This document shows positions 1-64,000 of a stretch of 64,000 bases of DNA, piece by piece. The DNA is from Caldicellulosiruptor naganoensis (GTDB lineage: Bacteria > Bacillota > Thermoanaerobacteria > Caldicellulosiruptorales > Caldicellulosiruptoraceae). Within the stretch, counting starts at the first letter, position 1; every line of letters starts with the position of its first letter. A model generated the notes under the pieces. The model was not told where the DNA came from. It saw nothing but the letters and a program-made list of their open reading frames with translations, and searched no databases. The position numbers were made by a program, and so were the translations under genes. The stretch covers positions 843,501 through 907,500 of the forward strand of contig NZ_CP113864.1 in NCBI RefSeq assembly GCF_026914285.1, read 5' to 3'.

Positions 1-973
1 AAATTTGGAAGAAATCCTGATTGAAATAAAGAACCTCAAAAAATATTTCCCTGTAAAAAAGTGGATTTGGCAAAAAGGCTTATATCAAAGCGGTAGACGA
101 TGTTAGCCTTTTTATAAAAAAAGGCGAGACGCTTGGTCTTGTTGGTGAAAGTGGATGCGGAAAGTCTACAACTGGAAGGACAATACTAAGGCTTTATGAA
201 CCCACAAGTGGTCAGATTATATTCAAAGGCAAAGACATAACAAAAAAAAGGACATGCTACCTTATAGAAAACACATGCAGATGATTTTCCAAGACCCTTA
301 TGCGTCTTTAAACCCAAGAATGACTGTAGGTGATATTATAGGTGAACCACTTGAAATTCACAACATTGCAAAGGGCAATGAGAAAAAAGAGAGAGTCCAA
401 GAGTTATTGAGGCTTGTTGGGCTAAATAGCGAACATGCAAACAGATACCCTCATGAATTTTCTGGTGGGCAGAGGCAAAGAATAGGGATTGCGAGGGCGC
501 TTGCTGTTGAGCCTGAGTTTATAATCTGTGATGAGCCAATATCAGCACTTGACGTTTCCATTTAGGCTCAGATTGTAAATATGCTTGAAGACCTGCAACA
601 ACAGCTTGGGCTGACATATTTGTTCTTTGCACATGATCTTTCAATGGTAAAGCATATAAGCAATAGAGTTGGAGTAATGTATTTAGGAAAACTGGTGGAA
701 CTTGCAGAGAGCAATGAACTTTATGATAAGCCTTTGCACCCATATACACAAGCACTGCTTTCTGCAATACCTATTCCTGACCCAAAAATTTCCAGAGAAC
801 GAACAAGGATTATATTAGAGGGCGATGTTCCAAGCCCGCTAAATCCGCCAAGTGGATGCAGATTTAGAACAAGGTGTAAATATGCATTTGACAGGTGCAA
901 GGAAGAAGAGCCACAACTAAAAGATGTTGGGGCTGGTCATTACATAGCTTGCCATCTGATGGATAGAAAGTAG
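1..973 (+). pseudogene. oppF-like oligopeptide ABC transporter ATPase, broken, 5' end outside window
   Basis: Remnant of an ATP-binding subunit of a dipeptide/oligopeptide (Opp/Dpp) importer. Visible parts are Walker A (GESGCGKST, around 150-176), the Q-loop segment [14 protein letters not shown], the signature SGGQRQR near 462, Walker B ([12 protein letters not shown] near 520-550), the switch His (AHDLS), and the C-terminal Opp-type Cys-rich tail ([14 protein letters not shown]). The frame is lost near 62-80 and again in an A-run near 243-250. An in-frame TAG at 563-565 stands where the family has Gln (SI-stop-AQ). Three lesions make a functional protein very unlikely, unless the sequence itself is poor. 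It is followed at 56 bp by an equally broken oppA-like gene, so the transporter seems to be decaying as a unit. Confidence 0.85.
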
Positions 974-1028
974 AGGCAAGCTGCGTAAAGATAAATAAAA
1001 AATTTTTACAAAAAGGAGGAGAGTGTTT

Positions 1029-2636
1029 ATGAGAAAGCGTCTTATTGCTGCGTTTATTTTGGTGATGTTTTTGGTAACAGGTCTGTTTATTAACTCTAAT
1101 TACAAGTCAACAGAGGCAGCTTCAAAACAGGTTTTTACCTACATCAACGGTGCTGAGCCAAAAACTATTGACCCTGCTTTAAATACTGCTGCTGATGCTG
1201 CAAACATTATCATTAATGTATTCGAAGGTTTGACAAGGGTTAATGCGAAAGGTGAAACTGTACCTGGTATGGCTGAGAAATGGACGGTTTCAAAAGATGG
1301 TCTTACTTACACTTTCTATATAAGAAAAAATGCAAAGTGGTCAGATGGCAAACCTGTTACAGCATATGATTTTGAGTATGCATGGAAAAGAGCTTTAGAT
1401 CCAAAAACAGCTTCAGAGTATGCTTATCAGCTTTACTACATCAAAAACGGTCGTAAATTTAATGAAGGAAAGGCAAAAGCATCTGATGTTGGTGTAAAAG
1501 CTCTAAATGCAAGAACATTGCAAGTAAGATTAGAAGCACCAACACCATATTTCTTAGACCTGACAAACTTCCCAACATACTTCCCTGTAAGAAAAGATAT
1601 AGTTGAAAAGTATGGTGACAAATGAGCAACTGACCCAAAAACGTATATAGGCAATGGTCCATTTATAATGACAAGGTGGGTTCACAACTCATATATTGAA
1701 TTTAAGAAGAATCCTAACTATTGGGATGCAAAATCAATCACACTTGAAAAAATAGTATACAAGCTTTCAGAAGACGATAAAGCAAACCTCTTAGCATACG
1801 AAGCAGGACAGGTTGACGGAGCAGAGTCTGTTCCAACAGAAGAGATTCCAAGATTAATTAAACAGAAAAAGCTAAAGATTTGGCCACTTCTTGGCACATA
1901 TTACTATGATGTCAACTGCAAACTAAAACCGTTTAATGACTGGAGAGTAAGAGCTGCACTTTCACTTGCAATTGATAGAACATATATCGTAGAAAATATA
2001 GGGAAACTTGGACAAAAGCCAGCAACAGGATTTGTACCATATGGTATCAAGGGTATTTCAAAAGACTTTAGAGTAGAAAGCGGTCATTACTTGCCAGTTA
2101 GAGCTGATTTAGCGAAGGCAAAGAAATTATTGGCTGAAGCTGGCTATCCAAACGGCAAAGGCTTCCCAGAAATTGAAATTATCTACAATACAAGTGAAGG
2201 GCACAAGAAGATTGCAGAGGCTATTCAAAACATGTGGCAGAAGCTAGGAATAAAAGTAAAACTTTCCAACATGGAATGGAAGGTATTGCAAGAGAGAAGA
2301 CATAAGAAAGATTACATGGTTGCAAGAGATGGATGGCTTGGTGACTATGTTGACCCAATGACTTTCTTAGACCTATTTACATCATACAGTGATAACAACA
2401 ATACCAACTGGAGCAACAAGAAGTATGATGAACTTATTGATAAAGCAAAGAAGACAGCAGACAGAAAACTGAGAATGCAATACATGATGCAAGCAGAGAA
2501 GATTTTGATGCAGGAGTATGCTATTATTCCAATCTACTTCTATGTAAAAGGACAGCTTCTGAGAGACTATGTAAAGAATTACTACATCTTTCCACTTGGA
2601 TTTAACTACTTCATGTACGCAAAGATTGTAAAGTAA
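1029..2636 (+). pseudogene. oppA-like peptide-binding protein with internal TGA
   Basis: Extracytoplasmic solute-binding protein (SBP_bac_5 family) for oligopeptides. The ATG at 1029 lies 8 nt after AGGAGG; an upstream GTG at 1023 is too close to it. Residues 1-30 form a signal sequence with no clear lipobox Cys. The family hallmark AEPKTIDPALN is present, and the rest matches OppA/DppA to the C terminus. An in-frame TGA at 1623-1625 splits the gene. Flanking residues (EKYGDK-stop-ATDPKTYIGNGPF) read on in the same frame, so a single TGG-to-TGA change would explain it. Outside that codon the reading frame is intact for about 535 codons, so decay is recent or the stop is a sequencing error. 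It belongs to the same transporter as the broken ATPase upstream. Confidence 0.85.
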
Positions 2637-2659
2637 AAAAAAGTGAAGTAAAATATTAA

Positions 2660-2706
2660 GGGAAGAGCTGTTATAAATTGAGATAGCTCTTCCCCTTTTG
2701 CTTTTA
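2660..2706 (+). terminator. Rho-independent terminator after oppA remnant
   Basis: A 10-bp perfect stem (2660-2669 with 2685-2694, GGGAAGAGCT/AGCTCTTCCC) is followed by a T-rich stretch. It closes the opp-type transcription unit. Confidence 0.85.
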
Positions 2707-2759
2707 AAAAGATTGGTATTTTACGTTTTCAAAATCGAGTAAGGCAGGTGATATTTTGA

Positions 2760-3350
2760 ATGCTTAAAATAAATCTTAAGAAAACTCTGAGTTTACTTAT
2801 TCTTATAAGCTTTTTGATGCTTTTACTGCAAGGCTGTTCCAGCAGTTCAGATGATATTAACAAAAAAGTAAGAATTGTTCTTGTTGGCAATTTCATAGGC
2901 GATGATAATGCACAAAAATTGATATCTGAGCTTGAAAAAAAGTCAGGCGATAAAATCTATATTGACCAGATTCTCTACACAGGAGATACTCCTAAATCTG
3001 AACAAGAATTTGCATTTATGCAAAAACTCATGGTGATGCTTGCAGCTGGTGAAGGTGATATTTATATCCTTGATAAAAAACTCTTTACAAATTATGCTCA
3101 AAATGGAGCATTCTATTCCTTGAGGTCTTTTGTAAGCAAAAACAAACTAAATAAATTTATTGATGATACATGTTACGTTAAGGAAAAAGACAAATCCACA
3201 AAGGATTTATATGGCATTAAGGCAGACAACGTTGAAATACTTAAAAAATATGGATTTGATACAAAAAACAAATACATTGCTATCTATGTAAGGAGCAATA
3301 AGTTTTCACGTGCACAAAAGGTACTGCTTGCTCTTTTAAGTAGTAAGTAA
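2760..3350 (+). CDS. Putative lipoprotein, function unknown
   Basis: A 196-residue protein with a basic N terminus, a hydrophobic stretch and a lipobox (LLLQGCSSSS, Cys near residue 26), so it should be a membrane-anchored lipoprotein. The mature part (segments such as LMVMLAAGEGDIYILDKK) faintly recalls extracellular solute-binding proteins but is far too short for a whole one. ATG at 2760 follows GGCAGGTGA. The 3' end overlaps the convergent amidohydrolase gene by 15 bp. It could be a remnant of a longer binding protein. I do not recognise a specific family. Confidence 0.6.
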   Translation: MLKINLKKTLSLLILISFLMLLLQGCSSSSDDINKKVRIVLVGNFIGDDNAQKLISELEKKSGDKIYIDQILYTGDTPKSEQEFAFMQKLMVMLAAGEGDIYILDKKLFTNYAQNGAFYSLRSFVSKNKLNKFIDDTCYVKEKDKSTKDLYGIKADNVEILKKYGFDTKNKYIAIYVRSNKFSRAQKVLLALLSSK

Positions 3351-4463
3351 ATAATTAACAATAAGGTATATTCCGTAGAAAATACACTTTTCTGATGCAT
3401 CAAAAAAAGGTGAGTGCAAAGGATTTTCTCCTTTGCTATTTTCTCTTATTCCAAGCCTAAAATAAAGTGAGGGAACTTCTTGGCAGTAAAATGCAAAGTC
3501 TTCAGCTGTAAAACTAATTTGTGCCTCTTTAACATTTTCACTGTCAAGCAGCCTTTTTGCTATATTTGAAAACTCTTCAGCAATCTGAGGATTGTTAATC
3601 AAAGGTGGATATTGAAAGTAATAATTAACATTAACTTGACAATTATATTTTTGAGCCGAAAACTTTGCCAGATGTTGTATGCTTTCGTATATAAATTTTT
3701 GAACCTCACTATCAAATGTCCTCACAGTACCTTTTATCTTGCATGTATTTGCAATGACATTGTAAGTCTCCCCACTGCAAATAGACGAAAATGATACGTG
3801 AAAAGGAGATGTCTTTTTAGAGTATGCACAGAAGAAGTTGTTCGCACTTTGTATAAAGTCTATTGCTGGGTAGATTGGATTTTTAGTAAGCTCTGGCATT
3901 GCGGCATGTCCACCTTTTCCAATAAACTCTATTTCAAAATCGTCCACACTTGCCATGATAGCACTGTTTGAGATCTCAATTTTTCCAACATCAAGGTTTG
4001 GCCACACATGAAACCCTATCATTTTTTTTACGTCTGGATTTTTAAGCCCTCCTTCTTCAATGACTTTTTTAGCACCACCAGGACCTTCTTCTGCAGGTTG
4101 AAAAATAAATTTCACACATTTTTTATATCCAATGTCAACTAATGTTTTTGCAACTCCAAGTACAATTGCCATATGAAAATCATGGCCACAAGCATGCTTG
4201 GGTTTTCCATCAACAAGTATTGCGTCCATATCAGCTCTGATGGCAATACATTCATCTGAGTTATTAATGACTCCAATTACTCCTGTTTTTGCAACTGGAT
4301 AGTTTTCTATTCCCCATTCAGTTAATTTTTTTCTTATAAATTCTTGTGTTTTATATTCTTCAAATGAAAGCTCAGGCGAGTTATGCAGCTCTTTTTGAAT
4401 ATTTTCAGCAACTTTTAGATTCTTCTCAATTGCTTCTCTAATGCTATTTGGTCGCAATTCCAT
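3336..4463 (-). CDS. M20-family amidohydrolase (hippurate/N-acyl-amino-acid type)
   Basis: A cytoplasmic di-metal peptidase/amidohydrolase of the M20D type, releasing amino acids from N-acyl or indole-conjugate precursors; the substrate is unknown. Family motifs are the metal-binding HACGHDFH, the catalytic PAEEGPGGA and the metal-ligand region MIGFHVWP, in the usual order. Its 375 residues are close to the family norm of 380-400. The start at 4463 sits 3 bp beyond the end of the upstream regulator gene, so the two are probably co-transcribed from the regulator promoter. A link to PLP metabolism is only positional. Confidence 0.85.
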   Translation of the reverse strand: MELRPNSIREAIEKNLKVAENIQKELHNSPELSFEEYKTQEFIRKKLTEWGIENYPVAKTGVIGVINNSDECIAIRADMDAILVDGKPKHACGHDFHMAIVLGVAKTLVDIGYKKCVKFIFQPAEEGPGGAKKVIEEGGLKNPDVKKMIGFHVWPNLDVGKIEISNSAIMASVDDFEIEFIGKGGHAAMPELTKNPIYPAIDFIQSANNFFCAYSKKTSPFHVSFSSICSGETYNVIANTCKIKGTVRTFDSEVQKFIYESIQHLAKFSAQKYNCQVNVNYYFQYPPLINNPQIAEEFSNIAKRLLDSENVKEAQISFTAEDFAFYCQEVPSLYFRLGIRENSKGENPLHSPFFDASEKCIFYGIYLIVNYLLTT

Positions 4464-4466
4464 GGG

Positions 4467-5858
4467 TTATTCACCTTCCTTTTGTAGGATTGAGTTTAGA
4501 ACATCTCTTATCTTTTCAATTCCAGTTTTAAGTTCGAGGCTGTTGCAATCTAAGAAGCTAACTCTGAAAAAGTTGATAGAATTTGGTTTATGATAAAAAC
4601 ATGTATGAGGCTGTATCAGTACCTTTTCAGCTTTTAGCTTGTTGTAAATATATGCTGAAGAGGTTTTTGGTGGCAGTAAGAATGATACAAAAATACCTTT
4701 TGGATTTTGTGTAAATAGCCTTTTTGAGAGGTTATATTCTTTAATCAAATCTAGAAACAGTTTCCTCTTTTCTTGGATATATGATTTTAGTTTTTGAATA
4801 TACAAGTCAAAATGATTTTTCAAAAAGTACGCAAAACATACTTGAATAAACAGCGATGTTGAGATATCTGCTGTAGATTTAAAATATGCAACCTCATCGG
4901 AAAACTCCAGGGGTGCCACCACAAAACCAATTCTTAAGGCTGGCATAGTAATTGTTGAAAAGCTTTTTATATAGAAAACCCTGTCTTGTTTATCATAAGC
5001 TTTTATAGGAAAACTCTCTTCTTCTGTTGCTATATCACTCAAAAAATCGTCTTCAATGATATAAAAGTTGTATTTTTCAGCAATCTCACACAAATATTTT
5101 TTGTATTCCTCAGTATACGAAATGCCGGTTGGGTTTTGAGAAAATGGAATTATATAAAGGGCTTTCGGAGAAAATTTTTTAACATAGTCTTCAATTTGGT
5201 CCATTTGGTCTATGTCGATTCCAATGATATTTAGGTGCATATTATTGAAAATATGATATGCCCCCAAATACGAAGGGTTTTCCATAAATATTGTATCGCC
5301 TGGTTTTAGGAAACTTTTTGCCACTATTTCTATTCCTTGCTGAGCACCAGAGACAATTATTACATTTGAAGAGTTGGTATAAATTTTAAATTTTTTTAAG
5401 TAGTCTTCAACCAAATATTCCTTTAAAGGATTTTTAAAAGGTTCAACATAGTCAAAAATCTGTGGACCAAAGCTGTCAATGGCAGCATTTATAGATGATT
5501 TAAACTCTTCAATAGGATATAAACTATATGGCAGTTTTGAGGATGCAAGGTTTATAGTTTCAACTGAGGAGGACAGTAGTATTTCTTCTTCAAATATCAC
5601 TTTATCTTGATATTCGTTGTACACAACATAATATCCACTTCCAGGAACTGCTTTAATATATCCTTCAATCTGAAGTTGATTTAAAGCCTTTGTAACAGTG
5701 GAAAGATTGACTTTTAATTCCTTGCAAAGTTTCCTAACTGGCGGAAGCTTTTTCATATAGCTATACTCACCGGATAAAATCTTTTCTTTAATAGCTTCAT
5801 AGAGCTGAACATAAAGAGGCTTTTTTGAACTTTTATCAAACTGTATTGATACACACAT
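4467..5858 (-). CDS. pdxR: MocR/GntR-type PLP-dependent transcription regulator, PdxR-like
   Basis: Residues ~1-75 form a GntR winged-helix domain (KPLYVQLYEAIKEKILSGEY, VNLSTVTKALNQLQ). Residues ~110-463 are an aminotransferase fold-type-I domain, including the PLP-binding Lys region (FYIKSFSTITMPALRIGF) and the NPTG motif. In MocR regulators the second domain senses PLP or an aminated ligand. It is divergent from pdxS across 91 bp, which is the classic PdxR arrangement controlling PLP synthase. The role is therefore well supported by position, and known PdxR proteins activate pdxST when PLP is low. Length 463 is typical. Confidence 0.85.
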   Translation of the reverse strand: MCVSIQFDKSSKKPLYVQLYEAIKEKILSGEYSYMKKLPPVRKLCKELKVNLSTVTKALNQLQIEGYIKAVPGSGYYVVYNEYQDKVIFEEEILLSSSVETINLASSKLPYSLYPIEEFKSSINAAIDSFGPQIFDYVEPFKNPLKEYLVEDYLKKFKIYTNSSNVIIVSGAQQGIEIVAKSFLKPGDTIFMENPSYLGAYHIFNNMHLNIIGIDIDQMDQIEDYVKKFSPKALYIIPFSQNPTGISYTEEYKKYLCEIAEKYNFYIIEDDFLSDIATEEESFPIKAYDKQDRVFYIKSFSTITMPALRIGFVVAPLEFSDEVAYFKSTADISTSLFIQVCFAYFLKNHFDLYIQKLKSYIQEKRKLFLDLIKEYNLSKRLFTQNPKGIFVSFLLPPKTSSAYIYNKLKAEKVLIQPHTCFYHKPNSINFFRVSFLDCNSLELKTGIEKIRDVLNSILQKEGE

Positions 5859-5890
5859 GGCTATCCTGCCTTTACACAGAGTTTATTTTA

Positions 5891-5919
5891 ATTATAATAA
5901 AATGGACAAAAGGGTTCAA
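5891..5919 (-). promoter_or_regulatory. Sigma-A promoter of pdxR
   Basis: On the minus strand the -35 is TTGAAC (5914-5919), then 17 nt, then a perfect -10 TATAAT (5891-5896). It overlaps the predicted divergent pdxS promoter, so one bound regulator could affect both. Confidence 0.65.
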
Positions 5920-5930
5920 TAAATTATATC
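5903..5930 (+). promoter_or_regulatory. Possible pdxS promoter
   Basis: TGGACA (5903-5908), 16 nt, TATATC (5925-5930). It is weak and would give a very short leader ahead of the CGGAGG ribosome site, as expected for an activator-dependent promoter. Low certainty. Confidence 0.35.
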
Positions 5931-5949
5931 GATACGGAGGTGCAACTTT

Positions 5950-6846
5950 ATGAGCGAAGTTGTGAATGTAAATGAAAGATATGAACTGAATAAAAACCTT
6001 GCGCAGATGCTAAAAGGCGGTGTTATTATGGATGTAACATCGCCAAAAGAGGCAGAGATTGCCGAAAAAGCAGGTGCTGTGGCTGTGATGGCACTTCAGA
6101 AGGTTCCAGCTGACCTAAGGCGTGAGGGCAAGGTTGCGCGCATGGCAGATCCGAAAATCATTTTAGAGATTAAGAAGGCTGTTTCAATTCCTGTTATGGC
6201 AAAGGTGCGAATTGGTCATTTTGTTGAGGCACAGATTTTAGAAGCTTTGGGTATTGACTATATAGATGAGAGTGAAGTCTTAACACCTGCTGATGAGGAG
6301 CATCATATTGACAAATGGAAGTTTAAAGCTGCTTTTGTCTGTGGTGCAAGGGATTTAGGAGAGGCACTCAGAAGAATCCAAGAAGGTGCTTCTATGATAA
6401 GAACAAAAGGTGAAGCCGGCACAGGAAATGTTGTTGAAGCAGTAAGGCACTTGAGAAGGATTAACAAACAGATTGCTTATGCAGCATCTTTAAATGAAGA
6501 TGAGCTTTACGCATATGCAAAGGAATTAGGTGTATCATATGAACTTTTGAAGAAAACTGCTGAGCTAAAAAGACTTCCTGTTGTGAACTTTGCAGCAGGT
6601 GGAATTGCAACACCAGCTGATGCAGCGCTTATGATGCAGCTTGGAGCAGATGGTGTGTTTGTTGGCTCTGGAATATTTAAGTCAAAAAACCCCGAAAAAA
6701 GAGCAAGGGCAATTGTCATGGCAACAACTTACTACAATGATCCAAAGATCTTGGCTGAAATTTCGTATGATCTTGGTGAGGAAATGGAAGGAATTGATTT
6801 AAGGGGCTTGTCGGCCGACCAACTTTTGCAGTTTAGGGGGAATTAA
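5950..6846 (+). CDS. pdxS: Pyridoxal 5'-phosphate synthase, PdxS subunit
   Basis: Synthase subunit of the DXP-independent vitamin B6 pathway. It makes PLP from ribose 5-phosphate, glyceraldehyde 3-phosphate and ammonia supplied by PdxT. The 298-residue (beta/alpha)8 barrel is highly typical: [17 protein letters not shown], the catalytic Lys in [17 protein letters not shown], and [17 protein letters not shown]. The ATG at 5950 follows CGGAGG. PdxT starts 3 bp after the stop, so the subunits are translationally coupled. Expected regulator: the divergent pdxR. Confidence 0.98.
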
Positions 6847-6849
6847 ACG

Positions 6850-7416
6850 TTGAAGAGAATTGGAGTTTTGGCATTTCAAGGTGGAGTTATAGAGCATGTA
6901 AAAAAAGTTGAGGAACAAGGATGTGTGCCGGTTTTAGTAAAGAAAAACGAAGATTTAGATGGAGTAGATGGTTTGATTTTACCAGGTGGAGAGAGCACAA
7001 CAATAGGAAAGTTTTTGATAGAAACTGGGATGAAGGATAAAATTTTAGAGCTGGCAAAACAGGGTCTACCAATGTGGGGAACCTGTGCAGGTGCAATTCT
7101 TTTGTCAAAGAGTATAAAAAACCAGGGCAGTGGTGTTTTGCCATTGCTTGACATAGTAATTGAAAGAAATGCTTATGGCAGTCAGCTTGACAGCTTCAAA
7201 AAAGAGGTTTTTGTGCCAAGGTTAAATAAAACAACTGAATGTGTTTTTATAAGGGCCCCAAAGATAGTTGAGGTTGGCTCAAATGTTGAAGTTTTAGCGC
7301 AGCTTGACACTCCTATTGCTGTGTTGCAAGGGAAGATTCTTGCAACAACATTTCATCCTGAGCTCACTTCTCAAAATTATTGGCATTCTTTCTTTATTGA
7401 GAATGTGGTAAAATAA
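6850..7416 (+). CDS. pdxT: PLP synthase glutaminase subunit PdxT
   Basis: Class-I glutamine amidotransferase that hydrolyses glutamine and channels ammonia to PdxS. Motifs are IGVLAFQGGVIEH at the N terminus, GGEST, the nucleophile Cys79 in WGTCAGAILL, and His/Glu in TFHPEL near the C terminus. It has 188 residues, normal for the family. The start is TTG at 6850, preceded by TTTAGGGGGAA, which overlaps the end of pdxS. Second gene of the pdxST operon. Confidence 0.97.
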   Translation: MKRIGVLAFQGGVIEHVKKVEEQGCVPVLVKKNEDLDGVDGLILPGGESTTIGKFLIETGMKDKILELAKQGLPMWGTCAGAILLSKSIKNQGSGVLPLLDIVIERNAYGSQLDSFKKEVFVPRLNKTTECVFIRAPKIVEVGSNVEVLAQLDTPIAVLQGKILATTFHPELTSQNYWHSFFIENVVK

Positions 7417-7418
7417 AC

Positions 7419-7583
7419 TTAAAGTTGTTTTCTTTCTTTTTCTTTTTTTTCTTTGAAATTTTCTTCTGGCTCAAAAAATAAGCAAAAACTCGCGTTATAT
7501 TTTGATGGTGGGCAAATATGGGTTTTTAGGCAGTATCCATCCTTTTGATATTTACATGGATACGAACAGGTAATAAAACTCAT
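7419..7583 (-). CDS. Small Cys-rich protein (54 aa), unknown function
   Basis: A 54-codon minus-strand gene beginning at ATG 7583 with a very strong ribosome site (GGGAGGGG, about 6 nt before the ATG) and ending at TAA 7419-7421. The product begins MSFITCSYPCKYQKDGYC, has five Cys in total (positions 6, 10, 18, 24, 34) with a His at 22, and ends in a charged Lys/Glu tail. The spacing (CxxxC, Cys, HxC) suggests a zinc or other metal knuckle. It lies convergent to pdxT (3 bp after its stop) and divergent from acpS. I do not recognise a named family. The strong ribosome site and Cys pattern argue it is real. Confidence 0.6.
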   Translation of the reverse strand: MSFITCSYPCKYQKDGYCLKTHICPPSKYNASFCLFFEPEENFKEKKEKERKQL

Positions 7584-7671
7584 GTTTTGTCCCCTCCCAC
7601 TTTTATTTTTTGTAGTTTTTCAAATAAAATTTGAGTAATTTTTTAACAAAAAAAGGGGAATAATTTCAAAG

Positions 7672-8043
7672 ATGATATTCAATGTAGGGGTTGATATTGT
7701 TGAGGTTGAAAGATTTAAGAGTATGAAAAGATTTGACAAATTTTTGAAAAGAGTATTTACTCAGAGGGAACTTGAATATATAAGTTCGAAAAACTACAAT
7801 ATCCAGACAATAGCAGGGTATTTTGCGGCAAAAGAGGCTGTTGCAAAAGCACTTTCAACAGGAGTGGTGTTTGGATTTAAAGACATTGAAATACAAAAAG
7901 ATAAAAACGGCTGTCCAAGGGTAATACTTTATAACAAGGCAAAAGAAATTTGTGAGAATTTAAAGATCAAAAACATTGTCCTTAGTATCTCTCATCAAAG
8001 GCTGGTAGCTGTTGCATGTGCAGTTGCTGAAAAAGAGGAGTGA
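7672..8043 (+). CDS. acpS: Holo-[acyl-carrier-protein] synthase
   Basis: Transfers the 4'-phosphopantetheine arm from CoA to apo-ACP for fatty acid synthesis. The N-terminal GVDIVEVERF holds the Mg-binding Asp, and AGYFAAKEAVAKAL holds the second metal-binding Glu and Lys. SISHQRLVAVACAV forms the C-terminal strand. Its 123 residues match AcpS of Bacillota. It is followed after 6 bp by the NAD(P)HX repair gene, a common acpS-nnr pairing in this phylum. Confidence 0.95.
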   Translation: MIFNVGVDIVEVERFKSMKRFDKFLKRVFTQRELEYISSKNYNIQTIAGYFAAKEAVAKALSTGVVFGFKDIEIQKDKNGCPRVILYNKAKEICENLKIKNIVLSISHQRLVAVACAVAEKEE

Positions 8044-8049
8044 GAAAAG

Positions 8050-9585
8050 ATGTATGTTCTAACTTCTCAGCAAATGAAAGAGATTGATAAAAAAGCAACA
8101 GCTGAAATTGGAATTCCTGAAGTTGTTTTGATGGAGAACGCTGGGTTTTGTGTATTTGAAGAAATCAAAAAGGATTTTGGATGCTTGAAAGACAAGAAGA
8201 TTGCCATTTTTTGTGGTAAAGGGAACAATGGCGGCGATGGTTTTGTCACTGCGCGCTATCTATTAGAAGAGTCAAAAGATGTTCATATATTTATATTCGG
8301 TGAAGAAGTAACACCATCTTCAAAAGTTTTCTTACAAGTATTAAAAAACTTAGGGGCTGACATTCAAAAGCTAAATGAAGAAGTAATAACAAGCCTTTAT
8401 CAAAAGAAATTTGACATTGTGGTTGATGGGATATTCGGGATAGGTCTTACAAGAGATGTTGAGGGGCTGTACAAGCAGGTAATTGAGTACATAAACTCAT
8501 CGAAAGCCTATGTTTATTCTATCGATATTCCAAGTGGTGTTTGTTCTGACACAGGTAAGATAAAAGGCGTTGCGGTAAAAGCAAACAAAACAATTACCTT
8601 CATGTATCCTAAAGTTGGAAATATCCTTTATCCGGGGACGCATCTTTGTGGTAAGCTAATTGTAAAAGACATTGGTATTCCTAAGGTTTTAGCAGAGAAT
8701 GTAAATACTAAAGTTTTGACTAAGGAAGAACTGAATCTTGAAAAGCTCTATCGCTATCCTGATACACACAAAGGTGACTATGGAAAAGTTGGGGTTGTAG
8801 CAGGGTCAAAATTCTTCCCGGGTGCTTCCATTCTTTGTGCAAATGCTTGTGTTAAAAGTGGATGTGGGCTATGTTTTTTATTCTCACCAGCTGAGAATGT
8901 AGTTACGCATAATTTTAGATATCCGGAGATAATCTTGATGCCAGTTGAAAGTAAAGATGGTATAGTAACTTTTGAAGGGTTCAAAAAGAAAGAGGAGTTT
9001 TTGCAAAAGCTTGATGTCATTGCATTTGGATGTGGTCTTACCCAATCAGAGGAGACTGAAAAGATATTGATTCATATTTTGAAAAACTTTCAAATACCTA
9101 TTGTAATAGATGCAGATGGTTTGAATGTTTTGGCAAAAAGTGAAGAGCTGCATTCTCTTTTACGTGAATATGAGGCATGCAAAATATTGACACCACATTA
9201 CAAAGAAGCATCAAGAATACTTGGATGTGATGTGGATGATGTGGCTAAAAATCCCATTGATGCAGCTCTTGAAATTTCAAAAAGGTTTGATTGTGTGTGC
9301 ATTTTAAAAAGTGCAAGAACTATAATTACAGATAGTCACAAAGTTTTTATTAATGTCCTTGGTAATCCTGGTATGGCAAAAGGTGGAAGCGGAGATGTTC
9401 TGACTGGAATAGTTTCAGCAATGCTCTCTCAAGGGTATGACGCCTTAGATGCAGCCAAACTTGCTGTTTATTTGCATTCACTCTCTGCTGATATCTTGCT
9501 TGAAAGAAAAACAGTGCAAACTATTTTGCCTTCAGAGATAATTGAAAACCTTGATATTGCTTTCAGGAGAGTAATTGAGGATTGA
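8050..9585 (+). CDS. nnr: Bifunctional NAD(P)H-hydrate epimerase / ADP-dependent NAD(P)H-hydrate dehydratase
   Basis: Repairs hydrated NAD(P)H, a heat-favoured damage product and so relevant in a thermophile. Residues ~1-215 are a YjeF_N epimerase domain (MENAG, GKGNNGGDGFVTARYL, DGIFGIGLTR, SIDIPSGV). Residues ~225-505 are the ribokinase-like dehydratase (HKGDYGKVGVVAGS, DADGLNVL, TPHYKEASRILG, PGMAKGGSGDVLTG with the catalytic Asp). Full length at 511 residues. Its end overlaps the start of the next, broken gene by 11 bp. Confidence 0.96.
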   Translation: MYVLTSQQMKEIDKKATAEIGIPEVVLMENAGFCVFEEIKKDFGCLKDKKIAIFCGKGNNGGDGFVTARYLLEESKDVHIFIFGEEVTPSSKVFLQVLKNLGADIQKLNEEVITSLYQKKFDIVVDGIFGIGLTRDVEGLYKQVIEYINSSKAYVYSIDIPSGVCSDTGKIKGVAVKANKTITFMYPKVGNILYPGTHLCGKLIVKDIGIPKVLAENVNTKVLTKEELNLEKLYRYPDTHKGDYGKVGVVAGSKFFPGASILCANACVKSGCGLCFLFSPAENVVTHNFRYPEIILMPVESKDGIVTFEGFKKKEEFLQKLDVIAFGCGLTQSEETEKILIHILKNFQIPIVIDADGLNVLAKSEELHSLLREYEACKILTPHYKEASRILGCDVDDVAKNPIDAALEISKRFDCVCILKSARTIITDSHKVFINVLGNPGMAKGGSGDVLTGIVSAMLSQGYDALDAAKLAVYLHSLSADILLERKTVQTILPSEIIENLDIAFRRVIED

Positions 9586-10121
9586 TATAAAAATAGAGAA
9601 AATGTTAGAATCAAAGATACTTTCTTTTATTGTGATTGCAATACTGATCATGGTTTTACTTGCCTCTTGTAAAAGCGGCAGCACTCAAGGCACACTTAAA
9701 ATCTATCCAGATTACATTGCAAAAGGATCTGTAGAGATAGTTTCCAATAAATTGGTATCAAAATACTATTTTTCTGAACAAAGAGTAAATGGAAAGGTAA
9801 AAGCAGAATTTCAAAAGGACGAAAGAAAAATAAAGATAACCAAGGAAGATGGTAAAATTATATTAGAGGGGAGAGAGTTAAAAAACATTGCAGAAGATAT
9901 TTTTTGAATACTATATTGATAAGCTTATAAATAGCGAAAAGTACTCTATAGTGAAACAAGCCGAATCTACCATAATAACACTTGAGTTAAAAGATGATAT
10001 CAGATATTAGCACTACTATTTTGAGAATTGAAAGCTAAAAAAGATAGCTGTAATCTATCAAGATGAAAGATTTATAAAGACAATCTACCTGACGGAATAT
10101 AAAAAGTTCAGAAAGGGATGA
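9575..10121 (+). pseudogene. Small lipoprotein gene, broken by frameshift and two stops
   Basis: The first ~110 codons encode a lipoprotein: hydrophobic N terminus and lipobox LLASCKSG, then a beta-rich region (LKIYPDYIAKGSVEIVSN). The frame stops at 9905-9907 after a run of six T. Shifting one base there continues the protein (FEYYIDKLINSEKYSIVKQ), which then meets TAG at 10008-10010 and TGA at 10029-10031 and ends at TGA 10119-10121. The downstream part keeps coding character (IAVIYQDERFIKTIYLTEY). The original may have been a LolA-like or germination/sporulation-type outer-surface lipoprotein, but this is only a guess. It sits between nnr and alr, reading the same way. Confidence 0.65.
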
Positions 10122-10128
10122 AAGAAAG

Positions 10129-11292
10129 TTGTATTTGTACAGCCGTGTATGGGCAGAGATAAACCTTGATAACCTTATTTACAACATCAATAACATCAAA
10201 AGAAAGATTTTGCCTAATACCCAGATTATGGCTGTTGTCAAAGCTGATGCGTACGGGCATGGAGCAATTGAGGTATCAAGGGTTTTAGTTAGAAATGGTA
10301 TTAACATGCTTGCTGTTGCAATAATTGATGAGGCACTGCAGCTGAGGCATTACAACTTTGATGTTCCAATTTTGATATTAGGATTTACTCCTTTTGACCT
10401 ATCTGATCAGGTTGTTGAAAATGACATTAGTCAAACAGTCTATACATTTGAGCAAGCGTATTATTTAAATGAGGCTGCAAAAAAGGTAGGGAAAAAAGCA
10501 AGGGTACATATCAAAGTTGATACTGGTATGGGAAGGATTGGTTTTTTGTGCAATGAAGAGAGCATAGCTACCGTAATAAAGATAGCAAATCTTTCGAATA
10601 TTGAGCTTGAGGGTATATTTTCTCATTTTTCTTCAGCAGATGACCCGCAGTCTGATGATTTTACATCCGATCAATTTTTAAAATTTGAAAACTTTGTGAA
10701 AGAACTAAATAAAAATGGGGTATACTTTAAATATAAGCATATTGCAAACAGTGCTGCGGCAATCCGTTTCCCCCAGTATCAACTTGATATAGTAAGGCTT
10801 GGGCTTGTACTTTATGGGCTTTATCCAAGTGAGGCTGTGAAAAAAGAAATTGATTTAAAACCTGTTATGTCTATCAAAGCGAAAGTAATCAATGTCAAGG
10901 AGGTACCCAAAGGATATCCTATAAGTTATAACAGAAGATATATAACACCATGCAAAAGTAAGATTGCTACAATACCCATTGGTTATGCTGATGGTTTTAC
11001 GAGAGTTGGAAGTGAGAAGAGGTATGTTCTTATCAATGGAGAGTATGCGAAGGTTGTAGGGAATATATGTATGGACCAATGCATGGTGGATGTAACTCAC
11101 ATAAAAGATGTCAAGATTGGTGATGAGGTTGTAATCATAGGAAGACAAGGGGAAAAAGAAATTACAGCAGATGATTTGGCATCGCAAATTGGCACTATAA
11201 ACTATGAAGTGATATGTTCTGTAAGCAAAAGAATTCCACGCGTTTATATCAAGGATGGGCGAGTTGTCAAAATATTAAACTACATCTTATAA
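10129..11292 (+). CDS. alr: Alanine racemase
   Basis: PLP enzyme interconverting L- and D-alanine for peptidoglycan. It has the PLP-binding Lys38 in VVKADAYGHG, the catalytic Tyr near 286 in PIGYADGF, and the CMDQCMVDVT segment of the C-terminal barrel domain. Its 387 residues are standard. The TTG start at 10129 lies 5 nt after AAAGAAAG and gives the usual N terminus (SRVWAEINLDNL). It is followed by a mazEF-type module, the same order as alr-ndoAI-ndoA of Bacillus. Confidence 0.97.
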   Translation: MYLYSRVWAEINLDNLIYNINNIKRKILPNTQIMAVVKADAYGHGAIEVSRVLVRNGINMLAVAIIDEALQLRHYNFDVPILILGFTPFDLSDQVVENDISQTVYTFEQAYYLNEAAKKVGKKARVHIKVDTGMGRIGFLCNEESIATVIKIANLSNIELEGIFSHFSSADDPQSDDFTSDQFLKFENFVKELNKNGVYFKYKHIANSAAAIRFPQYQLDIVRLGLVLYGLYPSEAVKKEIDLKPVMSIKAKVINVKEVPKGYPISYNRRYITPCKSKIATIPIGYADGFTRVGSEKRYVLINGEYAKVVGNICMDQCMVDVTHIKDVKIGDEVVIIGRQGEKEITADDLASQIGTINYEVICSVSKRIPRVYIKDGRVVKILNYIL

Positions 11293-11402
11293 AAAATTTA
11301 CATTGATTTAAACTACTTAAAGAATTTATAATGGTAATAAGCTCATCCGCTATTCCGCTTTGATTGTTTCTTGTATATTTTGTTCTGTAAGGGGGAAATT
11401 AG

Positions 11403-11723
11403 ATGCTGCAGATACGAATTATGAAATATCTTTTGCAATATAGCAGTATGGATTTGTATGAAAATGGCTTTTTGAGACCATTTGCACAAAGAAGAAGGAT
11501 GCGAAGAATTGAAAGAGATCTTAAAAGTTGTTATAAAAAATATGCAGATTTAAACAGGACAATTGCAAATGAATGGTTAGCTCTTGACTTTGAGGGGCTT
11601 GTCAAGTATGAGAATATAATATATGAAGACTTATACCATGATTTTTATAAATTTGAAGAAAGTAGGATAGCGGAGAGTGAAGAAAGTGCTGCAACAAAAT
11701 CAAAACCAAAATCAGACGTTTGA
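11403..11723 (+). CDS. MazE/EndoAI-type antitoxin (N-terminal domain atypical)
   Basis: A 106-residue protein directly 5' of, and overlapping, a mazF-type gene. The region [20 protein letters not shown], followed by an acidic stretch, resembles the toxin-binding tail of EndoAI (YMEMAKINLNIS...). The normal ribbon-helix-helix DNA-binding segment is not evident in residues 1-40, which are instead rich in Tyr/Leu and then Arg ([11 protein letters not shown]). The ATG at 11403 follows AAGGGGG. It should neutralise the downstream RNase; self-regulation is uncertain given the odd N terminus. Assignment rests on position plus the C-terminal similarity. Confidence 0.6.
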
Positions 11724-12123
11724 AATTAAAAGAGGAGACATATTTTATGCCGACCTTGCTCCGCATGTTGGGTCTGAGCAGGGTGGCATAAGACCTGTGC
11801 TAGTGATTCAGAATGATATTGGGAATAAATACAGTCCAACAGTAATTGTTGCTGCAATAACTTCACAGATTAGCAAAGCAAAGTTTCCCACCCATGTTGA
11901 AATCCATGCAGGTGAGTTTGGACTTACCAAGGACTCTGTTATTTTGCTTGAACAGATAAGAACAATTGATAAAGTAAGACTTAAAAACAAGGTTGGCAAG
12001 CTTTCTGATGAGGTTATGGAAAAGGTAAATAGGGCTATATTGATTAGTCTTGGGCTGATAGAATGGACAACGGAGGGATACGATTGGAAAAAGAAAGAAG
12101 GCGCTGGTATAAAAAAGGCTTAA
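11677..12123 (+). CDS. MazF/EndoA-type endoribonuclease toxin
   Basis: A PemK/MazF family mRNA interferase. The core has [29 protein letters not shown] and the conserved AITSQ, PTHVEI and LLEQIRTID segments, almost identical in layout to Bacillus NdoA, which cuts RNA at UACAU. The GTG start at 11677 lies inside the antitoxin gene (47-bp overlap), so translation is coupled. The Gln/Asn-rich N-terminal extension (QQNQNQNQ) is not part of the fold, and a later start is possible. The C-terminal ~25 residues past the fold are also unusual and overlap the next gene. Confidence 0.92.
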
Positions 12124-12731
12124 ATCTAACAATAGTAGCTATTGTATTGCTGGCAATAGGCAGTGGAGTAATTTTTGCATCTAACCAGTCAATTGACAAG
12201 GACGCACTCATAACATATGGATTTTTCAAAAAGCAAATTGACCAGTTAGAGAGTTACATAAATTCGAGGATAAATGAATTAAATACAAAAATTAACAAAG
12301 TAAGCAACACCACATCGAACAATGCTGAGGTTGCCCAGCTTCAAAAACAGCTTTCTACTTTAACTTTAGAACTGGAGAAACTAAAAAAACAAGTTTCTGA
12401 TTTGGAGACGAAGATAAAAGGGCAAAATCAGGCCCAAGGTCAATCAAAAAGTGGTTTTACTTCTACAAAAGGGTATGAGGTAATAAAGTTGCCAAAAGGC
12501 AAGGTTATTGTATTTGACGCATCGACAGAGTTTATTGTAAGGGTAGGAAAAGCGATATCAATAGTTCCCAAAGGAACATCTATAATTGATTTGACAGCTG
12601 CAAAGGATATTGGAAATGGTGTACAGCTTCCTGCAAATCATTTATTATTGGTGGTAAAAGGTGACGGGAGAGGATTTAAGGCTGTAAATGATGTATGGGT
12701 AATAGTAAATGGTGGGTATAAAATAAAATAG
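12084..12731 (+). CDS. Membrane-anchored coiled-coil protein, function unknown
   Basis: I chose the TTG at 12084, six bases after GGAGGG; an in-frame ATG at 12063 has no ribosome site. The product (215 aa) has a basic N terminus, one transmembrane helix ([19 protein letters not shown]), a coiled coil (~60-115, repeated Leu/Lys heptads such as [18 protein letters not shown]), a short Gln-rich hinge and a ~80-residue beta-rich C-terminal domain ([20 protein letters not shown]). It is probably anchored with the C terminus outside. It overlaps mazF by 40 bp. I do not recognise the family. Confidence 0.7.
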
Positions 12732-12748
12732 CAGGAGAGTATGAGAGA

Positions 12749-13396
12749 ATGAAAATAAGTGTAATTTCAGCAGTGGTGGCAGGTTTTTTGTCTTTTTTCT
12801 CACCTTGTATTCTTCCACTTGTGCCCATTTACATTCTTTATATCTTTTCACAAAGAAGAGGCAAAATAAAAAGTGGATTTTTATTTGTACTGGGATTTAG
12901 CATAGTATTTGTTGCGCTTGGAAGTGTGGCAGCGCTGTTTGGAACTCTATTTTCCCAGTATAAATGGGCAATTACAAAGATAGCAGCAATAATCTTAATT
13001 TTGATGGGTCTGGTGATGCTTGACTTGTCACCAGATTTTTTCAAAAGGTTTTTTATACCTATAGGAGGTAATGGTAACGATCAAAAAGAAAGAACTCCTC
13101 TGATTTTAGGGATGCTTTTGAGTATCAGCTGGACGCCTTGTGTAGGACCAATTTTGGCATCAATTTTAAGTTTGGCTGCTGTGCAAAAGACTTTTGTAAA
13201 AGGGGTGATGCTTTTAGTATTTTATTCTATTGGTTTTGCCTTGCCATTTTTATTAGCTTCTCTTTTTACAGAAAGGCTAAAAGGCTTTTTTAATTTCATG
13301 AACAGACATGTCAAAACAGTAGAGTATTTAACAGGAGTCCTGATGATAGTTTTTGGAGCCCTTGTCTTTTTCGACAAGATAAATATCCTGAGGTGA
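12749..13396 (+). CDS. ccdA: CcdA-type thiol-disulfide transmembrane protein
   Basis: A six-helix membrane protein of the CcdA/DsbD-beta family that passes electrons from cytoplasmic thioredoxin to extracytoplasmic thiol proteins. The two conserved half-site cysteines are present (FFSPCILPLVPIYIL near residue 20 and SWTPCVGPILASILS near 130). Its 215 residues are typical. The next gene is a ResA/TlpA-type thioredoxin, its expected partner. Likely clients are cytochrome c or surface proteins, but no cytochrome genes are nearby. Confidence 0.93.
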   Translation: MKISVISAVVAGFLSFFSPCILPLVPIYILYIFSQRRGKIKSGFLFVLGFSIVFVALGSVAALFGTLFSQYKWAITKIAAIILILMGLVMLDLSPDFFKRFFIPIGGNGNDQKERTPLILGMLLSISWTPCVGPILASILSLAAVQKTFVKGVMLLVFYSIGFALPFLLASLFTERLKGFFNFMNRHVKTVEYLTGVLMIVFGALVFFDKINILR

Positions 13397-13423
13397 TAAA
13401 ATTTGAATCAGAGGTGAAATTTT

Positions 13424-13927
13424 ATGTTGAATCAAAGGACAAAAAGTGTTATCTTTATAATAGTTGCAGCACTACTTATTGGTCTTTTAATTTATCAATT
13501 TATACCACGAACAAAGTCGCAAATAAAAGTTGAGGGCGCTGTTGATTTTACGCTTGAATCTGTTGATGGTAAAGAGTATTCAATTTCAAATTTTAGGGGC
13601 AAAAAGGTGATTTTAAACTTTTTTGCTACTTGGTGTCCACCATGCAAAGCTGAGATTCCTGATTTTGAAAGGTTTCATCAAAATAATAAAGACATAGTTT
13701 TAATTGGAGTGAATATTCAAGAGGACAAAAAGACAGTTGAAGAGTTTTTAAAATCAATGGGAATAAGTTACATTGTGCTTTTAGATAAAGATGGTAAAAT
13801 TGCTTCAAGTTTTGGCATAGATGGGATACCTACAACATTTTTATTGGATGAAAATGGCAGAGTAGTAGCAAAAAAGGTTGGTATGATGACATACGATGAA
13901 CTTGAGAGATTTATAAAACAAAAATAG
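13424..13927 (+). CDS. ResA/TlpA-family thiol-disulfide oxidoreductase
   Basis: A membrane-anchored extracytoplasmic thioredoxin: an N-terminal signal anchor (VIFIIVAALLIGLLIYQF) and then the thioredoxin fold with the active site ATWCPPCKAEIPDF and the cis-Pro region IDGIPTTFLL. At 167 residues it matches ResA-type reductants. It follows ccdA by 27 bp and is probably re-reduced by it. No lipobox Cys is present, so it stays anchored by the helix. Confidence 0.92.
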   Translation: MLNQRTKSVIFIIVAALLIGLLIYQFIPRTKSQIKVEGAVDFTLESVDGKEYSISNFRGKKVILNFFATWCPPCKAEIPDFERFHQNNKDIVLIGVNIQEDKKTVEEFLKSMGISYIVLLDKDGKIASSFGIDGIPTTFLLDENGRVVAKKVGMMTYDELERFIKQK

Positions 13928-13941
13928 AGGGACTGAAAAAG

Positions 13942-14262
13942 ATGCTTTACAATGAAAGACTTTTGTACGGGGATTTATGGGTTGAAATAAATGGGTCGTT
14001 AGCATCAATAGGTATTACCAAAAGTCTTGAAAGAGAACTTGGAGATATTGTCATATTTGAATTTTTAAAAACTAATGGTTATCTTCAGCAGGGTGAAGAA
14101 TTTGCAAAGATTGAGACAATTTATAAAACATATACATTAAAATCTCCTATTAGCGGCTTTATAAGACGTGCTAATTGTAAGTTGTGTTATGATCCTACTA
14201 TATTAAATTTATTTCCAGAGGAGACAGAAATAATTAGTATAGACATAGAGCAACTTGTGTGA
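13942..14262 (+). CDS. GcvH-like (lipoyl-domain fold) protein without the canonical lipoyl lysine
   Basis: A 106-residue protein with the glycine-cleavage H-protein pattern (VGIT-like SIGITKSLERELGDIV, then PISGFI). In GcvH the lipoyl Lys sits seven residues before the SP.SG turn (ESVKAASD). Here the matching position is Tyr61, with a Lys at 62 instead. The protein is also shorter than a usual 125-130-residue GcvH at its C terminus. It is therefore either a divergent H-like protein modified at Lys62 or an unlipoylated scaffold. No other glycine-cleavage genes are nearby; the neighbours are thiol-redox genes and an ABC importer. Confidence 0.65.
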   Translation: MLYNERLLYGDLWVEINGSLASIGITKSLERELGDIVIFEFLKTNGYLQQGEEFAKIETIYKTYTLKSPISGFIRRANCKLCYDPTILNLFPEETEIISIDIEQLV

Positions 14263-14310
14263 TATAATGGTACAAGTGAATATTTACAGATAAAGGGGTT
14301 GGGAATACTG

Positions 14311-15255
14311 ATGAGAATGGGTAGAAGAATTGTTGCTATTGTTGTATTGATTGCACTTGCGATAAGTCTAATACCACTTTATTCACATGCTGCGGACTTT
14401 CCGGTTACAGTAAAAGATGGAAAAGGTAATAGCATTACAGTAAAACAAAAACCTCAAAGAATTCTTTCGTTGGCGCTTCAGACAGATGAAATTCTTTTGA
14501 ACATGGTTTCACCAAGCAGAATTATAGGTCTTTCTATATTTGCAGATGATAAGAACAATTCAAACGTTGTGAACTTGGCTAAAAATGTGAAAGGTAGATA
14601 TTCAAGCAATGACATTGAAAAGATAATTGCTGCAAAGCCTGACCTTGTAATAGTGCCCTATTACATTGACAAGGCTAAATATGACCTTTTAAAGAAAGGT
14701 TTAAGGTGTCCTATATATGTGAGCTTAAATCCAAATTCGTTTGCGAATATAAAGCAGGAGATTATCAATCTTTCGAAACTAACAGGTGAAATTCAAAAGG
14801 GGCAGGCTCTTATAAAATACATGAATGACAAAATAAATGCTGTTCAGAAAAAGGTAAAATATCTCAGAAAGAAAAAATATGTTCTTTTCTACACATATTA
14901 CTTTAACTCTACATATGGCAAAAATACTACCCAACATGAAATAGCAAAATATGCAGGAGTTATAAACATAGCTGCTGTTGCAGGTTTGAAAGGCTGGCCA
15001 ACAATTACAAAAGAACAGATTTTAGAGTGGGACCCAGACATAATTGTCATTCCATCAGTTTCATATAATCCTAAGGAAACTTCTCAGCAATATGTAGAGA
15101 AATTCAAAAAAGACCCTGCTTTCAAAAACTTGAAAGCTGTTAAAAACAATGCAGTAATTATACTTGACGACAGGCACATTCAGACAGTTTCGCATTACAT
15201 TGTAGAAGGTGTTTACGACTTAGCAAAGGCTGCTTATCCATATCTGTTTAAATAA
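14311..15255 (+). CDS. Solute-binding protein of a BtuF/FecB-type ABC importer
   Basis: Captures a metal chelate (iron-siderophore, haem or cobalamin; not resolvable from sequence) outside the membrane and hands it to the permease. It has the Peripla_BP_2 pattern: VTVKDGKGNSITVKQKPQRIL, then ALQTDEILLNM, then IIAAKPDLVIVP. ATG 14311 is preferred to TTG 14299, which touches the ribosome site. The signal sequence ends in SHAADF with no lipobox Cys, unusual for a Gram-positive binding protein; it may be kept by an uncleaved helix or released. First gene of a four-gene unit with permease, ATPase and LUD protein. Confidence 0.88.
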   Translation: MRMGRRIVAIVVLIALAISLIPLYSHAADFPVTVKDGKGNSITVKQKPQRILSLALQTDEILLNMVSPSRIIGLSIFADDKNNSNVVNLAKNVKGRYSSNDIEKIIAAKPDLVIVPYYIDKAKYDLLKKGLRCPIYVSLNPNSFANIKQEIINLSKLTGEIQKGQALIKYMNDKINAVQKKVKYLRKKKYVLFYTYYFNSTYGKNTTQHEIAKYAGVINIAAVAGLKGWPTITKEQILEWDPDIIVIPSVSYNPKETSQQYVEKFKKDPAFKNLKAVKNNAVIILDDRHIQTVSHYIVEGVYDLAKAAYPYLFK

Positions 15256-15284
15256 TACGAAAGATTTTGAAGTGGTGGTAAGTA

Positions 15285-16295
15285 TTGAAAAAGGTTTTTG
15301 TAGTACTGTGCGTAATACTTTTAATAGTATTTGTGATATCAATAGGGGTGGGAAGTGTATTTATCCCTCCCCTTCGTGTTTTAAAGGCACTTTTTTCACT
15401 CATTGGTTTTAAAGTAGCTGGGGTCAACGAGATGGATTTGACAATCATAGGCCAGATTAGACTTCCCAGGATAATAATTGCTATGATTGTGGGCATGAGC
15501 TTGTCTGTTGCAGGAGCACTTGTGCAAGGACTTTACAGAAACCCTATGGCAGACCCAGGAATAATTGGAACATCAAGCGGTGCGAGCTTGGGGGCAATTT
15601 CATGTATAGCCCTTTCACTAAATACAGTAAACATATTTTATTTGCCTGCTTTTTCATTTGTAGGGGCTCTTTTAGTTTCTTTTTTGGTATACAGGCTTGC
15701 AACAAAAAATGGCAGAACCCCAATCTTGAATTTAATTTTAATTGGTATTGCTGTATCTACTTTTATTTCTTCAATAAATTCACTTATCCTTTCAAACATC
15801 AATCAGTATCAGGTGAGCGAATATATATTTTGGATGCTAGGTGGGCTTGATAGCCGCAGCTGGACACATGTAAAGATAAGTTTTGTACCTCTTGCTCTTT
15901 TGATACTGTGTTCACTTATTTTTGCAAAGAGGATAAACATTCTAATATTGGGAGAAGAAGAAAGCTATACAATTGGTGTTAACCCTGAGAGACTCAAAAA
16001 ACGGCTTTTAATTTTAGTTTCTCTTTTAACAGGAATTGCAGTTTCAGTATCAGGTGCGATTTCATTTGTGGGGCTGGTAACACCACATATTTTAAGGCTT
16101 ATTGTAGGAAGTGATTATAGAAAACTCATTCCTGCCTCAATTCTGGGCGGTGGGATTTTTTTGACAGTGTGCGACACAATTGCAAGGGTATTGTTTTCAC
16201 CAATCGAGGTAAAGGTTGGGATTATAACCTCAATTGTTGGTGCACCATACTTTTTGTACCTTTTAAAAAAGCGCGAAAATGAGGTGACAATCTAA
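15285..16295 (+). CDS. BtuC/FecCD-family ABC permease
   Basis: A polytopic inner-membrane permease (336 aa, ten predicted helices, typical BtuC size). It has the family segments VGMSLSVAGALVQGLYRNPMADPGIIGTS (residues ~65-95) and GAISFVGLVTPHILR (near 260). It starts at TTG 15285, 8 nt after GTGGTGG. It forms the homodimeric channel for the solute-binding protein upstream and couples to the ATPase encoded 5 bp downstream. Confidence 0.94.
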   Translation: MKKVFVVLCVILLIVFVISIGVGSVFIPPLRVLKALFSLIGFKVAGVNEMDLTIIGQIRLPRIIIAMIVGMSLSVAGALVQGLYRNPMADPGIIGTSSGASLGAISCIALSLNTVNIFYLPAFSFVGALLVSFLVYRLATKNGRTPILNLILIGIAVSTFISSINSLILSNINQYQVSEYIFWMLGGLDSRSWTHVKISFVPLALLILCSLIFAKRINILILGEEESYTIGVNPERLKKRLLILVSLLTGIAVSVSGAISFVGLVTPHILRLIVGSDYRKLIPASILGGGIFLTVCDTIARVLFSPIEVKVGIITSIVGAPYFLYLLKKRENEVTI

Positions 16296-16300
16296 AAACT

Positions 16301-17539
16301 ATGCCTCTTTATATCGAAAACCTTAAGTGTGGATATGCAAAGCCGATAGTTGAAGTTGAAGATAAAATAGAATTTGAAGAAGGAAAAGTATATGGGATAA
16401 TTGGACCTAACGGCAGCGGAAAGAGTACATTTATCAAGGCTTTGGCTGGGGTTGCTAAAGTTTTCGAGGGGAAGGTTTATTATAATCAAACAGATATTTT
16501 TTTGCTTTCTGATCTGCAGCGAGCAAGGATAATTTCTTACATGCCCCAGAATATATTTTCAAACTTTCCTTTTACGGTATTTGATGTTGTAATGATGGGA
16601 AGATACCCTCATGAAAAAAGTAGATTTTTAAATGACAAAGAGAGCAAGAAGATTGCTGAAGAAAAGATAGATATGGTAAATCTCACGAGCAAGAAGCAAT
16701 CAAGTATTCTGCAGATTTCAGGTGGTGAGAGGCAGAGAACTTCATTTGCAAGGGTGCTTGCGCAAGAGAGCAGGATTTTGCTTTTAGATGAACCTAATTC
16801 AAACCTTGACATTACACATCAAGAAAGGATTTTAGATATTGTAAAAAATGAAGTAAAAACAGGCAAGATTGCTATAATGGCACTTCACAATATAAAGCTT
16901 GCAGCGAAGTTTTGCAATATTGTATTTTTGATGAAACATGGCAAGATTGTAGATTTTGGAAGACCACAGGATGTGATAAATCCAGAGAATATAAAAAAGG
17001 TGTACAATGTAGATGCCATCGTATATAAAAATCCTTTTGGAATATATGACATAGAACTTATTCAAAAAGAAGACGAAAATGGTATTCATGTGCATGTTGT
17101 AGCAGGTGGTGGTGCGGGACAGGAGCTTTATAAGATTTTAGTTGAAATGGGGTTTAAAGTTACAACAGGTGTTCTTGCTACAAACGACACTGACTATGAG
17201 ACCGCTCAAGCTCTATCAATTTACACCATTTTTACAAAACCGTTTATGCCAATTGGAGAAGAAGAGTATATTGAAAATGTTGAGTTTATAAAGAAAGCAG
17301 ACTTCTGTATTCTTTGTAATATTCCATTTGGAATTCAGAATATAAAAAATCTTGAAGCGCTACGGTTTGCAAAAAAACTGTTTATTATAGAAAAAGAGGA
17401 TATTTCAAAGCGTGATTTTACCGGTGGTATTGCCACAAATCTTTATAATAATCTCAAGGAAAAAGCTGTGGTTGTAAATAGCCTAAAAGAGTTAAAATCT
17501 CTACTTCAAAAAGAAAACGCTAAAATTTTAGGGAGGTAA
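16301..17539 (+). CDS. FecE/BtuD-type ABC ATPase with C-terminal extension
   Basis: Residues ~1-235 are a standard ABC ATPase: Walker A IIGPNGSGKST, Q-loop MPQN, signature ISGGERQR, Walker B ILLLDEPNSNLD and the switch His in ALHNI. Residues ~250-412 add a second domain (begins HVHVVAGGGAGQELY), an alternating beta/alpha pattern with a glycine-rich turn that looks Rossmann-like. A usual FecE/BtuD is about 255 aa, so this is a real fusion rather than read-through. The extra domain might sense ligand or nucleotide; this is inference. Confidence 0.9.
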   Translation: MPLYIENLKCGYAKPIVEVEDKIEFEEGKVYGIIGPNGSGKSTFIKALAGVAKVFEGKVYYNQTDIFLLSDLQRARIISYMPQNIFSNFPFTVFDVVMMGRYPHEKSRFLNDKESKKIAEEKIDMVNLTSKKQSSILQISGGERQRTSFARVLAQESRILLLDEPNSNLDITHQERILDIVKNEVKTGKIAIMALHNIKLAAKFCNIVFLMKHGKIVDFGRPQDVINPENIKKVYNVDAIVYKNPFGIYDIELIQKEDENGIHVHVVAGGGAGQELYKILVEMGFKVTTGVLATNDTDYETAQALSIYTIFTKPFMPIGEEEYIENVEFIKKADFCILCNIPFGIQNIKNLEALRFAKKLFIIEKEDISKRDFTGGIATNLYNNLKEKAVVVNSLKELKSLLQKENAKILGR

Positions 17540-17544
17540 TGTAA

Positions 17545-18186
17545 ATGAATCCAAACAAAAAGTGGTGGATTGATATAAATCTTGAAACTTTAAAGAAAAA
17601 TCTAGAGGCGAGAAACTTTGAATGTTTTATTGTAGAGAGGAAGGAAGATGTTGTATCTTTGCTTGAAAAGATAATAAAAGAGGGCTCAGTGGTTTCGTGT
17701 GGAGGTTCAATGACGCTTTTTGAGTGTGGGGTAATTGATTTTTTGAGAAATGGGAAGTTTAACTTTTTAGACAGGTACAAAGAGGGTTTGAGTGCTGAAG
17801 ATATAGGAGAGATTTACAGAAAATCGTTTTGGGCAGATTACTATCTAATGTCAGTAAACGCCATAACACTTGATGGTAAACTCATCAATATTGATGGCAA
17901 TGGTAACAGACTTGCAGCTTTGATGTTTGGACCAAAAAATGTGATAGTAATTGTGGGGATAAATAAGCTTGTTTTGAACGAACAAGAGGGTATAAACAGG
18001 GTGAGAAACATTGCATCACCTATGAATGCAAAAAGACTCTCAAAGAACACACCTTGCAGTTCTTCAGGCAAGTGCCATGACTGCCTGAGCAGCGATTGCA
18101 TATGTAGCCACATTGTGGTCACAAGAAGACACCCGGTAAAAGGGCGTATAAAGGTTATAGTTGTAAAAGAGGATTTGGGATTCTAA
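17545..18186 (+). CDS. LUD-domain protein (LutC/DUF162 family)
   Basis: A 213-residue protein with the LUD fold signature (GSVVSCGGSMTLFECGVIDFL, DYYLMSVNAITLDGKLINID). The C-terminal stretch has a Cys cluster (TPCSSSGKCHDCLSSDCIC), a likely metal or Fe-S site. LutC relatives act in lactate oxidation, but single LUD proteins in anaerobes have no settled function. ATG 17545 follows GGGAGG. As the last gene of the importer operon it may act on the imported cofactor or metal, which is only contextual. Confidence 0.82.
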   Translation: MNPNKKWWIDINLETLKKNLEARNFECFIVERKEDVVSLLEKIIKEGSVVSCGGSMTLFECGVIDFLRNGKFNFLDRYKEGLSAEDIGEIYRKSFWADYYLMSVNAITLDGKLINIDGNGNRLAALMFGPKNVIVIVGINKLVLNEQEGINRVRNIASPMNAKRLSKNTPCSSSGKCHDCLSSDCICSHIVVTRRHPVKGRIKVIVVKEDLGF

Positions 18187-18230
18187 GTAATACTATAGAA
18201 ACATTTGTGTAACAATTTCGTAAAAAAAGG

Positions 18231-18259
18231 TTGACGTAATACCAAAATTATAATAAAAT
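18231..18259 (+). promoter_or_regulatory. Promoter of the riboswitch-controlled wall hydrolase
   Basis: -35 TTGACG (18231-18236), 17 nt, -10 TAAAAT (18254-18259), about 27 nt before the riboswitch. Confidence 0.55.
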
Positions 18260-18284
18260 AGTAACATCAAAATAATTAATAATA

Positions 18285-18426
18285 GTGGCTGAATGCATGG
18301 GGTGATTTGTAAAATTTGCCCCATGCAGCGGGAGAACCAGCTTTATAGTGGGGTGAATCGGCAAGCTTTGGCTGCCGTAGGGATGTCCTTCTTGTCCCGA
18401 ACCCGTCAGCTAATCCCGTAAGCCCA
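18285..18426 (+). ncRNA. c-di-AMP riboswitch (ydaO-yuaA type)
   Basis: The leader contains the conserved ydaO landmarks in order: GCGGGAGAACC, then GGGGTGAATC with its hairpin (GGCAAGCTTTGGCTGCCG), then GTCCCGAACCCGTCAGCTAA and CCCGTAAGCC. The 5' GGCT (18287-18290) can pair with the final AGCC as P1. This class binds c-di-AMP and usually lowers expression of cell-wall hydrolases and osmolyte transporters. The gene behind it is an NlpC/P60 hydrolase, a standard target. An alternative pairing of TCCTTCTT (near 18385) with AAGAAGGGA (near 18430) would cover the ribosome site, suggesting one output mechanism. Confidence 0.88.
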
Positions 18427-18445
18427 AAAAGAAGGGAGTATTTTA

Positions 18446-19402
18446 ATGAACACAAAAGCTTTAATTGGAGTTTTGGTGTTTTTGTTGTTTATAACATGGA
18501 GTATCAAAGGTTTTGCAAAGACAGCAGAAGCAACAACTACGGTTAACATTCGAAGTGCTCCTTCAACTTCTGCAAAGATATTAGGAGTTTTTCCAAAAGG
18601 CTTTAAGGCACAGGTTCTAACATCTTCTGGTGGATGGGTCAAGATTTCGTATGATGGTATTGTTGGATACGTTAAAGCTGATTACATAAAACTCACGAAA
18701 GATGCTAAGGTGTCAAATGTAGTAAAAAGTTCTGCGACATCAAAACAAACGGTTGCTCAGATGCCAACAGCAACAGTTTTAAAAGACAATGCAAGAGTCA
18801 GAAGTGATAAGTCAACATCCTCAAAGATACTTAAGACTCTATCGAAAGGTAGTAAAGTATACATTTTGTCAAGAGAACAAAACGGGTGGATAAAAGTAAA
18901 AACAGCAGATGGCGTAGTTGGATATATGGCATATTACCTTTTAAAAATGTCGAGTACTTCTTCTACAAAAATGTCTTCACGTGGTGGGTATGACAGAGAA
19001 AATGAGGTAGCTTACAACGGCACATTAGCTGACAGAATACTTGAATTTGCCAAAAACTTTTTAGGTGTACGTTATCGCTATGGGGGGTCGTCTCCTTCGA
19101 CAGGCTTTGACTGTTCAGGATTTGTACAGTATGTGTTTAGAAACTTTGGAATAAGGTTAGAAAGAACGGCAGCTGACATGGCAGCATCAAACGGTGTGAG
19201 AATTTCACCGAGCGAGTTAAAACCTGGGGATTTGGTATTTTTTGACACAGACGGTGGAAGGAACTATATAAACCATGTAGGAATTTATATTGGTAACGGA
19301 CAGTATATTCATGCATCAAGTGCAAGAAGATGTGTAACAATCTCAAACCTTACCTCAAAGTATGGTACATCATTCATGATGGCAAAAAGAGTAATAAGGT
19401 AA
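18446..19402 (+). CDS. Secreted SH3b-SH3b-NlpC/P60 peptidoglycan endopeptidase
   Basis: Cleaves stem peptides of peptidoglycan outside the cell. Signal peptide ~1-25 (ends GFAKTAEA), bacterial SH3 domain ~32-85 (VNIRSAPSTSAKILGVF), a second SH3 ~108-165 (ARVRSDKSTSSKILKTL), then NlpC/P60 ~190-318. The active site is Cys in STGFDCSGFVQYVF, His in INHVGIYIG and a third polar residue in YIHASS. Its 318 residues are usual for this class. It is preceded by the c-di-AMP riboswitch and ends with its own terminator, so it is monocistronic. Confidence 0.95.
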   Translation: MNTKALIGVLVFLLFITWSIKGFAKTAEATTTVNIRSAPSTSAKILGVFPKGFKAQVLTSSGGWVKISYDGIVGYVKADYIKLTKDAKVSNVVKSSATSKQTVAQMPTATVLKDNARVRSDKSTSSKILKTLSKGSKVYILSREQNGWIKVKTADGVVGYMAYYLLKMSSTSSTKMSSRGGYDRENEVAYNGTLADRILEFAKNFLGVRYRYGGSSPSTGFDCSGFVQYVFRNFGIRLERTAADMAASNGVRISPSELKPGDLVFFDTDGGRNYINHVGIYIGNGQYIHASSARRCVTISNLTSKYGTSFMMAKRVIR

Positions 19403-19410
19403 AAAAAACA

Positions 19411-19446
19411 AAGGGGTTTCCCTGCAAGAAAGGAAAGCCCCTTTTT
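19411..19446 (+). terminator. Terminator after the NlpC/P60 gene
   Basis: Stem AAGGGGTTTCC with GGAAAGCCCCTT (one bulge), then a T5 run. It lies in the 52-bp gap to a convergent gene and may serve one side only. Confidence 0.8.
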
Positions 19447-19454
19447 AAGTGCAA

Positions 19455-20396
19455 CTATACATTAATAGTATCTAATCTTTTCCTGCTTTTATTTGCGTCC
19501 TTTTTCACAACAGGCAGAATAAATCTTTTCACATCATCTTCAGATGAAATATCTCCAGATATCTTGTAAAGCTCCCACTCTTCTTTGTGCACAATCTCAC
19601 TATTCGGAGATAAATTGTAAAGTGGACTTAAGGTTTCCATCTCAAGCATAAAATCTGTTGTATATGTTTCGTACGAAGACCCAAAGTCTGGATACTCAGC
19701 ACCTTCTATGTGATTGTAATATTTTATGAACAAGTCGCCTTCGTTCAGATAACAAGCCCAACCATCTAAGTTTGGATATCCAATTTTAAAAGCAGGCTTG
19801 CAGTTTGGATCTTGCTTTAAAATAATAAAATCTTCACCCCACACAACTCTGTGATCATTGAGTTTTGTATATGGCCAAATGACAAGCGGGTAGCTTGGCA
19901 GAAGTCCAGCATCGATCTTTGGAATTGGCATAATTTCAACTCCGCCAGGTCTCATTACAGAAAGTGCCCATGCAGCAACTTTTACATCAAAAAGGCCGTT
20001 GTTCTTTATCTTGTATGTAACATATGCTTTTGGCAAACTTTTGTCAAGCTTAAATTCAACTATCTTTTGAAGCTTTGTCCACTCTTCGGTTGGCTGAATT
20101 AGTACAATTCCATCAGGCAGAATTTCATATTCAATAGGTGTATTATCGGGGTAGTATGATCGTGGCATTGCCTCTGGGCTGTGCCAAAGCCTTGTGCCGC
20201 CATAAATTCTCCATTCATCTCCGCCTTTTTTACCAGCTTGGTCTTCAACAATGCAAAATACATTTTTACCACCCTTAAAACCAAAATAAATTATTCTTGG
20301 GCCGACATCTGTTGTGACAATAGCTTCAACTTTCTCATTTGAAATCAAAAAGCAGTTTTCCCACCCTTTAAATTCTACTTTTTTGACCTCAACCAT
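19455..20396 (-). CDS. Aldose-1-epimerase-like (galactose mutarotase fold) protein, DUF4380 type
   Basis: A 313-residue protein without signal peptide or membrane helix. The beta-sandwich pattern (ISNEKVEAIVTTDVGPRII, GGTRLWHSPEAMPRSYYPDN, VAAWALSVMRPGG) fits the DUF4380/galactose-mutarotase superfamily, which binds carbohydrate ligands. The catalytic role is unproven, as the classical mutarotase His/Glu pair is not obvious to me. It is transcribed alone, convergent to the wall hydrolase and divergent from yqeG. Confidence 0.7.
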   Translation of the reverse strand: MVEVKKVEFKGWENCFLISNEKVEAIVTTDVGPRIIYFGFKGGKNVFCIVEDQAGKKGGDEWRIYGGTRLWHSPEAMPRSYYPDNTPIEYEILPDGIVLIQPTEEWTKLQKIVEFKLDKSLPKAYVTYKIKNNGLFDVKVAAWALSVMRPGGVEIMPIPKIDAGLLPSYPLVIWPYTKLNDHRVVWGEDFIILKQDPNCKPAFKIGYPNLDGWACYLNEGDLFIKYYNHIEGAEYPDFGSSYETYTTDFMLEMETLSPLYNLSPNSEIVHKEEWELYKISGDISSEDDVKRFILPVVKKDANKSRKRLDTINV

Positions 20397-20558
20397 TTTT
20401 TAATTTCCCCCTTGTAAATTGTTTTTGAAAAAATTCCAACATTAGAATATAATTTAATTATACTCTACAGAAAAGATTTACTCAAATCTACTTTTAAAAA
20501 AATTGTACTTTATCATCTTTTTAGCCAGAAAAGTTTTTAAGGGGAGATAGAACGTAAA

Positions 20559-21068
20559 ATGCTAAAGCGCTTTAAACCCGATATTATCTGTAATAGCATA
20601 TTTGAAATTGACCTAAAGAAATTGAAGTCAAGAGGCATTAATTATCTTATCATTGACATTGACAATACTTTAGTACCTTGGGGCGAGCTTGAGGTAAAAA
20701 GTGAAGTATTTTCTTGGATAAAAAAGGCACAGGAACTGGGGTTTAGAATATGCCTTGTGTCAAACAATCAAAAAGAAAGAGTAAAAAAGATTGAAAATAT
20801 TTTAGGGCTCCCGAGTGTGTACAATGCTAAAAAACCTTTAAAATCTGGTTTTTTAAAAGCATCTTACATTCTTCATGAAGGAAAGAAAAACCATCAAACA
20901 GCTGTGATTGGTGACCAGTTTTTTACAGATGTAATAGGTGCAAAAAGGCTAAAACTTTTTGTGATTTTAGTAAGACCGCTTAAAGAAAGGGAGTTTTTTG
21001 TAACACGAATAAACAGAATATTTGAAAAGGGGATATTAAAATACTATATGAAGGATGATGACAAATGA
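20559..21068 (+). CDS. YqeG-family HAD phosphatase
   Basis: A HAD superfamily IIIA phosphatase of 169 residues. Motif I is IDIDNTLVPWG with the nucleophile Asp, motif II is CLVSNNQ, a Lys follows in NAKKPLKSGF, and motif III is VIGDQFFTDVIGAK. Relatives include mitochondrial phosphatidylglycerophosphate phosphatase (GEP4), so PGP dephosphorylation is possible, but the bacterial substrate is not settled. It overlaps aroE by 4 bp (ATGA), a frequent yqeG-aroE pairing in Bacillota. Confidence 0.9.
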   Translation: MLKRFKPDIICNSIFEIDLKKLKSRGINYLIIDIDNTLVPWGELEVKSEVFSWIKKAQELGFRICLVSNNQKERVKKIENILGLPSVYNAKKPLKSGFLKASYILHEGKKNHQTAVIGDQFFTDVIGAKRLKLFVILVRPLKEREFFVTRINRIFEKGILKYYMKDDDK

Positions 21069-21904
21069 AGAAACTCTATCTTATTGGAAAGAGCTTAAAA
21101 CACTCTATCTCTCCTCTTATTCACAATAAAATCTTATCTAACTTTGGTATTGATGCAGTTTACTCAAATGTTGAATTACCTGATTTTGAAAAGCTAAAAG
21201 AGTTTGTTGAAATGGTTAAAAAAGATGGCGATGTTGTCGGATTTAACATAACAATTCCCTATAAAGAGGATATTTTGGAGTTTTGCGATGAGGTTTCTGA
21301 AGATGTCAGAATAATTCAGGCTGCCAACACCGTAAAAAAAGAAGGTGAAAAGCTTGTTGCTTATAACACTGACTGGTTAGGTTTTAAAAGGAGTTTAGAA
21401 GAAGTAGGAATTGATATAAAAGACAAAAGGATTTTAATCTTAGGTGCTGGTGGTGCAGCAAAAGCTTGCATCTATGGACTTTACAGGATGGGTGTGAAAG
21501 AGGTCTTTGTTGCAAACAGAACATATGAAAAGGCAGAAAGCTTAAAAGAGGTTTTTCAAGACATTTTAAAAATCCTTCCAGTAGAATGGCTAAGAAGATA
21601 TGAGTTTAAATACGATATAATTATTAACACAACATCTGTGGGAATGTTTCCGAATATTGAAAGCAGTCCTTTTGAGTTTGAAAACTATGTGGCTGGCATA
21701 CCAGTTTTTGTATATGATATGATATACAATCCTCCTAAGACCACTTTTTTGGAAGAAGCCGAAAAGAAAGGGTCAAAGACTGAAAATGGTCTTAAGATGC
21801 TTGTGTACCAGGCAGTTGAAGCTGAAAAGATTTGGTTTGATATAGTAAATCTTTCTCAAAGTTTTTTACTTGAAATCCTAAAGGAGTGCGAGAAAAAAAT
21901 ATAG
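21065..21904 (+). CDS. aroE: Shikimate dehydrogenase
   Basis: NADPH-dependent reduction of 3-dehydroshikimate in the aromatic amino-acid pathway. The substrate domain has GKSLKHSISPLIHN, the catalytic Lys in NITIPYKED and NTDWLGF. The nucleotide domain has ILGAGGAAKACIYGL and the NRTYEKA motif, then INTTSVGM and the C-terminal ENGLKMLVYQAVEA. Its 279 residues are standard. Start codon overlaps the yqeG stop. Confidence 0.96.
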   Translation: MKKLYLIGKSLKHSISPLIHNKILSNFGIDAVYSNVELPDFEKLKEFVEMVKKDGDVVGFNITIPYKEDILEFCDEVSEDVRIIQAANTVKKEGEKLVAYNTDWLGFKRSLEEVGIDIKDKRILILGAGGAAKACIYGLYRMGVKEVFVANRTYEKAESLKEVFQDILKILPVEWLRRYEFKYDIIINTTSVGMFPNIESSPFEFENYVAGIPVFVYDMIYNPPKTTFLEEAEKKGSKTENGLKMLVYQAVEAEKIWFDIVNLSQSFLLEILKECEKKI

Positions 21905-22239
21905 CTTGGAAAATATAAGGCTATAGGGTATTAAGACATACAAGAGGCATGTAGATTGGAGGTAAGTTGCTCATTTAAGAGAGGTATGTAACAAAAAAAC
22001 GATAAGTCTCAAATTTCTCCCAAATATGCTAATACAATTTGCAATAACCTTTATATTAATGGAAAATCATTTGTTCAACAAGCTATTACATCCCCCGAAA
22101 ACACAGAATATTAAGACTTTCGGGAACTATATCCTAAAACTTTTTCTTGTTAGAGCAAAATCTATAGTAATAGGATAACAAAAAGAGAAATACCAGCAAT
22201 AAAGCAACAATGTACTCAAAAATCTTTTTACATGTTTTT
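21905..22239. other. Intergenic stretch, no gene seen
   Basis: AT-rich, with a short hairpin (CCCGAAA near 22095 with TTTCGGG near 22119). I see no start with a ribosome site and no known RNA motif. It separates the convergent aroE and gtrA-remnant transcripts. Confidence 0.5.
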
Positions 22240-22707
22240 TTAAATACTCTCATTATTTGTATCCATTTTAGTAAACACCTAGAACTTATATAAAATATAG
22301 TTTACCCCTTGAGCACATAAAGTTGCAAGTATTTTTGCAATTAAAATTGAGTTTGCCAGATATAGCCTTGAAAGTTTTATCATTACAATTGAGAGTAGCA
22401 ATGAGATAATATTTGTAAAGGCAAACTTTACTACCTTTAGTATTATTATACGTCCTTTTGTGCTATCTTCAAATGTTCACTTTTTGTTCATCAAAAAACT
22501 GTTGACCATACCAGCCGTGTAGCCAAAAACCTGACTGAAAGAAGAATTAAAATGCAAAATAGAGTAACAAACAAAAAAGACTGCAAAATCAATTGTTGTG
22601 TTTATAACCCCTACAATTGAAAATTTGACAAGTTCAAGTAATTGATTGACCTTTGAATGAATTTTTAAAATAAACTTTCTTTTGAGGGATACATTACTCA
22701 TGTTCAT
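22240..22707 (-). pseudogene. GtrA-family membrane protein gene, two nonsense codons
   Basis: GtrA-like four-helix protein thought to assist flipping of polyprenyl-linked sugars. The N-terminal half is clear (VKFSIVGVINTTIDFAVFFV). A TGA at 22477-22479 stands exactly where GtrA proteins have Trp (NKK-stop-TFED). The same frame continues through two more helices (LKVVKFAFTNIISLLLSIVM) to a TAG at 22279-22281, again at a Trp position (LYKF-stop-VFTK), and ends at TAA 22240-22242. Both stops are one-base changes of TGG. It overlaps the upstream GT2 gene by 14 bp, its normal partner. Confidence 0.8.
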
Positions 22708-23692
22708 CTTTTGCTATCTCCTCAATAAGATATAGCGGTCGTCTCTTTACCTCTTTATAAATCTTCCCTATGTACTCACCAATCAATCCCAGTGCAACAA
22801 GCTGAAGCCCGCTTATAAACCAAATTGAAATGGTTAAAGAGGTCCAACCTGCAATGGCTTGTCCTCTTATCTTCTGAACTATTGCATATATCAAAATTGC
22901 AATGCTGAGTAAAAACATCAAAAAGCCTGCAAAAGTTATATATTTTATTGGCTTTACAGAAAATGAGGTTATTCCTTCAAAGGCAAAAGAAAGCATCTTT
23001 TTGAGAGGATATTTTGTCTTACCTGCAATCCTTTCTTGTCTTTCATAATACACAATTGTTGATTTGAGCCCAATCAGGGGAATTATTCCTCTCAAAAACA
23101 AATTTCTCTCTTCAAACTGCATCAAAAACTCCAAGGCTTTTTTACTCAAAAGCCTGTAATCTGCATGGTTATACACAATTTCAACTCCAAATGCCCGCAT
23201 CAGCTTATAAAAACTCTGTGCTGTAAACCTCTTGAAAAATGTATCAGTTTTTCTGCTGCTTCGAACACCATACACAACATCATACCCTTCTTCAAACTTT
23301 TTGATAAACTCGTCAATTACGTTTATATCATCCTGCAAATCAGCATCCAATGTAATTACACAGTCACAAAACTTCAGAGCATAGCTCATTCCAGCCATCA
23401 AAGCATTTTGATGGCCACAGTTTCTCGAAAGTTTTACACCAACAAACCTTATGTCTTTTGTTGCCTCTTTTATTAGCTGCCAAGTTTTGTCTTTACTCCC
23501 ATCATCCACAAAGATAATTCTGCTGTTTTCGGATATTAGTCCCTTTTTCAAAAGATCGTCAAACTTTTGCAGCATCTTCTCAATTGTATAAGGAAGCATT
23601 TCTTCTTCGTTATAACATGGGATTACGAAGTATACTTTTGGTAGCATGGTATAAATCCTTTCTTCGTGAATTTTTATTAAATTATATCTCAC
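22694..23692 (-). CDS. Membrane glycosyltransferase family 2 (GtrB/dolichol-phosphate-mannose-synthase type)
   Basis: Transfers a sugar from a nucleotide donor to a polyprenyl phosphate at the inner membrane face. The GT-A domain (~15-245) has VYFVIPCYNEEEMLPYT, FVDDGSKDKTW, the metal-binding TLDADLQDD and HADYRLLSKKAL. Two C-terminal helices (~255-320) are as in GtrB/YkcC. At 332 residues it is a normal length. It is translationally coupled to the broken GtrA gene, so the sugar-decoration function may be impaired in this strain. Confidence 0.92.
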   Translation of the reverse strand: MRYNLIKIHEERIYTMLPKVYFVIPCYNEEEMLPYTIEKMLQKFDDLLKKGLISENSRIIFVDDGSKDKTWQLIKEATKDIRFVGVKLSRNCGHQNALMAGMSYALKFCDCVITLDADLQDDINVIDEFIKKFEEGYDVVYGVRSSRKTDTFFKRFTAQSFYKLMRAFGVEIVYNHADYRLLSKKALEFLMQFEERNLFLRGIIPLIGLKSTIVYYERQERIAGKTKYPLKKMLSFAFEGITSFSVKPIKYITFAGFLMFLLSIAILIYAIVQKIRGQAIAGWTSLTISIWFISGLQLVALGLIGEYIGKIYKEVKRRPLYLIEEIAKDEHE

Positions 23693-24263
23693 CTTTTTCG
23701 GAACTTCAACTTATAATTATTGAAAGAAAACTATTCTGTTTAATGGATATAAAATTTCAGAAATAACCAATTATTCGGAATAATCATTAATACTTTATCT
23801 TCTGCAAGAATAATGCAGGAATTTCTCAACATTTTTGGCAATAAAAAAATAAAAACTCAGCAGACTACTTCCACGTAACCAAGTAATTAAAAGTATCAAT
23901 ACCACTTCCGGATGTTAGACATTAAAAAATTTTCTTTCTTAGTAACAGAATGAAAATGAAAATTTCATAAAGTAAATTATAGGTTAAAGATTTGACAGCA
24001 TTGTTAGAGCGAATAATACTTAATTCCTTTCTGGTACTATTTATATGTATTTTAACATAACAGGAAATTCGCTCAGTAGTTGAAGTAATTAAACTAATAA
24101 TTGTAATAGATAATATAGTTAAATACTATAAAAAAAGTAATGGAAAGAATTGTCAACTTCTGTAAAACTTTAGAATCTCTATGGTGTTGTGGTTTCTTAG
24201 ATAGAGGCAGTTTTCAATAAAAAAGTAACTAACAACGTTTAGCGCTATTCAAAAATTTTTTAA
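23693..24263. other. Intergenic stretch before the pilus operon
   Basis: AT-rich and without a convincing ORF. It contains an inverted repeat, GAGCGAAT (24007-24014) with ATTCGCTC (24067-24074), enclosing about 52 bp, which could be an RNA hairpin or protein site. The rest shows no motif I recognise. Confidence 0.4.
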
Positions 24264-24292
24264 TTGCACAATTAATTTAAGCGTAGTATAAT
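24264..24292 (+). promoter_or_regulatory. Sigma-A promoter of the type IV pilus operon
   Basis: -35 TTGCAC (24264-24269), 17 nt, consensus -10 TATAAT (24287-24292), about 80 bp before the first gene. No other good promoter or terminator is seen until after tapirin 1, so one transcript of about 16 kb is plausible. Confidence 0.7.
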
Positions 24293-24371
24293 AAAAAATA
24301 AGAAAATGTGTAAATTTATTTGCAAAAGGTTCACAAAAATATATGAAAAATATTCGAGGGGGTATGGGTGA

Positions 24372-24575
24372 TTGAATAAATTAGAAAAATTTATAAAAGA
24401 AAATGTGGGAATGTTGGTAGGCGGAGCTTTAGCTCTTATTTTGATTCTATTTATTTTAGAGGTTGGAATTGTCAAAGCTATACTTATAACAGTAGTTGTC
24501 ATTGTTGGAATAATATTAGGTAAAAAGTTTATAACGTATGATAAAATAAGAGAATTTCTGAAAGATAAGAATTGA
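24372..24575 (+). CDS. Small DUF2273-like membrane protein
   Basis: A 67-residue protein: an amphipathic start, two hydrophobic helices (MLVGGALALILILFILEV and AILITVVVIVGIILG) and a charged tail. Size and two-helix layout match DUF2273, a small membrane family often beside Asp23 proteins, though no Asp23 gene is here. The TTG start at 24372 follows GAGGGGG. First gene of the pilus operon, 39 bp ahead of the receiver-domain gene. Confidence 0.6.
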   Translation: MNKLEKFIKENVGMLVGGALALILILFILEVGIVKAILITVVVIVGIILGKKFITYDKIREFLKDKN

Positions 24576-24614
24576 AATAAACGAAAGTTCAAATAAAGGG
24601 GTAGGTGTATCAGA

Positions 24615-27600
24615 GTGAAAATCTTAATTGTGGATGATGCTGTTTTTATACGAAAGGTTTTAAGGGGAATATTACAAGAATTAGGAGAAGAAGTAGTGGG
24701 AGAGGCTTCAAGCGGAAATGAAGCTTTAAGAATGGTTAAGGAATACAGACCTGATGTGGTGACTTTAGATATTACTTTGCCGGATATGAGTGGATTAGAG
24801 CTCTTAAAAAAAATAAAAGAAGTTTCATCCTCTACGCAGGTTGTAATGATTACAGCAATTAGTAATCATGAGGTTGTAAAAGAGGCGATGAAAGTTGGAG
24901 CAACAAATTATATCACCAAACCGTTTTCCCGGGAAAAAGTTGAAGAGGTTCTGAAAAAAGTAGAAAAAAATATTCAAGCATTGTCTCAGATTGAAAGAAA
25001 TATGACAAACGAGGAAAGTATAGGTCAGAAAGAATTAAGTCAAGCGACAATTGAAACACCTGGTGTGGAAGATGAAAGCAAAAACGAGAAAGTTGCTAGA
25101 ATTGATGAATTCGTAAAAGTTGAAGGTGAGGGAGGTAAAAGTAAAGTTGATACAACTGAAATTTCAGATGTTCCAGAATTGACCCAAGATCTCTCAGAAA
25201 AAAGAAATGAAACAAATATTCAGCAAGAAATCAGCGAAAAAGTTTCAGATTTGATAGAGACAAAGATGGGTGTGTCAGATGAGTTTCTTGAGGATGAAAA
25301 AGAAGGAAGTGCTACAAGTGTTTCTTACGACGAAGACAAAGGTGAGGAGATAGATATTGGTATTGTGACTAATATTGAATTTGAGCAGAAAGGTGGAGAA
25401 GATATCCTTTCAATTTGTACAAACAAAGAAATAGCTTACAATGTGGGGAGAATGAAATTAGGGAATGGAGTAATAGTTACTATCGAGGGGTGCTTTGTAG
25501 CATCAAATGTCAAACATGAGTATACATTTGAGAATAGTCTTGTTGAGAAAGTAGAAGTAAAAGAAATAAATGGAAATGTATATATTATGGTCCTAACAAA
25601 AGCTAAAAAGTTTGATATTCGTGAAAGAGAAGGGAAGATATCAATAGTTCTCAGAAGAAGCAAAGGAGTTATTTCATACAATAAAAATAATAAATTCATA
25701 ATGATAGATAATGTGGTGCCTTCCAGTATTCAAGTTGATGCTATCTCCGAGAAAGAATACACCATCAGGATTTCTACCAGTGACATAATATTTAATGAGG
25801 GAGAAACTAAAGTAGAGGATTTTATAGTAGACAGATATATAGTAGAAAAGAGTGAAAAGGGATATGATGTAAAAGTTATTTTATACAAAGAAGCAAGACA
25901 TGAAATTATTGAAGGAAGAACATCGGTTGGAATAAAATTTGTGGAAGTAAATATTTTGAAAGATATCTTAATACATCATTCTGACGAGGAAACACTAATA
26001 GAACTTGTAACAAACTCAAGTACTGTGCCTGTAGTATTGGAGCATGATACCGAGAACGGGGTTGCATATGCCTATTTGCATGGTTATATTGTGGCCAAAA
26101 CGTTGCTTGAGAGAAACTTTGAATTCGAAGAGGAGTATCTTGAAAGTCTTAAAATAGTTGAAGATAGGGAAAAAGGCCAGTCGTATCTTGTCATCTGCTC
26201 ACCAGTAAAAAGGATTTCGGTTGTAAAAGAAAAAGGCAGAACGTTTATTTCAATAAAACCTAACAAAGCTTTTGTGCTCTACAATTTGTTCCAGGAATGC
26301 ATTGTATTTCAAAATATACTTCCTGAGGAGATTGAAATTAACCATAACCAAATTCAAAACACGATTGAGTTTCATGTCAATAACAAATATGTAAATTTAT
26401 TGAAAGATCCTATTTTAAACAGTGAGCAATTTGAAGCGTTCAGTTCTATTGAAATAGAAAGAGTGGGAAAGGGATATAGCGGAACAATTGTTCTTAAAAA
26501 TAAGAGTAAAATCGAGGTTGCACTGTCAAAAGATAGGACGTCAACAAACCTATTTATAATACCATATAGAAAGTTGAATAAAATCAAAGCATTTGAATAT
26601 GAAGAAAATGGTCCAAAAGCATCTTTAACTCTCAAGGGTGAGGGAGAAATAAAGTATTTAGCAGAAAGAGACAAAGAAAAGGGTGCTGTTACTATTAAAG
26701 TTTTAACTGCTTCTTTATGTAATATTGAGCAACCAGTAGTTGAATTTAGAGAAGGCTGTATTGAACGGGTAGAGTTCTATGAGCAAGAGGAAGATGTGAT
26801 AATAAACATTTATAGCAAAGTGGAAGACTTTAATGTAAGATTAGAGAATTCAAACATAATTGTTGAGTTTGAAGCACAAGTTGTAACAGTTAATCCAGTT
26901 ATTGGAGACGATATGGTAGTATTTGAACTGTCCCGGATAGATTACGATGATGCGGATGTTATAAAAGACGATGAAAATAATATGTTAATCGTAAAAATAA
27001 GAAGAAGGGATATTTACATTGAAAAAGGGATCAAATATTTGCAAAGCAAGGTTGTCAAAAGATATCAGGTAGCTCAGGAAAATGGTTATAAACTGTTGAT
27101 TGATACTGCTGACCAAGTCAGATACTCTGTAGAAAAGAAAGAAGATAAAATATTTTTGACAGTTGAAAAATGCCCTGTTCTTGAAAAGGTTGAAGTTAAA
27201 GAAGTTAACGAAGAGCTGGTGCATGTTGAGTTGCATTTCAACAGAGGAGGAATTAAACCACAGAAGGTTGAAAAAAAAGATGGAAAACTTAATGTCTTGT
27301 TAGGAGAGGTATTAACTAAAGAAAAAGATATTGTGTGGAGTACCAAATCAAGGAAAGTTGTTAAAAGTATAGATTATATAAGCAGCGAAAGAGTACTTAT
27401 TTTGTCCATAGAGCATGCTTATGCATTTTGGCAAGTAGTAGTAGAGAACAATGTTATAAAACTTATTTTTGAAGTGAAACATTGTGAAATCTTGGTTGAG
27501 GATGAATATATCAAGATACAAAATGTTGAAAGCAATAAAGTGCAAATCTTGAAATTTGAAGATAATGGTTTGCTAATTGCTATAATTCCACAAAGCGCAG

Positions 27601-27806
27601 CTTTTGTAACTTCTAATTCTCTCAAACTTACTTCAAATAACGTTTTGTATTCTGCAATTGAGCAAGATATAAATCAAACAGAATGGAAAGTTTACGTATT
27701 ATATAAACCAAACATGATGTTTGAGTCAGAAATTGACAATAATGACGTAATGATAAAAATAACCTCGAAAAGAAACAATTTTGCTGAGAGTGAATTAGGA
27801 ACATAG
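24615..27806 (+). CDS. Response regulator fused to a long array of AMIN-like beta repeats
   Basis: A 1063-residue protein. Residues 1-120 are a complete CheY-type receiver: acidic pocket Asp7/Asp8, phospho-acceptor Asp52, Thr80 and Lys102. A ~120-residue acidic, low-complexity linker follows. From ~235 to the end there is a beta-rich array of at least five units of ~130-160 residues. Each ends in a strand pair with an x-V-x-x-E-x-G/N-x-I-x-L pattern (such as FDIREREGKISIVL, ISVVKEKGRTFISI, YSVEKKEDKIFLTV). This resembles the AMIN domain of PilQ and amidases. There is no signal peptide or membrane helix, so it should be cytoplasmic although AMIN domains are normally outside. GTG start at 24615. 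Second gene of the pilus operon, directly before pilB. Confidence 0.7.
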   Translation: MKILIVDDAVFIRKVLRGILQELGEEVVGEASSGNEALRMVKEYRPDVVTLDITLPDMSGLELLKKIKEVSSSTQVVMITAISNHEVVKEAMKVGATNYITKPFSREKVEEVLKKVEKNIQALSQIERNMTNEESIGQKELSQATIETPGVEDESKNEKVARIDEFVKVEGEGGKSKVDTTEISDVPELTQDLSEKRNETNIQQEISEKVSDLIETKMGVSDEFLEDEKEGSATSVSYDEDKGEEIDIGIVTNIEFEQKGGEDILSICTNKEIAYNVGRMKLGNGVIVTIEGCFVASNVKHEYTFENSLVEKVEVKEINGNVYIMVLTKAKKFDIREREGKISIVLRRSKGVISYNKNNKFIMIDNVVPSSIQVDAISEKEYTIRISTSDIIFNEGETKVEDFIVDRYIVEKSEKGYDVKVILYKEARHEIIEGRTSVGIKFVEVNILKDILIHHSDEETLIELVTNSSTVPVVLEHDTENGVAYAYLHGYIVAKTLLERNFEFEEEYLESLKIVEDREKGQSYLVICSPVKRISVVKEKGRTFISIKPNKAFVLYNLFQECIVFQNILPEEIEINHNQIQNTIEFHVNNKYVNLLKDPILNSEQFEAFSSIEIERVGKGYSGTIVLKNKSKIEVALSKDRTSTNLFIIPYRKLNKIKAFEYEENGPKASLTLKGEGEIKYLAERDKEKGAVTIKVLTASLCNIEQPVVEFREGCIERVEFYEQEEDVIINIYSKVEDFNVRLENSNIIVEFEAQVVTVNPVIGDDMVVFELSRIDYDDADVIKDDENNMLIVKIRRRDIYIEKGIKYLQSKVVKRYQVAQENGYKLLIDTADQVRYSVEKKEDKIFLTVEKCPVLEKVEVKEVNEELVHVELHFNRGGIKPQKVEKKDGKLNVLLGEVLTKEKDIVWSTKSRKVVKSIDYISSERVLILSIEHAYAFWQVVVENNVIKLIFEVKHCEILVEDEYIKIQNVESNKVQILKFEDNGLLIAIIPQSAAFVTSNSLKLTSNNVLYSAIEQDINQTEWKVYVLYKPNMMFESEIDNNDVMIKITSKRNNFAESELGT

Positions 27807-27833
27807 AAATAAGGGAAAAGAGGGGAGATTATT

Positions 27834-29546
27834 TTGCCAAGAGAAAGAAAGAGAATTGGAGATGTTTTAGTAGAGGCAAAGATAATTACACCTCAGCAAC
27901 TGGAAGAAGCACTTAAAATTCAAAAGCAGACCAATAAAAAATTGGGCGAGATATTGGTTGAGAAAGGCTATATAACAGAAAATGAGCTAATAGAGATTTT
28001 AGAATTTCAGTTAGGGATACCTCACATAAAGTTAGATGTATATCCAATTGACCCTAAGGCAGTTGAAGCAATTTCTGAGTCAATTGCACGAAGACATACC
28101 GTTTTGCCGGTAAGTTTTGCCGAAGATGGAAGCCTGATTGTGGCAATGGCCGACCCTCTCAACATATTTGCTATGGAGGATATTGAGATTTATTCAGGCA
28201 GAAGAGTACGGCCACGAATTGCCAAGGCATCCGATATTAAACGTGCGATCGAAAGGTTCTATGGTAAGCAAGAAGCTTTAAAAGCAGCTGAAGAGTTGCA
28301 AAAAGAAAGTAGCGAAAAGGACAGCCAAGCCAAAAGAGCTACTGTTACGCCTCGATTCCAGCTTGGTTTGGAAGACGGAACAGAAGGACCTATTGTAAGA
28401 CTTGTCAATTCCATTTTTGAACAAGCTATTACATCGCGTGCAAGCGACATTCACATTGAACCGTTTGAGAACGAGATAAAAGTCAGATACAGAATAGATG
28501 GTGTATTGTATGATGTCTTGAAGTTAGATATTGGGATATTGCCATCACTAGTGGCAAGAATTAAGATTGTAGGTAATATGGACATTGCAGAAAAGAGGAT
28601 ACCACAGGATGGACGAACAACTTACATTTTTTCGGATAAAATATATGACATGAGAATCTCCTCTTTACCATGTGTTTATGGTGAAAAGATTGTTGTGCGT
28701 GTGATAGACAAAAGTGCATTTGTGCGTTCCAAAACTGAGCTTGGCTTGACTGAAGAGGACGAAGAGAAATATAACAAGCTGATTGCTGCGCCACATGGAA
28801 TAATCTTGGTCTGTGGTCCCACCGGTAGTGGTAAGTCTACTACGCTTTATACTATTTTAAACGAACTTAACACTGGAACGCGCAACATAATAACCGTTGA
28901 GGATCCTGTTGAAAGTACTATAGAAGGTATTAATCAAGTTGAGGTCAATACCAAAGCAGGGCTAACATTTGCAGCGGCGCTGAGATCAATCTTGCGACAG
29001 GACCCGGATATAATTATGATTGGTGAGATCCGAGACAGAGAAACAGCTGACATGGCAATCAGGGCTGCTATTACAGGGCATTTAGTGTTGTCAACCATTC
29101 ATACAAATGATGCAGCAAGTGCAATTACAAGGTTGGTTGACATGGGGATAGAAAACTTTTTGATAAGCTCGTCGTTGGTAGGGGTAATATCACAGAGATT
29201 GGTAAGAAAACTGTGTCCATACTGTAAAGAGCCTTATGAGCCATCAGATGAAGAAAAAATTCTTCTTGACATAAAGCAAGATGAGAGTGTAAAATTATAC
29301 ACAAAGAGAGGATGTCATATATGTGATAAAAAAGGTTATTATGGTAGAACAGGTGTATATGAAATTCTGATTGTGACAAAAGAGTTGAGAAAACTTATAA
29401 ACAAAAAAGATGTCAGCAGTGAGGAGATAAAGGAACTTGCTGTCAAAGAGGGGATGAAGACACTCCGAGAAGCGTGCAAAGAGAGAGTTTTGAATGGAAT
29501 TACATCAGTTGAAGAATATCTTAAGATTACTTATGCACTTGAATAG
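27834..29546 (+). CDS. pilB: Type IV pilus assembly ATPase PilB
   Basis: Hexameric ATPase that powers pilin polymerisation. The N-terminal MshEN domain (~1-150) has RIGDVLVEAKIITPQQLEEA and QLGIPHIKL. In several PilB/MshE proteins this domain binds c-di-GMP, which matters here given nearby c-di-GMP riboswitches. The ATPase part has Walker A GPTGSGKSTT (~residue 328), the Asp box, Walker B IIMIGEIRD (~393) and a tetracysteine zinc site (CPYC ~461 and CHIC ~495). Its 570 residues are standard. TTG start at 27834 after GGGGAG. Confidence 0.96.
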   Translation: MPRERKRIGDVLVEAKIITPQQLEEALKIQKQTNKKLGEILVEKGYITENELIEILEFQLGIPHIKLDVYPIDPKAVEAISESIARRHTVLPVSFAEDGSLIVAMADPLNIFAMEDIEIYSGRRVRPRIAKASDIKRAIERFYGKQEALKAAEELQKESSEKDSQAKRATVTPRFQLGLEDGTEGPIVRLVNSIFEQAITSRASDIHIEPFENEIKVRYRIDGVLYDVLKLDIGILPSLVARIKIVGNMDIAEKRIPQDGRTTYIFSDKIYDMRISSLPCVYGEKIVVRVIDKSAFVRSKTELGLTEEDEEKYNKLIAAPHGIILVCGPTGSGKSTTLYTILNELNTGTRNIITVEDPVESTIEGINQVEVNTKAGLTFAAALRSILRQDPDIIMIGEIRDRETADMAIRAAITGHLVLSTIHTNDAASAITRLVDMGIENFLISSSLVGVISQRLVRKLCPYCKEPYEPSDEEKILLDIKQDESVKLYTKRGCHICDKKGYYGRTGVYEILIVTKELRKLINKKDVSSEEIKELAVKEGMKTLREACKERVLNGITSVEEYLKITYALE

Positions 29547-29599
29547 TATTATGAGTAAGTACAAGAGGGGAGATTAGGGGAAGGAGGAAGCAAATACTT

Positions 29600-30655
29600 A
29601 TGGATATTAATTCAATTCTCAAAGAAGCATTTCTCAAGGAGGCATCAGATATACATATTACACCAGGTGTTCCTCCAATTTATCGAATACACGGCAGATT
29701 AGTACGGGCAGACGATTCAATTTTGACGCCTGAAATGGTAGAGGAGTTTGTGCGACAGATCACCAACGAAAACCAGTTTAAAATTCTTGAGCAGAAAGGT
29801 GAGATAGACTTTTCTTACGGCATAAAAGGCGTAAGCAGATTCAGAGTAAATGTTTATAAACAAAGAGGTTCATATTCTATAGCTTTTAGAATAATTCCAG
29901 TAAATATACCACCATTTGAGACACTTGGCCTTCCACCGGTATTGAAGGAATTTACAAAGTTGAACAAAGGACTTGTTTTAGTTACAGGTCCAACTGGTTC
30001 AGGAAAATCCACAACTCTGGCATCATTGATTGATATAATCAATAAAGAAAGAGATGTACATATAATAACCTTGGAGGATCCAATAGAGTATTTGCATAGA
30101 CACAACAAGAGTATTATCAATCAAAGAGAGATAGGTAGTGACACACTCAGCTTTGCAGATGCGCTGAGGGCGGCTTTGAGAGAAGATCCTGATGTAATCC
30201 TGGTTGGTGAGATGAGGGATTTGGAGACAATTGCGATAGCTTTAACAGCTGCTGAAACAGGACACCTGGTGTTTTCCACACTTCACACAATTGGAGCGGC
30301 AAAGACAATAGACCGTATCATTGACGTTTTTCCACCCCATCAACAGCAGCAGATAAGAATTCAGCTATCAACAGTTTTGCAGGGAGTTGTTTCTCAGCAA
30401 CTTTTGACCCGTCGAGATGGTAAAGGTAGAGTTGTTGCGACAGAGGTAATGATAGTTAATCCAGCAATAAGAAACCTCATTAGGGAGGCTAAAACATATC
30501 AGATTCAATCAATTATTCAAACGCATCAGCGACAGGGCATGATAACAATGGAGCAGTCACTCATAGACTTGTACAAACGAGGTCTTATCACCCGTGAAGA
30601 TGCGTTCAACTATGCTACTGATTTTGATTTTATGCAAAGACTACTCAGTGCATAA
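29600..30655 (+). CDS. pilT: Type IV pilus retraction ATPase PilT
   Basis: Depolymerises pili to drive twitching or pull the cell to a surface. The 351 residues include the PAS-like N-terminal domain (SDIHITPGVPPIYRIHGRL), Walker A GPTGSGKSTT at ~130, Walker B VILVGEMRDLETI, the His box HLVFSTLHT and the PilT-specific AIRNLIRE motif. Lack of a cysteine zinc site and the short N terminus separate it from PilB. ATG at 29600. Presence of both PilB and PilT argues for a dynamic, retractable pilus. Confidence 0.96.
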   Translation: MDINSILKEAFLKEASDIHITPGVPPIYRIHGRLVRADDSILTPEMVEEFVRQITNENQFKILEQKGEIDFSYGIKGVSRFRVNVYKQRGSYSIAFRIIPVNIPPFETLGLPPVLKEFTKLNKGLVLVTGPTGSGKSTTLASLIDIINKERDVHIITLEDPIEYLHRHNKSIINQREIGSDTLSFADALRAALREDPDVILVGEMRDLETIAIALTAAETGHLVFSTLHTIGAAKTIDRIIDVFPPHQQQQIRIQLSTVLQGVVSQQLLTRRDGKGRVVATEVMIVNPAIRNLIREAKTYQIQSIIQTHQRQGMITMEQSLIDLYKRGLITREDAFNYATDFDFMQRLLSA

Positions 30656-30725
30656 GCTTTTCAAATGCTTTTTAGGTTTGGTGGTGTGACAAATAAATTT
30701 GGGATGTTAAGGAGAGTAGTGAGGT

Positions 30726-31937
30726 ATGCCGGAGTTTGTTTACAAAGCAGTAGATAGCAGTGGTAAAAATGTTGAGGGGACAATATTGGCAGATACAATT
30801 GAGCTTGCAGCAGAAAGCCTTAAGAGACGTCAGCTATATATAATAGACTTGCGAGAAAAAGGAGTATGGCAGAAAGATATTTCAGTTCAGTTGCGAAAAA
30901 AGATAGCTATAAAAGACTTAGCAGTGTTTTGTCGCCAGTTTGCAACAATGCTTATGGCGGGTATACCAATGGTAAGTGCGTTAGATGTCATTGTTGAGCA
31001 GTTCAAAGGGAAGTATTTGGGGAAAGTATTAGAAGATATATATAAAAGAGTGCAAAGTGGAACAATGTTATCAAGAGCTTTGGCAGAAAAAGCTGAATGT
31101 TTTCCACCAATTTTGATAAACATGATTGAGGCTGGTGAGATGTCAGGTTCTGTTGATCAAGCACTTGATAGGATGGCTACCCACTTTGAAAAGGAGTTAA
31201 AATTACGCCAGAAAATTATAAATGCCTTGATATACCCGGCAATTGTTATTCTTGTTGCAATAGGTGTATTGATAATAATGCTCACATTTGTTGTACCCAC
31301 TTTTGTTGGAATTTTTAGCGAGCTTAATGTTGAGCTGCCTGCAACCACAAGGTTCATAATCTCCAGCTCCAATTTTATGAGAAACAATTTAATTTTAATA
31401 ATTATAGTATGCATTTTATTTGTGGTAGCTTACAAGGTAATTAGAAAAACCGACAAAGGTGGATTTTATATAGATAAGTTCAAACTTCAAATTCCAGTCA
31501 TAGGTAAGATTATCCTTGGACAAATTGTAACAAGGTTTACAAGAACACTTGGCACGATGACAGCAGCAGGTGTTAGTATAGTGATAGCTCTTGAGACAAC
31601 AAAAAATGTCATGACAAATGTATTTGTGGAGAAGAAGTTTGAAGAGGTTATCGACAGGGTGCAGAAGGGAGAGGGTTTGAGCTATCCTATTGCTGATGTG
31701 GGGATTTTCCCAAGGCTTGTTGAAATTATGATAAGAACTGGTGAAGAAAGTGGTAATTTGGAATATATGCTTAATAAGGCAGCGGATTATTATGAGAATG
31801 AAGTTGAAAATCAGGTAACAAGGCTAACATCAATATTTGAACCTATAATGATTGTGTTGCTTGCTATCATGGTAGGTTTCTTGCTGGCATCAATAATCTT
31901 GCCGATATTCAAATTGTATGGAAGCGTTGGTGCGTAA
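30726..31937 (+). CDS. pilC: Type IV pilus inner-membrane platform PilC
   Basis: Membrane platform that couples PilB/PilT motion to pilin extraction. It has two T2SF domains (~70-190 and ~270-390), each with the FCRQFATMLMAGIPMVSALD or FTRTLGTMTAAGVSIVIALE type motif, and three hydrophobic helices (INALIYPAIVILVAIGVLII, LILIIIVCILFVVAYKV and IMIVLLAIMVGFLLASIILPIF). Its 403 residues are typical. ATG 30726 follows AAGGAG. The pilin genes follow immediately. Confidence 0.96.
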   Translation: MPEFVYKAVDSSGKNVEGTILADTIELAAESLKRRQLYIIDLREKGVWQKDISVQLRKKIAIKDLAVFCRQFATMLMAGIPMVSALDVIVEQFKGKYLGKVLEDIYKRVQSGTMLSRALAEKAECFPPILINMIEAGEMSGSVDQALDRMATHFEKELKLRQKIINALIYPAIVILVAIGVLIIMLTFVVPTFVGIFSELNVELPATTRFIISSSNFMRNNLILIIIVCILFVVAYKVIRKTDKGGFYIDKFKLQIPVIGKIILGQIVTRFTRTLGTMTAAGVSIVIALETTKNVMTNVFVEKKFEEVIDRVQKGEGLSYPIADVGIFPRLVEIMIRTGEESGNLEYMLNKAADYYENEVENQVTRLTSIFEPIMIVLLAIMVGFLLASIILPIFKLYGSVGA

Positions 31938-31976
31938 AAAAACTCAAAGATGTATAAAAAGGCGGGGAAAATTAAA

Positions 31977-32393
31977 TTGAAAAGAAAAGGATTTACCTTA
32001 ATTGAGCTGGTGGTAGTGGTTGCTATCCTGGGTGTGATTATTGCTATAGCCGTCCCCCAGGTTTTAAGAAATATAAATAAGGCAAGAAGAGCAGCTGACA
32101 TTCAAAATGCAAGACATATTGCATATGCCTTCTATCTTTTTAAAGAAGAAACAGGAGTAAGTTTAAATGTGCTTATACCTGATAACAATTTTCACAAAAT
32201 TGACTCAGATGTTGTAAGTTTAAGTCCTCCATATAGTTTAAAGCTTAGCGATTATATTTCAGGAGGCTTGCCAAAACCAGTTTACCGGCGTTCCTACTAC
32301 TTCTACTATAAACTTGATACTGTACTAAAAGTTTATAGTGGTGATGGAACAAACTTTTATGAGCTTTTTCCAAATGTTGATCCTGGTTACTAA
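31977..32393 (+). CDS. Type IV pilin (major-type) 1
   Basis: A prepilin with a short basic leader, MKRKG, cleaved before FTLIELVVVVAILGVI, with the conserved Glu5. I prefer TTG 31977 (GGCGGGG 9 nt upstream) to ATG 31950, which lacks a ribosome site and would give a 14-residue leader. The ~138-residue product has the long N-terminal helix and a small globular domain ending in YYFYYKLDTVLKVYSGDGTN. A close paralogue follows, so the two could be alternative or mixed subunits of the filament. Confidence 0.85.
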   Translation: MKRKGFTLIELVVVVAILGVIIAIAVPQVLRNINKARRAADIQNARHIAYAFYLFKEETGVSLNVLIPDNNFHKIDSDVVSLSPPYSLKLSDYISGGLPKPVYRRSYYFYYKLDTVLKVYSGDGTNFYELFPNVDPGY

Positions 32394-32426
32394 AAATTTA
32401 AAAAACAAGAGGGGGCGATTTGAAAG

Positions 32427-32864
32427 ATGATGGCTTGGCTTGTAAAGCAGGTTAACAGCAAGCACAAAGGTTTTACATTAATTGAGATGGTTATAGTTGT
32501 TGCAATAATTGCAATCTTGATTGCAATTGCGGTACCTCAAGTATTAAAACAGATAAACAAGTCAAAAATTGAGGCTGATAAGGCAAATGCAAAGAATATT
32601 GCTACAGCTATTCAGCAATGGGTTTCAGAAGGAAATGTGTTGAATGGTACAACTAACTGGGTGAAAATAGAAAATACTGTCCCTATTAACACTGGTAACG
32701 GTATAGTAGATTACTTGGGTAGTGGACTTCCAAAGACAAAGCTGAAAAATGGAGATTTTTATTATCAATATGATGCAACAAATCAAGTATTGAGAATAGG
32801 TGCTGAAAATTCTGCTGGTGCTGTTGTTGAGCTCTATCCGTCTCCAGATCCAAACTACAAATAA
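32427..32864 (+). CDS. Type IV pilin (major-type) 2
   Basis: A 145-residue prepilin: leader up to KHKG, then FTLIEMVIVVAIIAILIAIA with Glu5. The mature part is about 129 residues and its end (DFYYQYDATNQVLRIG) parallels pilin 1. The leader is longer than that of pilin 1 (about 16 residues). It follows pilin 1 by 33 bp and precedes the prepilin peptidase. Confidence 0.9.
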   Translation: MMAWLVKQVNSKHKGFTLIEMVIVVAIIAILIAIAVPQVLKQINKSKIEADKANAKNIATAIQQWVSEGNVLNGTTNWVKIENTVPINTGNGIVDYLGSGLPKTKLKNGDFYYQYDATNQVLRIGAENSAGAVVELYPSPDPNYK

Positions 32865-32910
32865 TAATTGTTTTGTACTCTTAATTTAATTTTGAAGGAG
32901 TATACTAAAG

Positions 32911-33687
32911 ATGTTAGAGGCAGTAGTGGGAACGTTGGGATTGGTTATTGGCAGCTTCCTGAATGTATGCATCTACAGAATACCTCGAGGGGAATCAATT
33001 ATATTCCCCTCGAGTCATTGTCCAAATTGTGGAAAAAGAATAAGATGGTTTGATTTAATCCCTGTCTTAAGCTTTATTATCCTGAAAGGGAAGTGCAGGT
33101 ATTGCAAAAGTCCAATTTCACCCTTATATCCGGCTGTTGAAGCTTTGTGTTGTTTGCTTGCGGTAGTAAGCGTAAAAGTGTTTGGTTTGAGTGTATCAGC
33201 TTTTTTATTATTTTTGATAGGCTGTATCCTGTTATACATTTCAGTTGTAGATTTCAAAACTTACGAGATGAGCGTAACAAGTATTCTTTTGCTTGCCATT
33301 TTAAAGTTTGGGTTTGAGGTGAGTTTAAAAGGGGTTTCAAAAACCTCAATGACGTTTGTGGTGCTTGGACCAATTTTAAATGCTCTTCTGGTAGGGCTTA
33401 TATACTTAATTACCCGGGGCATTGCTATGGGGTTAGGGGATGTTTTACTTTTGATGGCAGGTGGTATAGGGTTTTCGGTAAGACAGGCAATTGTGTGCAA
33501 TTTCATAGCATTTTTTGTAGCGTTTTTATATGTTTTAGGTTTGAAGTTTGTTCAAAGCATTTTAAAGGGAAACGAGAAAAAGAGGGAGATTCCGTTTGGT
33601 CCGTTCATATCAATTGGCATATTTGTGTCAACAGTGGCAGGTGAAAGGATTGCTGATCTTTACTATCAGCTAATAATAGTGAGGTAG
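32911..33687 (+). CDS. pilD: Prepilin peptidase PilD
   Basis: A polytopic aspartic protease that trims prepilin leaders and methylates the new N terminus. The N-terminal domain has the two zinc Cys pairs (HCPNCGKRI and CRYCKSPIS). The catalytic aspartates lie in VDFKTYEM and the GxGD motif GLGDVLLL. It has 258 residues and about seven helices, a full-size enzyme. ATG at 32911 after GAAGGAG. It serves all the pilins and minor pilins here. Confidence 0.95.
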
Positions 33688-33694
33688 GTATTTG

Positions 33695-33985
33695 ATGTAT
33701 GTTGTAAAAAATCTGATGGAAGAACTTGTTCAAAAATACTATGAGAAAATAATTGATGAATTGGACGTTTGCAAATGCGAAAAATGCAAAGCCGATGTAA
33801 TGGCATTGGCTCTGAATAGACTTCCACCTCGGTATTGTGTGACTGAAGATGGTAAGATGTTTGTGAAATTAAAAGAATTAGAAATTCAATTTGAAGTAGA
33901 TATAACTGCTGCGCTGGCAGCAGCGGCGTATATAGTCAAAAATAATATGAGGCATGAAGAAAGGGATTGTAAGAATGAAATATAG
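33695..33985 (+). CDS. ComFB-family protein (putative cyclic-dinucleotide receptor)
   Basis: A 96-residue soluble protein with the late-competence ComFB pattern: N-terminal helix (NLMEELVQKYYEKII), a Cys cluster (CKCEKCKADVMALALN) and NRLPPRYCVTEDG. ComFB homologues have recently been described as c-di-GMP/c-di-AMP receptors that affect competence and T4P motility. That is family knowledge and untested here. ATG 33695 is chosen over the adjoining TTG 33692. It sits inside the pilus operon between pilD and a minor pilin, overlapping the latter by 11 bp (if ATG 33975). Confidence 0.8.
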   Translation: MYVVKNLMEELVQKYYEKIIDELDVCKCEKCKADVMALALNRLPPRYCVTEDGKMFVKLKELEIQFEVDITAALAAAAYIVKNNMRHEERDCKNEI

Positions 33986-34529
33986 AGGTTTTTCTCTTAG
34001 TGAAATGATAATTGTAATAGTTATAATTGCTATATTATTGGCAATTGGGATACCTGCATATCTATCATCTGTTCGTCGTGCAGAAGTTAGAAATGTTGCA
34101 AATGGGTTGTCAGATGTGATTTCTATGCTGTATGAGTACGAAGATAAAGAAGCAGTTTATGACAAATATTTTGTTAAAATTAATAATTACATTATACCAG
34201 ATCCAGCAACAGGTGAAAGGTATTTACAGATTCAACTGATAAAATATGTGGGTGGAACAGAAACAGTATTAAAGGAATTAAAAAGCAAAACTGTTGAATT
34301 AAATTCTGATATAATTGTTACGGGAGCAGGGCCAGTTGCCACGTATTTGTATTATGACAAAAATGGAACATTATGGAAGTTCTCAGGTTCTCCTGGTCTA
34401 CGAGCCAACGAAAGTCATTATCAAAATACAAATAAAGAAATTGTGGTAAAAGCAAGAGGGGCAACAAGTGGTTATCAGAAAAGAGTTATTATTAAAGCGT
34501 TGCCTCCAGGGAGTGTTGAAGTTAAATGA
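33975..34529 (+). CDS. Minor pilin / pseudopilin-like protein
   Basis: A prepilin-type N terminus, MKYRG then FSLSEMIIVIVIIAILLAIG with Glu at position 5 of the mature form. I favour ATG 33975 (AAGGGA upstream) over ATG 33954. The ~184-residue product has a beta-rich C-terminal part (GAGPVATYLYYDKNGTLWKF). Together with the next three prepilin-like genes it probably forms the initiating tip of the pilus. It overlaps the next gene by 4 bp. Confidence 0.82.
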   Translation: MKYRGFSLSEMIIVIVIIAILLAIGIPAYLSSVRRAEVRNVANGLSDVISMLYEYEDKEAVYDKYFVKINNYIIPDPATGERYLQIQLIKYVGGTETVLKELKSKTVELNSDIIVTGAGPVATYLYYDKNGTLWKFSGSPGLRANESHYQNTNKEIVVKARGATSGYQKRVIIKALPPGSVEVK

Positions 34530-35098
34530 GATGTAATTTGAAAAGAAAAAGTAATTTTAAATTAAAAGGTTTGACGCTTGTTGAGCTAATAGTAGTTGTT
34601 GCAATTGTAGCAATAATCCTTGGCGCAATTTATTCTTTTTTTATACAGAACTTCAAAGTAGCACAGGAGAACATTAACATAGCTAGGATTGAGGGTGAAG
34701 CAAAAAGATTAAACGATCAGGTAAAACAATGGCTGTCAATGTCTGACCAGTCAACTATTAATTATATGGTTGTTGGTACAACTAAACAAGTAATAATGGA
34801 TGTGTATCAAAATGATTTGCCAGCACTAACTGCACGACCTGATTTTAGAATTAAACTTATATATGATTCAAGTTCAAAGAGTATTAGCATTGAAAAGGAT
34901 TTTTTGACATCTTCAAGTGGTTCTTCGGTTCCGTCACCTGCGGTATTCATCTTTTTAAATGGTCTTGTTGAAAGATTTGATTGTGTTTATGTTTCAGATT
35001 TAAAGATAGTAATAGAATATGAGGTTGTAGTAAATAAACGTGGAGCTAACCGTATAACCAGAGTGTACAAAGTTGAACATGTTTTTAGAAACTTTTAG
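34526..35098 (+). CDS. Minor pilin (PilW/PilJ-like)
   Basis: A 190-residue protein with the leader ending KLKG and a mature start LTLVELIVVVAIVAIILGAI (Glu5 present; Leu rather than Phe at position 1). The soluble part has no recognised motif. Overlap with the previous gene (ATGA) shows translational coupling. Likely part of the tip complex, by analogy with PilVWX sets. Confidence 0.82.
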   Translation: MRCNLKRKSNFKLKGLTLVELIVVVAIVAIILGAIYSFFIQNFKVAQENINIARIEGEAKRLNDQVKQWLSMSDQSTINYMVVGTTKQVIMDVYQNDLPALTARPDFRIKLIYDSSSKSISIEKDFLTSSSGSSVPSPAVFIFLNGLVERFDCVYVSDLKIVIEYEVVVNKRGANRITRVYKVEHVFRNF

Positions 35099-35156
35099 TC
35101 TGCAAAATGCTTATATGTATAAGTGAATTTTACATAAATCATAGAGGTGATTTATA

Positions 35157-36119
35157 GTGAGCGAAAAAGTTGTTGTTGAGATTGGAAAAAACTACATTAG
35201 AGTGGTTGAGGGAAAATATCACAACGAGACCATTGAAATTGATAGATTTTTTGAAAAAAATCTTGACGATAATATAATTAGAGAAGATATTAAAGTTGAT
35301 GATGTACTTTTGCAGATAGAACTTAGAAGCTTTTTCAATCAAAATAAGGTTGGTAAGAAAAATGTGAATGTAATATTTTCAGGGATTTCTAACATTTTGA
35401 TAAGAGAACTGGAGATGCCTTATGTTGCCGATGACAAAGTGTACAATATGATACGCCATGAGGCAAGACAATATTTCCCAATTAACATAGATAATTATGT
35501 ACTTGATTATAAGCAGTTAAGAATATTTAATGAGGGAAAAGTTAAAAAGCAAAAGGTATTAATTGTTGGTGTACATAGATTCTTAATCGAAGGTATAATA
35601 AATGCTTTTAGAAATGCAGGAATAAAAATATCTAAGATTGATATTGAACCAAACTCTATTGTCAAATTATTCAAAATAGAAAGGAAGCTGAATAAACAAA
35701 CAGATGATAATTCATATCTAATAGCAAATATTACTCGAAACGGGGTTTCTACATCAGTTGTTGCAAATAACGAGCTCTGTGCCACAAAACTGTTTCCGCT
35801 TGTTCAGCTGGAAGAGATGTTTAAGGAAAATTCAGAACAATCTTATGATTATGAATTTAGCTATATTGAGGATCTCATTTCTGAAAGTATAATCAAGTTT
35901 TATGACTTTGTACGAACGAGAGAAGAACCGATAACAGATATTAAAAAAGTATATTTAACAGGAGAGGTATGTCAACATATTGATATCAGTGATATTTTAA
36001 AAAAGAGAATTAATATGGATGTAGAACTTATGAGCGGGTTTAAATCTATTAAGAAGATTGGGACACAAGAAAAAAGTGTAATGTTTAGTTATGTAACAGT
36101 TTTCAGTGGGTTAATTTAA
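35157..36119 (+). CDS. pilM: Type IV pilus actin-like protein PilM
   Basis: A cytoplasmic actin-fold ATP-binding protein that holds the N-terminal tail of PilN and links to the motor. The N terminus (VVVEIGKNYIRVVEG) and the RELEMPYVADDKVYNMIRHE ... QYFPINIDNYVLDY block are diagnostic. Its 320 residues are slightly short for PilM (~350). GTG start at 35157 after GAGGTG. It is followed by PilN and PilO in the conserved order. Confidence 0.92.
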   Translation: MSEKVVVEIGKNYIRVVEGKYHNETIEIDRFFEKNLDDNIIREDIKVDDVLLQIELRSFFNQNKVGKKNVNVIFSGISNILIRELEMPYVADDKVYNMIRHEARQYFPINIDNYVLDYKQLRIFNEGKVKKQKVLIVGVHRFLIEGIINAFRNAGIKISKIDIEPNSIVKLFKIERKLNKQTDDNSYLIANITRNGVSTSVVANNELCATKLFPLVQLEEMFKENSEQSYDYEFSYIEDLISESIIKFYDFVRTREEPITDIKKVYLTGEVCQHIDISDILKKRINMDVELMSGFKSIKKIGTQEKSVMFSYVTVFSGLI

Positions 36120-36131
36120 AAGATATAAGGT

Positions 36132-36698
36132 ATGGACATTATAGAGCAAAGGAGGCAAGAAGTGGTGCCGGTTCTAAAAGATATAAATTTATTAGAGGCA
36201 TATAGTAAACAATATAAAGTAGGGAATGAAAAAGCAAGCAGTGTAATGATGATTACTTTATTGTCGGTAATTGGAATATGTGCTTTAATATCAGTATTTA
36301 TATTTGTTCAGATAATTTCCTATTCCATGAAAATCAGCAGTACTACGACAGAAATAAACTCGAAGAGAATAATTGTAAACAAGATACAGAAAGATTTAAA
36401 GATAAAAGAGGCATATGATATAAAAATTGGGTTTGTTAATCAAAAGAAAAATGAAAACCGAAAGTTAAAGGAATTGCTTACTACTCTTGAGAAACTAACT
36501 CCCAAAAATCTGACATTTGAGATGCTGCAGATAGAAAATAACAAACTTAATTGCAGGGTGGCAAGCAAGAATGTTGAGAGTGTAGTTCAGTTTGTTTACA
36601 GCCTATCTAATGATCCACACTTTGCAAATGTAGTATTTAATGGTGCAAATGATGTGGAAGGTATCAAAAAAGCTGATGTAAGTGCTGATATAAGATAA
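36132..36698 (+). CDS. pilN: PilN-like pilus alignment protein
   Basis: A 188-residue bitopic protein. A cytoplasmic tail (residues 1-35) carries an INLL-like motif (KDINLLEAY) that docks in PilM, then comes one helix (MMITLLSVIGICALISVFIF) and an external coiled coil and ferredoxin-like region. The INLL-type motif and position right after pilM make the call firm despite low sequence conservation in this family. Confidence 0.88.
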   Translation: MDIIEQRRQEVVPVLKDINLLEAYSKQYKVGNEKASSVMMITLLSVIGICALISVFIFVQIISYSMKISSTTTEINSKRIIVNKIQKDLKIKEAYDIKIGFVNQKKNENRKLKELLTTLEKLTPKNLTFEMLQIENNKLNCRVASKNVESVVQFVYSLSNDPHFANVVFNGANDVEGIKKADVSADIR

Positions 36699-36749
36699 GA
36701 GGTTTTAAGAATTTTAAGATCAGTTTAATGAAGGTGGGGAAAGGTAGCA

Positions 36750-37394
36750 ATGGGTTATAAACTGAGCAGTAGAGAAAAAAATTTACTGATTATTGGGTTA
36801 ATAGTGATAATTGTAGTGGTTTTTTATTCATTTGTATATAGTAACTTGTCTCAAAGATTAGAGAATTTAAAAACACAGTATGAAACCCTTACTGCAGAGC
36901 TTTCAAGGTTGAATATGATAATAAGCAATTATAACGCACACAAGGCAGAAATTGAAAATGCGAAAAAAGAGTATGCTAAACTAAAAGATATTATTCCGCC
37001 AAATCAGAATGCTTTGTTTTGTGTTGTAGATTTAAAAAGACTCTTAGAAACAGTGAAGATTAGTACTTCTTCATATATGTTTGAGCCTTCCCAGAAAATT
37101 GAGCTTGGAAATACAAAAAATTTGGGTGACCAGTTTTATCCATATTATCTATCATCACGCCAAACCTGGAATTGTGAATATGAAAAAATACACACAATTC
37201 TTGATAAACAACCGAATTTTGCGCCTTTATTTACAATTGATTCGCTTAACATGACAAAAGCAGAAAACAAGTTAACGGTAAATGCAGTGATAAAATTTTA
37301 CGGATTTAGCGACCCGCAAAGTCCAGCGCGTGAGTTTGTTTTGAATAAGACAATTAAGAGCAGTCCAACTGGAAAAAATAATTTATTTAAATAA
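36750..37394 (+). CDS. pilO: PilO-like pilus alignment protein
   Basis: A 214-residue bitopic protein: helix NLLIIGLIVIIVVVFYSFVY, a coiled coil (LSQRLENLKTQYETLTAELS), then a ferredoxin-like domain. This is the PilO plan and it follows PilN in the normal order. No separate PilP or PilQ gene is present, as expected without an outer membrane. Confidence 0.85.
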   Translation: MGYKLSSREKNLLIIGLIVIIVVVFYSFVYSNLSQRLENLKTQYETLTAELSRLNMIISNYNAHKAEIENAKKEYAKLKDIIPPNQNALFCVVDLKRLLETVKISTSSYMFEPSQKIELGNTKNLGDQFYPYYLSSRQTWNCEYEKIHTILDKQPNFAPLFTIDSLNMTKAENKLTVNAVIKFYGFSDPQSPAREFVLNKTIKSSPTGKNNLFK

Positions 37395-37405
37395 GGTGAG
37401 CTCAC

Positions 37406-38254
37406 ATGAAGGTAAAGGGTTTTTCGTTAATAGAGGCTATAGTTGCTGTTGCTATATTTGCTATAATATTGATTCCAATTGGTATTGCATTTAACCAGTC
37501 AATAAGGGTAACCTCAAAGTCAAAAGAGAATATGGATATTGCACAGGTTTTGAACAAAGCAATGGAAAAAATGTATGCTGATATGGGAAATGATGATAGT
37601 CATTTTGCGGATGTAGTATATTCATTACCAGACTATAGTGGTAGTGAACTTGAATTTGGCAATGACAAATATAAAGTAAAATATACTGTAAAAAGGATTG
37701 ATTGTGATTTCGATTTAATACTTGTAGCTGATGCTTCAAATACAATGTCAGTATACCAAAAAGTGTACGATGCAACTTATGGTGGTGTGAAATATGACCT
37801 TAGTTTATCTATTCCTCCAAGTTTAAGTGGAGTTGTAAATATAGAAGTTTATAAGGAAATAAGCGGAATAGACCGAGCTGAGTATAGATTTAATAATATA
37901 CCATTAATAGTTAATAATCCCAATTTTAAAATTTACTTTATTGACAATACTTCTACTGTAAATTGTAATATTGATGGTGTCTTTGAAATGAACGGGGGAA
38001 TTCGAACATCAAATTACACTACTCAACTATTAGAAGTATGGTCTAAAAGCTTTACAGTAGGTTCTGCGGCATCTCCTACACCAAGTCCGACAGCAAGTCC
38101 AGCTGGTAATTTTACCACACAAAGGTCCACAGTGAAATTTATTTCGTACACCAATTCAAAATTTTACCATCAGCTTTTTGAGGTAACCATGGAAATTTGG
38201 AACGAACAAAAGAATAGAAAAGTGAGGGAGTACAAATTTATTGTGAGGGGGTAA
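37406..38254 (+). CDS. Minor pilin (PilV-like) with large external domain
   Basis: A prepilin start, MKVKG then FSLIEAIVAVAIFAIILIPI with Glu5. Its 282 residues exceed a usual minor pilin. The external part is beta-rich and includes a short Pro/Ser/Thr linker (SPTPSPTASPAG) before the last ~50 residues, a linker style shared with the secreted cellulases. It precedes tapirin 1 by 7 bp, so the two are co-translated and could assemble together. Confidence 0.82.
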   Translation: MKVKGFSLIEAIVAVAIFAIILIPIGIAFNQSIRVTSKSKENMDIAQVLNKAMEKMYADMGNDDSHFADVVYSLPDYSGSELEFGNDKYKVKYTVKRIDCDFDLILVADASNTMSVYQKVYDATYGGVKYDLSLSIPPSLSGVVNIEVYKEISGIDRAEYRFNNIPLIVNNPNFKIYFIDNTSTVNCNIDGVFEMNGGIRTSNYTTQLLEVWSKSFTVGSAASPTPSPTASPAGNFTTQRSTVKFISYTNSKFYHQLFEVTMEIWNEQKNRKVREYKFIVRG

Positions 38255-38261
38255 AAAGGGG

Positions 38262-40190
38262 ATGCCGGAAAAAATTAGTTGTTTAAAAGACAAGATGTTT
38301 ATTAAAAAGGTTGACGGATCTGTTTTGATTGTGGTGATAATAGTTATTGCTGTTCTGAGCACAATATTGCTGGGGACGATGTCTGCTGTGTTGGCATCAC
38401 TGAACCAGAGCACATCTATATATCAGAAATCTGCAACAGGCTATGGAGCTGAAAGTGTAGCAGAGGAGTTTTTGTATTATTTTAATCAATTATTGGAGGC
38501 TGCAAAGGATATAGCATATGATTATTATTACAAAGCGGATGGGACACTGGAAAATACAAGTCCTGGCAGAGTAAGATTGTTATTGGGAGACGAAAGTTAC
38601 GAACCGGGGAAGATATTGGATGATTTGCGACACGGGAGGATAACTCAAGATGTAGCAAAGGACAAGGTGTATAAAGGTATTGAAGCGATAATAAAGGATG
38701 AGGTAAGCCGATTTATGAATGATGTGGGCAGTGATGCTTCTGTAAAGGTAGAATCTTTACCGTTGATGGAGTTTAAGAAGTTATCTGACTTGGTGCAGTT
38801 ATGGATAAGACCCCATTATGAGGGTTTGACTGGATATAAATTTGATGGTATTACAGTTAATGCATGGTCAGGTGCGACAGGAAGTTCTCTACCTGACGGT
38901 TATACCATTTACATTGATGTTTCCAAAACAAGAGCTGTAACTTCGTCGGATAAAGAAGTAAAAAGAACATTGCGATTAGACTTTAAAATACTTGGTAACA
39001 GTGGAAGTTCACAGAACATAATCTTGAATCCTTCACCAACCACAGTGCCTTCATCACCGATTGATTATGCAATATTTTCGAAAGGTGCTCTTATTACTAA
39101 CAAAAACCTGACTGTGGAAAATGGCAGTGTTTATTCAGGCGGTGACATGACGATTGACGGTGGTGCAGTATTTGATATTGACAATTTGATCTCAAAGGGT
39201 GATTTAGTAATAAATCAAGATACTGACACGCGCTGTAGAGACAATAATATAAATGTGCGAAACATAATTTATGTAGAAAAAAACTTAAAAACAAACAGAG
39301 CATATCCGCGCTTGACAAATATTCGAGCAAGAATAATTTATGTTGTTCAAGATATACAACTATATGGTGCAGGGAGTTATGAATTTAATCAATTGTTTAC
39401 AGATAATAATGTCGTTTTAGCTGGAGCGGGAGTGAATATGAAAATTTCTGGATTAGCAAGTATAACAGGAAGACTTGAGATTACTAATGGGGCAACGGTT
39501 ACCTTGCAAAATAACAGTGCACTTTACTGCAATTCATTGGTAGTACGCAATGGTTCCCGCTTGATTCTTGAAAGTGGAGCCAGATTATATGTAGCAACAA
39601 GTCCTGATCCGCTAACGATAATGTCCATACAGAATTATGGAGGGACAATTTCATTTTCTTCTTCTTTTTCATATCCCTCTCCACCAGCTGAAATTGACGA
39701 GATAAGAAATCGGGATTATACCAGTGGTTTGCTAACAACACCATTGCCAGCTGATAGTGTAGGCAGTAACCAACTTGGAAGTACTGCAGATACATCTCAA
39801 GCCCCACCGCAGATAGTAATATATGGTGAATCTTTTATTAACGATAATGAAGCAAGGATAGAGATATCAGACAGATTGGGATTATCAATTGTTGATTTCT
39901 CAACACTTCAGCTGCATTTAATTTCAAGAGGAAACATTACATTTGTGGGTGGCGGCTTAACCATTCTGAATGGTTCAATTATTTCCCTTGGTAATACTTT
40001 CAATATTAACACTATGGGAAATCCATATGCAGGACTAACGTTGAAGTATCAAATGCCAAGCCCACCCATTCAGCAAGACATTGAGAGTAATACAGGTATT
40101 CAACCATCTCAAACAATATATACGGAAGCTGATGCAGTCGGAAGAAAAACTTTATATAACATTTTAAGACGAAACATTGTTATAAAGTAG
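38262..40190 (+). CDS. Tapirin 1: T4P-linked cellulose adhesin
   Basis: A 642-residue protein. A PilX-like N terminus has a basic start, DG, then SVLIVVIIVIAVLSTILLG, but no Glu5. An alpha-helical region (~45-260) follows, and then a beta-helix-like region (~270-640) of short repeating strands (NLTVENGSVYSGGDMTIDGG). Size, position between the T4P operon and celA, and presence of a second copy match the tapirins of strongly cellulolytic Caldicellulosiruptor, which bind crystalline cellulose. This rests on remembered family traits, not on an alignment. A polymer-coat or PilX-type protein is the alternative. Intact in this strain, unlike tapirin 2. Confidence 0.72.
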   Translation: MPEKISCLKDKMFIKKVDGSVLIVVIIVIAVLSTILLGTMSAVLASLNQSTSIYQKSATGYGAESVAEEFLYYFNQLLEAAKDIAYDYYYKADGTLENTSPGRVRLLLGDESYEPGKILDDLRHGRITQDVAKDKVYKGIEAIIKDEVSRFMNDVGSDASVKVESLPLMEFKKLSDLVQLWIRPHYEGLTGYKFDGITVNAWSGATGSSLPDGYTIYIDVSKTRAVTSSDKEVKRTLRLDFKILGNSGSSQNIILNPSPTTVPSSPIDYAIFSKGALITNKNLTVENGSVYSGGDMTIDGGAVFDIDNLISKGDLVINQDTDTRCRDNNINVRNIIYVEKNLKTNRAYPRLTNIRARIIYVVQDIQLYGAGSYEFNQLFTDNNVVLAGAGVNMKISGLASITGRLEITNGATVTLQNNSALYCNSLVVRNGSRLILESGARLYVATSPDPLTIMSIQNYGGTISFSSSFSYPSPPAEIDEIRNRDYTSGLLTTPLPADSVGSNQLGSTADTSQAPPQIVIYGESFINDNEARIEISDRLGLSIVDFSTLQLHLISRGNITFVGGGLTILNGSIISLGNTFNINTMGNPYAGLTLKYQMPSPPIQQDIESNTGIQPSQTIYTEADAVGRKTLYNILRRNIVIK

Positions 40191-40333
40191 TAGATGTGAG
40201 GATAATAAGTTTATTTAAAACAATGACGAGCGTGGTTAATTGTAATGCTCATTCAGATGGTTGTGGAGGTAGTCTTTGCAGCTTTAAATTAATAAATTTA
40301 ATTACACTTGAATACAGGAGTTGAAAAATGTGC

Positions 40334-40362
40334 TTGAAAAACTCTAAGTTTTGTGAGATAAT
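40334..40362 (+). promoter_or_regulatory. Sigma-A promoter for riboswitch 1 / tapirin 2
   Basis: -35 TTGAAA (40334-40339), 17 nt, -10 GATAAT (40357-40362). The riboswitch begins about 30 nt after the predicted start. Confidence 0.6.
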
Positions 40363-40398
40363 AATATACAGAGGATTGTGATTGCCAAAAAAGTAAAG

Positions 40399-40500
40399 GC
40401 ATATATCGAAAGGGCAAACCTGTCGAAAGGCAGGGGCGCAAAGCCATGGGCCTGTCGGAAGTAAAACTTCCTATGGTTGCCAGGCTGCCGAAAATATGCC
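40399..40500 (+). ncRNA. c-di-GMP-I riboswitch (GEMM-I), copy 1
   Basis: It shows all GEMM-I landmarks: P1 (GGCATAT 40399-40405 with ATATGCC 40494-40500), AGGGCAAACC, the GAAA tetraloop helix (CTGTCGAAAGGCAG), GGGCGCAAAGCC, ATGGGCC, the tetraloop-receptor hairpin and TATGGTTGCCAGGCTGCCG. It is followed by a terminator and then tapirin 2. The P1 3' strand (ATGCCA) can also pair with TGGCAT at 40534-40539, which is part of the terminator stem. Ligand binding would then free the terminator, predicting an OFF switch. That direction is inference. Confidence 0.93.
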
Positions 40501-40535
40501 AAGAGATGAGTGAGATATTTAATTATTGGCAAATG

Positions 40536-40567
40536 GCATCTGGCGACCGCCAGATGCTTTTATTTTT
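40536..40567 (+). terminator. Terminator of riboswitch 1 expression platform
   Basis: Near-perfect stem GCATCTGGC/GCCAGATGC with a GACC loop, then TTTTATTTTT. It lies between the aptamer and tapirin 2. Confidence 0.88.
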
Positions 40568-40936
40568 ATATCCATTGTTGTTTTAGTAGCAAAGAATTAA
40601 TGAACAAGTGGGAAGTACGGAGAGAGTTAAAAGGAAATAGAAAATTATTGTTAGCGTTGTATTTAACTATAGTTAAGAGTTTAAGGAAGTGTGTGAAATG
40701 TTGAGAACAAATTGGGAGACCTTTAGTAAAAAAGTATTCAAAATAAATTTGAATGGAAGTGCTTTAATTATTGTGATAATAATAATTGCTATTTTAAGCA
40801 CAGTCTTACTGGGGGCGATGTCGGCTGTGTTGGCATCGCTGAACCAGAGCACATCTATATATCAGAAATCTGCAACAGGCTATGGAGCTGAAAGTGCAGC
40901 CGAGGAGTTTTTGTATTATTTTAATCAACTGTTAGA

Positions 40937-40941
40937 GGATG
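40937..40941 (+). repeat. Target-site duplication GGATG, left copy
   Basis: Five-base duplication matching 43093-43097, in the usual 4-8 bp range for IS21-type elements. Confidence 0.85.
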
Positions 40942-41041
40942 TGTTAATGATAAAATAAAAATGTACTGAAAGTGGAATATAAGGATGTACAAAATTGTAC
41001 ATTGATATGATATCCTTTCTCATAGTGAGGAGGGATATCAA

Positions 41042-42245
41042 ATGCAGAACTTAACAGCACATTTAAACATGATAAGGGCGATGAAAATGAAACCTAACTT
41101 TTCAGAACTTGCAAGAATATATGGGATGGATAGAAGAACAGTTAAAAAATATTATGAGGGTTATGAAGGAAAACCTAAGAATAGAAATAAACCAAGTAAA
41201 TTGGACAAATACTATGATGAGATAAAATCAAAGCTTGCTATTAAAGGAGTTACAGTCAAGGGTGTTTATGAGTATTTAAAATCAAAAGATGAGACAATTG
41301 GAACATACTCAAACTTCAATAAGTATGTTAAGAAAAAAGGATTAAAGCCAGAGAAGAAAATAAAAGGTCACCCAAGATTTGAGACAGATCCAGGTGAGCA
41401 AGCGCAAGTTGATTGGAAAGAGAATATAAAGCTTGTCTCAAGAAATGGAGAGGAGTTTATCATTAATGTTTTTGATTTTAAATTAGGTTATTCAAGATAT
41501 TGCTGCTTTGCGATAAACAGGACAAAAACTCAAGAAGAATTAATAGAAACTCTAATAAGAATATTCAAAGATATAGGCGGAGTACCGAGAGAGATTTTAT
41601 TTGACAATACAGCAGCAGTTGTTGATATAACAGGTGAGAAAATTAAAGTAAATTCAAGATTTAAAAGTTTTGCAAAAGACTTTGGGTTTGAAGTGAAACT
41701 GTGCAAACCAAGACATTCGTACACAAAAGGAAAAGTTGAAGCAGCAAACAAGTTCATAGATTGGATACTGCCATATCAGGGTGAATTTGAAACAGAAGAG
41801 GACTTAGTAAGGATAATAAAAGAGATAAACGCAAAGGTAAATACCCAGCCAAATCAAACAACTCAAGTTCCACCTGCTCTTTAAGTTTCAAAAAGAAAAA
41901 GAGTATTTACAACCCTTGCCAGACAAAAGGTTAATAGACAGTTACCTAAATTCCTACAAGTCAGTTAAAGTCCAAAAGGACTCGCTGATTTACTATAAGG
42001 GAAGTAAATACTCTGTTCCACCCGAATACATAGGAAAGACAGTCCAAATAAAGGAGGTGGAAAACAAAATTTATATTTATTATAACACAAACCTGTTAAG
42101 GATACATGTTATTGATGAAAAAAATATTAATTATCACGATGAAGATTACAAACAGCTAATGCAAATGAGAGTTGGTCAAAGAGAAGAGCTTAACAAGATA
42201 TGTGAGGAAAACTTAAAGAAATTTGATAATCTGTTGAAAAACTAA
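41042..42245 (+). pseudogene. istA: istA transposase gene, frameshifted
   Basis: DDE transposase of IS21 type. It has an N-terminal helix-turn-helix (FSELARIYGMDRRTVKKYY) and catalytic acids in GEQAQVDWKEN (first Asp), ILFDNTAAVV (second Asp) and SYTKGKVEAANKFI (Glu). The frame ends at TAA 41882-41884. One base over, the protein goes on without a break (FQKEKEYLQPLPDKRLIDSY...) to 42245. The full product would be about 400 residues. The shift is in a CTTTAAG context, so it is a plain indel rather than an evident programmed slip site. Confidence 0.88.
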
Positions 42246-42265
42246 AGAAAGGAGAAAATCTAAAA

Positions 42266-43092
42266 ATGAACAACTATGTGAAACTACTTAACAACTTAGA
42301 AGAGTTAGGTCTTCACAACATAAAGAATAATCTTGACAAATACTTAGATTTAGTGGCAAGCGGAGAAAAGAGTATGACAGATGCATTGTATGAACTTAGC
42401 AATTTAGAGATAAAAGCCAAAGAAGAAAGGACGATATTAGGATGTGTGAGGGTTGCAAATTTCCCATTTATAAAAGGTATAGAAGATTTTGATTTTTCAT
42501 TTCAGCCAAGTATAAACAAAAAGCAGATAATGGATTTGATGAGTTTAAGATTTTTAGAGGGTAATGAAAATATACTGTTTGTAGGGACACCAGGGGTAGG
42601 CAAAACTCATTTAGCCACGGCAATAGGAATAGAGTGCGCAAAACGAAGGTTATTCAACATATTTTATACATTTTCAAGAGTTAATAGCTCAGCTAAAAAA
42701 AGCACTGTTAGAGAACAGATTAGAGTACAGACTTAAGCATTTTTCGAAATACAAAGTTTTAATAATAGATGAGATAGGTTATTTGCCAATAGACAATGAT
42801 GGAGCAAATTTATTTTTCCAGCTGATATCGAGCAGATATGAGAAGAGCAGTACAATAATAACAACTAATGTTGTATTTTCAGAATGGGGAGAGATATTTG
42901 GTGGAGCGACAATAGCAAATGCAATTTTAGATAGGCTACTCCATCATTCTTACGTGATTTTCATAAAAGGACCTTCATACAGATTACAGTCAAAAACAGC
43001 ATATTTTAGCAATATAAAACCAGCAAAACTAAGTTTATTTTTTGTACATTTTTATTTTCGATTTTTTGTTCATTTTGATATTGACATTTACA
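42266..43092 (+). pseudogene. istB: istB helper ATPase gene, frameshifted
   Basis: AAA+ helper of IS21 transposition. The N-terminal part reaches Walker A (FVGTPGVGKTHLATAIG). The frame is lost near 42640-42660 and resumes in another frame with ELIAQLKKALLENRLEYRLK, then Walker B VLIIDEIGYLPID and sensor region TIITTNVVFSEW. The second frame runs past the IS end and stops at 43107-43109 inside tapirin 2. It starts 20 bp after istA, as usual. Confidence 0.88.
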
Positions 43093-43097
43093 GGATG
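43093..43097 (+). repeat. Target-site duplication GGATG, right copy
   Basis: Right copy of the five-base duplication flanking the IS. Confidence 0.85.
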
Positions 43098-44801
43098 CAA
43101 AGAACATAGCGTATGCTTATTATTACAAGGGAGATGGGACACTAAAAGATATAAGTCCTGGTCGAGTGAGATGGTTATTGGGGGATGAGAGCTATGAGCC
43201 GGGGAAGATATTGGATGATTTGCGACATGGGAGGATAAGTCGAGATGTAGCTGAAGACAAAGTGTATGAGGGTATGAAAGCGATTATAAGGGATGAGGTA
43301 AGCCAGTTTATGAATGACGTGGGTAGTGATGCTTCCATAAAGGTTGAATTTCTGTCGCTGCCGGAGTTTAAGAAGTTATCTGACTTAGTAGAGTTGTATA
43401 TAAAGCCACATTATGAGAGCCTGACTGGGTATGAACTTGATGATATTACAGTTAATGCATGGTCAGGTACGACAAGTGGGTCTCTTCCTGATGGATATAC
43501 AATTTACATTGATGTATCTAAAAAGAGAGCAGGAACTTCGTCAGTTAAAAAGATAAAGAGAACATTGCGGTTAGATGTTGAAATACTTGCAACCAAGCCT
43601 AATGGGCTGGAAATTAGCGTATCGAGTGCAACTACTACTGCATCCTCAATATTTAACTTGTTTGATTATGCATTATACACAAATGGAAGTTTTGTGGCAA
43701 ATGTTAATTTTACCATATTAGGCGGGAATGTACATACAGGCTGTGACATACAATCACACGGCGGTTTACAAACTGGCATTAATAATTTGGTGGTAATGGG
43801 TGAGTTATCACTGGGTGTGAACAGTAATCCACAAGTTTGCGAAGACAATGTAAAAGTGAACAATGTAACTTATATTAGGTCAAATTTGAGAAGAACGGGT
43901 GTTGGAGATAGAAATATTAACTTGCAAATGGGTATAACGTACGTGGGGGGGCGGGGGAAATGCGGAATTATATGGTAGAGGTAGATATGAGTTTGATGAG
44001 TTATACTGCGATGGGAATGTCATAGTTAAAGGTAGTACAGCAAATGCGGTAGATGTTGTAATAAAGAAAATAGGAGTAATCAGGGGTGCGTTAAGAATAC
44101 AGGATCAGGGGACAGTTACAATAAAATCTGGTGCAGTAGTATATTGCGATTCGATTTAGTTTTTGAACAATCCAACAACGTTAGTAATAGAAAATGGCGC
44201 AACCATTGTGACGAGAATGCCGCCTGACTATAGTCGGATTGTTAATTCCGGTGGGGTTATAAATGTAGTGTCCTCAGTTCCGTATCCGCCCTTGCCACAA
44301 ATTTTAAATGAGATAAGAAATTTTAGTTTTCCTAATAGTACAAGTATATCATCGATAACACCCCATGATCCAGTTCCACCAGCCTTAATTGACAGTGCTG
44401 CAGATATTTCCAAATCACCTTCGCAGGTTGTGGTTATTGGTGAAAATTGTAATGCTGGTGAAATTGAAGTTGAGGTTCAAAACAGATTTATGAGTGTTTC
44501 ACCAGTTCCAAGTCCACTTCAATTACATGTTTTTGCAAGAAATAACATTACTGTTTCAGTGGGAACGAGAATATTAAATGGTCAATTGATTGCGTTAGGT
44601 AATACTCTTAACATAAATAGTTCAGGCGGGAGTCCATTTGATGGTGTAAAATTAATATATGGTTCGCCAAGTTCACTCATTCAGAATCAGGTAACAGATA
44701 GTACTGGATATGTTCCGCCTGTAACAATGTCCAGCCGAAGGGATTCAATTCAAAGCGGTACTTTGTATAGGGTAGTAAGAAGAAATATTATTGTTAAATA
44801 A

Positions 44802-45997
44802 TACAAAAGGATTAATATAAGATATATCTTATTTTATGAAAATTATCTAAAATCAAAAATTTACTATAATCCAACACAGGTTGTTTTAGTTTTTTATACA
44901 TGGCTTTATCCAACTTTATAAAGACTATTTTCGAGTGTATTTAAATCAGTTTTTAACCAAGGATTTTCCTTTTGTATTACTTCATATAAAATTACACTTG
45001 CCCCTGCCTAATTCATGCAGATTTTTATAATGCCACTTTTTATTTCATTTTAGTGTTTAAATTTTATATCTTTGTGGTATTATTATTATAAGTCATGAAC
45101 ACAATATTTTTTGGCATACTGAATTTTGTTTGTGACAAATAAGTATATCCTTTTTCTTGAGTCTGTTGACACTGTAGCAAAATTTTAAAAAATTTGATTA
45201 AGTACATATAGCTAGTCATACAACACAATGTGAAAAAAAATTTAAAAAAATTTTGTTTAGATAGTCAGAACTAAAAAGTAATAAAATATTGAGCTACTCA
45301 GACGTGGATTTGACTATTGGGTTGTTAGTGGGAAATTTTTTTGGGAAGAATTATTAATTCTATGTTTTGATTGTAAAAAGATAGTAATACAAGGAAATTG
45401 ATTATTACCTTTACTCATAGGAGTTTCAAGGAATTGAAGACCTTTAATTGATACTAAATTCAAACTATATTAAAGATTTTACCATACAAACTTTATTTTT
45501 GTCACATTAAATTTTACCTATTTCCGCTTATCCAACAATTGCGAGAGTATATTCATATTTTGACGTGTAAGCTTTACTCATGCAGTTGTTCGAGATAAAA
45601 TTATTCGTAAAATGTGAATTTCAGTTATTAAAAATACATCATGAAGAAAGTTGCAAAATATATTCAAAATAAACCAAGTATAGTACTTATTGTGCAAAGG
45701 AAACGCAAAGGATAAGCTCTTATGAGAATTCTTAACGGCTATCAGAGCATCTGTAGAAAACTTCGAAAAAAAATTAGAGAATCAGTTTAAGAATGTCAAA
45801 AAAGTTGCTGATGTAGCCAAGTAGGGAATGAGGACTGTTTAAATTAATATTTTTAACGAGCTCATAAAGTCTTTAGAAAGAGAGCTTTTTGGTTTGATTT
45901 TTGAGTGTTTTATTATACTCATTCTTATAAAGAGTTTATATTTTAACTGCCTGCAAGAAGAAGGGGAAATTTTTTGGATAATTTTAAAAGAGTGTGG
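44802..45997. other. 1.2-kb AT-rich region with possible gene remnants
   Basis: No intact gene is seen. Two stretches keep coding flavour. On the minus strand around 44880-45010, a frame reads SVILYEVIQKENPWLKTDLN before stops. On the plus strand around 45745-45825, a frame reads LTAIRASVENFEKKLENQFK and ends at TAG. Both look like decayed ends of unidentified proteins. The rest is unstructured A/T-rich DNA, compatible with lost genes between the tapirins and the NHL gene. Confidence 0.4.
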
Positions 45998-46020
45998 AAA
46001 CGCTCATTTTGAGCGTTTTT
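45998..46020 (+). terminator. Rho-independent terminator
   Basis: AAACGCTC/GAGCGTTT stem with an ATTT loop and a T5 run, just upstream of the NHL gene. It isolates that gene from 5' transcription. Confidence 0.75.
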
Positions 46021-46068
46021 GCAAGTGGCTAAATTATATTATATATTGAGAGAGGGGGTATATATAAC

Positions 46069-46992
46069 ATGAAGAGACTCATTTTTGTCGCTGTGACTTT
46101 ATTTGTATGCGTAGCTATTTTGCTAACGACAGTTGTTGTATCTGCAAGTGTATACCAAATTATACCAACTAAGGGTAGAAGTGAGGTTTTGCGTTTGCCA
46201 AACAGCGTGGCAGTTGATTCTAAGGGGTTTATAATTGTAGCTGATACAGACAATTGCAGGATAGTGAAATTTGATCCTACTGGTAAAAAAGTTTTTTCAA
46301 TTGGAATGAAGGGTAATCAAAAGAATCAGTTTTTGTACCCTGCAGCAGTTACCTGCGATAAGAATGGCAATATATACGTAGCGGATACCGGAAATTCAAG
46401 ATTAGTAAAGTTATCACCAGATGGTAAGTGGCTTGCTTCATGGGAAAAGGTTAAAGTAAAGCGCGGTAAATTACAGACACCTATGGGAATTGCTGTAGAT
46501 CGTAAAGGTTATATATACGTTAGTGATTATTCACTAAATAAAATTGTTAAATATAACAGTATAGGACAATTTGTGTCTGAAATAACAAAATTAAATACAA
46601 AAGGAGATAAATTGAATTTCCCTCGCGGTATTGCTGTGGATCCAGCTGGAAATCTATATGTAGCTGATAGTGGAAACAATAGGATTGTTGTTATAAACCA
46701 AAAAGGTAATGTTGTATCTATATATAACAAAATAAGCAATTATTTCAAACTTCATCACCCCTTAGGTATTGCAATAGATCAAAGTGGTGTGAATATCGCT
46801 ATCACGGATACTGATTACCATCGAGTTATTTTATATTCTACTAAGATAAGAAAAGCTTATACCTGGGGAAAAAATGAGAAAAACAAATTCAATTTGAATT
46901 ATCCGACTGATGTGTGTTTTGACTTAGAAGGGAATATTATTGTTGCAGATACGTATAACAGCAGAATAGTAAAAATTGTGATTAAAAAATAA
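46069..46992 (+). CDS. Secreted NHL-repeat beta-propeller protein
   Basis: A 307-residue protein with signal peptide ~1-27 (LFVCVAILLTTVVVSAS) and then about six NHL repeats. Each has the pattern P-x-(G/S)-(V/I)-A-V-D-x-x-G-x-(I/L)-x-V-(A/S)-D-(T/S) (such as IAVDPAGNLYVADSGNNRIV and VTCDKNGNIYVADTGNSRLV), making a single propeller. Such propellers mediate protein or carbohydrate contacts outside the cell. ATG 46069 follows GAGAGGGGG. It lies between the adhesins and the cellulase locus and has its own terminator. Binding partner unknown. Confidence 0.88.
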   Translation: MKRLIFVAVTLFVCVAILLTTVVVSASVYQIIPTKGRSEVLRLPNSVAVDSKGFIIVADTDNCRIVKFDPTGKKVFSIGMKGNQKNQFLYPAAVTCDKNGNIYVADTGNSRLVKLSPDGKWLASWEKVKVKRGKLQTPMGIAVDRKGYIYVSDYSLNKIVKYNSIGQFVSEITKLNTKGDKLNFPRGIAVDPAGNLYVADSGNNRIVVINQKGNVVSIYNKISNYFKLHHPLGIAIDQSGVNIAITDTDYHRVILYSTKIRKAYTWGKNEKNKFNLNYPTDVCFDLEGNIIVADTYNSRIVKIVIKK

Positions 46993-47955
46993 CGAAAAGC
47001 ATGTACCGGTTTTCTCTCAAAAATGATTAGGAATAATTATATATTGAAGATTTGTTTACTATGAATACTGAAATAGGAAATTGAATTAAGGGGAGGAGAC
47101 CAGAGTTTTTAGTTAAAAAACTTTGCATATGGTGTCCTCCCGTTTATTTTTTGCATTTGCTGAAATTACGGCGACAATATTCAAAAAACATAAAAATATA
47201 AACATAAACTAAAAGCAGTTAGTGGCATTAAGAAGGTTAACTACAAATATTAACGCTTGTTGCTATATTTGTTCTTTATTCTTTGCAAGCAAAATTATAT
47301 TTTTATATGTTCGTATACATCATTTGAAGTTATCATTGTTTAATTATTATGCACCAAAGTTTGACTTAAAAAATAGAATAAAGATTAAGATTATTACATA
47401 GACCTACTTTTACACAATCATGTTTTTTAGTGAACACCATTTCGTTTGAGAATAGATTTTATTGAATTTTTGGTTATTTTGATACTACATTTTCTTAAAA
47501 GATAGACAAAGATAAGCGCCTATATTCTCATGAAAGCTCTTATTGGTTTTTCAATAATGAGATTTTCGAGGTAAGACGAAAGTTTTTTTGGACTTATCCT
47601 CAGAAATACAATATATAGCTTTTCTTACAGAGTGTTTTTAATATACCTAATATTTTTAGAGGTTTTAAATATGCTTTTGTTATTTTCTAATCTGTCACCT
47701 TTCGAAATACTTCTCTTGCTTTTTCAAAAATTCTTGAGTTCATGGATTTGGTATAACATACACAGGCAACTTTCCTCCCGTCCTGGTAGTTTTTGAATGT
47801 TTCTTTTGAATGGGAGATTATACTTTTTAATTATATTCATGACAGGATGGAGGCAGCCTCAATTATTTTTATAACCTTCTCCTTAGTGTTTTCGCACATT
47901 CTTTCGCTGTGGTAAGTATCTTTACACCTATTCGAGTCATAAAATGAAAAAGTAG
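46993..47955. other. Intergenic region, about 1 kb, no intact gene
   Basis: After the NHL terminator the DNA is AT-rich. On the minus strand around 47700-47940 short runs of codons (such as GGKLPVYVIPN) are broken by many stops, possibly an old gene remnant I cannot name. No RNA gene is seen. Confidence 0.4.
47090..47152 (+). terminator. Terminator after the NHL gene
   Basis: GGGAGGA (47091-47097) pairs with TCCTCCC (47135-47141), with inner pairing AGTTTTT/AAAAACT, then TTTATTTTTT. Confidence 0.8.
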
Positions 47956-47985
47956 TTGACAAATCATTGGTGTTAGCGTTACAAT
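47956..47985 (+). promoter_or_regulatory. Sigma-A promoter for riboswitch 2
   Basis: Consensus -35 TTGACA (47956-47961), 18 nt, -10 TACAAT (47980-47985). Start is expected about 38 nt before the aptamer. Confidence 0.65.
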
Positions 47986-48029
47986 ATTATTGCAATGTGA
48001 AATAAAGAAATTAAAAAATTAAATATGAA

Positions 48030-48133
48030 GTGAGTGGTCGAAAGGGCAAACCTGTCGAAAGGCAGGGGCGCAAAGCCATGGGCCTGTCGGGAGTAAAACT
48101 TCCTATGGTTGCCAGGCTGCCGAAACCTACTCG
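48030..48133 (+). ncRNA. c-di-GMP-I riboswitch (GEMM-I), copy 2
   Basis: The aptamer core from CGAAAGGGCAAACC to GCCAGGCTGCCGAAA matches copy 1 with only one difference that I can see, but P1 (GAGTGG 48032-48037 with CCTACTC 48126-48132) and everything outside it are different. It is followed by a perfect terminator. The next gene on this strand is celA, about 600 bp on. That gene has a closer promoter of its own, so control of celA is possible but not established. Confidence 0.93.
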
Positions 48134-48160
48134 GGCTTAATAGAGGGTTGAGAAAAGGTT

Positions 48161-48194
48161 AAAACGGCGTCTGGCTTGACGCCGTTTTATTTTT
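48161..48194 (+). terminator. Terminator of riboswitch 2 expression platform
   Basis: Perfect 11-bp stem AAAACGGCGTC/GACGCCGTTTT with a six-base loop, then TTTTATTTTT. Confidence 0.92.
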
Positions 48195-48658
48195 GGAATG
48201 AAATTAAAAAATGGTTCATAGGTATATGTTAAAGTATAAAGAAGATAGTAATCTAAAATTTATATAGATTCTTCTGTAACGCTGAAAGAAGCTATCCCCT
48301 AACCCCCTCTTTACAATATTATATATACTTATATATTGGCTGCCGTGCAAAGGCAGCCAATATTAACTTTGTTTAGCTACTGAAAAAAGTTTCTACCACA
48401 TCATAAAGCTATTCAAAAAAATATAACTATCTTTTCTTAACCGATCATATCCATATGAATTCCGTTTAATATCAAATTATTTTGTTGCATTTTTTTGACC
48501 TCCATAGAGCAAAATAATGCAAAATATTAGAAACATATGTGTTATAATTTTGTAATAAAAAGAGTATAAGAAATAAAAGTGTGTATATGGAATGAAAAAT
48601 AGAAATAGCGTATTGCGTTTTTGACAATTAAACAAACAAATTAGACAAAAAAAATCAA
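48195..48658. other. Long leader/intergenic stretch between riboswitch 2 and celA
   Basis: No ORF with a ribosome site. It contains one strong hairpin (48334-48344 with 48352-48362, TATTGGCTGCC/GGCAGCCAATA) lacking a good T-tail. It could be a processing site or second attenuator if transcription passes the riboswitch. Confidence 0.45.
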
Positions 48659-48687
48659 TTGGCATGCACATATTTTGGGTGTATAAT
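48659..48687 (+). promoter_or_regulatory. Sigma-A promoter of celA
   Basis: -35 TTGGCA (48659-48664), 17 nt, perfect -10 TATAAT (48682-48687). The leader would be about 40 nt with AAAGGAGGT before the ATG. Confidence 0.75.
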
Positions 48688-48732
48688 AAAATCGAAAATT
48701 ACAATAAACTGAATAAAGGAGGTTAGAGGTTT

Positions 48733-51700
48733 ATGAAGCGTTACAGAAGAATTATTGCCATGGTTGTAACTTTTATATTTATTTTAGGAATGGTATATGG
48801 GGTTAAACCATGGCAAGAAGCACGGGCTGGTTCGTTTAACTATGGTGAAGCTTTACAAAAAGCTATCATGTTTTACGAATTTCAAATGTCTGGTAAACTT
48901 CCTAATTGGGTACGCAACAATTGGCGTGGCGATTCAGCATTAAAGGATGGTCAAGACAATGGGCTTGATTTAACTGGTGGTTGGTTTGACGCAGGTGATC
49001 ACGTCAAGTTTAACCTTCCAATGTCATACACTGGTACAATGTTGTCATGGGCAGTGTATGAGTACAAAGATGCATTTGTCAAGAGTGGTCAATTGGAACA
49101 TATCTTAAACCAAATCGAATGGGTTAATGACTATTTTGTAAAATGCCATCCAAGCAAATATGTATATTACTACCAGGTTGGAGATGGCAGCAAGGACCAT
49201 GCATGGTGGGGTCCTGCTGAGGTTATGCAAATGGAAAGGCCTTCATTTAAAGTTACACAAAGTAGTCCAGGTTCTGCAGTAGTAGCTGAGACAGCAGCGT
49301 CTTTAGCAGCAGCATCAATTGTATTAAAGGATAGAAATCCAACAAAAGCAGCAACATACTTGCAGCATGCAAAAGATTTATACGAGTTTGCAGAAGTTAC
49401 AAAAAGCGATTCGGGTTACACAGCTGCAAATGGATATTATAATTCATGGAGCGGTTTCTATGATGAACTGTCATGGGCAGCGGTATGGTTGTATTTGGCA
49501 ACAAATGATTCAACGTATTTAACAAAGGCAGAATCATATGTTCAAAACTGGCCCAAAATTTCAGGCAGCAATATAATCGACTACAAGTGGGCTCATTGCT
49601 GGGATGACGTTCATATTGGTGCGGCATTGTTGTTAGCGAAAATTACTGGAAAAGATACTTACAAACAAATTATGGAGAGGCACTTAGATTATTGGACAAC
49701 AGGTTACAATGGGGAAAGAATTAGGTATACTCCAAAAGGATTAGCATGGCTTGATCAATGGGGTTCTTTAAGATATGCAACAACTACAGCGTTTATAGCA
49801 TTTGTTTATAGCGATTGGTCTGGTTGTCCAAGTGGTAAAAAAGAAACATATAGAAAATTTGGAGAAAGCCAAATTGATTATGCATTAGGCTCAACTGGAA
49901 GAAGCTTTGTTGTTGGATTTGGCACAAATCCACCAAAGAGACCTCATCACAGAACTGCTCATAGCTCATGGGCAGACAGTCAGAGTATACCTTCATATCA
50001 TAGACATACATTATATGGAGCGCTTGTTGGTGGTCCAGGCTCTGATGATAGCTATACAGATGACATTAGCAACTATGTGAATAATGAGGTAGCATGTGAT
50101 TACAACGCAGGATTTGTTGGTGCATTGGCAAAGATGTACTTATTGTATGGTGGAAATCCAATACCTGACTTCAAAGCCATTGAAACACCAACAAATGACG
50201 AGTTCTTTGTTGAAGCTGGTATAAATGCTTCTGGAACAAACTTTATTGAAATTAAGGCGATTGTTAATAACCAGAGTGGTTGGCCCGCAAGAGCAACAGA
50301 TAAGCTTAAATTTAGATATTTTGTTGACCTGAGCGAATTAATTAAAGCAGGATATTCACCAAATCAATTAACCTTGAGCACCAATTATAATCAAGGTGCA
50401 AAAGTAAGTGGACCTTATGTATGGGATGCTAGCAAAAATATATACTACATTTTAGTAGACTTTACTGGCACATTGATTTATCCAGGTGGTCAAGACAAAT
50501 ATAAGAAAGAAGTTCAATTCAGAATTGCAGCACCACAGAATGTACAGTGGGATAATTCTAACGACTATTCATTCCAGGATATAAAAGGAGTTACAAGTGG
50601 TTCAGTTGTTAAAACTAAATATATTCCACTTTATGATGGAGATGTAAAAGTATGGGGTGAGGAACCAGGAACTTCTGGAACAACTCCAACTCCAACACCT
50701 ACAGTAACTGCTACACCAACCCCAACACCAACAGCAACATCAAGACCTACACCTACACCTACACCAACGCCTACACCTACACCTACACCAACACCAACAG
50801 TAACAACAACTCCAACACCGACCCCGACACCGACAGTAACAGCAACCCCAACACCGACACCGACACCTGTTAGCACACCTGCGACAAGCGGGCAGATAAA
50901 GGTACTGTATGCTAACAAGGAGACAAACAGCACGACAAACACGATAAGGCCATGGTTGAAGGTAGTGAACACGGGAAGCAGTAGCATAGATTTGAGCAGG
51001 GTAACGATAAGGTACTGGTACACGGTAGATGGAGACAAGGCACAGAGTGCGATATCAGACTGGGCACAGATAGGAGCAAGCAATGTAACATTCAAGTTTG
51101 TGAAGCTGAGCAGTAGCGTAAGTGGAGCGGACTATTACTTGGAGATAGGATTTAAGAGCGGAGCGGGGCAGTTGCAGCCTGGGAAGGACACAGGGGAGAT
51201 ACAGATAAGGTTTAACAAGAGTGACTGGAGCAATTACAATCAGGGGAATGACTGGTCATGGTTGCAGAGCATGACGAGTTATGGAGAGAATATGAAGGTA
51301 ACGGCGTATATAGATGGAGTGCTGGTATGGGGTCAGGAGCCGAGTGGAGCGACACCTGCACCGACCCCAACACCGACACCGACAGTAACAGCAACCCCAA
51401 CACCGACACCGACACCTGTTAGCACACCTGCGACAAGCGGGCAGATAAAGGTACTGTATGCTAACAAGGAGACAAACAGCACGACAAACACGATAAGGCC
51501 ATGGTTGAAGGTAGTGAACACGGGAAGCAGTAGCATAGATTTGAGCAGGGTAACGATAAGGTACTGGTACACGGTAGATGGAGACAAGGCACAGAGTGCG
51601 ATATCAGATTGGGCACAGATAGGAGCAAGCAATGTAACATTCAAGTTTGTGAAGCTGAGCAGTAGCGTAAGTGGAGCGGACTATTACTTGGAGATAGGAT

Positions 51701-53982
51701 TTAAGAGCGGAGCGGGGCAGTTGCAGCCTGGTAAAGACACAGGGGAGATACAGATAAGGTTTAACAAGAGTGACTGGAGCAATTACAATCAGGGGAATGA
51801 CTGGTCATGGTTGCAGAGCATGACGAGTTATGGAGAGAATATGAAGGTAACGGCGTATATAGATGGAGTGCTGGTATGGGGTCAGGAGCCGAGTGGAGCG
51901 ACACCTGCACCGACCCCAACACCGACACCGACAGTAACAGCAACCCCAACACCGACACCGACACCAGCACCGACACCGACACCGACACCGACACCAACAC
52001 CAACACCAACACCAACACCGACGGTAACACCGACGCCGACCCCGACGCAGACAGTTGCGCCTACACCGACGCCGAGCAGCACACCGAGCGGGCTTGGCGA
52101 ATATGGGCAGAGGTTTATGTGGTTATGGAACAAGATACATGATCCTGCGAACGGGTATTTTAACCAGGATGGGATACCATATCATTCGGTAGAGACATTG
52201 ATATGCGAAGCACCTGATTATGGTCATTTGACCACGAGTGAAGCATTTTCGTACTATGTATGGCTTGAGGCAGTGTATGGGAAGTTAACAGGTGATTGGA
52301 GCAAGTTTAAGACGGCATGGGACACATTAGAGAAGTATATGATACCGTCAGCGGAAGATCAGCCGATGAGGACATATGATCCTAACAAGCCAGCGACGTA
52401 TGCAGGTGAGTGGGAGACACCGGACAAGTATCCATCGCCGCTTGAGTTTAATGTACCTGTTGGCAAAGACCCGTTGCATAATGAGCTTGTGAGCACATAT
52501 GGTAGCACATTGATGTATGGTATGCACTGGTTGATGGACGTAGACAACTGGTATGGATATGGCAAGAGAGGGGACGGAGTGAGCCGTGCATCATTTATCA
52601 ACACGTTCCAGAGAGGGCCTGAGGAGTCTGTATGGGAGACTGTACCGCATCCGAGCTGGGAGGACTTCAAGTGGGGCGGACCGAATGGATTTTTAGATCT
52701 GTTTATTAAGGATCAGAACTATTCGAAGCAGTGGAGATACACGAATGCACCTGATGCGGATGCGAGAGCTATTCAGGCTACTTACTGGGCGAAGGTATGG
52801 GCGAAGGAGCAAGGTAAGTTTAATGAGATAAGCAGCTATGTAGCGAAGGCAGCGAAGATGGGTGACTATTTGAGGTATGCGATGTTTGACAAGTATTTCA
52901 AGCCATTAGGATGTCAGGACAAGAATGCGGCTGGAGGAACAGGGTATGACAGTGCACATTATCTGTTATCATGGTATTATGCATGGGGCGGAGCATTGGA
53001 TGGAGCATGGTCATGGAAGATAGGTTGCAGCCATGTGCACTTTGGATATCAGAATCCGATGGCTGCATGGGCATTAGCGAATGATAGTGATATGAAGCCG
53101 AAGTCACCGAACGGAGCGAGTGACTGGGCGAAGAGTTTGAAGAGGCAGATAGAATTTTACAGGTGGTTGCAGTCAGCGGAGGGAGCGATAGCAGGAGGCG
53201 CGACAAATTCATGGAATGGCAGGTACGAGAAATATCCGGCAGGTACAGCGACATTTTATGGAATGGCGTATGACCCGAACCCGGTATATCGAGATCCTGG
53301 CAGCAACACATGGTTTGGATTCCAGGCATGGTCGATGCAGAGGGTAGCGGAGTATTACTATGTGACAGGAGATAAGGAGGCAGGTGCACTGCTTGAGAAG
53401 TGGGTAAGCTGGATAAAGAGTGTAGTGAAGTTGAACAGTGATGGTACATTTGCGATACCATCGACGCTTGATTGGAGTGGGCAGCCAGACACATGGAATG
53501 GGACATATACAGGTAATCCGAACTTGCATGTGAAGGTAGTAGATTATGGTACGGATTTAGGAATAACGGCATCACTTGCGAATGCACTACTTTATTACAG
53601 TGCAGGGACGAAGAAGTATGGGGTATTTGATGAGGAAGCGAAGAATTTAGCGAAGGAATTGCTGGACAGGATGTGGAAGTTGTACAGGGATGACAAGGGA
53701 TTGTCAGCGCCAGAGAAGAGAGCGGACTACAAGAGATTTTTTGAGCAAGAGGTATACATTCCGGCAGGATGGACAGGGAAGATGCCGAATGGAGATGTAA
53801 TAAAGAGTGGAGTTAAGTTTATAGACATAAGGAGCAAGTACAAACAAGATCCTGATTGGCCGAAGTTAGAGGCGGCATACAAGTCAGGGCAGGTACCGGA
53901 GTTCAGATATCACAGGTTCTGGGCACAGTGCGACATAGCAATTGCTAATGCAACATATGAAATTCTGTTCGGCAATCAATAA
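48733..53982 (+). CDS. celA: CelA-type cellulase: GH9-CBM3c-CBM3b-CBM3b-GH48
   Basis: A 1749-residue secreted enzyme for crystalline cellulose. Signal peptide ~1-32. GH9 processive endoglucanase ~34-480 (Asp86/Asp89 in [10 protein letters not shown], acid Glu452 in [11 protein letters not shown]). CBM3c ~490-640, which assists GH9. Pro/Thr linker ~650-715. CBM3b ~717-872, linker, CBM3b ~900-1055, linker, then GH48 reducing-end cellobiohydrolase ~1120-1749 (acid Glu1170 in [11 protein letters not shown]). The order equals CelA of C. bescii, the main cellulase of that organism. The GH9 module is AT-rich, while CBM3b/GH48 use clearly more GC-ending codons. Own promoter upstream; first gene of the glucan-degradation locus. 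Confidence 0.97.
50881..51350 (+). repeat. CBM3b module copy A (470 bp)
   Basis: First of six near-identical 470-bp units coding a cellulose-binding CBM3b (starts [14 protein letters not shown], ends WGQEPSGA). The identity includes synonymous positions. Confidence 0.95.
51430..51899 (+). repeat. CBM3b module copy B (470 bp)
   Basis: Second copy in celA. It differs from copy A only at scattered bases, such as GGTAAAGAC for GGGAAGGAC. Confidence 0.95.
52003..53979 (+). repeat. GH48 block, copy 1
   Basis: Linker end plus GH48 module, matching 61748-63724 base for base apart from roughly ten substitutions, at a constant offset of 9745 with no indels. Confidence 0.95.
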
Positions 53983-54000
53983 TAAGTAGGTAAATGAAAA

Positions 54001-54046
54001 TTTAGCGGGGTAGCACATCTATAGGTATAGTGTGCTGCCTCGCTAA
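54001..54046 (+). terminator. Stem-loop after celA
   Basis: A long stem (TTTAGCGGGGTAGCACA with TGTGCTGCCTCGCTAAA, with wobble pairs) but a poor T-tail. It may protect the celA 3' end or be a weak terminator. Confidence 0.6.
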
Positions 54047-54133
54047 AATCCTGTATAGAGGTGTTCAAAAAATAGTACAAAAAATAAAGAAGTATAATGG
54101 CATAAATGCATAAAAAAGAGGGAGTTAGGTTTT

Positions 54134-57100
54134 ATGATAAGAGTAAAAACAAAAATAGGAAAGAAATGGTTGAGCATACTATGTACAGTTGTTTTTTTAT
54201 TGAACATTTTGTTTATAGCAAATGTAACGAATTTACCCAAAGTTAATGCGGCTACATCTAATGATGGAGTAGTGAAGATAGACACAAGCACGTTAATAGG
54301 AACCAATCACGCACATTGCTGGTACAGAGATAAACTGGAGACGGCATTGCGAGGAATAAGGTCATGGGGTATGAACTCTGTGAGGGTAGTGCTAAGTAAT
54401 GGTTACCGATGGACGAAGATACCAGCAAGTGAAGTAGCAAATATTATATCATTATCAAGAAGTCTTGGGTTCAGAGCTATAGTATTAGAAGTTCACGACA
54501 CGACAGGATATGGTGAGGACGGGGCAGCATGTTCATTGGCGCAAGCAGTGGAATATTGGAAGGAGATAAAGAGTGTATTAGACGGTAACGAAGATTTTGT
54601 AATTATAAACATTGGTAATGAGCCGTATGGGAACAATAACTATCAAAACTGGGTTAATGACACAAAGAATGCTATAAAAGCGCTGAGGGATGCGGGATTC
54701 AAGCACATGATAATGGTGGATGCGCCGAACTGGGGTCAGGATTGGTCTAATACTATGAGAGACAATGCTCAGAGCATAATGGAAGCAGATCCGCTGCGCA
54801 ATTTGGTATTTTCGATTCATATGTACGGTGTATACAATACAGCAAGCAAGGTAGAAGAATATATCAAGTCATTTGTGGAGAAAGGGCTGCCATTGGTTAT
54901 TGGGGAATTTGGGCATCAGCATACAGATGGTGATCCTGACGAGGAAGCTATTGTCAGGTATGCAAAACAATACAAGATAGGACTTTTTAGCTGGTCTTGG
55001 TGTGGCAATTCAAGCTATGTAGGGTACTTGGACATGGTAAACAATTGGGACCCCAATAATCCAACTCCATGGGGACAATGGTATAAAACCAATGCAATTG
55101 GTACATCTTCTACACCAACACCTACGCCGACAGTAACTCCGACCCCGACCCCGACAGTAACAGTAACAGCAACCCCGACCCCGACACCGACACCTGTTAG
55201 CACACCTGCGACAAGCGGACAGATAAAGGTACTGTATGCTAACAAGGAGACAAACAGCACGACAAACACGATAAGGCCATGGTTGAAGGTAGTAAATAGT
55301 GGTAGCAGTGCGATAGATTTGAGCAGGGTAACGATAAGGTACTGGTACACGGTGGATGGAGACAAGGCACAGAGTGCGGTATCAGATTGGGCACAGATAG
55401 GAGCAAGCAATGTAACATTCAAGTTTGTGAAGCTGAGCAGTAGCGTAAATGGAGCGGACTATTACTTGGAGATAGGATTTAAGAGTGGAGCGGGGCAGTT
55501 GCAGCCTGGGAAGGACACAGGGGAGATACAGATAAGGTTTAACAAGAGTGACTGGAGCAATTACAATCAGGGGAATGACTGGTCATGGTTGCAGAGCATG
55601 ACGAGTTATGGAGAGAATATGAAGGTAACGGCGTATATAGATGGGGTGCTGGTATGGGGTCAGGAGCCGAGTGGAGCGACACCTGCACCGACAGTGACGG
55701 TTGCACCGACACCAACACCGACACCGACAGTAACAGCAACCCCGACCCCGACACCGACACCTGTTAGCACACCTGCGACAAGCGGACAGATAAAGGTACT
55801 GTATGCTAACAAGGAGACAAACAGCACGACAAACACGATAAGGCCATGGTTGAAGGTAGTGAACACGGGAAGCAGTAGCATAGATTTGAGCAGGGTAACG
55901 ATAAGGTACTGGTACACGGTAGATGGAGACAAGGCACAGAGTGCGGTATCAGATTGGGCACAGATAGGGGCAAGCAATGTAACATTCAAGTTTGTGAAGC
56001 TGAGCAGTAGCGTAAGTGGAGCGGACTATTACTTGGAGATAGGATTTAAGAGTGGAGCGGGGCAGTTGCAGCCTGGGAAGGACACAGGGGAGATACAGAT
56101 AAGGTTTAACAAGAGTGACTGGAGCAATTACAATCAGGGGAATGACTGGTCATGGTTGCAGAGCATGACGAGTTATGGAGAGAATATGAAGGTAACGGCG
56201 TATATAGATGGGGTGCTGGTATGGGGTCAGGAGCCGAGTGGAGCGACACCTGCGCCGACAGTGACGGTTGCACCGACACCAACACCGACAGTGACACCTG
56301 CGCCGACAGTAACAGTAACACCAACTCCAACGCCAACACTGACCCCTACACCGACACCAACAGTAACACCATTACCGACAATATCGCCATCTCCATCTGT
56401 TGTTGAAATTACAATAAATACAAATGCAGGAAGAACGCAAATTAGCCCGTATATATATGGTGCAAACCAAGATATTGAGGGGGTTGTGCACCCAGCAAGA
56501 AGATTAGGTGGAAATAGACTAACAGGATATAATTGGGAAAACAATTTCTCAAATGCAGGGAATGATTGGTATCATTCAAGTGATGACTATTTATGCTGGA
56601 GTATGGGAATTTCAGGTGAAGATGCAAAGGTTCCAGCAGCAGTGGTATCTAAATTTCATGAGTATTCCCTTAAAAACAATGCTTATTCTGCTGTAACTTT
56701 GCAAATGGCAGGATATGTGTCAAAAGATAATTATGGGACAGTTAGTGAAAATGAAACAGCTCCATCTAATAGGTGGGCAGAAGTGAAATTTAAAAAAGAT
56801 GCTCCACTATCTTTAAATCCAGACTTGAATGATAACTTTGTTTATATGGATGAGTTCATAAATTATTTGATCAACAAATACGGAACGGCTTCTTCACCTA
56901 CCGGGATAAAAGGATATATACTTGATAATGAGCCTGATTTGTGGGCATCAACACATCCACGCATACATCCTAATAAAGTATTATGCAAAGAGCTGATTGA
57001 TAAATCTGTTGAACTTGCAAAAGTTATAAAAACCCTTGATCCTTCAGCTGAAGTTTTTGGATATGCATCATATGGGTTTATGGGTTATTATAGTTTACAG

Positions 57101-57952
57101 GATGCCCCTGATTGGAATCAGGTTAAAGGAGAACACAGATGGTTTATTAGCTGGTATCTTGAACAGATGAAAAAGGCATCAGACAGTTTTGGCAAAAGAC
57201 TATTGGATGTGCTTGATTTACATTGGTATCCAGAAGCACGAGGCAATAACATTCGCATATGCTTTGATGGTGAAAATGACACTTCAAAAGAAGTTGCTAT
57301 AGCTAGGATGCAAGCACCGAGAACACTATGGGACCCGACATATAAAACATCAGTGAAAGGACAAATTACGGCTGGCGAGAACAGCTGGATAAACCAGTGG
57401 TTTTCAGATTATCTGCCAATTATACCAAACATAAAAGCGGACATTGAAAAATATTTTCCTGGTACTAAATTGGCTATAAGCGAGTTTGACTATGGCGGGC
57501 GAAATCATATTTCTGGTGGCATAGCCTTAGCAGATGTACTTGGTATATTTGGTAAGTATGGGGTGTACTTTGCGGCAAGATGGGGCGATTCTGGTAGTTA
57601 TGCAGCAGCTGCATATAACATTTATCTTAATTATGATGGAAAAGGTTCAAAATATGGCAATACAAATGTAAGTGCAAATACGAGTGATGTTGAAAATGTG
57701 CCAGTTTATGCCTCAATAAATGGACAGGATGATTCTGAGCTTCATATTATACTAATAAACAGAAACTATGATCAAAAATTACAAGTCAAAATAAGCATAA
57801 CAAGCACAACGAAATATACAAAAGCAGAAATATATGGGTTTGACAGTTACAGCCCTGCTGTAAGGAAGATGGGGAATATAGATAATATTGAGAACAATAT
57901 ATTTACACTTGAAGTTCCAAATTTAACGGTGTATCACATAGTATTACGTTAG
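54134..57952 (+). CDS. GH5-CBM3-CBM3-GH44 bifunctional mannanase/endoglucanase
   Basis: A 1272-residue secreted enzyme. Signal ~1-40. GH5 ~42-330 with acid/base Glu163 (NIGNEPYG) and nucleophile Glu258 (VIGEFGH); this sequence type is the beta-mannanase subfamily GH5_8. Then CBM3b ~359-515 and ~548-704 with Pro/Thr linkers. GH44 ~755-1272 has acid/base Glu933 ([10 protein letters not shown]) and nucleophile Glu1117 (AISEFDYGG), giving xyloglucan/cellulose endo-activity. The same architecture is known in C. bescii next to celA. ATG 54134 follows GAGGGAG. The GH44 part is AT-rich and the CBM3s are not. Substrates complement CelA: mannan and glucan around cellulose fibres. Confidence 0.95.
55208..55677 (+). 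repeat. CBM3b module copy C (470 bp)
   Basis: Near-identical to A and B. It carries a short diverged patch near 55291-55315 ([10 protein letters not shown] instead of [10 protein letters not shown]). Confidence 0.95.
55775..56244 (+). repeat. CBM3b module copy D (470 bp)
   Basis: Same 470-bp unit, lacking the diverged patch of copy C. Confidence 0.95.
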
Positions 57953-58561
57953 ATTTCAATGTAAGCATAATAAGGATACGAAATTATGCTAAAAATTCAT
58001 AGGGAATTTGGTTTTTATGAGGGCTCTGGTGTAATGCCAAAGTGGCAATTGATGTTGTAACTTTGTGTTTAAGAATTGTGTCAAATATGTTGATAGTATT
58101 TTTGTACAGAGGTTGAAATATTTTAAATGAGTATTGACATTTTAAATAGACTGAGAGTATAAATGTGAAGCTTTAAAATTTGGGAAAAAGAGTGATAACT
58201 TCAAAGTAAGGTTTTTAAAATTAGATACTGTGGAAGAAAAAGCTTTAACTGAGTTTTTAATGATGAACAATTTCTATAAAGTCAATGTACCACATATGGT
58301 ATATGTAAGATTAACATAAGAAAAGAGGTTTAAATAAAAGTCGGAAAATATTTAGGTTTACGCTGCTCGATGTGATGTAAGACTTTCGGCAGCACCAGAG
58401 CCTTTGTTTAAAGTTTTGCTCATATTAAGAATTTCGTAATTACAAATAAGCTTTCAAAAAATGGTAACATAAAGTGTCAAAATTGAACAACTAAATAGTG
58501 TCGCCAATTTGTTTTCGACAGAATGTAAAATTAAAAATTTAAAAATAAGAAGAGGAGGTTA
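57953..58561. other. Intergenic region with inverted-repeat pair
   Basis: No gene seen. GGCTCTGGTG (58023-58032) and CACCAGAGCC (58393-58402) form a perfect 10-bp inverted repeat 360 bp apart, enclosing AT-rich DNA. It may be the ends of a small non-autonomous element or IS remnant. I saw no clear target duplication. Confidence 0.4.
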
Positions 58562-61500
58562 GTGGATAAAATGAAAAGAAATCTATTTAGAATTGTTTCT
58601 CGAGTTGTATTAATAGCGTTTATTGCTAGTATTTCTCTGGTTGGTGCAATGAGTTATTTTCCAGTGGAAACTCAAGCTGCGCCGGACTGGAGTATTCCAA
58701 GTTTATGTGAGAGTTATAAAAACGATTTTATGATAGGCGTGGCAATACCTGCAAGATGTTTGAGCAATGATACTGACAAACGAATGGTATTGAAACATTT
58801 TAACAGTATAACGGCAGAGAATGAAATGAAGCCGGAAAGCTTATTAGCTGGTTTGACAAGTAGTGGGTTAAGTTACAGATTTAGTACTGCTGATGCTTTT
58901 GTTGACTTTGCGTGGACAAACAAGATAGGTATAAGAGGTCATACATTAGTTTGGCATAATCAGACACCTGATTGGTTCTTTAAAGATAGTAATGGACAAA
59001 GATTATCCAAAGATGCATTATTAGCAAGACTAAAGCAATATATTTATGATGTTGTTGGAAGATATAAAGGGAAAGTGTATGCATGGGACGTTGTCAATGA
59101 AGCTATCGATGAGAATCAGTCAGATGGTTATAGACGTTCGACATGGTATGAAATTTGTGGTCCTGAGTACATTGAAAAAGCATTTATATGGGCTCATGAA
59201 GCAGACCCGAACGCAAAGCTATTCTATAATGACTACAATACCGAGATTTCCAAGAAAAGAGATTTTATATACAACATGGTAAAAAATCTTAAATCCAAAG
59301 GTATACCTATTCATGGTATTGGCATGCAATGTCATATAAATGTTAACTGGCCATCTGTTAGCGAAATAGAAAACAGCATTAAGTTATTTAGTTCGATACC
59401 AGGTATTGAGATTCACATTACAGAACTTGATATGAGCTTATACAACTACGGCTCCAGTGAAAATTATTCTACACCACCACAGGATTTACTTCAAAAGCAG
59501 GCTCAGAAATACAAAGAGATATTTACAATGCTGAAAAAATACAAAAATGTAGTGAAAAGTGTTACTTTTTGGGGATTGAAAGATGATTATTCGTGGTTAA
59601 GATCATTCTACGGTAAGAATGATTGGCCGTTGTTGTTTTTTGAAGATTATAGTGCGAAGCCAGCCTACTGGGCAGTAATTGAAGCTTCTGGGGTAACAAC
59701 ATCATCTCCGACAACAACACCTACGCCGACAGTAACTCCAACCCCGACCCCGACCCCGACAGTAACAGTAACAGCAACCCCGACCCCGACACCGACACCT
59801 GTTAGCACACCTGCGACAAGCGGACAGATAAAGGTACTGTATGCTAACAAGGAGACAAACAGCACGACAAACACGATAAGGCCATGGTTGAAGGTAGTGA
59901 ACACGGGAAGCAGTAGCATAGATTTGAGCAGGGTAACGATAAGGTACTGGTACACGGTAGATGGAGACAAGGCACAGAGTGCGATATCAGACTGGGCACA
60001 GATAGGAGCAAGCAATGTAACATTCAAGTTTGTGAAGCTGAGCAGTAGCGTAAGTGGAGCGGACTATTACTTGGAGATAGGATTTAAGAGTGGAGCGGGG
60101 CAGTTGCAGCCTGGGAAGGACACAGGGGAGATACAGATAAGGTTTAACAAGAGTGACTGGAGCAATTACAATCAGGGGAATGACTGGTCATGGTTGCAGA
60201 GCATGACGAGTTATGGAGAGAATATGAAGGTAACGGCGTATATAGATGGGGTGCTGGTATGGGGTCAGGAGCCGAGTGGAGCGACACCTGCACCGACAGT
60301 GACGGTTGCACCGACACCAACACCGACAGTGACACCTACACCTACACCAACGCCGACCCCGACACCGACACCTGTTAGCACACCTGCGACAAGCGGACAG
60401 ATAAAGGTACTGTATGCTAACAAGGAGACAAACAGCACGACAAACACGATAAGGCCATGGTTGAAGGTAGTGAACACGGGAAGCAGTAGCATAGATTTGA
60501 GCAGGGTAACGATAAGGTACTGGTACACGGTAGATGGAGACAAGGCACAGAGTGCGATATCAGACTGGGCACAGATAGGAGCAAGCAATGTAACATTCAA
60601 GTTTGTGAAGCTGAGCAGTAGCGTAAGTGGAGCGGACTATTACTTGGAGATAGGATTTAAGAGTGGAGCGGGGCAGTTGCAGCCTGGTAAAGACACAGGA
60701 GAGATACAGATAAGGTTTAACAAGAGTGACTGGAGCAATTACAATCAGGGGAATGACTGGTCATGGTTGCAGAGCATGACGAGTTATGGAGAGAATATGA
60801 AGGTAACGGCGTATATAGATGGGGTGCTGGTATGGGGTCAGGAGCCGAGTGGAGCGACACCTGCACCGACAGTGACGGTTGCACCGACACCAACACCGAC
60901 AGTGACACCTACACCTACACCAACGCCGACCCCGACAGTGACACCAACACCAACCCCAACACCTTCTCCGACTTCTACACCGGCTAATATTGAATCGTCA
61001 GCTGAAAATGCAAAAATATATTTTGCAAACAATAAATACTACTTGTTCAATAATACATGGGGAAAAAACTCTGCTGGAAGTGGTTGGTGGTCTAAAATAT
61101 ATTTTAATTCTTATGATATGAATACTTATCAATCGGATATGGGATGGAGCTTTTATTTCCCGAATGTTAATCCTTATGATGTTAAAGCGTATCAGTCGAT
61201 AGTATGTGGATGGCATTGGACTGATGGTTGTGGCGTTGGAACAGGGTTGCCTGTTCAGGTTTCATCAAATACAGGTATCTATACAACTGTTAGCTACAGC
61301 ATAACAGGTGTTGAGAATAGCTGTATGAATTTTGCATATGATATTTGGTTGGCTAATACGAATCAACCGACTTGGAGTACAACTCCAACTGATGAGATAA
61401 TGATATGGCTAAATAGATGGAATGGTGCAGGACCGTTGGGGAATAAGGTTGCGACAGTTAATATAGCTGGAGCAACGTGGGATGTGTATGAAGGCAATAT

Positions 61501-63727
61501 TGGCTGGAATGTATACTCATTTGTTAGAACAACAGGCACTACAACTGCAAATTTCAATATAATGGATTTTGTAAATTGGCTGGTGAATCAGAGAGGTTTG
61601 AATCCATCAAAGTATATAATTAGCGTTGAAGTTGGAACTGAGGTATTTTATGGGCAGGCGACGGTTAAGATCACAAATTATGCTGTAAATGTGGGAACTC
61701 CAATTTATTCAACACCGACACCAGCACCGACTCCGACAGCGACGCCGACACCAACACCAACACCGACGGTAACACCGACGCCGACCCCGACGCAGACAGT
61801 TGCGCCTACACCGACGCCGAGCAGCACACCGAGCGGGCTTGGCGAGTATGGGCAGAGGTTTATGTGGTTATGGAACAAGATACATGATCCTTCGAACGGG
61901 TATTTTAACCAGGATGGGATACCATATCATTCGGTAGAGACATTGATATGCGAAGCACCTGATTATGGTCATTTGACCACGAGTGAAGCATTTTCGTACT
62001 ATGTATGGCTTGAGGCAGTGTATGGGAAGTTAACAGGTGATTGGAGCAAATTTAAGACGGCATGGGACACATTAGAGAAGTATATGATACCGTCGGCTGA
62101 AGATCAGCCGATGAGGACATATGATCCTAACAAGCCAGCGACGTATGCAGGTGAGTGGGAGACACCGGACAAGTATCCATCGCCGCTTGAGTTTAATGTA
62201 CCTGTTGGCAAAGACCCATTGCATAATGAGCTTGTGAGCACATATGGTAGCACATTGATGTATGGTATGCACTGGTTGATGGACGTAGACAACTGGTATG
62301 GATATGGCAAGAGAGGGGACGGAGTGAGCCGTGCATCATTTATCAACACGTTCCAGAGAGGGCCTGAGGAGTCTGTATGGGAGACTGTACCGCATCCGAG
62401 CTGGGAGGACTTCAAGTGGGGCGGACCGAATGGATTTTTAGATCTGTTTATTAAGGATCAGAACTATTCGAAGCAGTGGAGATACACGAATGCACCTGAT
62501 GCGGATGCGAGAGCTATTCAGGCTACTTACTGGGCGAAGGTATGGGCGAAGGAGCAAGGTAAGTTTAATGAGATAAGCAGCTATGTAGCGAAGGCAGCGA
62601 AGATGGGTGACTATTTGAGGTATGCGATGTTTGACAAGTATTTCAAGCCATTAGGATGTCAGGACAAGAATGCGGCTGGAGGAACAGGGTATGACAGTGC
62701 ACATTATCTGTTATCATGGTATTATGCATGGGGCGGAGCATTGGATGGAGCATGGTCATGGAAGATAGGTTGCAGCCATGTGCACTTTGGATATCAGAAT
62801 CCGATGGCTGCATGGGCATTAGCGAATGATAGTGATATGAAGCCGAAGTCACCGAACGGAGCGAGTGACTGGGCGAAGAGTTTGAAGAGGCAGATAGAAT
62901 TTTACAGGTGGTTGCAGTCAGCGGAGGGAGCGATAGCAGGAGGCGCGACAAATTCATGGAATGGCAGGTACGAGAAATATCCGGCAGGTACAGCGACATT
63001 TTATGGAATGGCGTATGACCCGAACCCGGTATATCGAGATCCTGGCAGCAACACATGGTTTGGATTCCAGGCATGGTCGATGCAGAGGGTAGCGGAGTAT
63101 TACTATGTGACAGGAGATAAGGAGGCAGGTGCACTGCTTGAGAAGTGGGTAAGCTGGATAAAGAGTGTAGTGAAGTTGAACAGTGATGGTACATTTGCGA
63201 TACCATCGACGCTTGATTGGAGTGGGCAGCCAGACACATGGAATGGGACATATACAGGTAATCCGAACTTGCATGTGAAGGTAGTAGATTATGGTACGGA
63301 TTTAGGAATAACGGCATCACTTGCGAATGCACTACTTTATTACAGTGCAGGGACGAAGAAGTATGGGGTATTTGATGAGGAAGCGAAGAATTTAGCGAAG
63401 GAATTGCTGGACAGGATGTGGAAGTTGTACAGGGATGACAAGGGATTGTCAGCGCCAGAGAAGAGAGCGGACTACAAGAGATTTTTTGAGCAAGAGGTAT
63501 ACATTCCGGCAGGATGGACAGGGAAGATGCCGAATGGAGATGTAATAAAGAGTGGAGTTAAGTTTATAGACATAAGGAGCAAGTACAAACAAGATCCTGA
63601 TTGGCCGAAGTTAGAGGCGGCATACAAGTCAGGGCAGGCACCGGAGTTCAGATATCACAGGTTCTGGGCACAGTGCGACATAGCAATAGCTAATGCAACA
63701 TATGAAATTCTATTCGGCAATCAGTAA
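58562..63727 (+). CDS. GH10-CBM3-CBM3-GH12-GH48 trifunctional xylanase/cellulase
   Basis: A 1721-residue secreted enzyme. Signal ~1-40. GH10 xylanase ~43-375 with acid/base Glu180 (DVVNEAID) and nucleophile Glu288 (HITELDMS). CBM3b ~418-573 and ~609-765. GH12 ~805-1048 with nucleophile Glu945 (DEIMIWL) and acid/base Glu1027 (VGTEVFYG). GH48 ~1092-1721 with acid Glu1142. Pro/Thr linkers separate all modules. The more common Caldicellulosiruptor form lacks the GH12. The GTG at 58562 is only 3 nt from AGGAGG and ATG 58571 is 12 nt away, so the start is uncertain by three codons. Works beside CelA on xylan-coated cellulose. Confidence 0.95.
59813..60282 (+). repeat. CBM3b module copy E (470 bp)
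   Basis: Fifth copy of the 470-bp CBM3b unit. Confidence 0.95.
60386..60855 (+). repeat. CBM3b module copy F (470 bp)
   Basis: Sixth copy. It shares GGTAAAGAC with copy B, so patches are shared between genes. Confidence 0.95.
61748..63724 (+). repeat. GH48 block, copy 2
   Basis: Copy of 52003-53979. Amino-acid changes seen are Ala to Ser (DPSNGYF) and Val to Ala (GQAPEF). Confidence 0.95.
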
Positions 63728-63771
63728 GAATCTGTAAAAAGAAGATGAATAAAAAAATTTATGGATATGCT

Positions 63772-63811
63772 TATGAGGAGGGGTGGTATAGAAAACCACC
63801 TCCTCCTCATA
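63772..63811 (+). terminator. Stem-loop after the GH10/GH48 gene
   Basis: TATGAGGAGGGGTGGT pairs with ACCACCTCCTCCTCATA around an ATAGAAA loop. The stem is strong but lacks a T-run. Confidence 0.6.
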
Positions 63812-63905
63812 GTTATAAACTGACATGGTATTTCAAAGAAGAAAGAATTAGGTAATATTATGTGTCTTATTAGCGTTGAATTTAAGAGAGGGGGTTAGGT
63901 TGTTA

Positions 63906-64000
63906 ATGAAAACGAAAAAGGCAACTAATAGAATTACGTCGGTATTAATAATACTAACGTTTTTATTTAATATATTAATAGGTATTAGCCTATTTCAAGA
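63906..64000 (+). CDS. Start of a further secreted protein (partial)
   Basis: ATG 63906 lies after GAGAGGGGG, and 31 codons are visible before the window ends. They code a basic start (MKTKKATNRITS) and a hydrophobic core (VLIILTFLFNILIGIS), a signal peptide. By position it is probably another multimodular glycoside hydrolase of the locus, but no catalytic part is visible. Confidence 0.65.
   Translation, partial: MKTKKATNRITSVLIILTFLFNILIGISLFQ

Follow-up and report, generated by a model that had tools for sequence, protein, structure and literature searches.

Upstream of celA in Caldicellulosiruptor naganoensis lies, on the same strand as the gene, a predicted c-di-GMP riboswitch followed by an inverted copy of the celA translation start, and we propose, as a reading with somewhat less than even prospects, that the riboswitch gates the RNA carrying this copy, so that the second messenger would turn the cellulase on by switching off an antisense element. 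Computation on a window of 64,000 nucleotides (NZ_CP113864.1, positions 843,501 to 907,500; the features named below all lie on its forward strand and are given in window coordinates) and on related genomes establishes the aptamers, the antiterminator that they share, the complementary element, and the conservation and co-occurrence of these parts. Among the cellulases of these hot-spring bacteria, CelA is the best known. No transcription factor could be named for the celA locus in a study of 2021, and among the papers searched none combines Caldicellulosiruptor, c-di-GMP and riboswitch. The conserved c-di-GMP switch together with the anti-celA element offers a concrete hypothesis for celA regulation, testable by a few point mutations, which, if true, would connect cellulose attack with the signal that decides between attaching and swimming.

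Class and origin of the two aptamers

Aptamer A (40404-40493) and aptamer B (48036-48125) were recovered by cmscan with E-values of 4.5e-15 and 3.5e-14, respectively, and scored 82.3 and 79.1 bits when RF01051 was searched alone, over a gathering score of 35. Their cores (40406-40493 and 48038-48125) differ by one mismatch in 88 nt, A at 40459 and G at 48091. The covariance-model search and the core alignment bear out an earlier note on this DNA, which had described two c-di-GMP-I aptamers with one difference between their near-identical cores. P1, P2 and P3 can form in both copies, and P1 is kept despite sequence change: the outer P1 pairs at A (GGCAUAU/AUAUGCC, 40398-40404 with 40494-40500) and at B (GAGUGG/CCuACUC, 48032-48037 with 48126-48132) despite unlike sequences, and it can pair in 25 of the 26 leaders of types A, B, C and X, with a sequence that varies between sites.

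In the clan competition of cmscan the winner for the window aptamers was RF03167, the c-di-GMP-I-GGC variant, which possibly reads another ligand. We consider this assignment very improbable, as RF03167 scores only 71.9 (A) and 68.8 (B) bits, below RF01051. Moreover, the column with G in RF03167 (CGC-G-AAGCC), where we take the G after CGC as the middle letter of 'GGC', aligns with an A in both window copies, as in ordinary c-di-GMP-I aptamers, and the ligand variant was rejected on this distinguishing base. The pocket bases of the class, which we take to be G20, A47 and C92 in Vc2 numbering, are of the c-di-GMP type in both copies (GGGC AAACC, CGC-A-AAGCC, GCUGC-C). A and B are predicted to be genuine c-di-GMP-I riboswitches, with c-di-GMP as the probable ligand.

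The single mismatch between flanks dissimilar in sequence had been read in the same note as the trace of a recent event that duplicated or converted nothing but the aptamer. That such exchange is possible is shown by site B of genome G003, where a conversion-like 119-bp patch of type-C promoter ends inside the aptamer, but for the window genome the comparison across the genus contradicts this origin. All 12 Caldicellulosiruptor genomes carry one to four aptamers with almost the same cores, and the cores of type C are nearly the same outside P3 in all 12. The mean distance between A and B is 1.67 within genomes and 1.80 between genomes (permutation 0.67), so that pairs from one genome are no closer, and the one A/B difference recurs in the orthologs of G011 (presumably C. 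saccharolyticus), being the same in G000 and G011. A recent event was rejected on these grounds and retains only a marginal probability.

A shared antiterminator and the tapirin site

Behind each aptamer lies an intrinsic terminator. In terminator A (40535-40567) the 5' arm GGCAUCUGGC is complementary to the aptamer 3' strand GCCAGGCUGCC, and in terminator B (48160-48194) the same holds for GGCGUC in the stem and UGGC in the loop, the latter unneeded by the hairpin yet kept in all seven genomes that have B. The terminator 5' arm GGCNNCUGGC is able to pair with the aptamer's own 3' strand in 26 of 26 leaders of types A, B and C, a complementarity that links the expression platform to the aptamer, and as a 10-nt motif it is found in all 26 terminators against 46 sites in 773 kb (both strands). 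The duplex between aptamer 3' strand and terminator arm amounts to -14 to -20 kcal/mol, compared with a mean of -8.2 for 63 other terminators. Hence the claim that P1 stems, terminators and flanks are unrelated stands for the flanks and for the sequences of P1, whereas the terminators have the 10-nt motif in common.

Upon folding at 37 °C the antiterminator is the minimum free energy structure of the nascent RNA, and enforcing the aptamer fold leaves the terminator free; at 70 °C, where the energy parameters are extrapolated, the antiterminator of B does not form and an aptamer-like fold wins. As predicted from complementarity and folding, A and B share one antitermination device. Without ligand, the aptamer 3' strand would pair with the terminator 5' arm and RNA polymerase would read on, while with c-di-GMP the strand would be held in P3/P1, the terminator would form and transcription would stop. 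From this shared design c-di-GMP is predicted to act at both sites as an OFF signal for transcription.

Aptamer A lies downstream of the gene that closes the type IV pilus operon (38262-40190) and encodes tapirin 1, a cellulose adhesin of 642 aa (phmmer: 4wa0, E 2.2e-193; tapirin 6n2b, 3.5e-84). The leader of A has a promoter-like site (40334-40362; TTGAAA-17-GATAAT with TG before the second hexamer), which is a consensus match only and of a kind no more frequent in the region than expected by chance. The following tapirin 2 gene (40690-44801) is disrupted in three ways, by an IS21-type element inserted after codon ~84, by a frameshift and by a stop codon in frame; the inserted element (41042-43109), with an IstA-like integrase core and IstB, is itself in broken frames. 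Tapirin 2 is intact in five relatives (652 aa in G011), and the intact G011 protein, like window tapirin 1, is homologous to solved tapirins. For tapirin 2, dead in the window genome and intact in relatives, site A would be a leader OFF switch of the ordinary kind, and no inverted repeat like that behind B was found at A.

The genome has c-di-GMP enzymes, with eight GGDEF loci as well as EAL and HD-GYP genes. MshEN is a known c-di-GMP receptor fold, and the PilB-type ATPase (27834-29546) with its N-terminal MshEN domain and the ComFB-family protein of the pilus operon (33692-33985) were found as previously described. The suggested placement of the aptamers before a cellulose adhesin and before celA is correct insofar as tapirin and celA are neighbours, but A is followed by an interrupted pseudogene, and B by 540 nt with their own conserved element and promoter before celA. 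Likewise, of the c-di-GMP circuit envisaged for attachment and perhaps cellulose attack, the switched tapirin is dead here (intact in relatives), while the link to cellulose attack survives, although the sign is probably reversed and the mechanism probably differs from that of a plain leader.

The anti-celA element and its proposed role in the regulation of celA

The leader of B has a promoter-like site (47956-47985, TTGACA-18-TACAAT) whose TTGACA is kept and whose -10 position is conserved in G000, G002 (with a CelA of 1759 aa, presumably C. bescii), G004, G007, G009 and G011. The celA gene (48733-53982; GH9-CBM3x3-GH48, 1749 aa) has a presumed proximal promoter, of which the TATAAT (48543-48548) is identical in all seven B genomes and implies a 5' UTR of about 171-178 nt. 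Between terminator B and this promoter, 42 nt (48268-48309) repeat the celA start region in inverted orientation; this anti-celA element is kept in all seven genomes. Its target spans 48716-48752: 48268-48283 pairs with codons 2-8 behind the ATG at 48733, and 48299-48309 with the Shine-Dalgarno sequence at 48716-48726.

The RNA behind B is thereby complementary to celA mRNA, with a pairing of 32-43 bp at -36.5 to -51.2 kcal/mol in each of the seven genomes (15-16 of 16 plus 9-11 of 11 pairs) and z of -5 to -8.6 against shuffles, of which one for G000 came near the observed energy (-39.4 vs -39.9). This pairing is part of the minimum free energy structure of the whole read-through RNA at 37 and at 70 °C. 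A 23-nt core of the element is exact and single in the seven B genomes and absent in the five genomes without B, and 27 of 30 columns are invariant, compared with 2-9 of 30 just upstream; the sequences are too similar to show more than a few compensatory changes. We regard the sequence facts on A, B and the element as firm.

The C-rich half of the element also pairs with other purine-rich Shine-Dalgarno sites (celA is 9th of 37 for that half), so that specificity rests on the 16-bp half, and a generic anti-Shine-Dalgarno role alone is insufficient for the conserved C-rich stretch since this second half matches celA codons 2-8. Other cellulase genes of the locus may be targets too, through pairing of the element with their Shine-Dalgarno sites; an example is the GH10-GH5 gene at 63909, where GAGGGGGTTAGG is the only genome-wide match to GAGGNGGTTAGR besides the anti-celA element itself. 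No credible known RNA family was found in 48190-48740, nor a repeat of the block 48631-48656 at other cellulase genes of the window.

Because the stretch directly behind the terminator repeats the celA ribosome-binding site and codons 2-8 in inverted form, the read-through RNA of B would not simply be celA mRNA. That B gates this anti-celA RNA via the shared antiterminator, low c-di-GMP making it and high c-di-GMP freeing celA, has in our judgement only slightly less than an even chance. At low c-di-GMP, polymerase would pass the terminator. In a long read-through mRNA the element would fold back and mask the celA start, while a shorter RNA, possibly ending near a conserved hairpin (48333-48363) whose loop varies and whose U-rich tail is weak, with a poor U tract, would target in trans the celA mRNA that starts from the proximal promoter (~48545). 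As a trans-acting small RNA it would have the promoter-like site at 47956-47985 and this hairpin as candidates for its own promoter and 3' end. A cis-only element would leave the proximal transcripts untouched, and the effect therefore needs trans action or transcriptional interference; predicted access to the celA start differs between the long and the proximal mRNA in only some genomes. At high c-di-GMP the anti-celA RNA would be removed and CelA made. The dominant promoter, the choice between trans and cis action and the effect on CelA are what we infer in this scheme.

Since celA is the nearest same-strand downstream gene of B in 7/7 genomes and the antiterminator design is of the OFF type, B might instead be a conventional leader riboswitch, in which c-di-GMP ends transcription at 48190 and lowers celA, the read-through mRNA is translated normally and the inverted repeat is either of no consequence or a slight brake on translation. 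This seems unlikely, because the celA start of that mRNA is folded in a duplex of -36 to -51 kcal/mol in 7/7 genomes, a conserved proximal promoter intervenes, and the implied 5' UTR of ~740 nt exceeds the longest one mapped among C. bescii carbohydrate genes in PMC8579813, 329 nt, a length that would place a mapped celA start downstream of B. A shade less likely again is that B and the inverted repeat persist as relics or serve as an insulator, with celA run only from the proximal promoter by a transcription factor and B ending stray upstream transcription. The broken outer P1 at site B of G003, where celA is kept, would fit such a role, but six genomes whose flank sequence has otherwise diverged have each retained the aptamer with its P1 pairing, the B promoter, the antiterminator motif and the anti-celA element.

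Comparison with known systems

Both aptamers resemble RF01051 (GEMM-I) members in covariance-model score, in P1, P2 and P3, in the pocket bases and in the intrinsic terminator behind the aptamer; they differ in being placed before a tapirin gene and the celA region, and in the anti-start element of the RNA that B would gate. Like A, Vibrio cholerae Vc1 is a c-di-GMP-I riboswitch before the gene of a secreted polysaccharide-binding adhesin, gbpA, but there c-di-GMP raises expression, whereas at A it is predicted to lower it by transcription termination (PMC4744006). Clostridioides difficile Cd1, before the flagellar operon, is an OFF switch as predicted here (PMC4744006), with other target genes, while the genus Caldicellulosiruptor has one and the same antiterminator motif at several of its loci. 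Bacillus thuringiensis Bc1 (PMC11218506) is, as at B, a c-di-GMP-I leader in which a long expression platform is followed at some distance by another hairpin, but it has two terminators 28 bp apart and hardly responds in vivo; the abstract mentions no inverted copy of the target gene start, unlike B.

If the proposed gating is true, B would be a sense-orientation riboswitch that controls an antisense element made by an inverted repeat, a kind of case that orientation-based surveys cannot find. In a survey of antisense-acting riboswitches the c-di-GMP family was the most enriched (PMC9943018). As proposed for B, the ligand of such riboswitches (Listeria pocR type) stops a target-complementary RNA and the target is freed; by the definition of that survey they have the opposite orientation to their target, whereas B and celA are both on the forward strand and the antisense part is an inverted repeat of the target start.

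Conservation of the aptamers across the genus

The earlier note had placed two c-di-GMP-I (GEMM-I) aptamers on this stretch, and cmscan recovered both on the forward strand, A at 40404-40493 and B at 48036-48125; the Infernal search for RF01051 that the note had suggested matched both (82.3 and 79.1 bits, respectively). The cmscan clan winner was the GGC variant RF03167, in whose name GGC appears to denote positions 20, 47 and 92. Since the distinguishing base is A, not G, this identity was rejected and the aptamers are better read as members of the ordinary c-di-GMP class; we regard assignment to c-di-GMP-I as nearly certain.

As had been noticed from the sequence, the 88-nt cores of A and B show a single difference (40459/48091) and their flanks are dissimilar. 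The conclusion drawn from this, a recent duplication or conversion of the aptamer alone, did not hold. A-B pairs are no closer within than between genomes and the A/B difference is common to the ortholog pair in a relative (G011), so that, judged from sequence, the two resemble each other because an older family has evolved slowly. All 12 Caldicellulosiruptor genomes examined carry one to four such aptamers (four in the 2.49-Mb genome of the window), at sites defined by flanking genes. Six genomes have site A, which lies between tapirin 2 and the preceding pilus operon with tapirin 1; seven have site B, upstream of celA; and nearly all have site C, where the aptamer precedes the gene for a secreted protein of 139-158 aa, next to a GAF-GGDEF gene. 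Other sites are rarer. Variation among A-C cores is almost confined to the P3 tip. Eight genomes encode GH48 enzymes, and seven of these have site B; the four that lack the enzymes lack site B as well. One real exchange was found in a genome other than that of the window, G003, where a 119-bp type-C promoter patch is spliced before the site B aptamer; in the resulting chimera (locus L044, ~5790-6060, reverse strand) the aptamer and what lies downstream are of type B, and the disrupted outer P1 retains 2 bp, against at least 5 bp in all 25 other A/B/C/X leaders.

Further copies were observed elsewhere. A truncated aptamer lies behind gyrA in the genome of the window (G000:C1:10755-10820, locus L004), with full copies there in G006, G009 and G010. 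Another, in G006 (L050, 5654-6000), has P1 and terminator intact but is followed by no gene; it lies where a deletion seems to have joined the pilus locus to the site C locus. An extra aptamer in G011 (L047, 4135-8588, reverse strand) precedes an HD-domain (HD-GYP-like) gene, a possible feedback on c-di-GMP, and two further genes, putatively for CheA and CheW.

Expression platform and downstream genes

In folding models of the nascent RNA at 37 C, A and B both form a long antiterminator in which the aptamer 3' strand GCCAGGCUGCC pairs with the terminator 5' arm, and enforcing the aptamer sets the terminator free. At 70 C the antiterminator persists for A, and the unliganded B model favours an aptamer-like fold. 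All 26 A/B/C/X leaders have GGCNNCUGGC in the terminator, those of A and B, previously described as unrelated, among them; 773 kb searched on both strands contained 46 copies, the leaders' own included. The aptamer-terminator duplex amounts to -14 to -20 kcal/mol, whereas 63 unrelated terminators average -8.2. UGGC lies within the terminator loop of B and is conserved in 7/7 genomes, and an aptamer with a similar GGCACCUGAC terminator is present in another genus of the family (G012). The modelled platform would thus probably switch OFF the RNA that follows the aptamer.

Leader A ends near tapirin 2 (40690-44801), which is not intact in the window: an IS21-type element interrupts it past codon ~84, and a frameshift and an in-frame stop follow; the element has a short target duplication and its own frames are broken. 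Tapirin 2 is intact (652 codons) in G011 and G009, and full-length genes occupy its place also in G002, G004 and G007. The site C target of the window's genome is likewise broken by a frameshift and a stop (L040, 3850-4270) and intact in relatives; this small secreted protein has no Pfam match. Of the three main sites, B alone thus has an intact neighbour in this genome.

An element complementary to the celA start

The B terminator lies ~540 nt from celA. Within this interval, upstream of a TATAAT (48543-48548) identical in seven genomes, a block at 48263-48310 has 27/30 invariant columns, compared with 2-9/30 immediately before it, and its 23-nt core occurs as one exact copy in each of the seven site B genomes and is absent from the other five. 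The block is an inverted celA start, in which 48268-48283 pairs with codons 2-8 and 48299-48309 with the Shine-Dalgarno sequence. The duplexes reach -36.5 to -51.2 kcal/mol (37 C) or -11.6 to -24.1 (70 C), and the observed values exceed those of shuffled sequences by 5 to 8.6 standard deviations. When the entire read-through RNA is folded to its minimum energy, this pairing forms in 7/7 genomes at both temperatures. Selection of this anti-celA element for pairing with celA is likely.

Two other sequences were noted. Genome-wide, a single match lies outside the anti-celA element: the Shine-Dalgarno sequence GAGGGGGTTAGG (63888-63899) that precedes the next GH10-GH5 gene, a possible trans target (modelled duplex -32.6). 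The block AACAAACAAATTAGACAAAAAAAATC (48631-48656), ~28/30 conserved before celA in seven genomes and single-copy in the window, is perhaps a celA regulator site.

B may gate production of the anti-start element. Acting in trans, as a short RNA ending near a conserved hairpin (48333-48363), or by interference, the element would repress celA at low c-di-GMP and high c-di-GMP would relieve it; acting only in cis, it would silence long transcripts and B would be of lesser importance. The whole chain, from B-gated element to relief of celA by c-di-GMP, is offered tentatively, at a little under even chances.

Signalling context and known systems

Earlier work measured c-di-GMP in cultures of Caldicellulosiruptor and, in C. 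owensensis co-cultures, linked it with biofilm (PMC4342205; PMC9933333). The genome of the window has eight GGDEF loci as well as EAL and HD-GYP genes, and PilB carries an MshEN domain and the pilus operon includes ComFB, the two that the earlier note had drawn into a single suggested circuit of attachment and perhaps cellulose attack. A c-di-AMP riboswitch (RF00379, 91.6 bits) lies at 18277-18440, before a gene at 18446.

Precedents exist in Vc1, which stands before gbpA (PMC4744006), in Bc1, with a long platform (PMC11218506), and in antisense-acting riboswitches (PMC9943018). The TATAAT would give celA a 5' UTR of 171-178 nt, which fits the range mapped for carbohydrate genes in C. bescii, where most are no longer than 180 nt and the longest measures 329 (PMC8579813).
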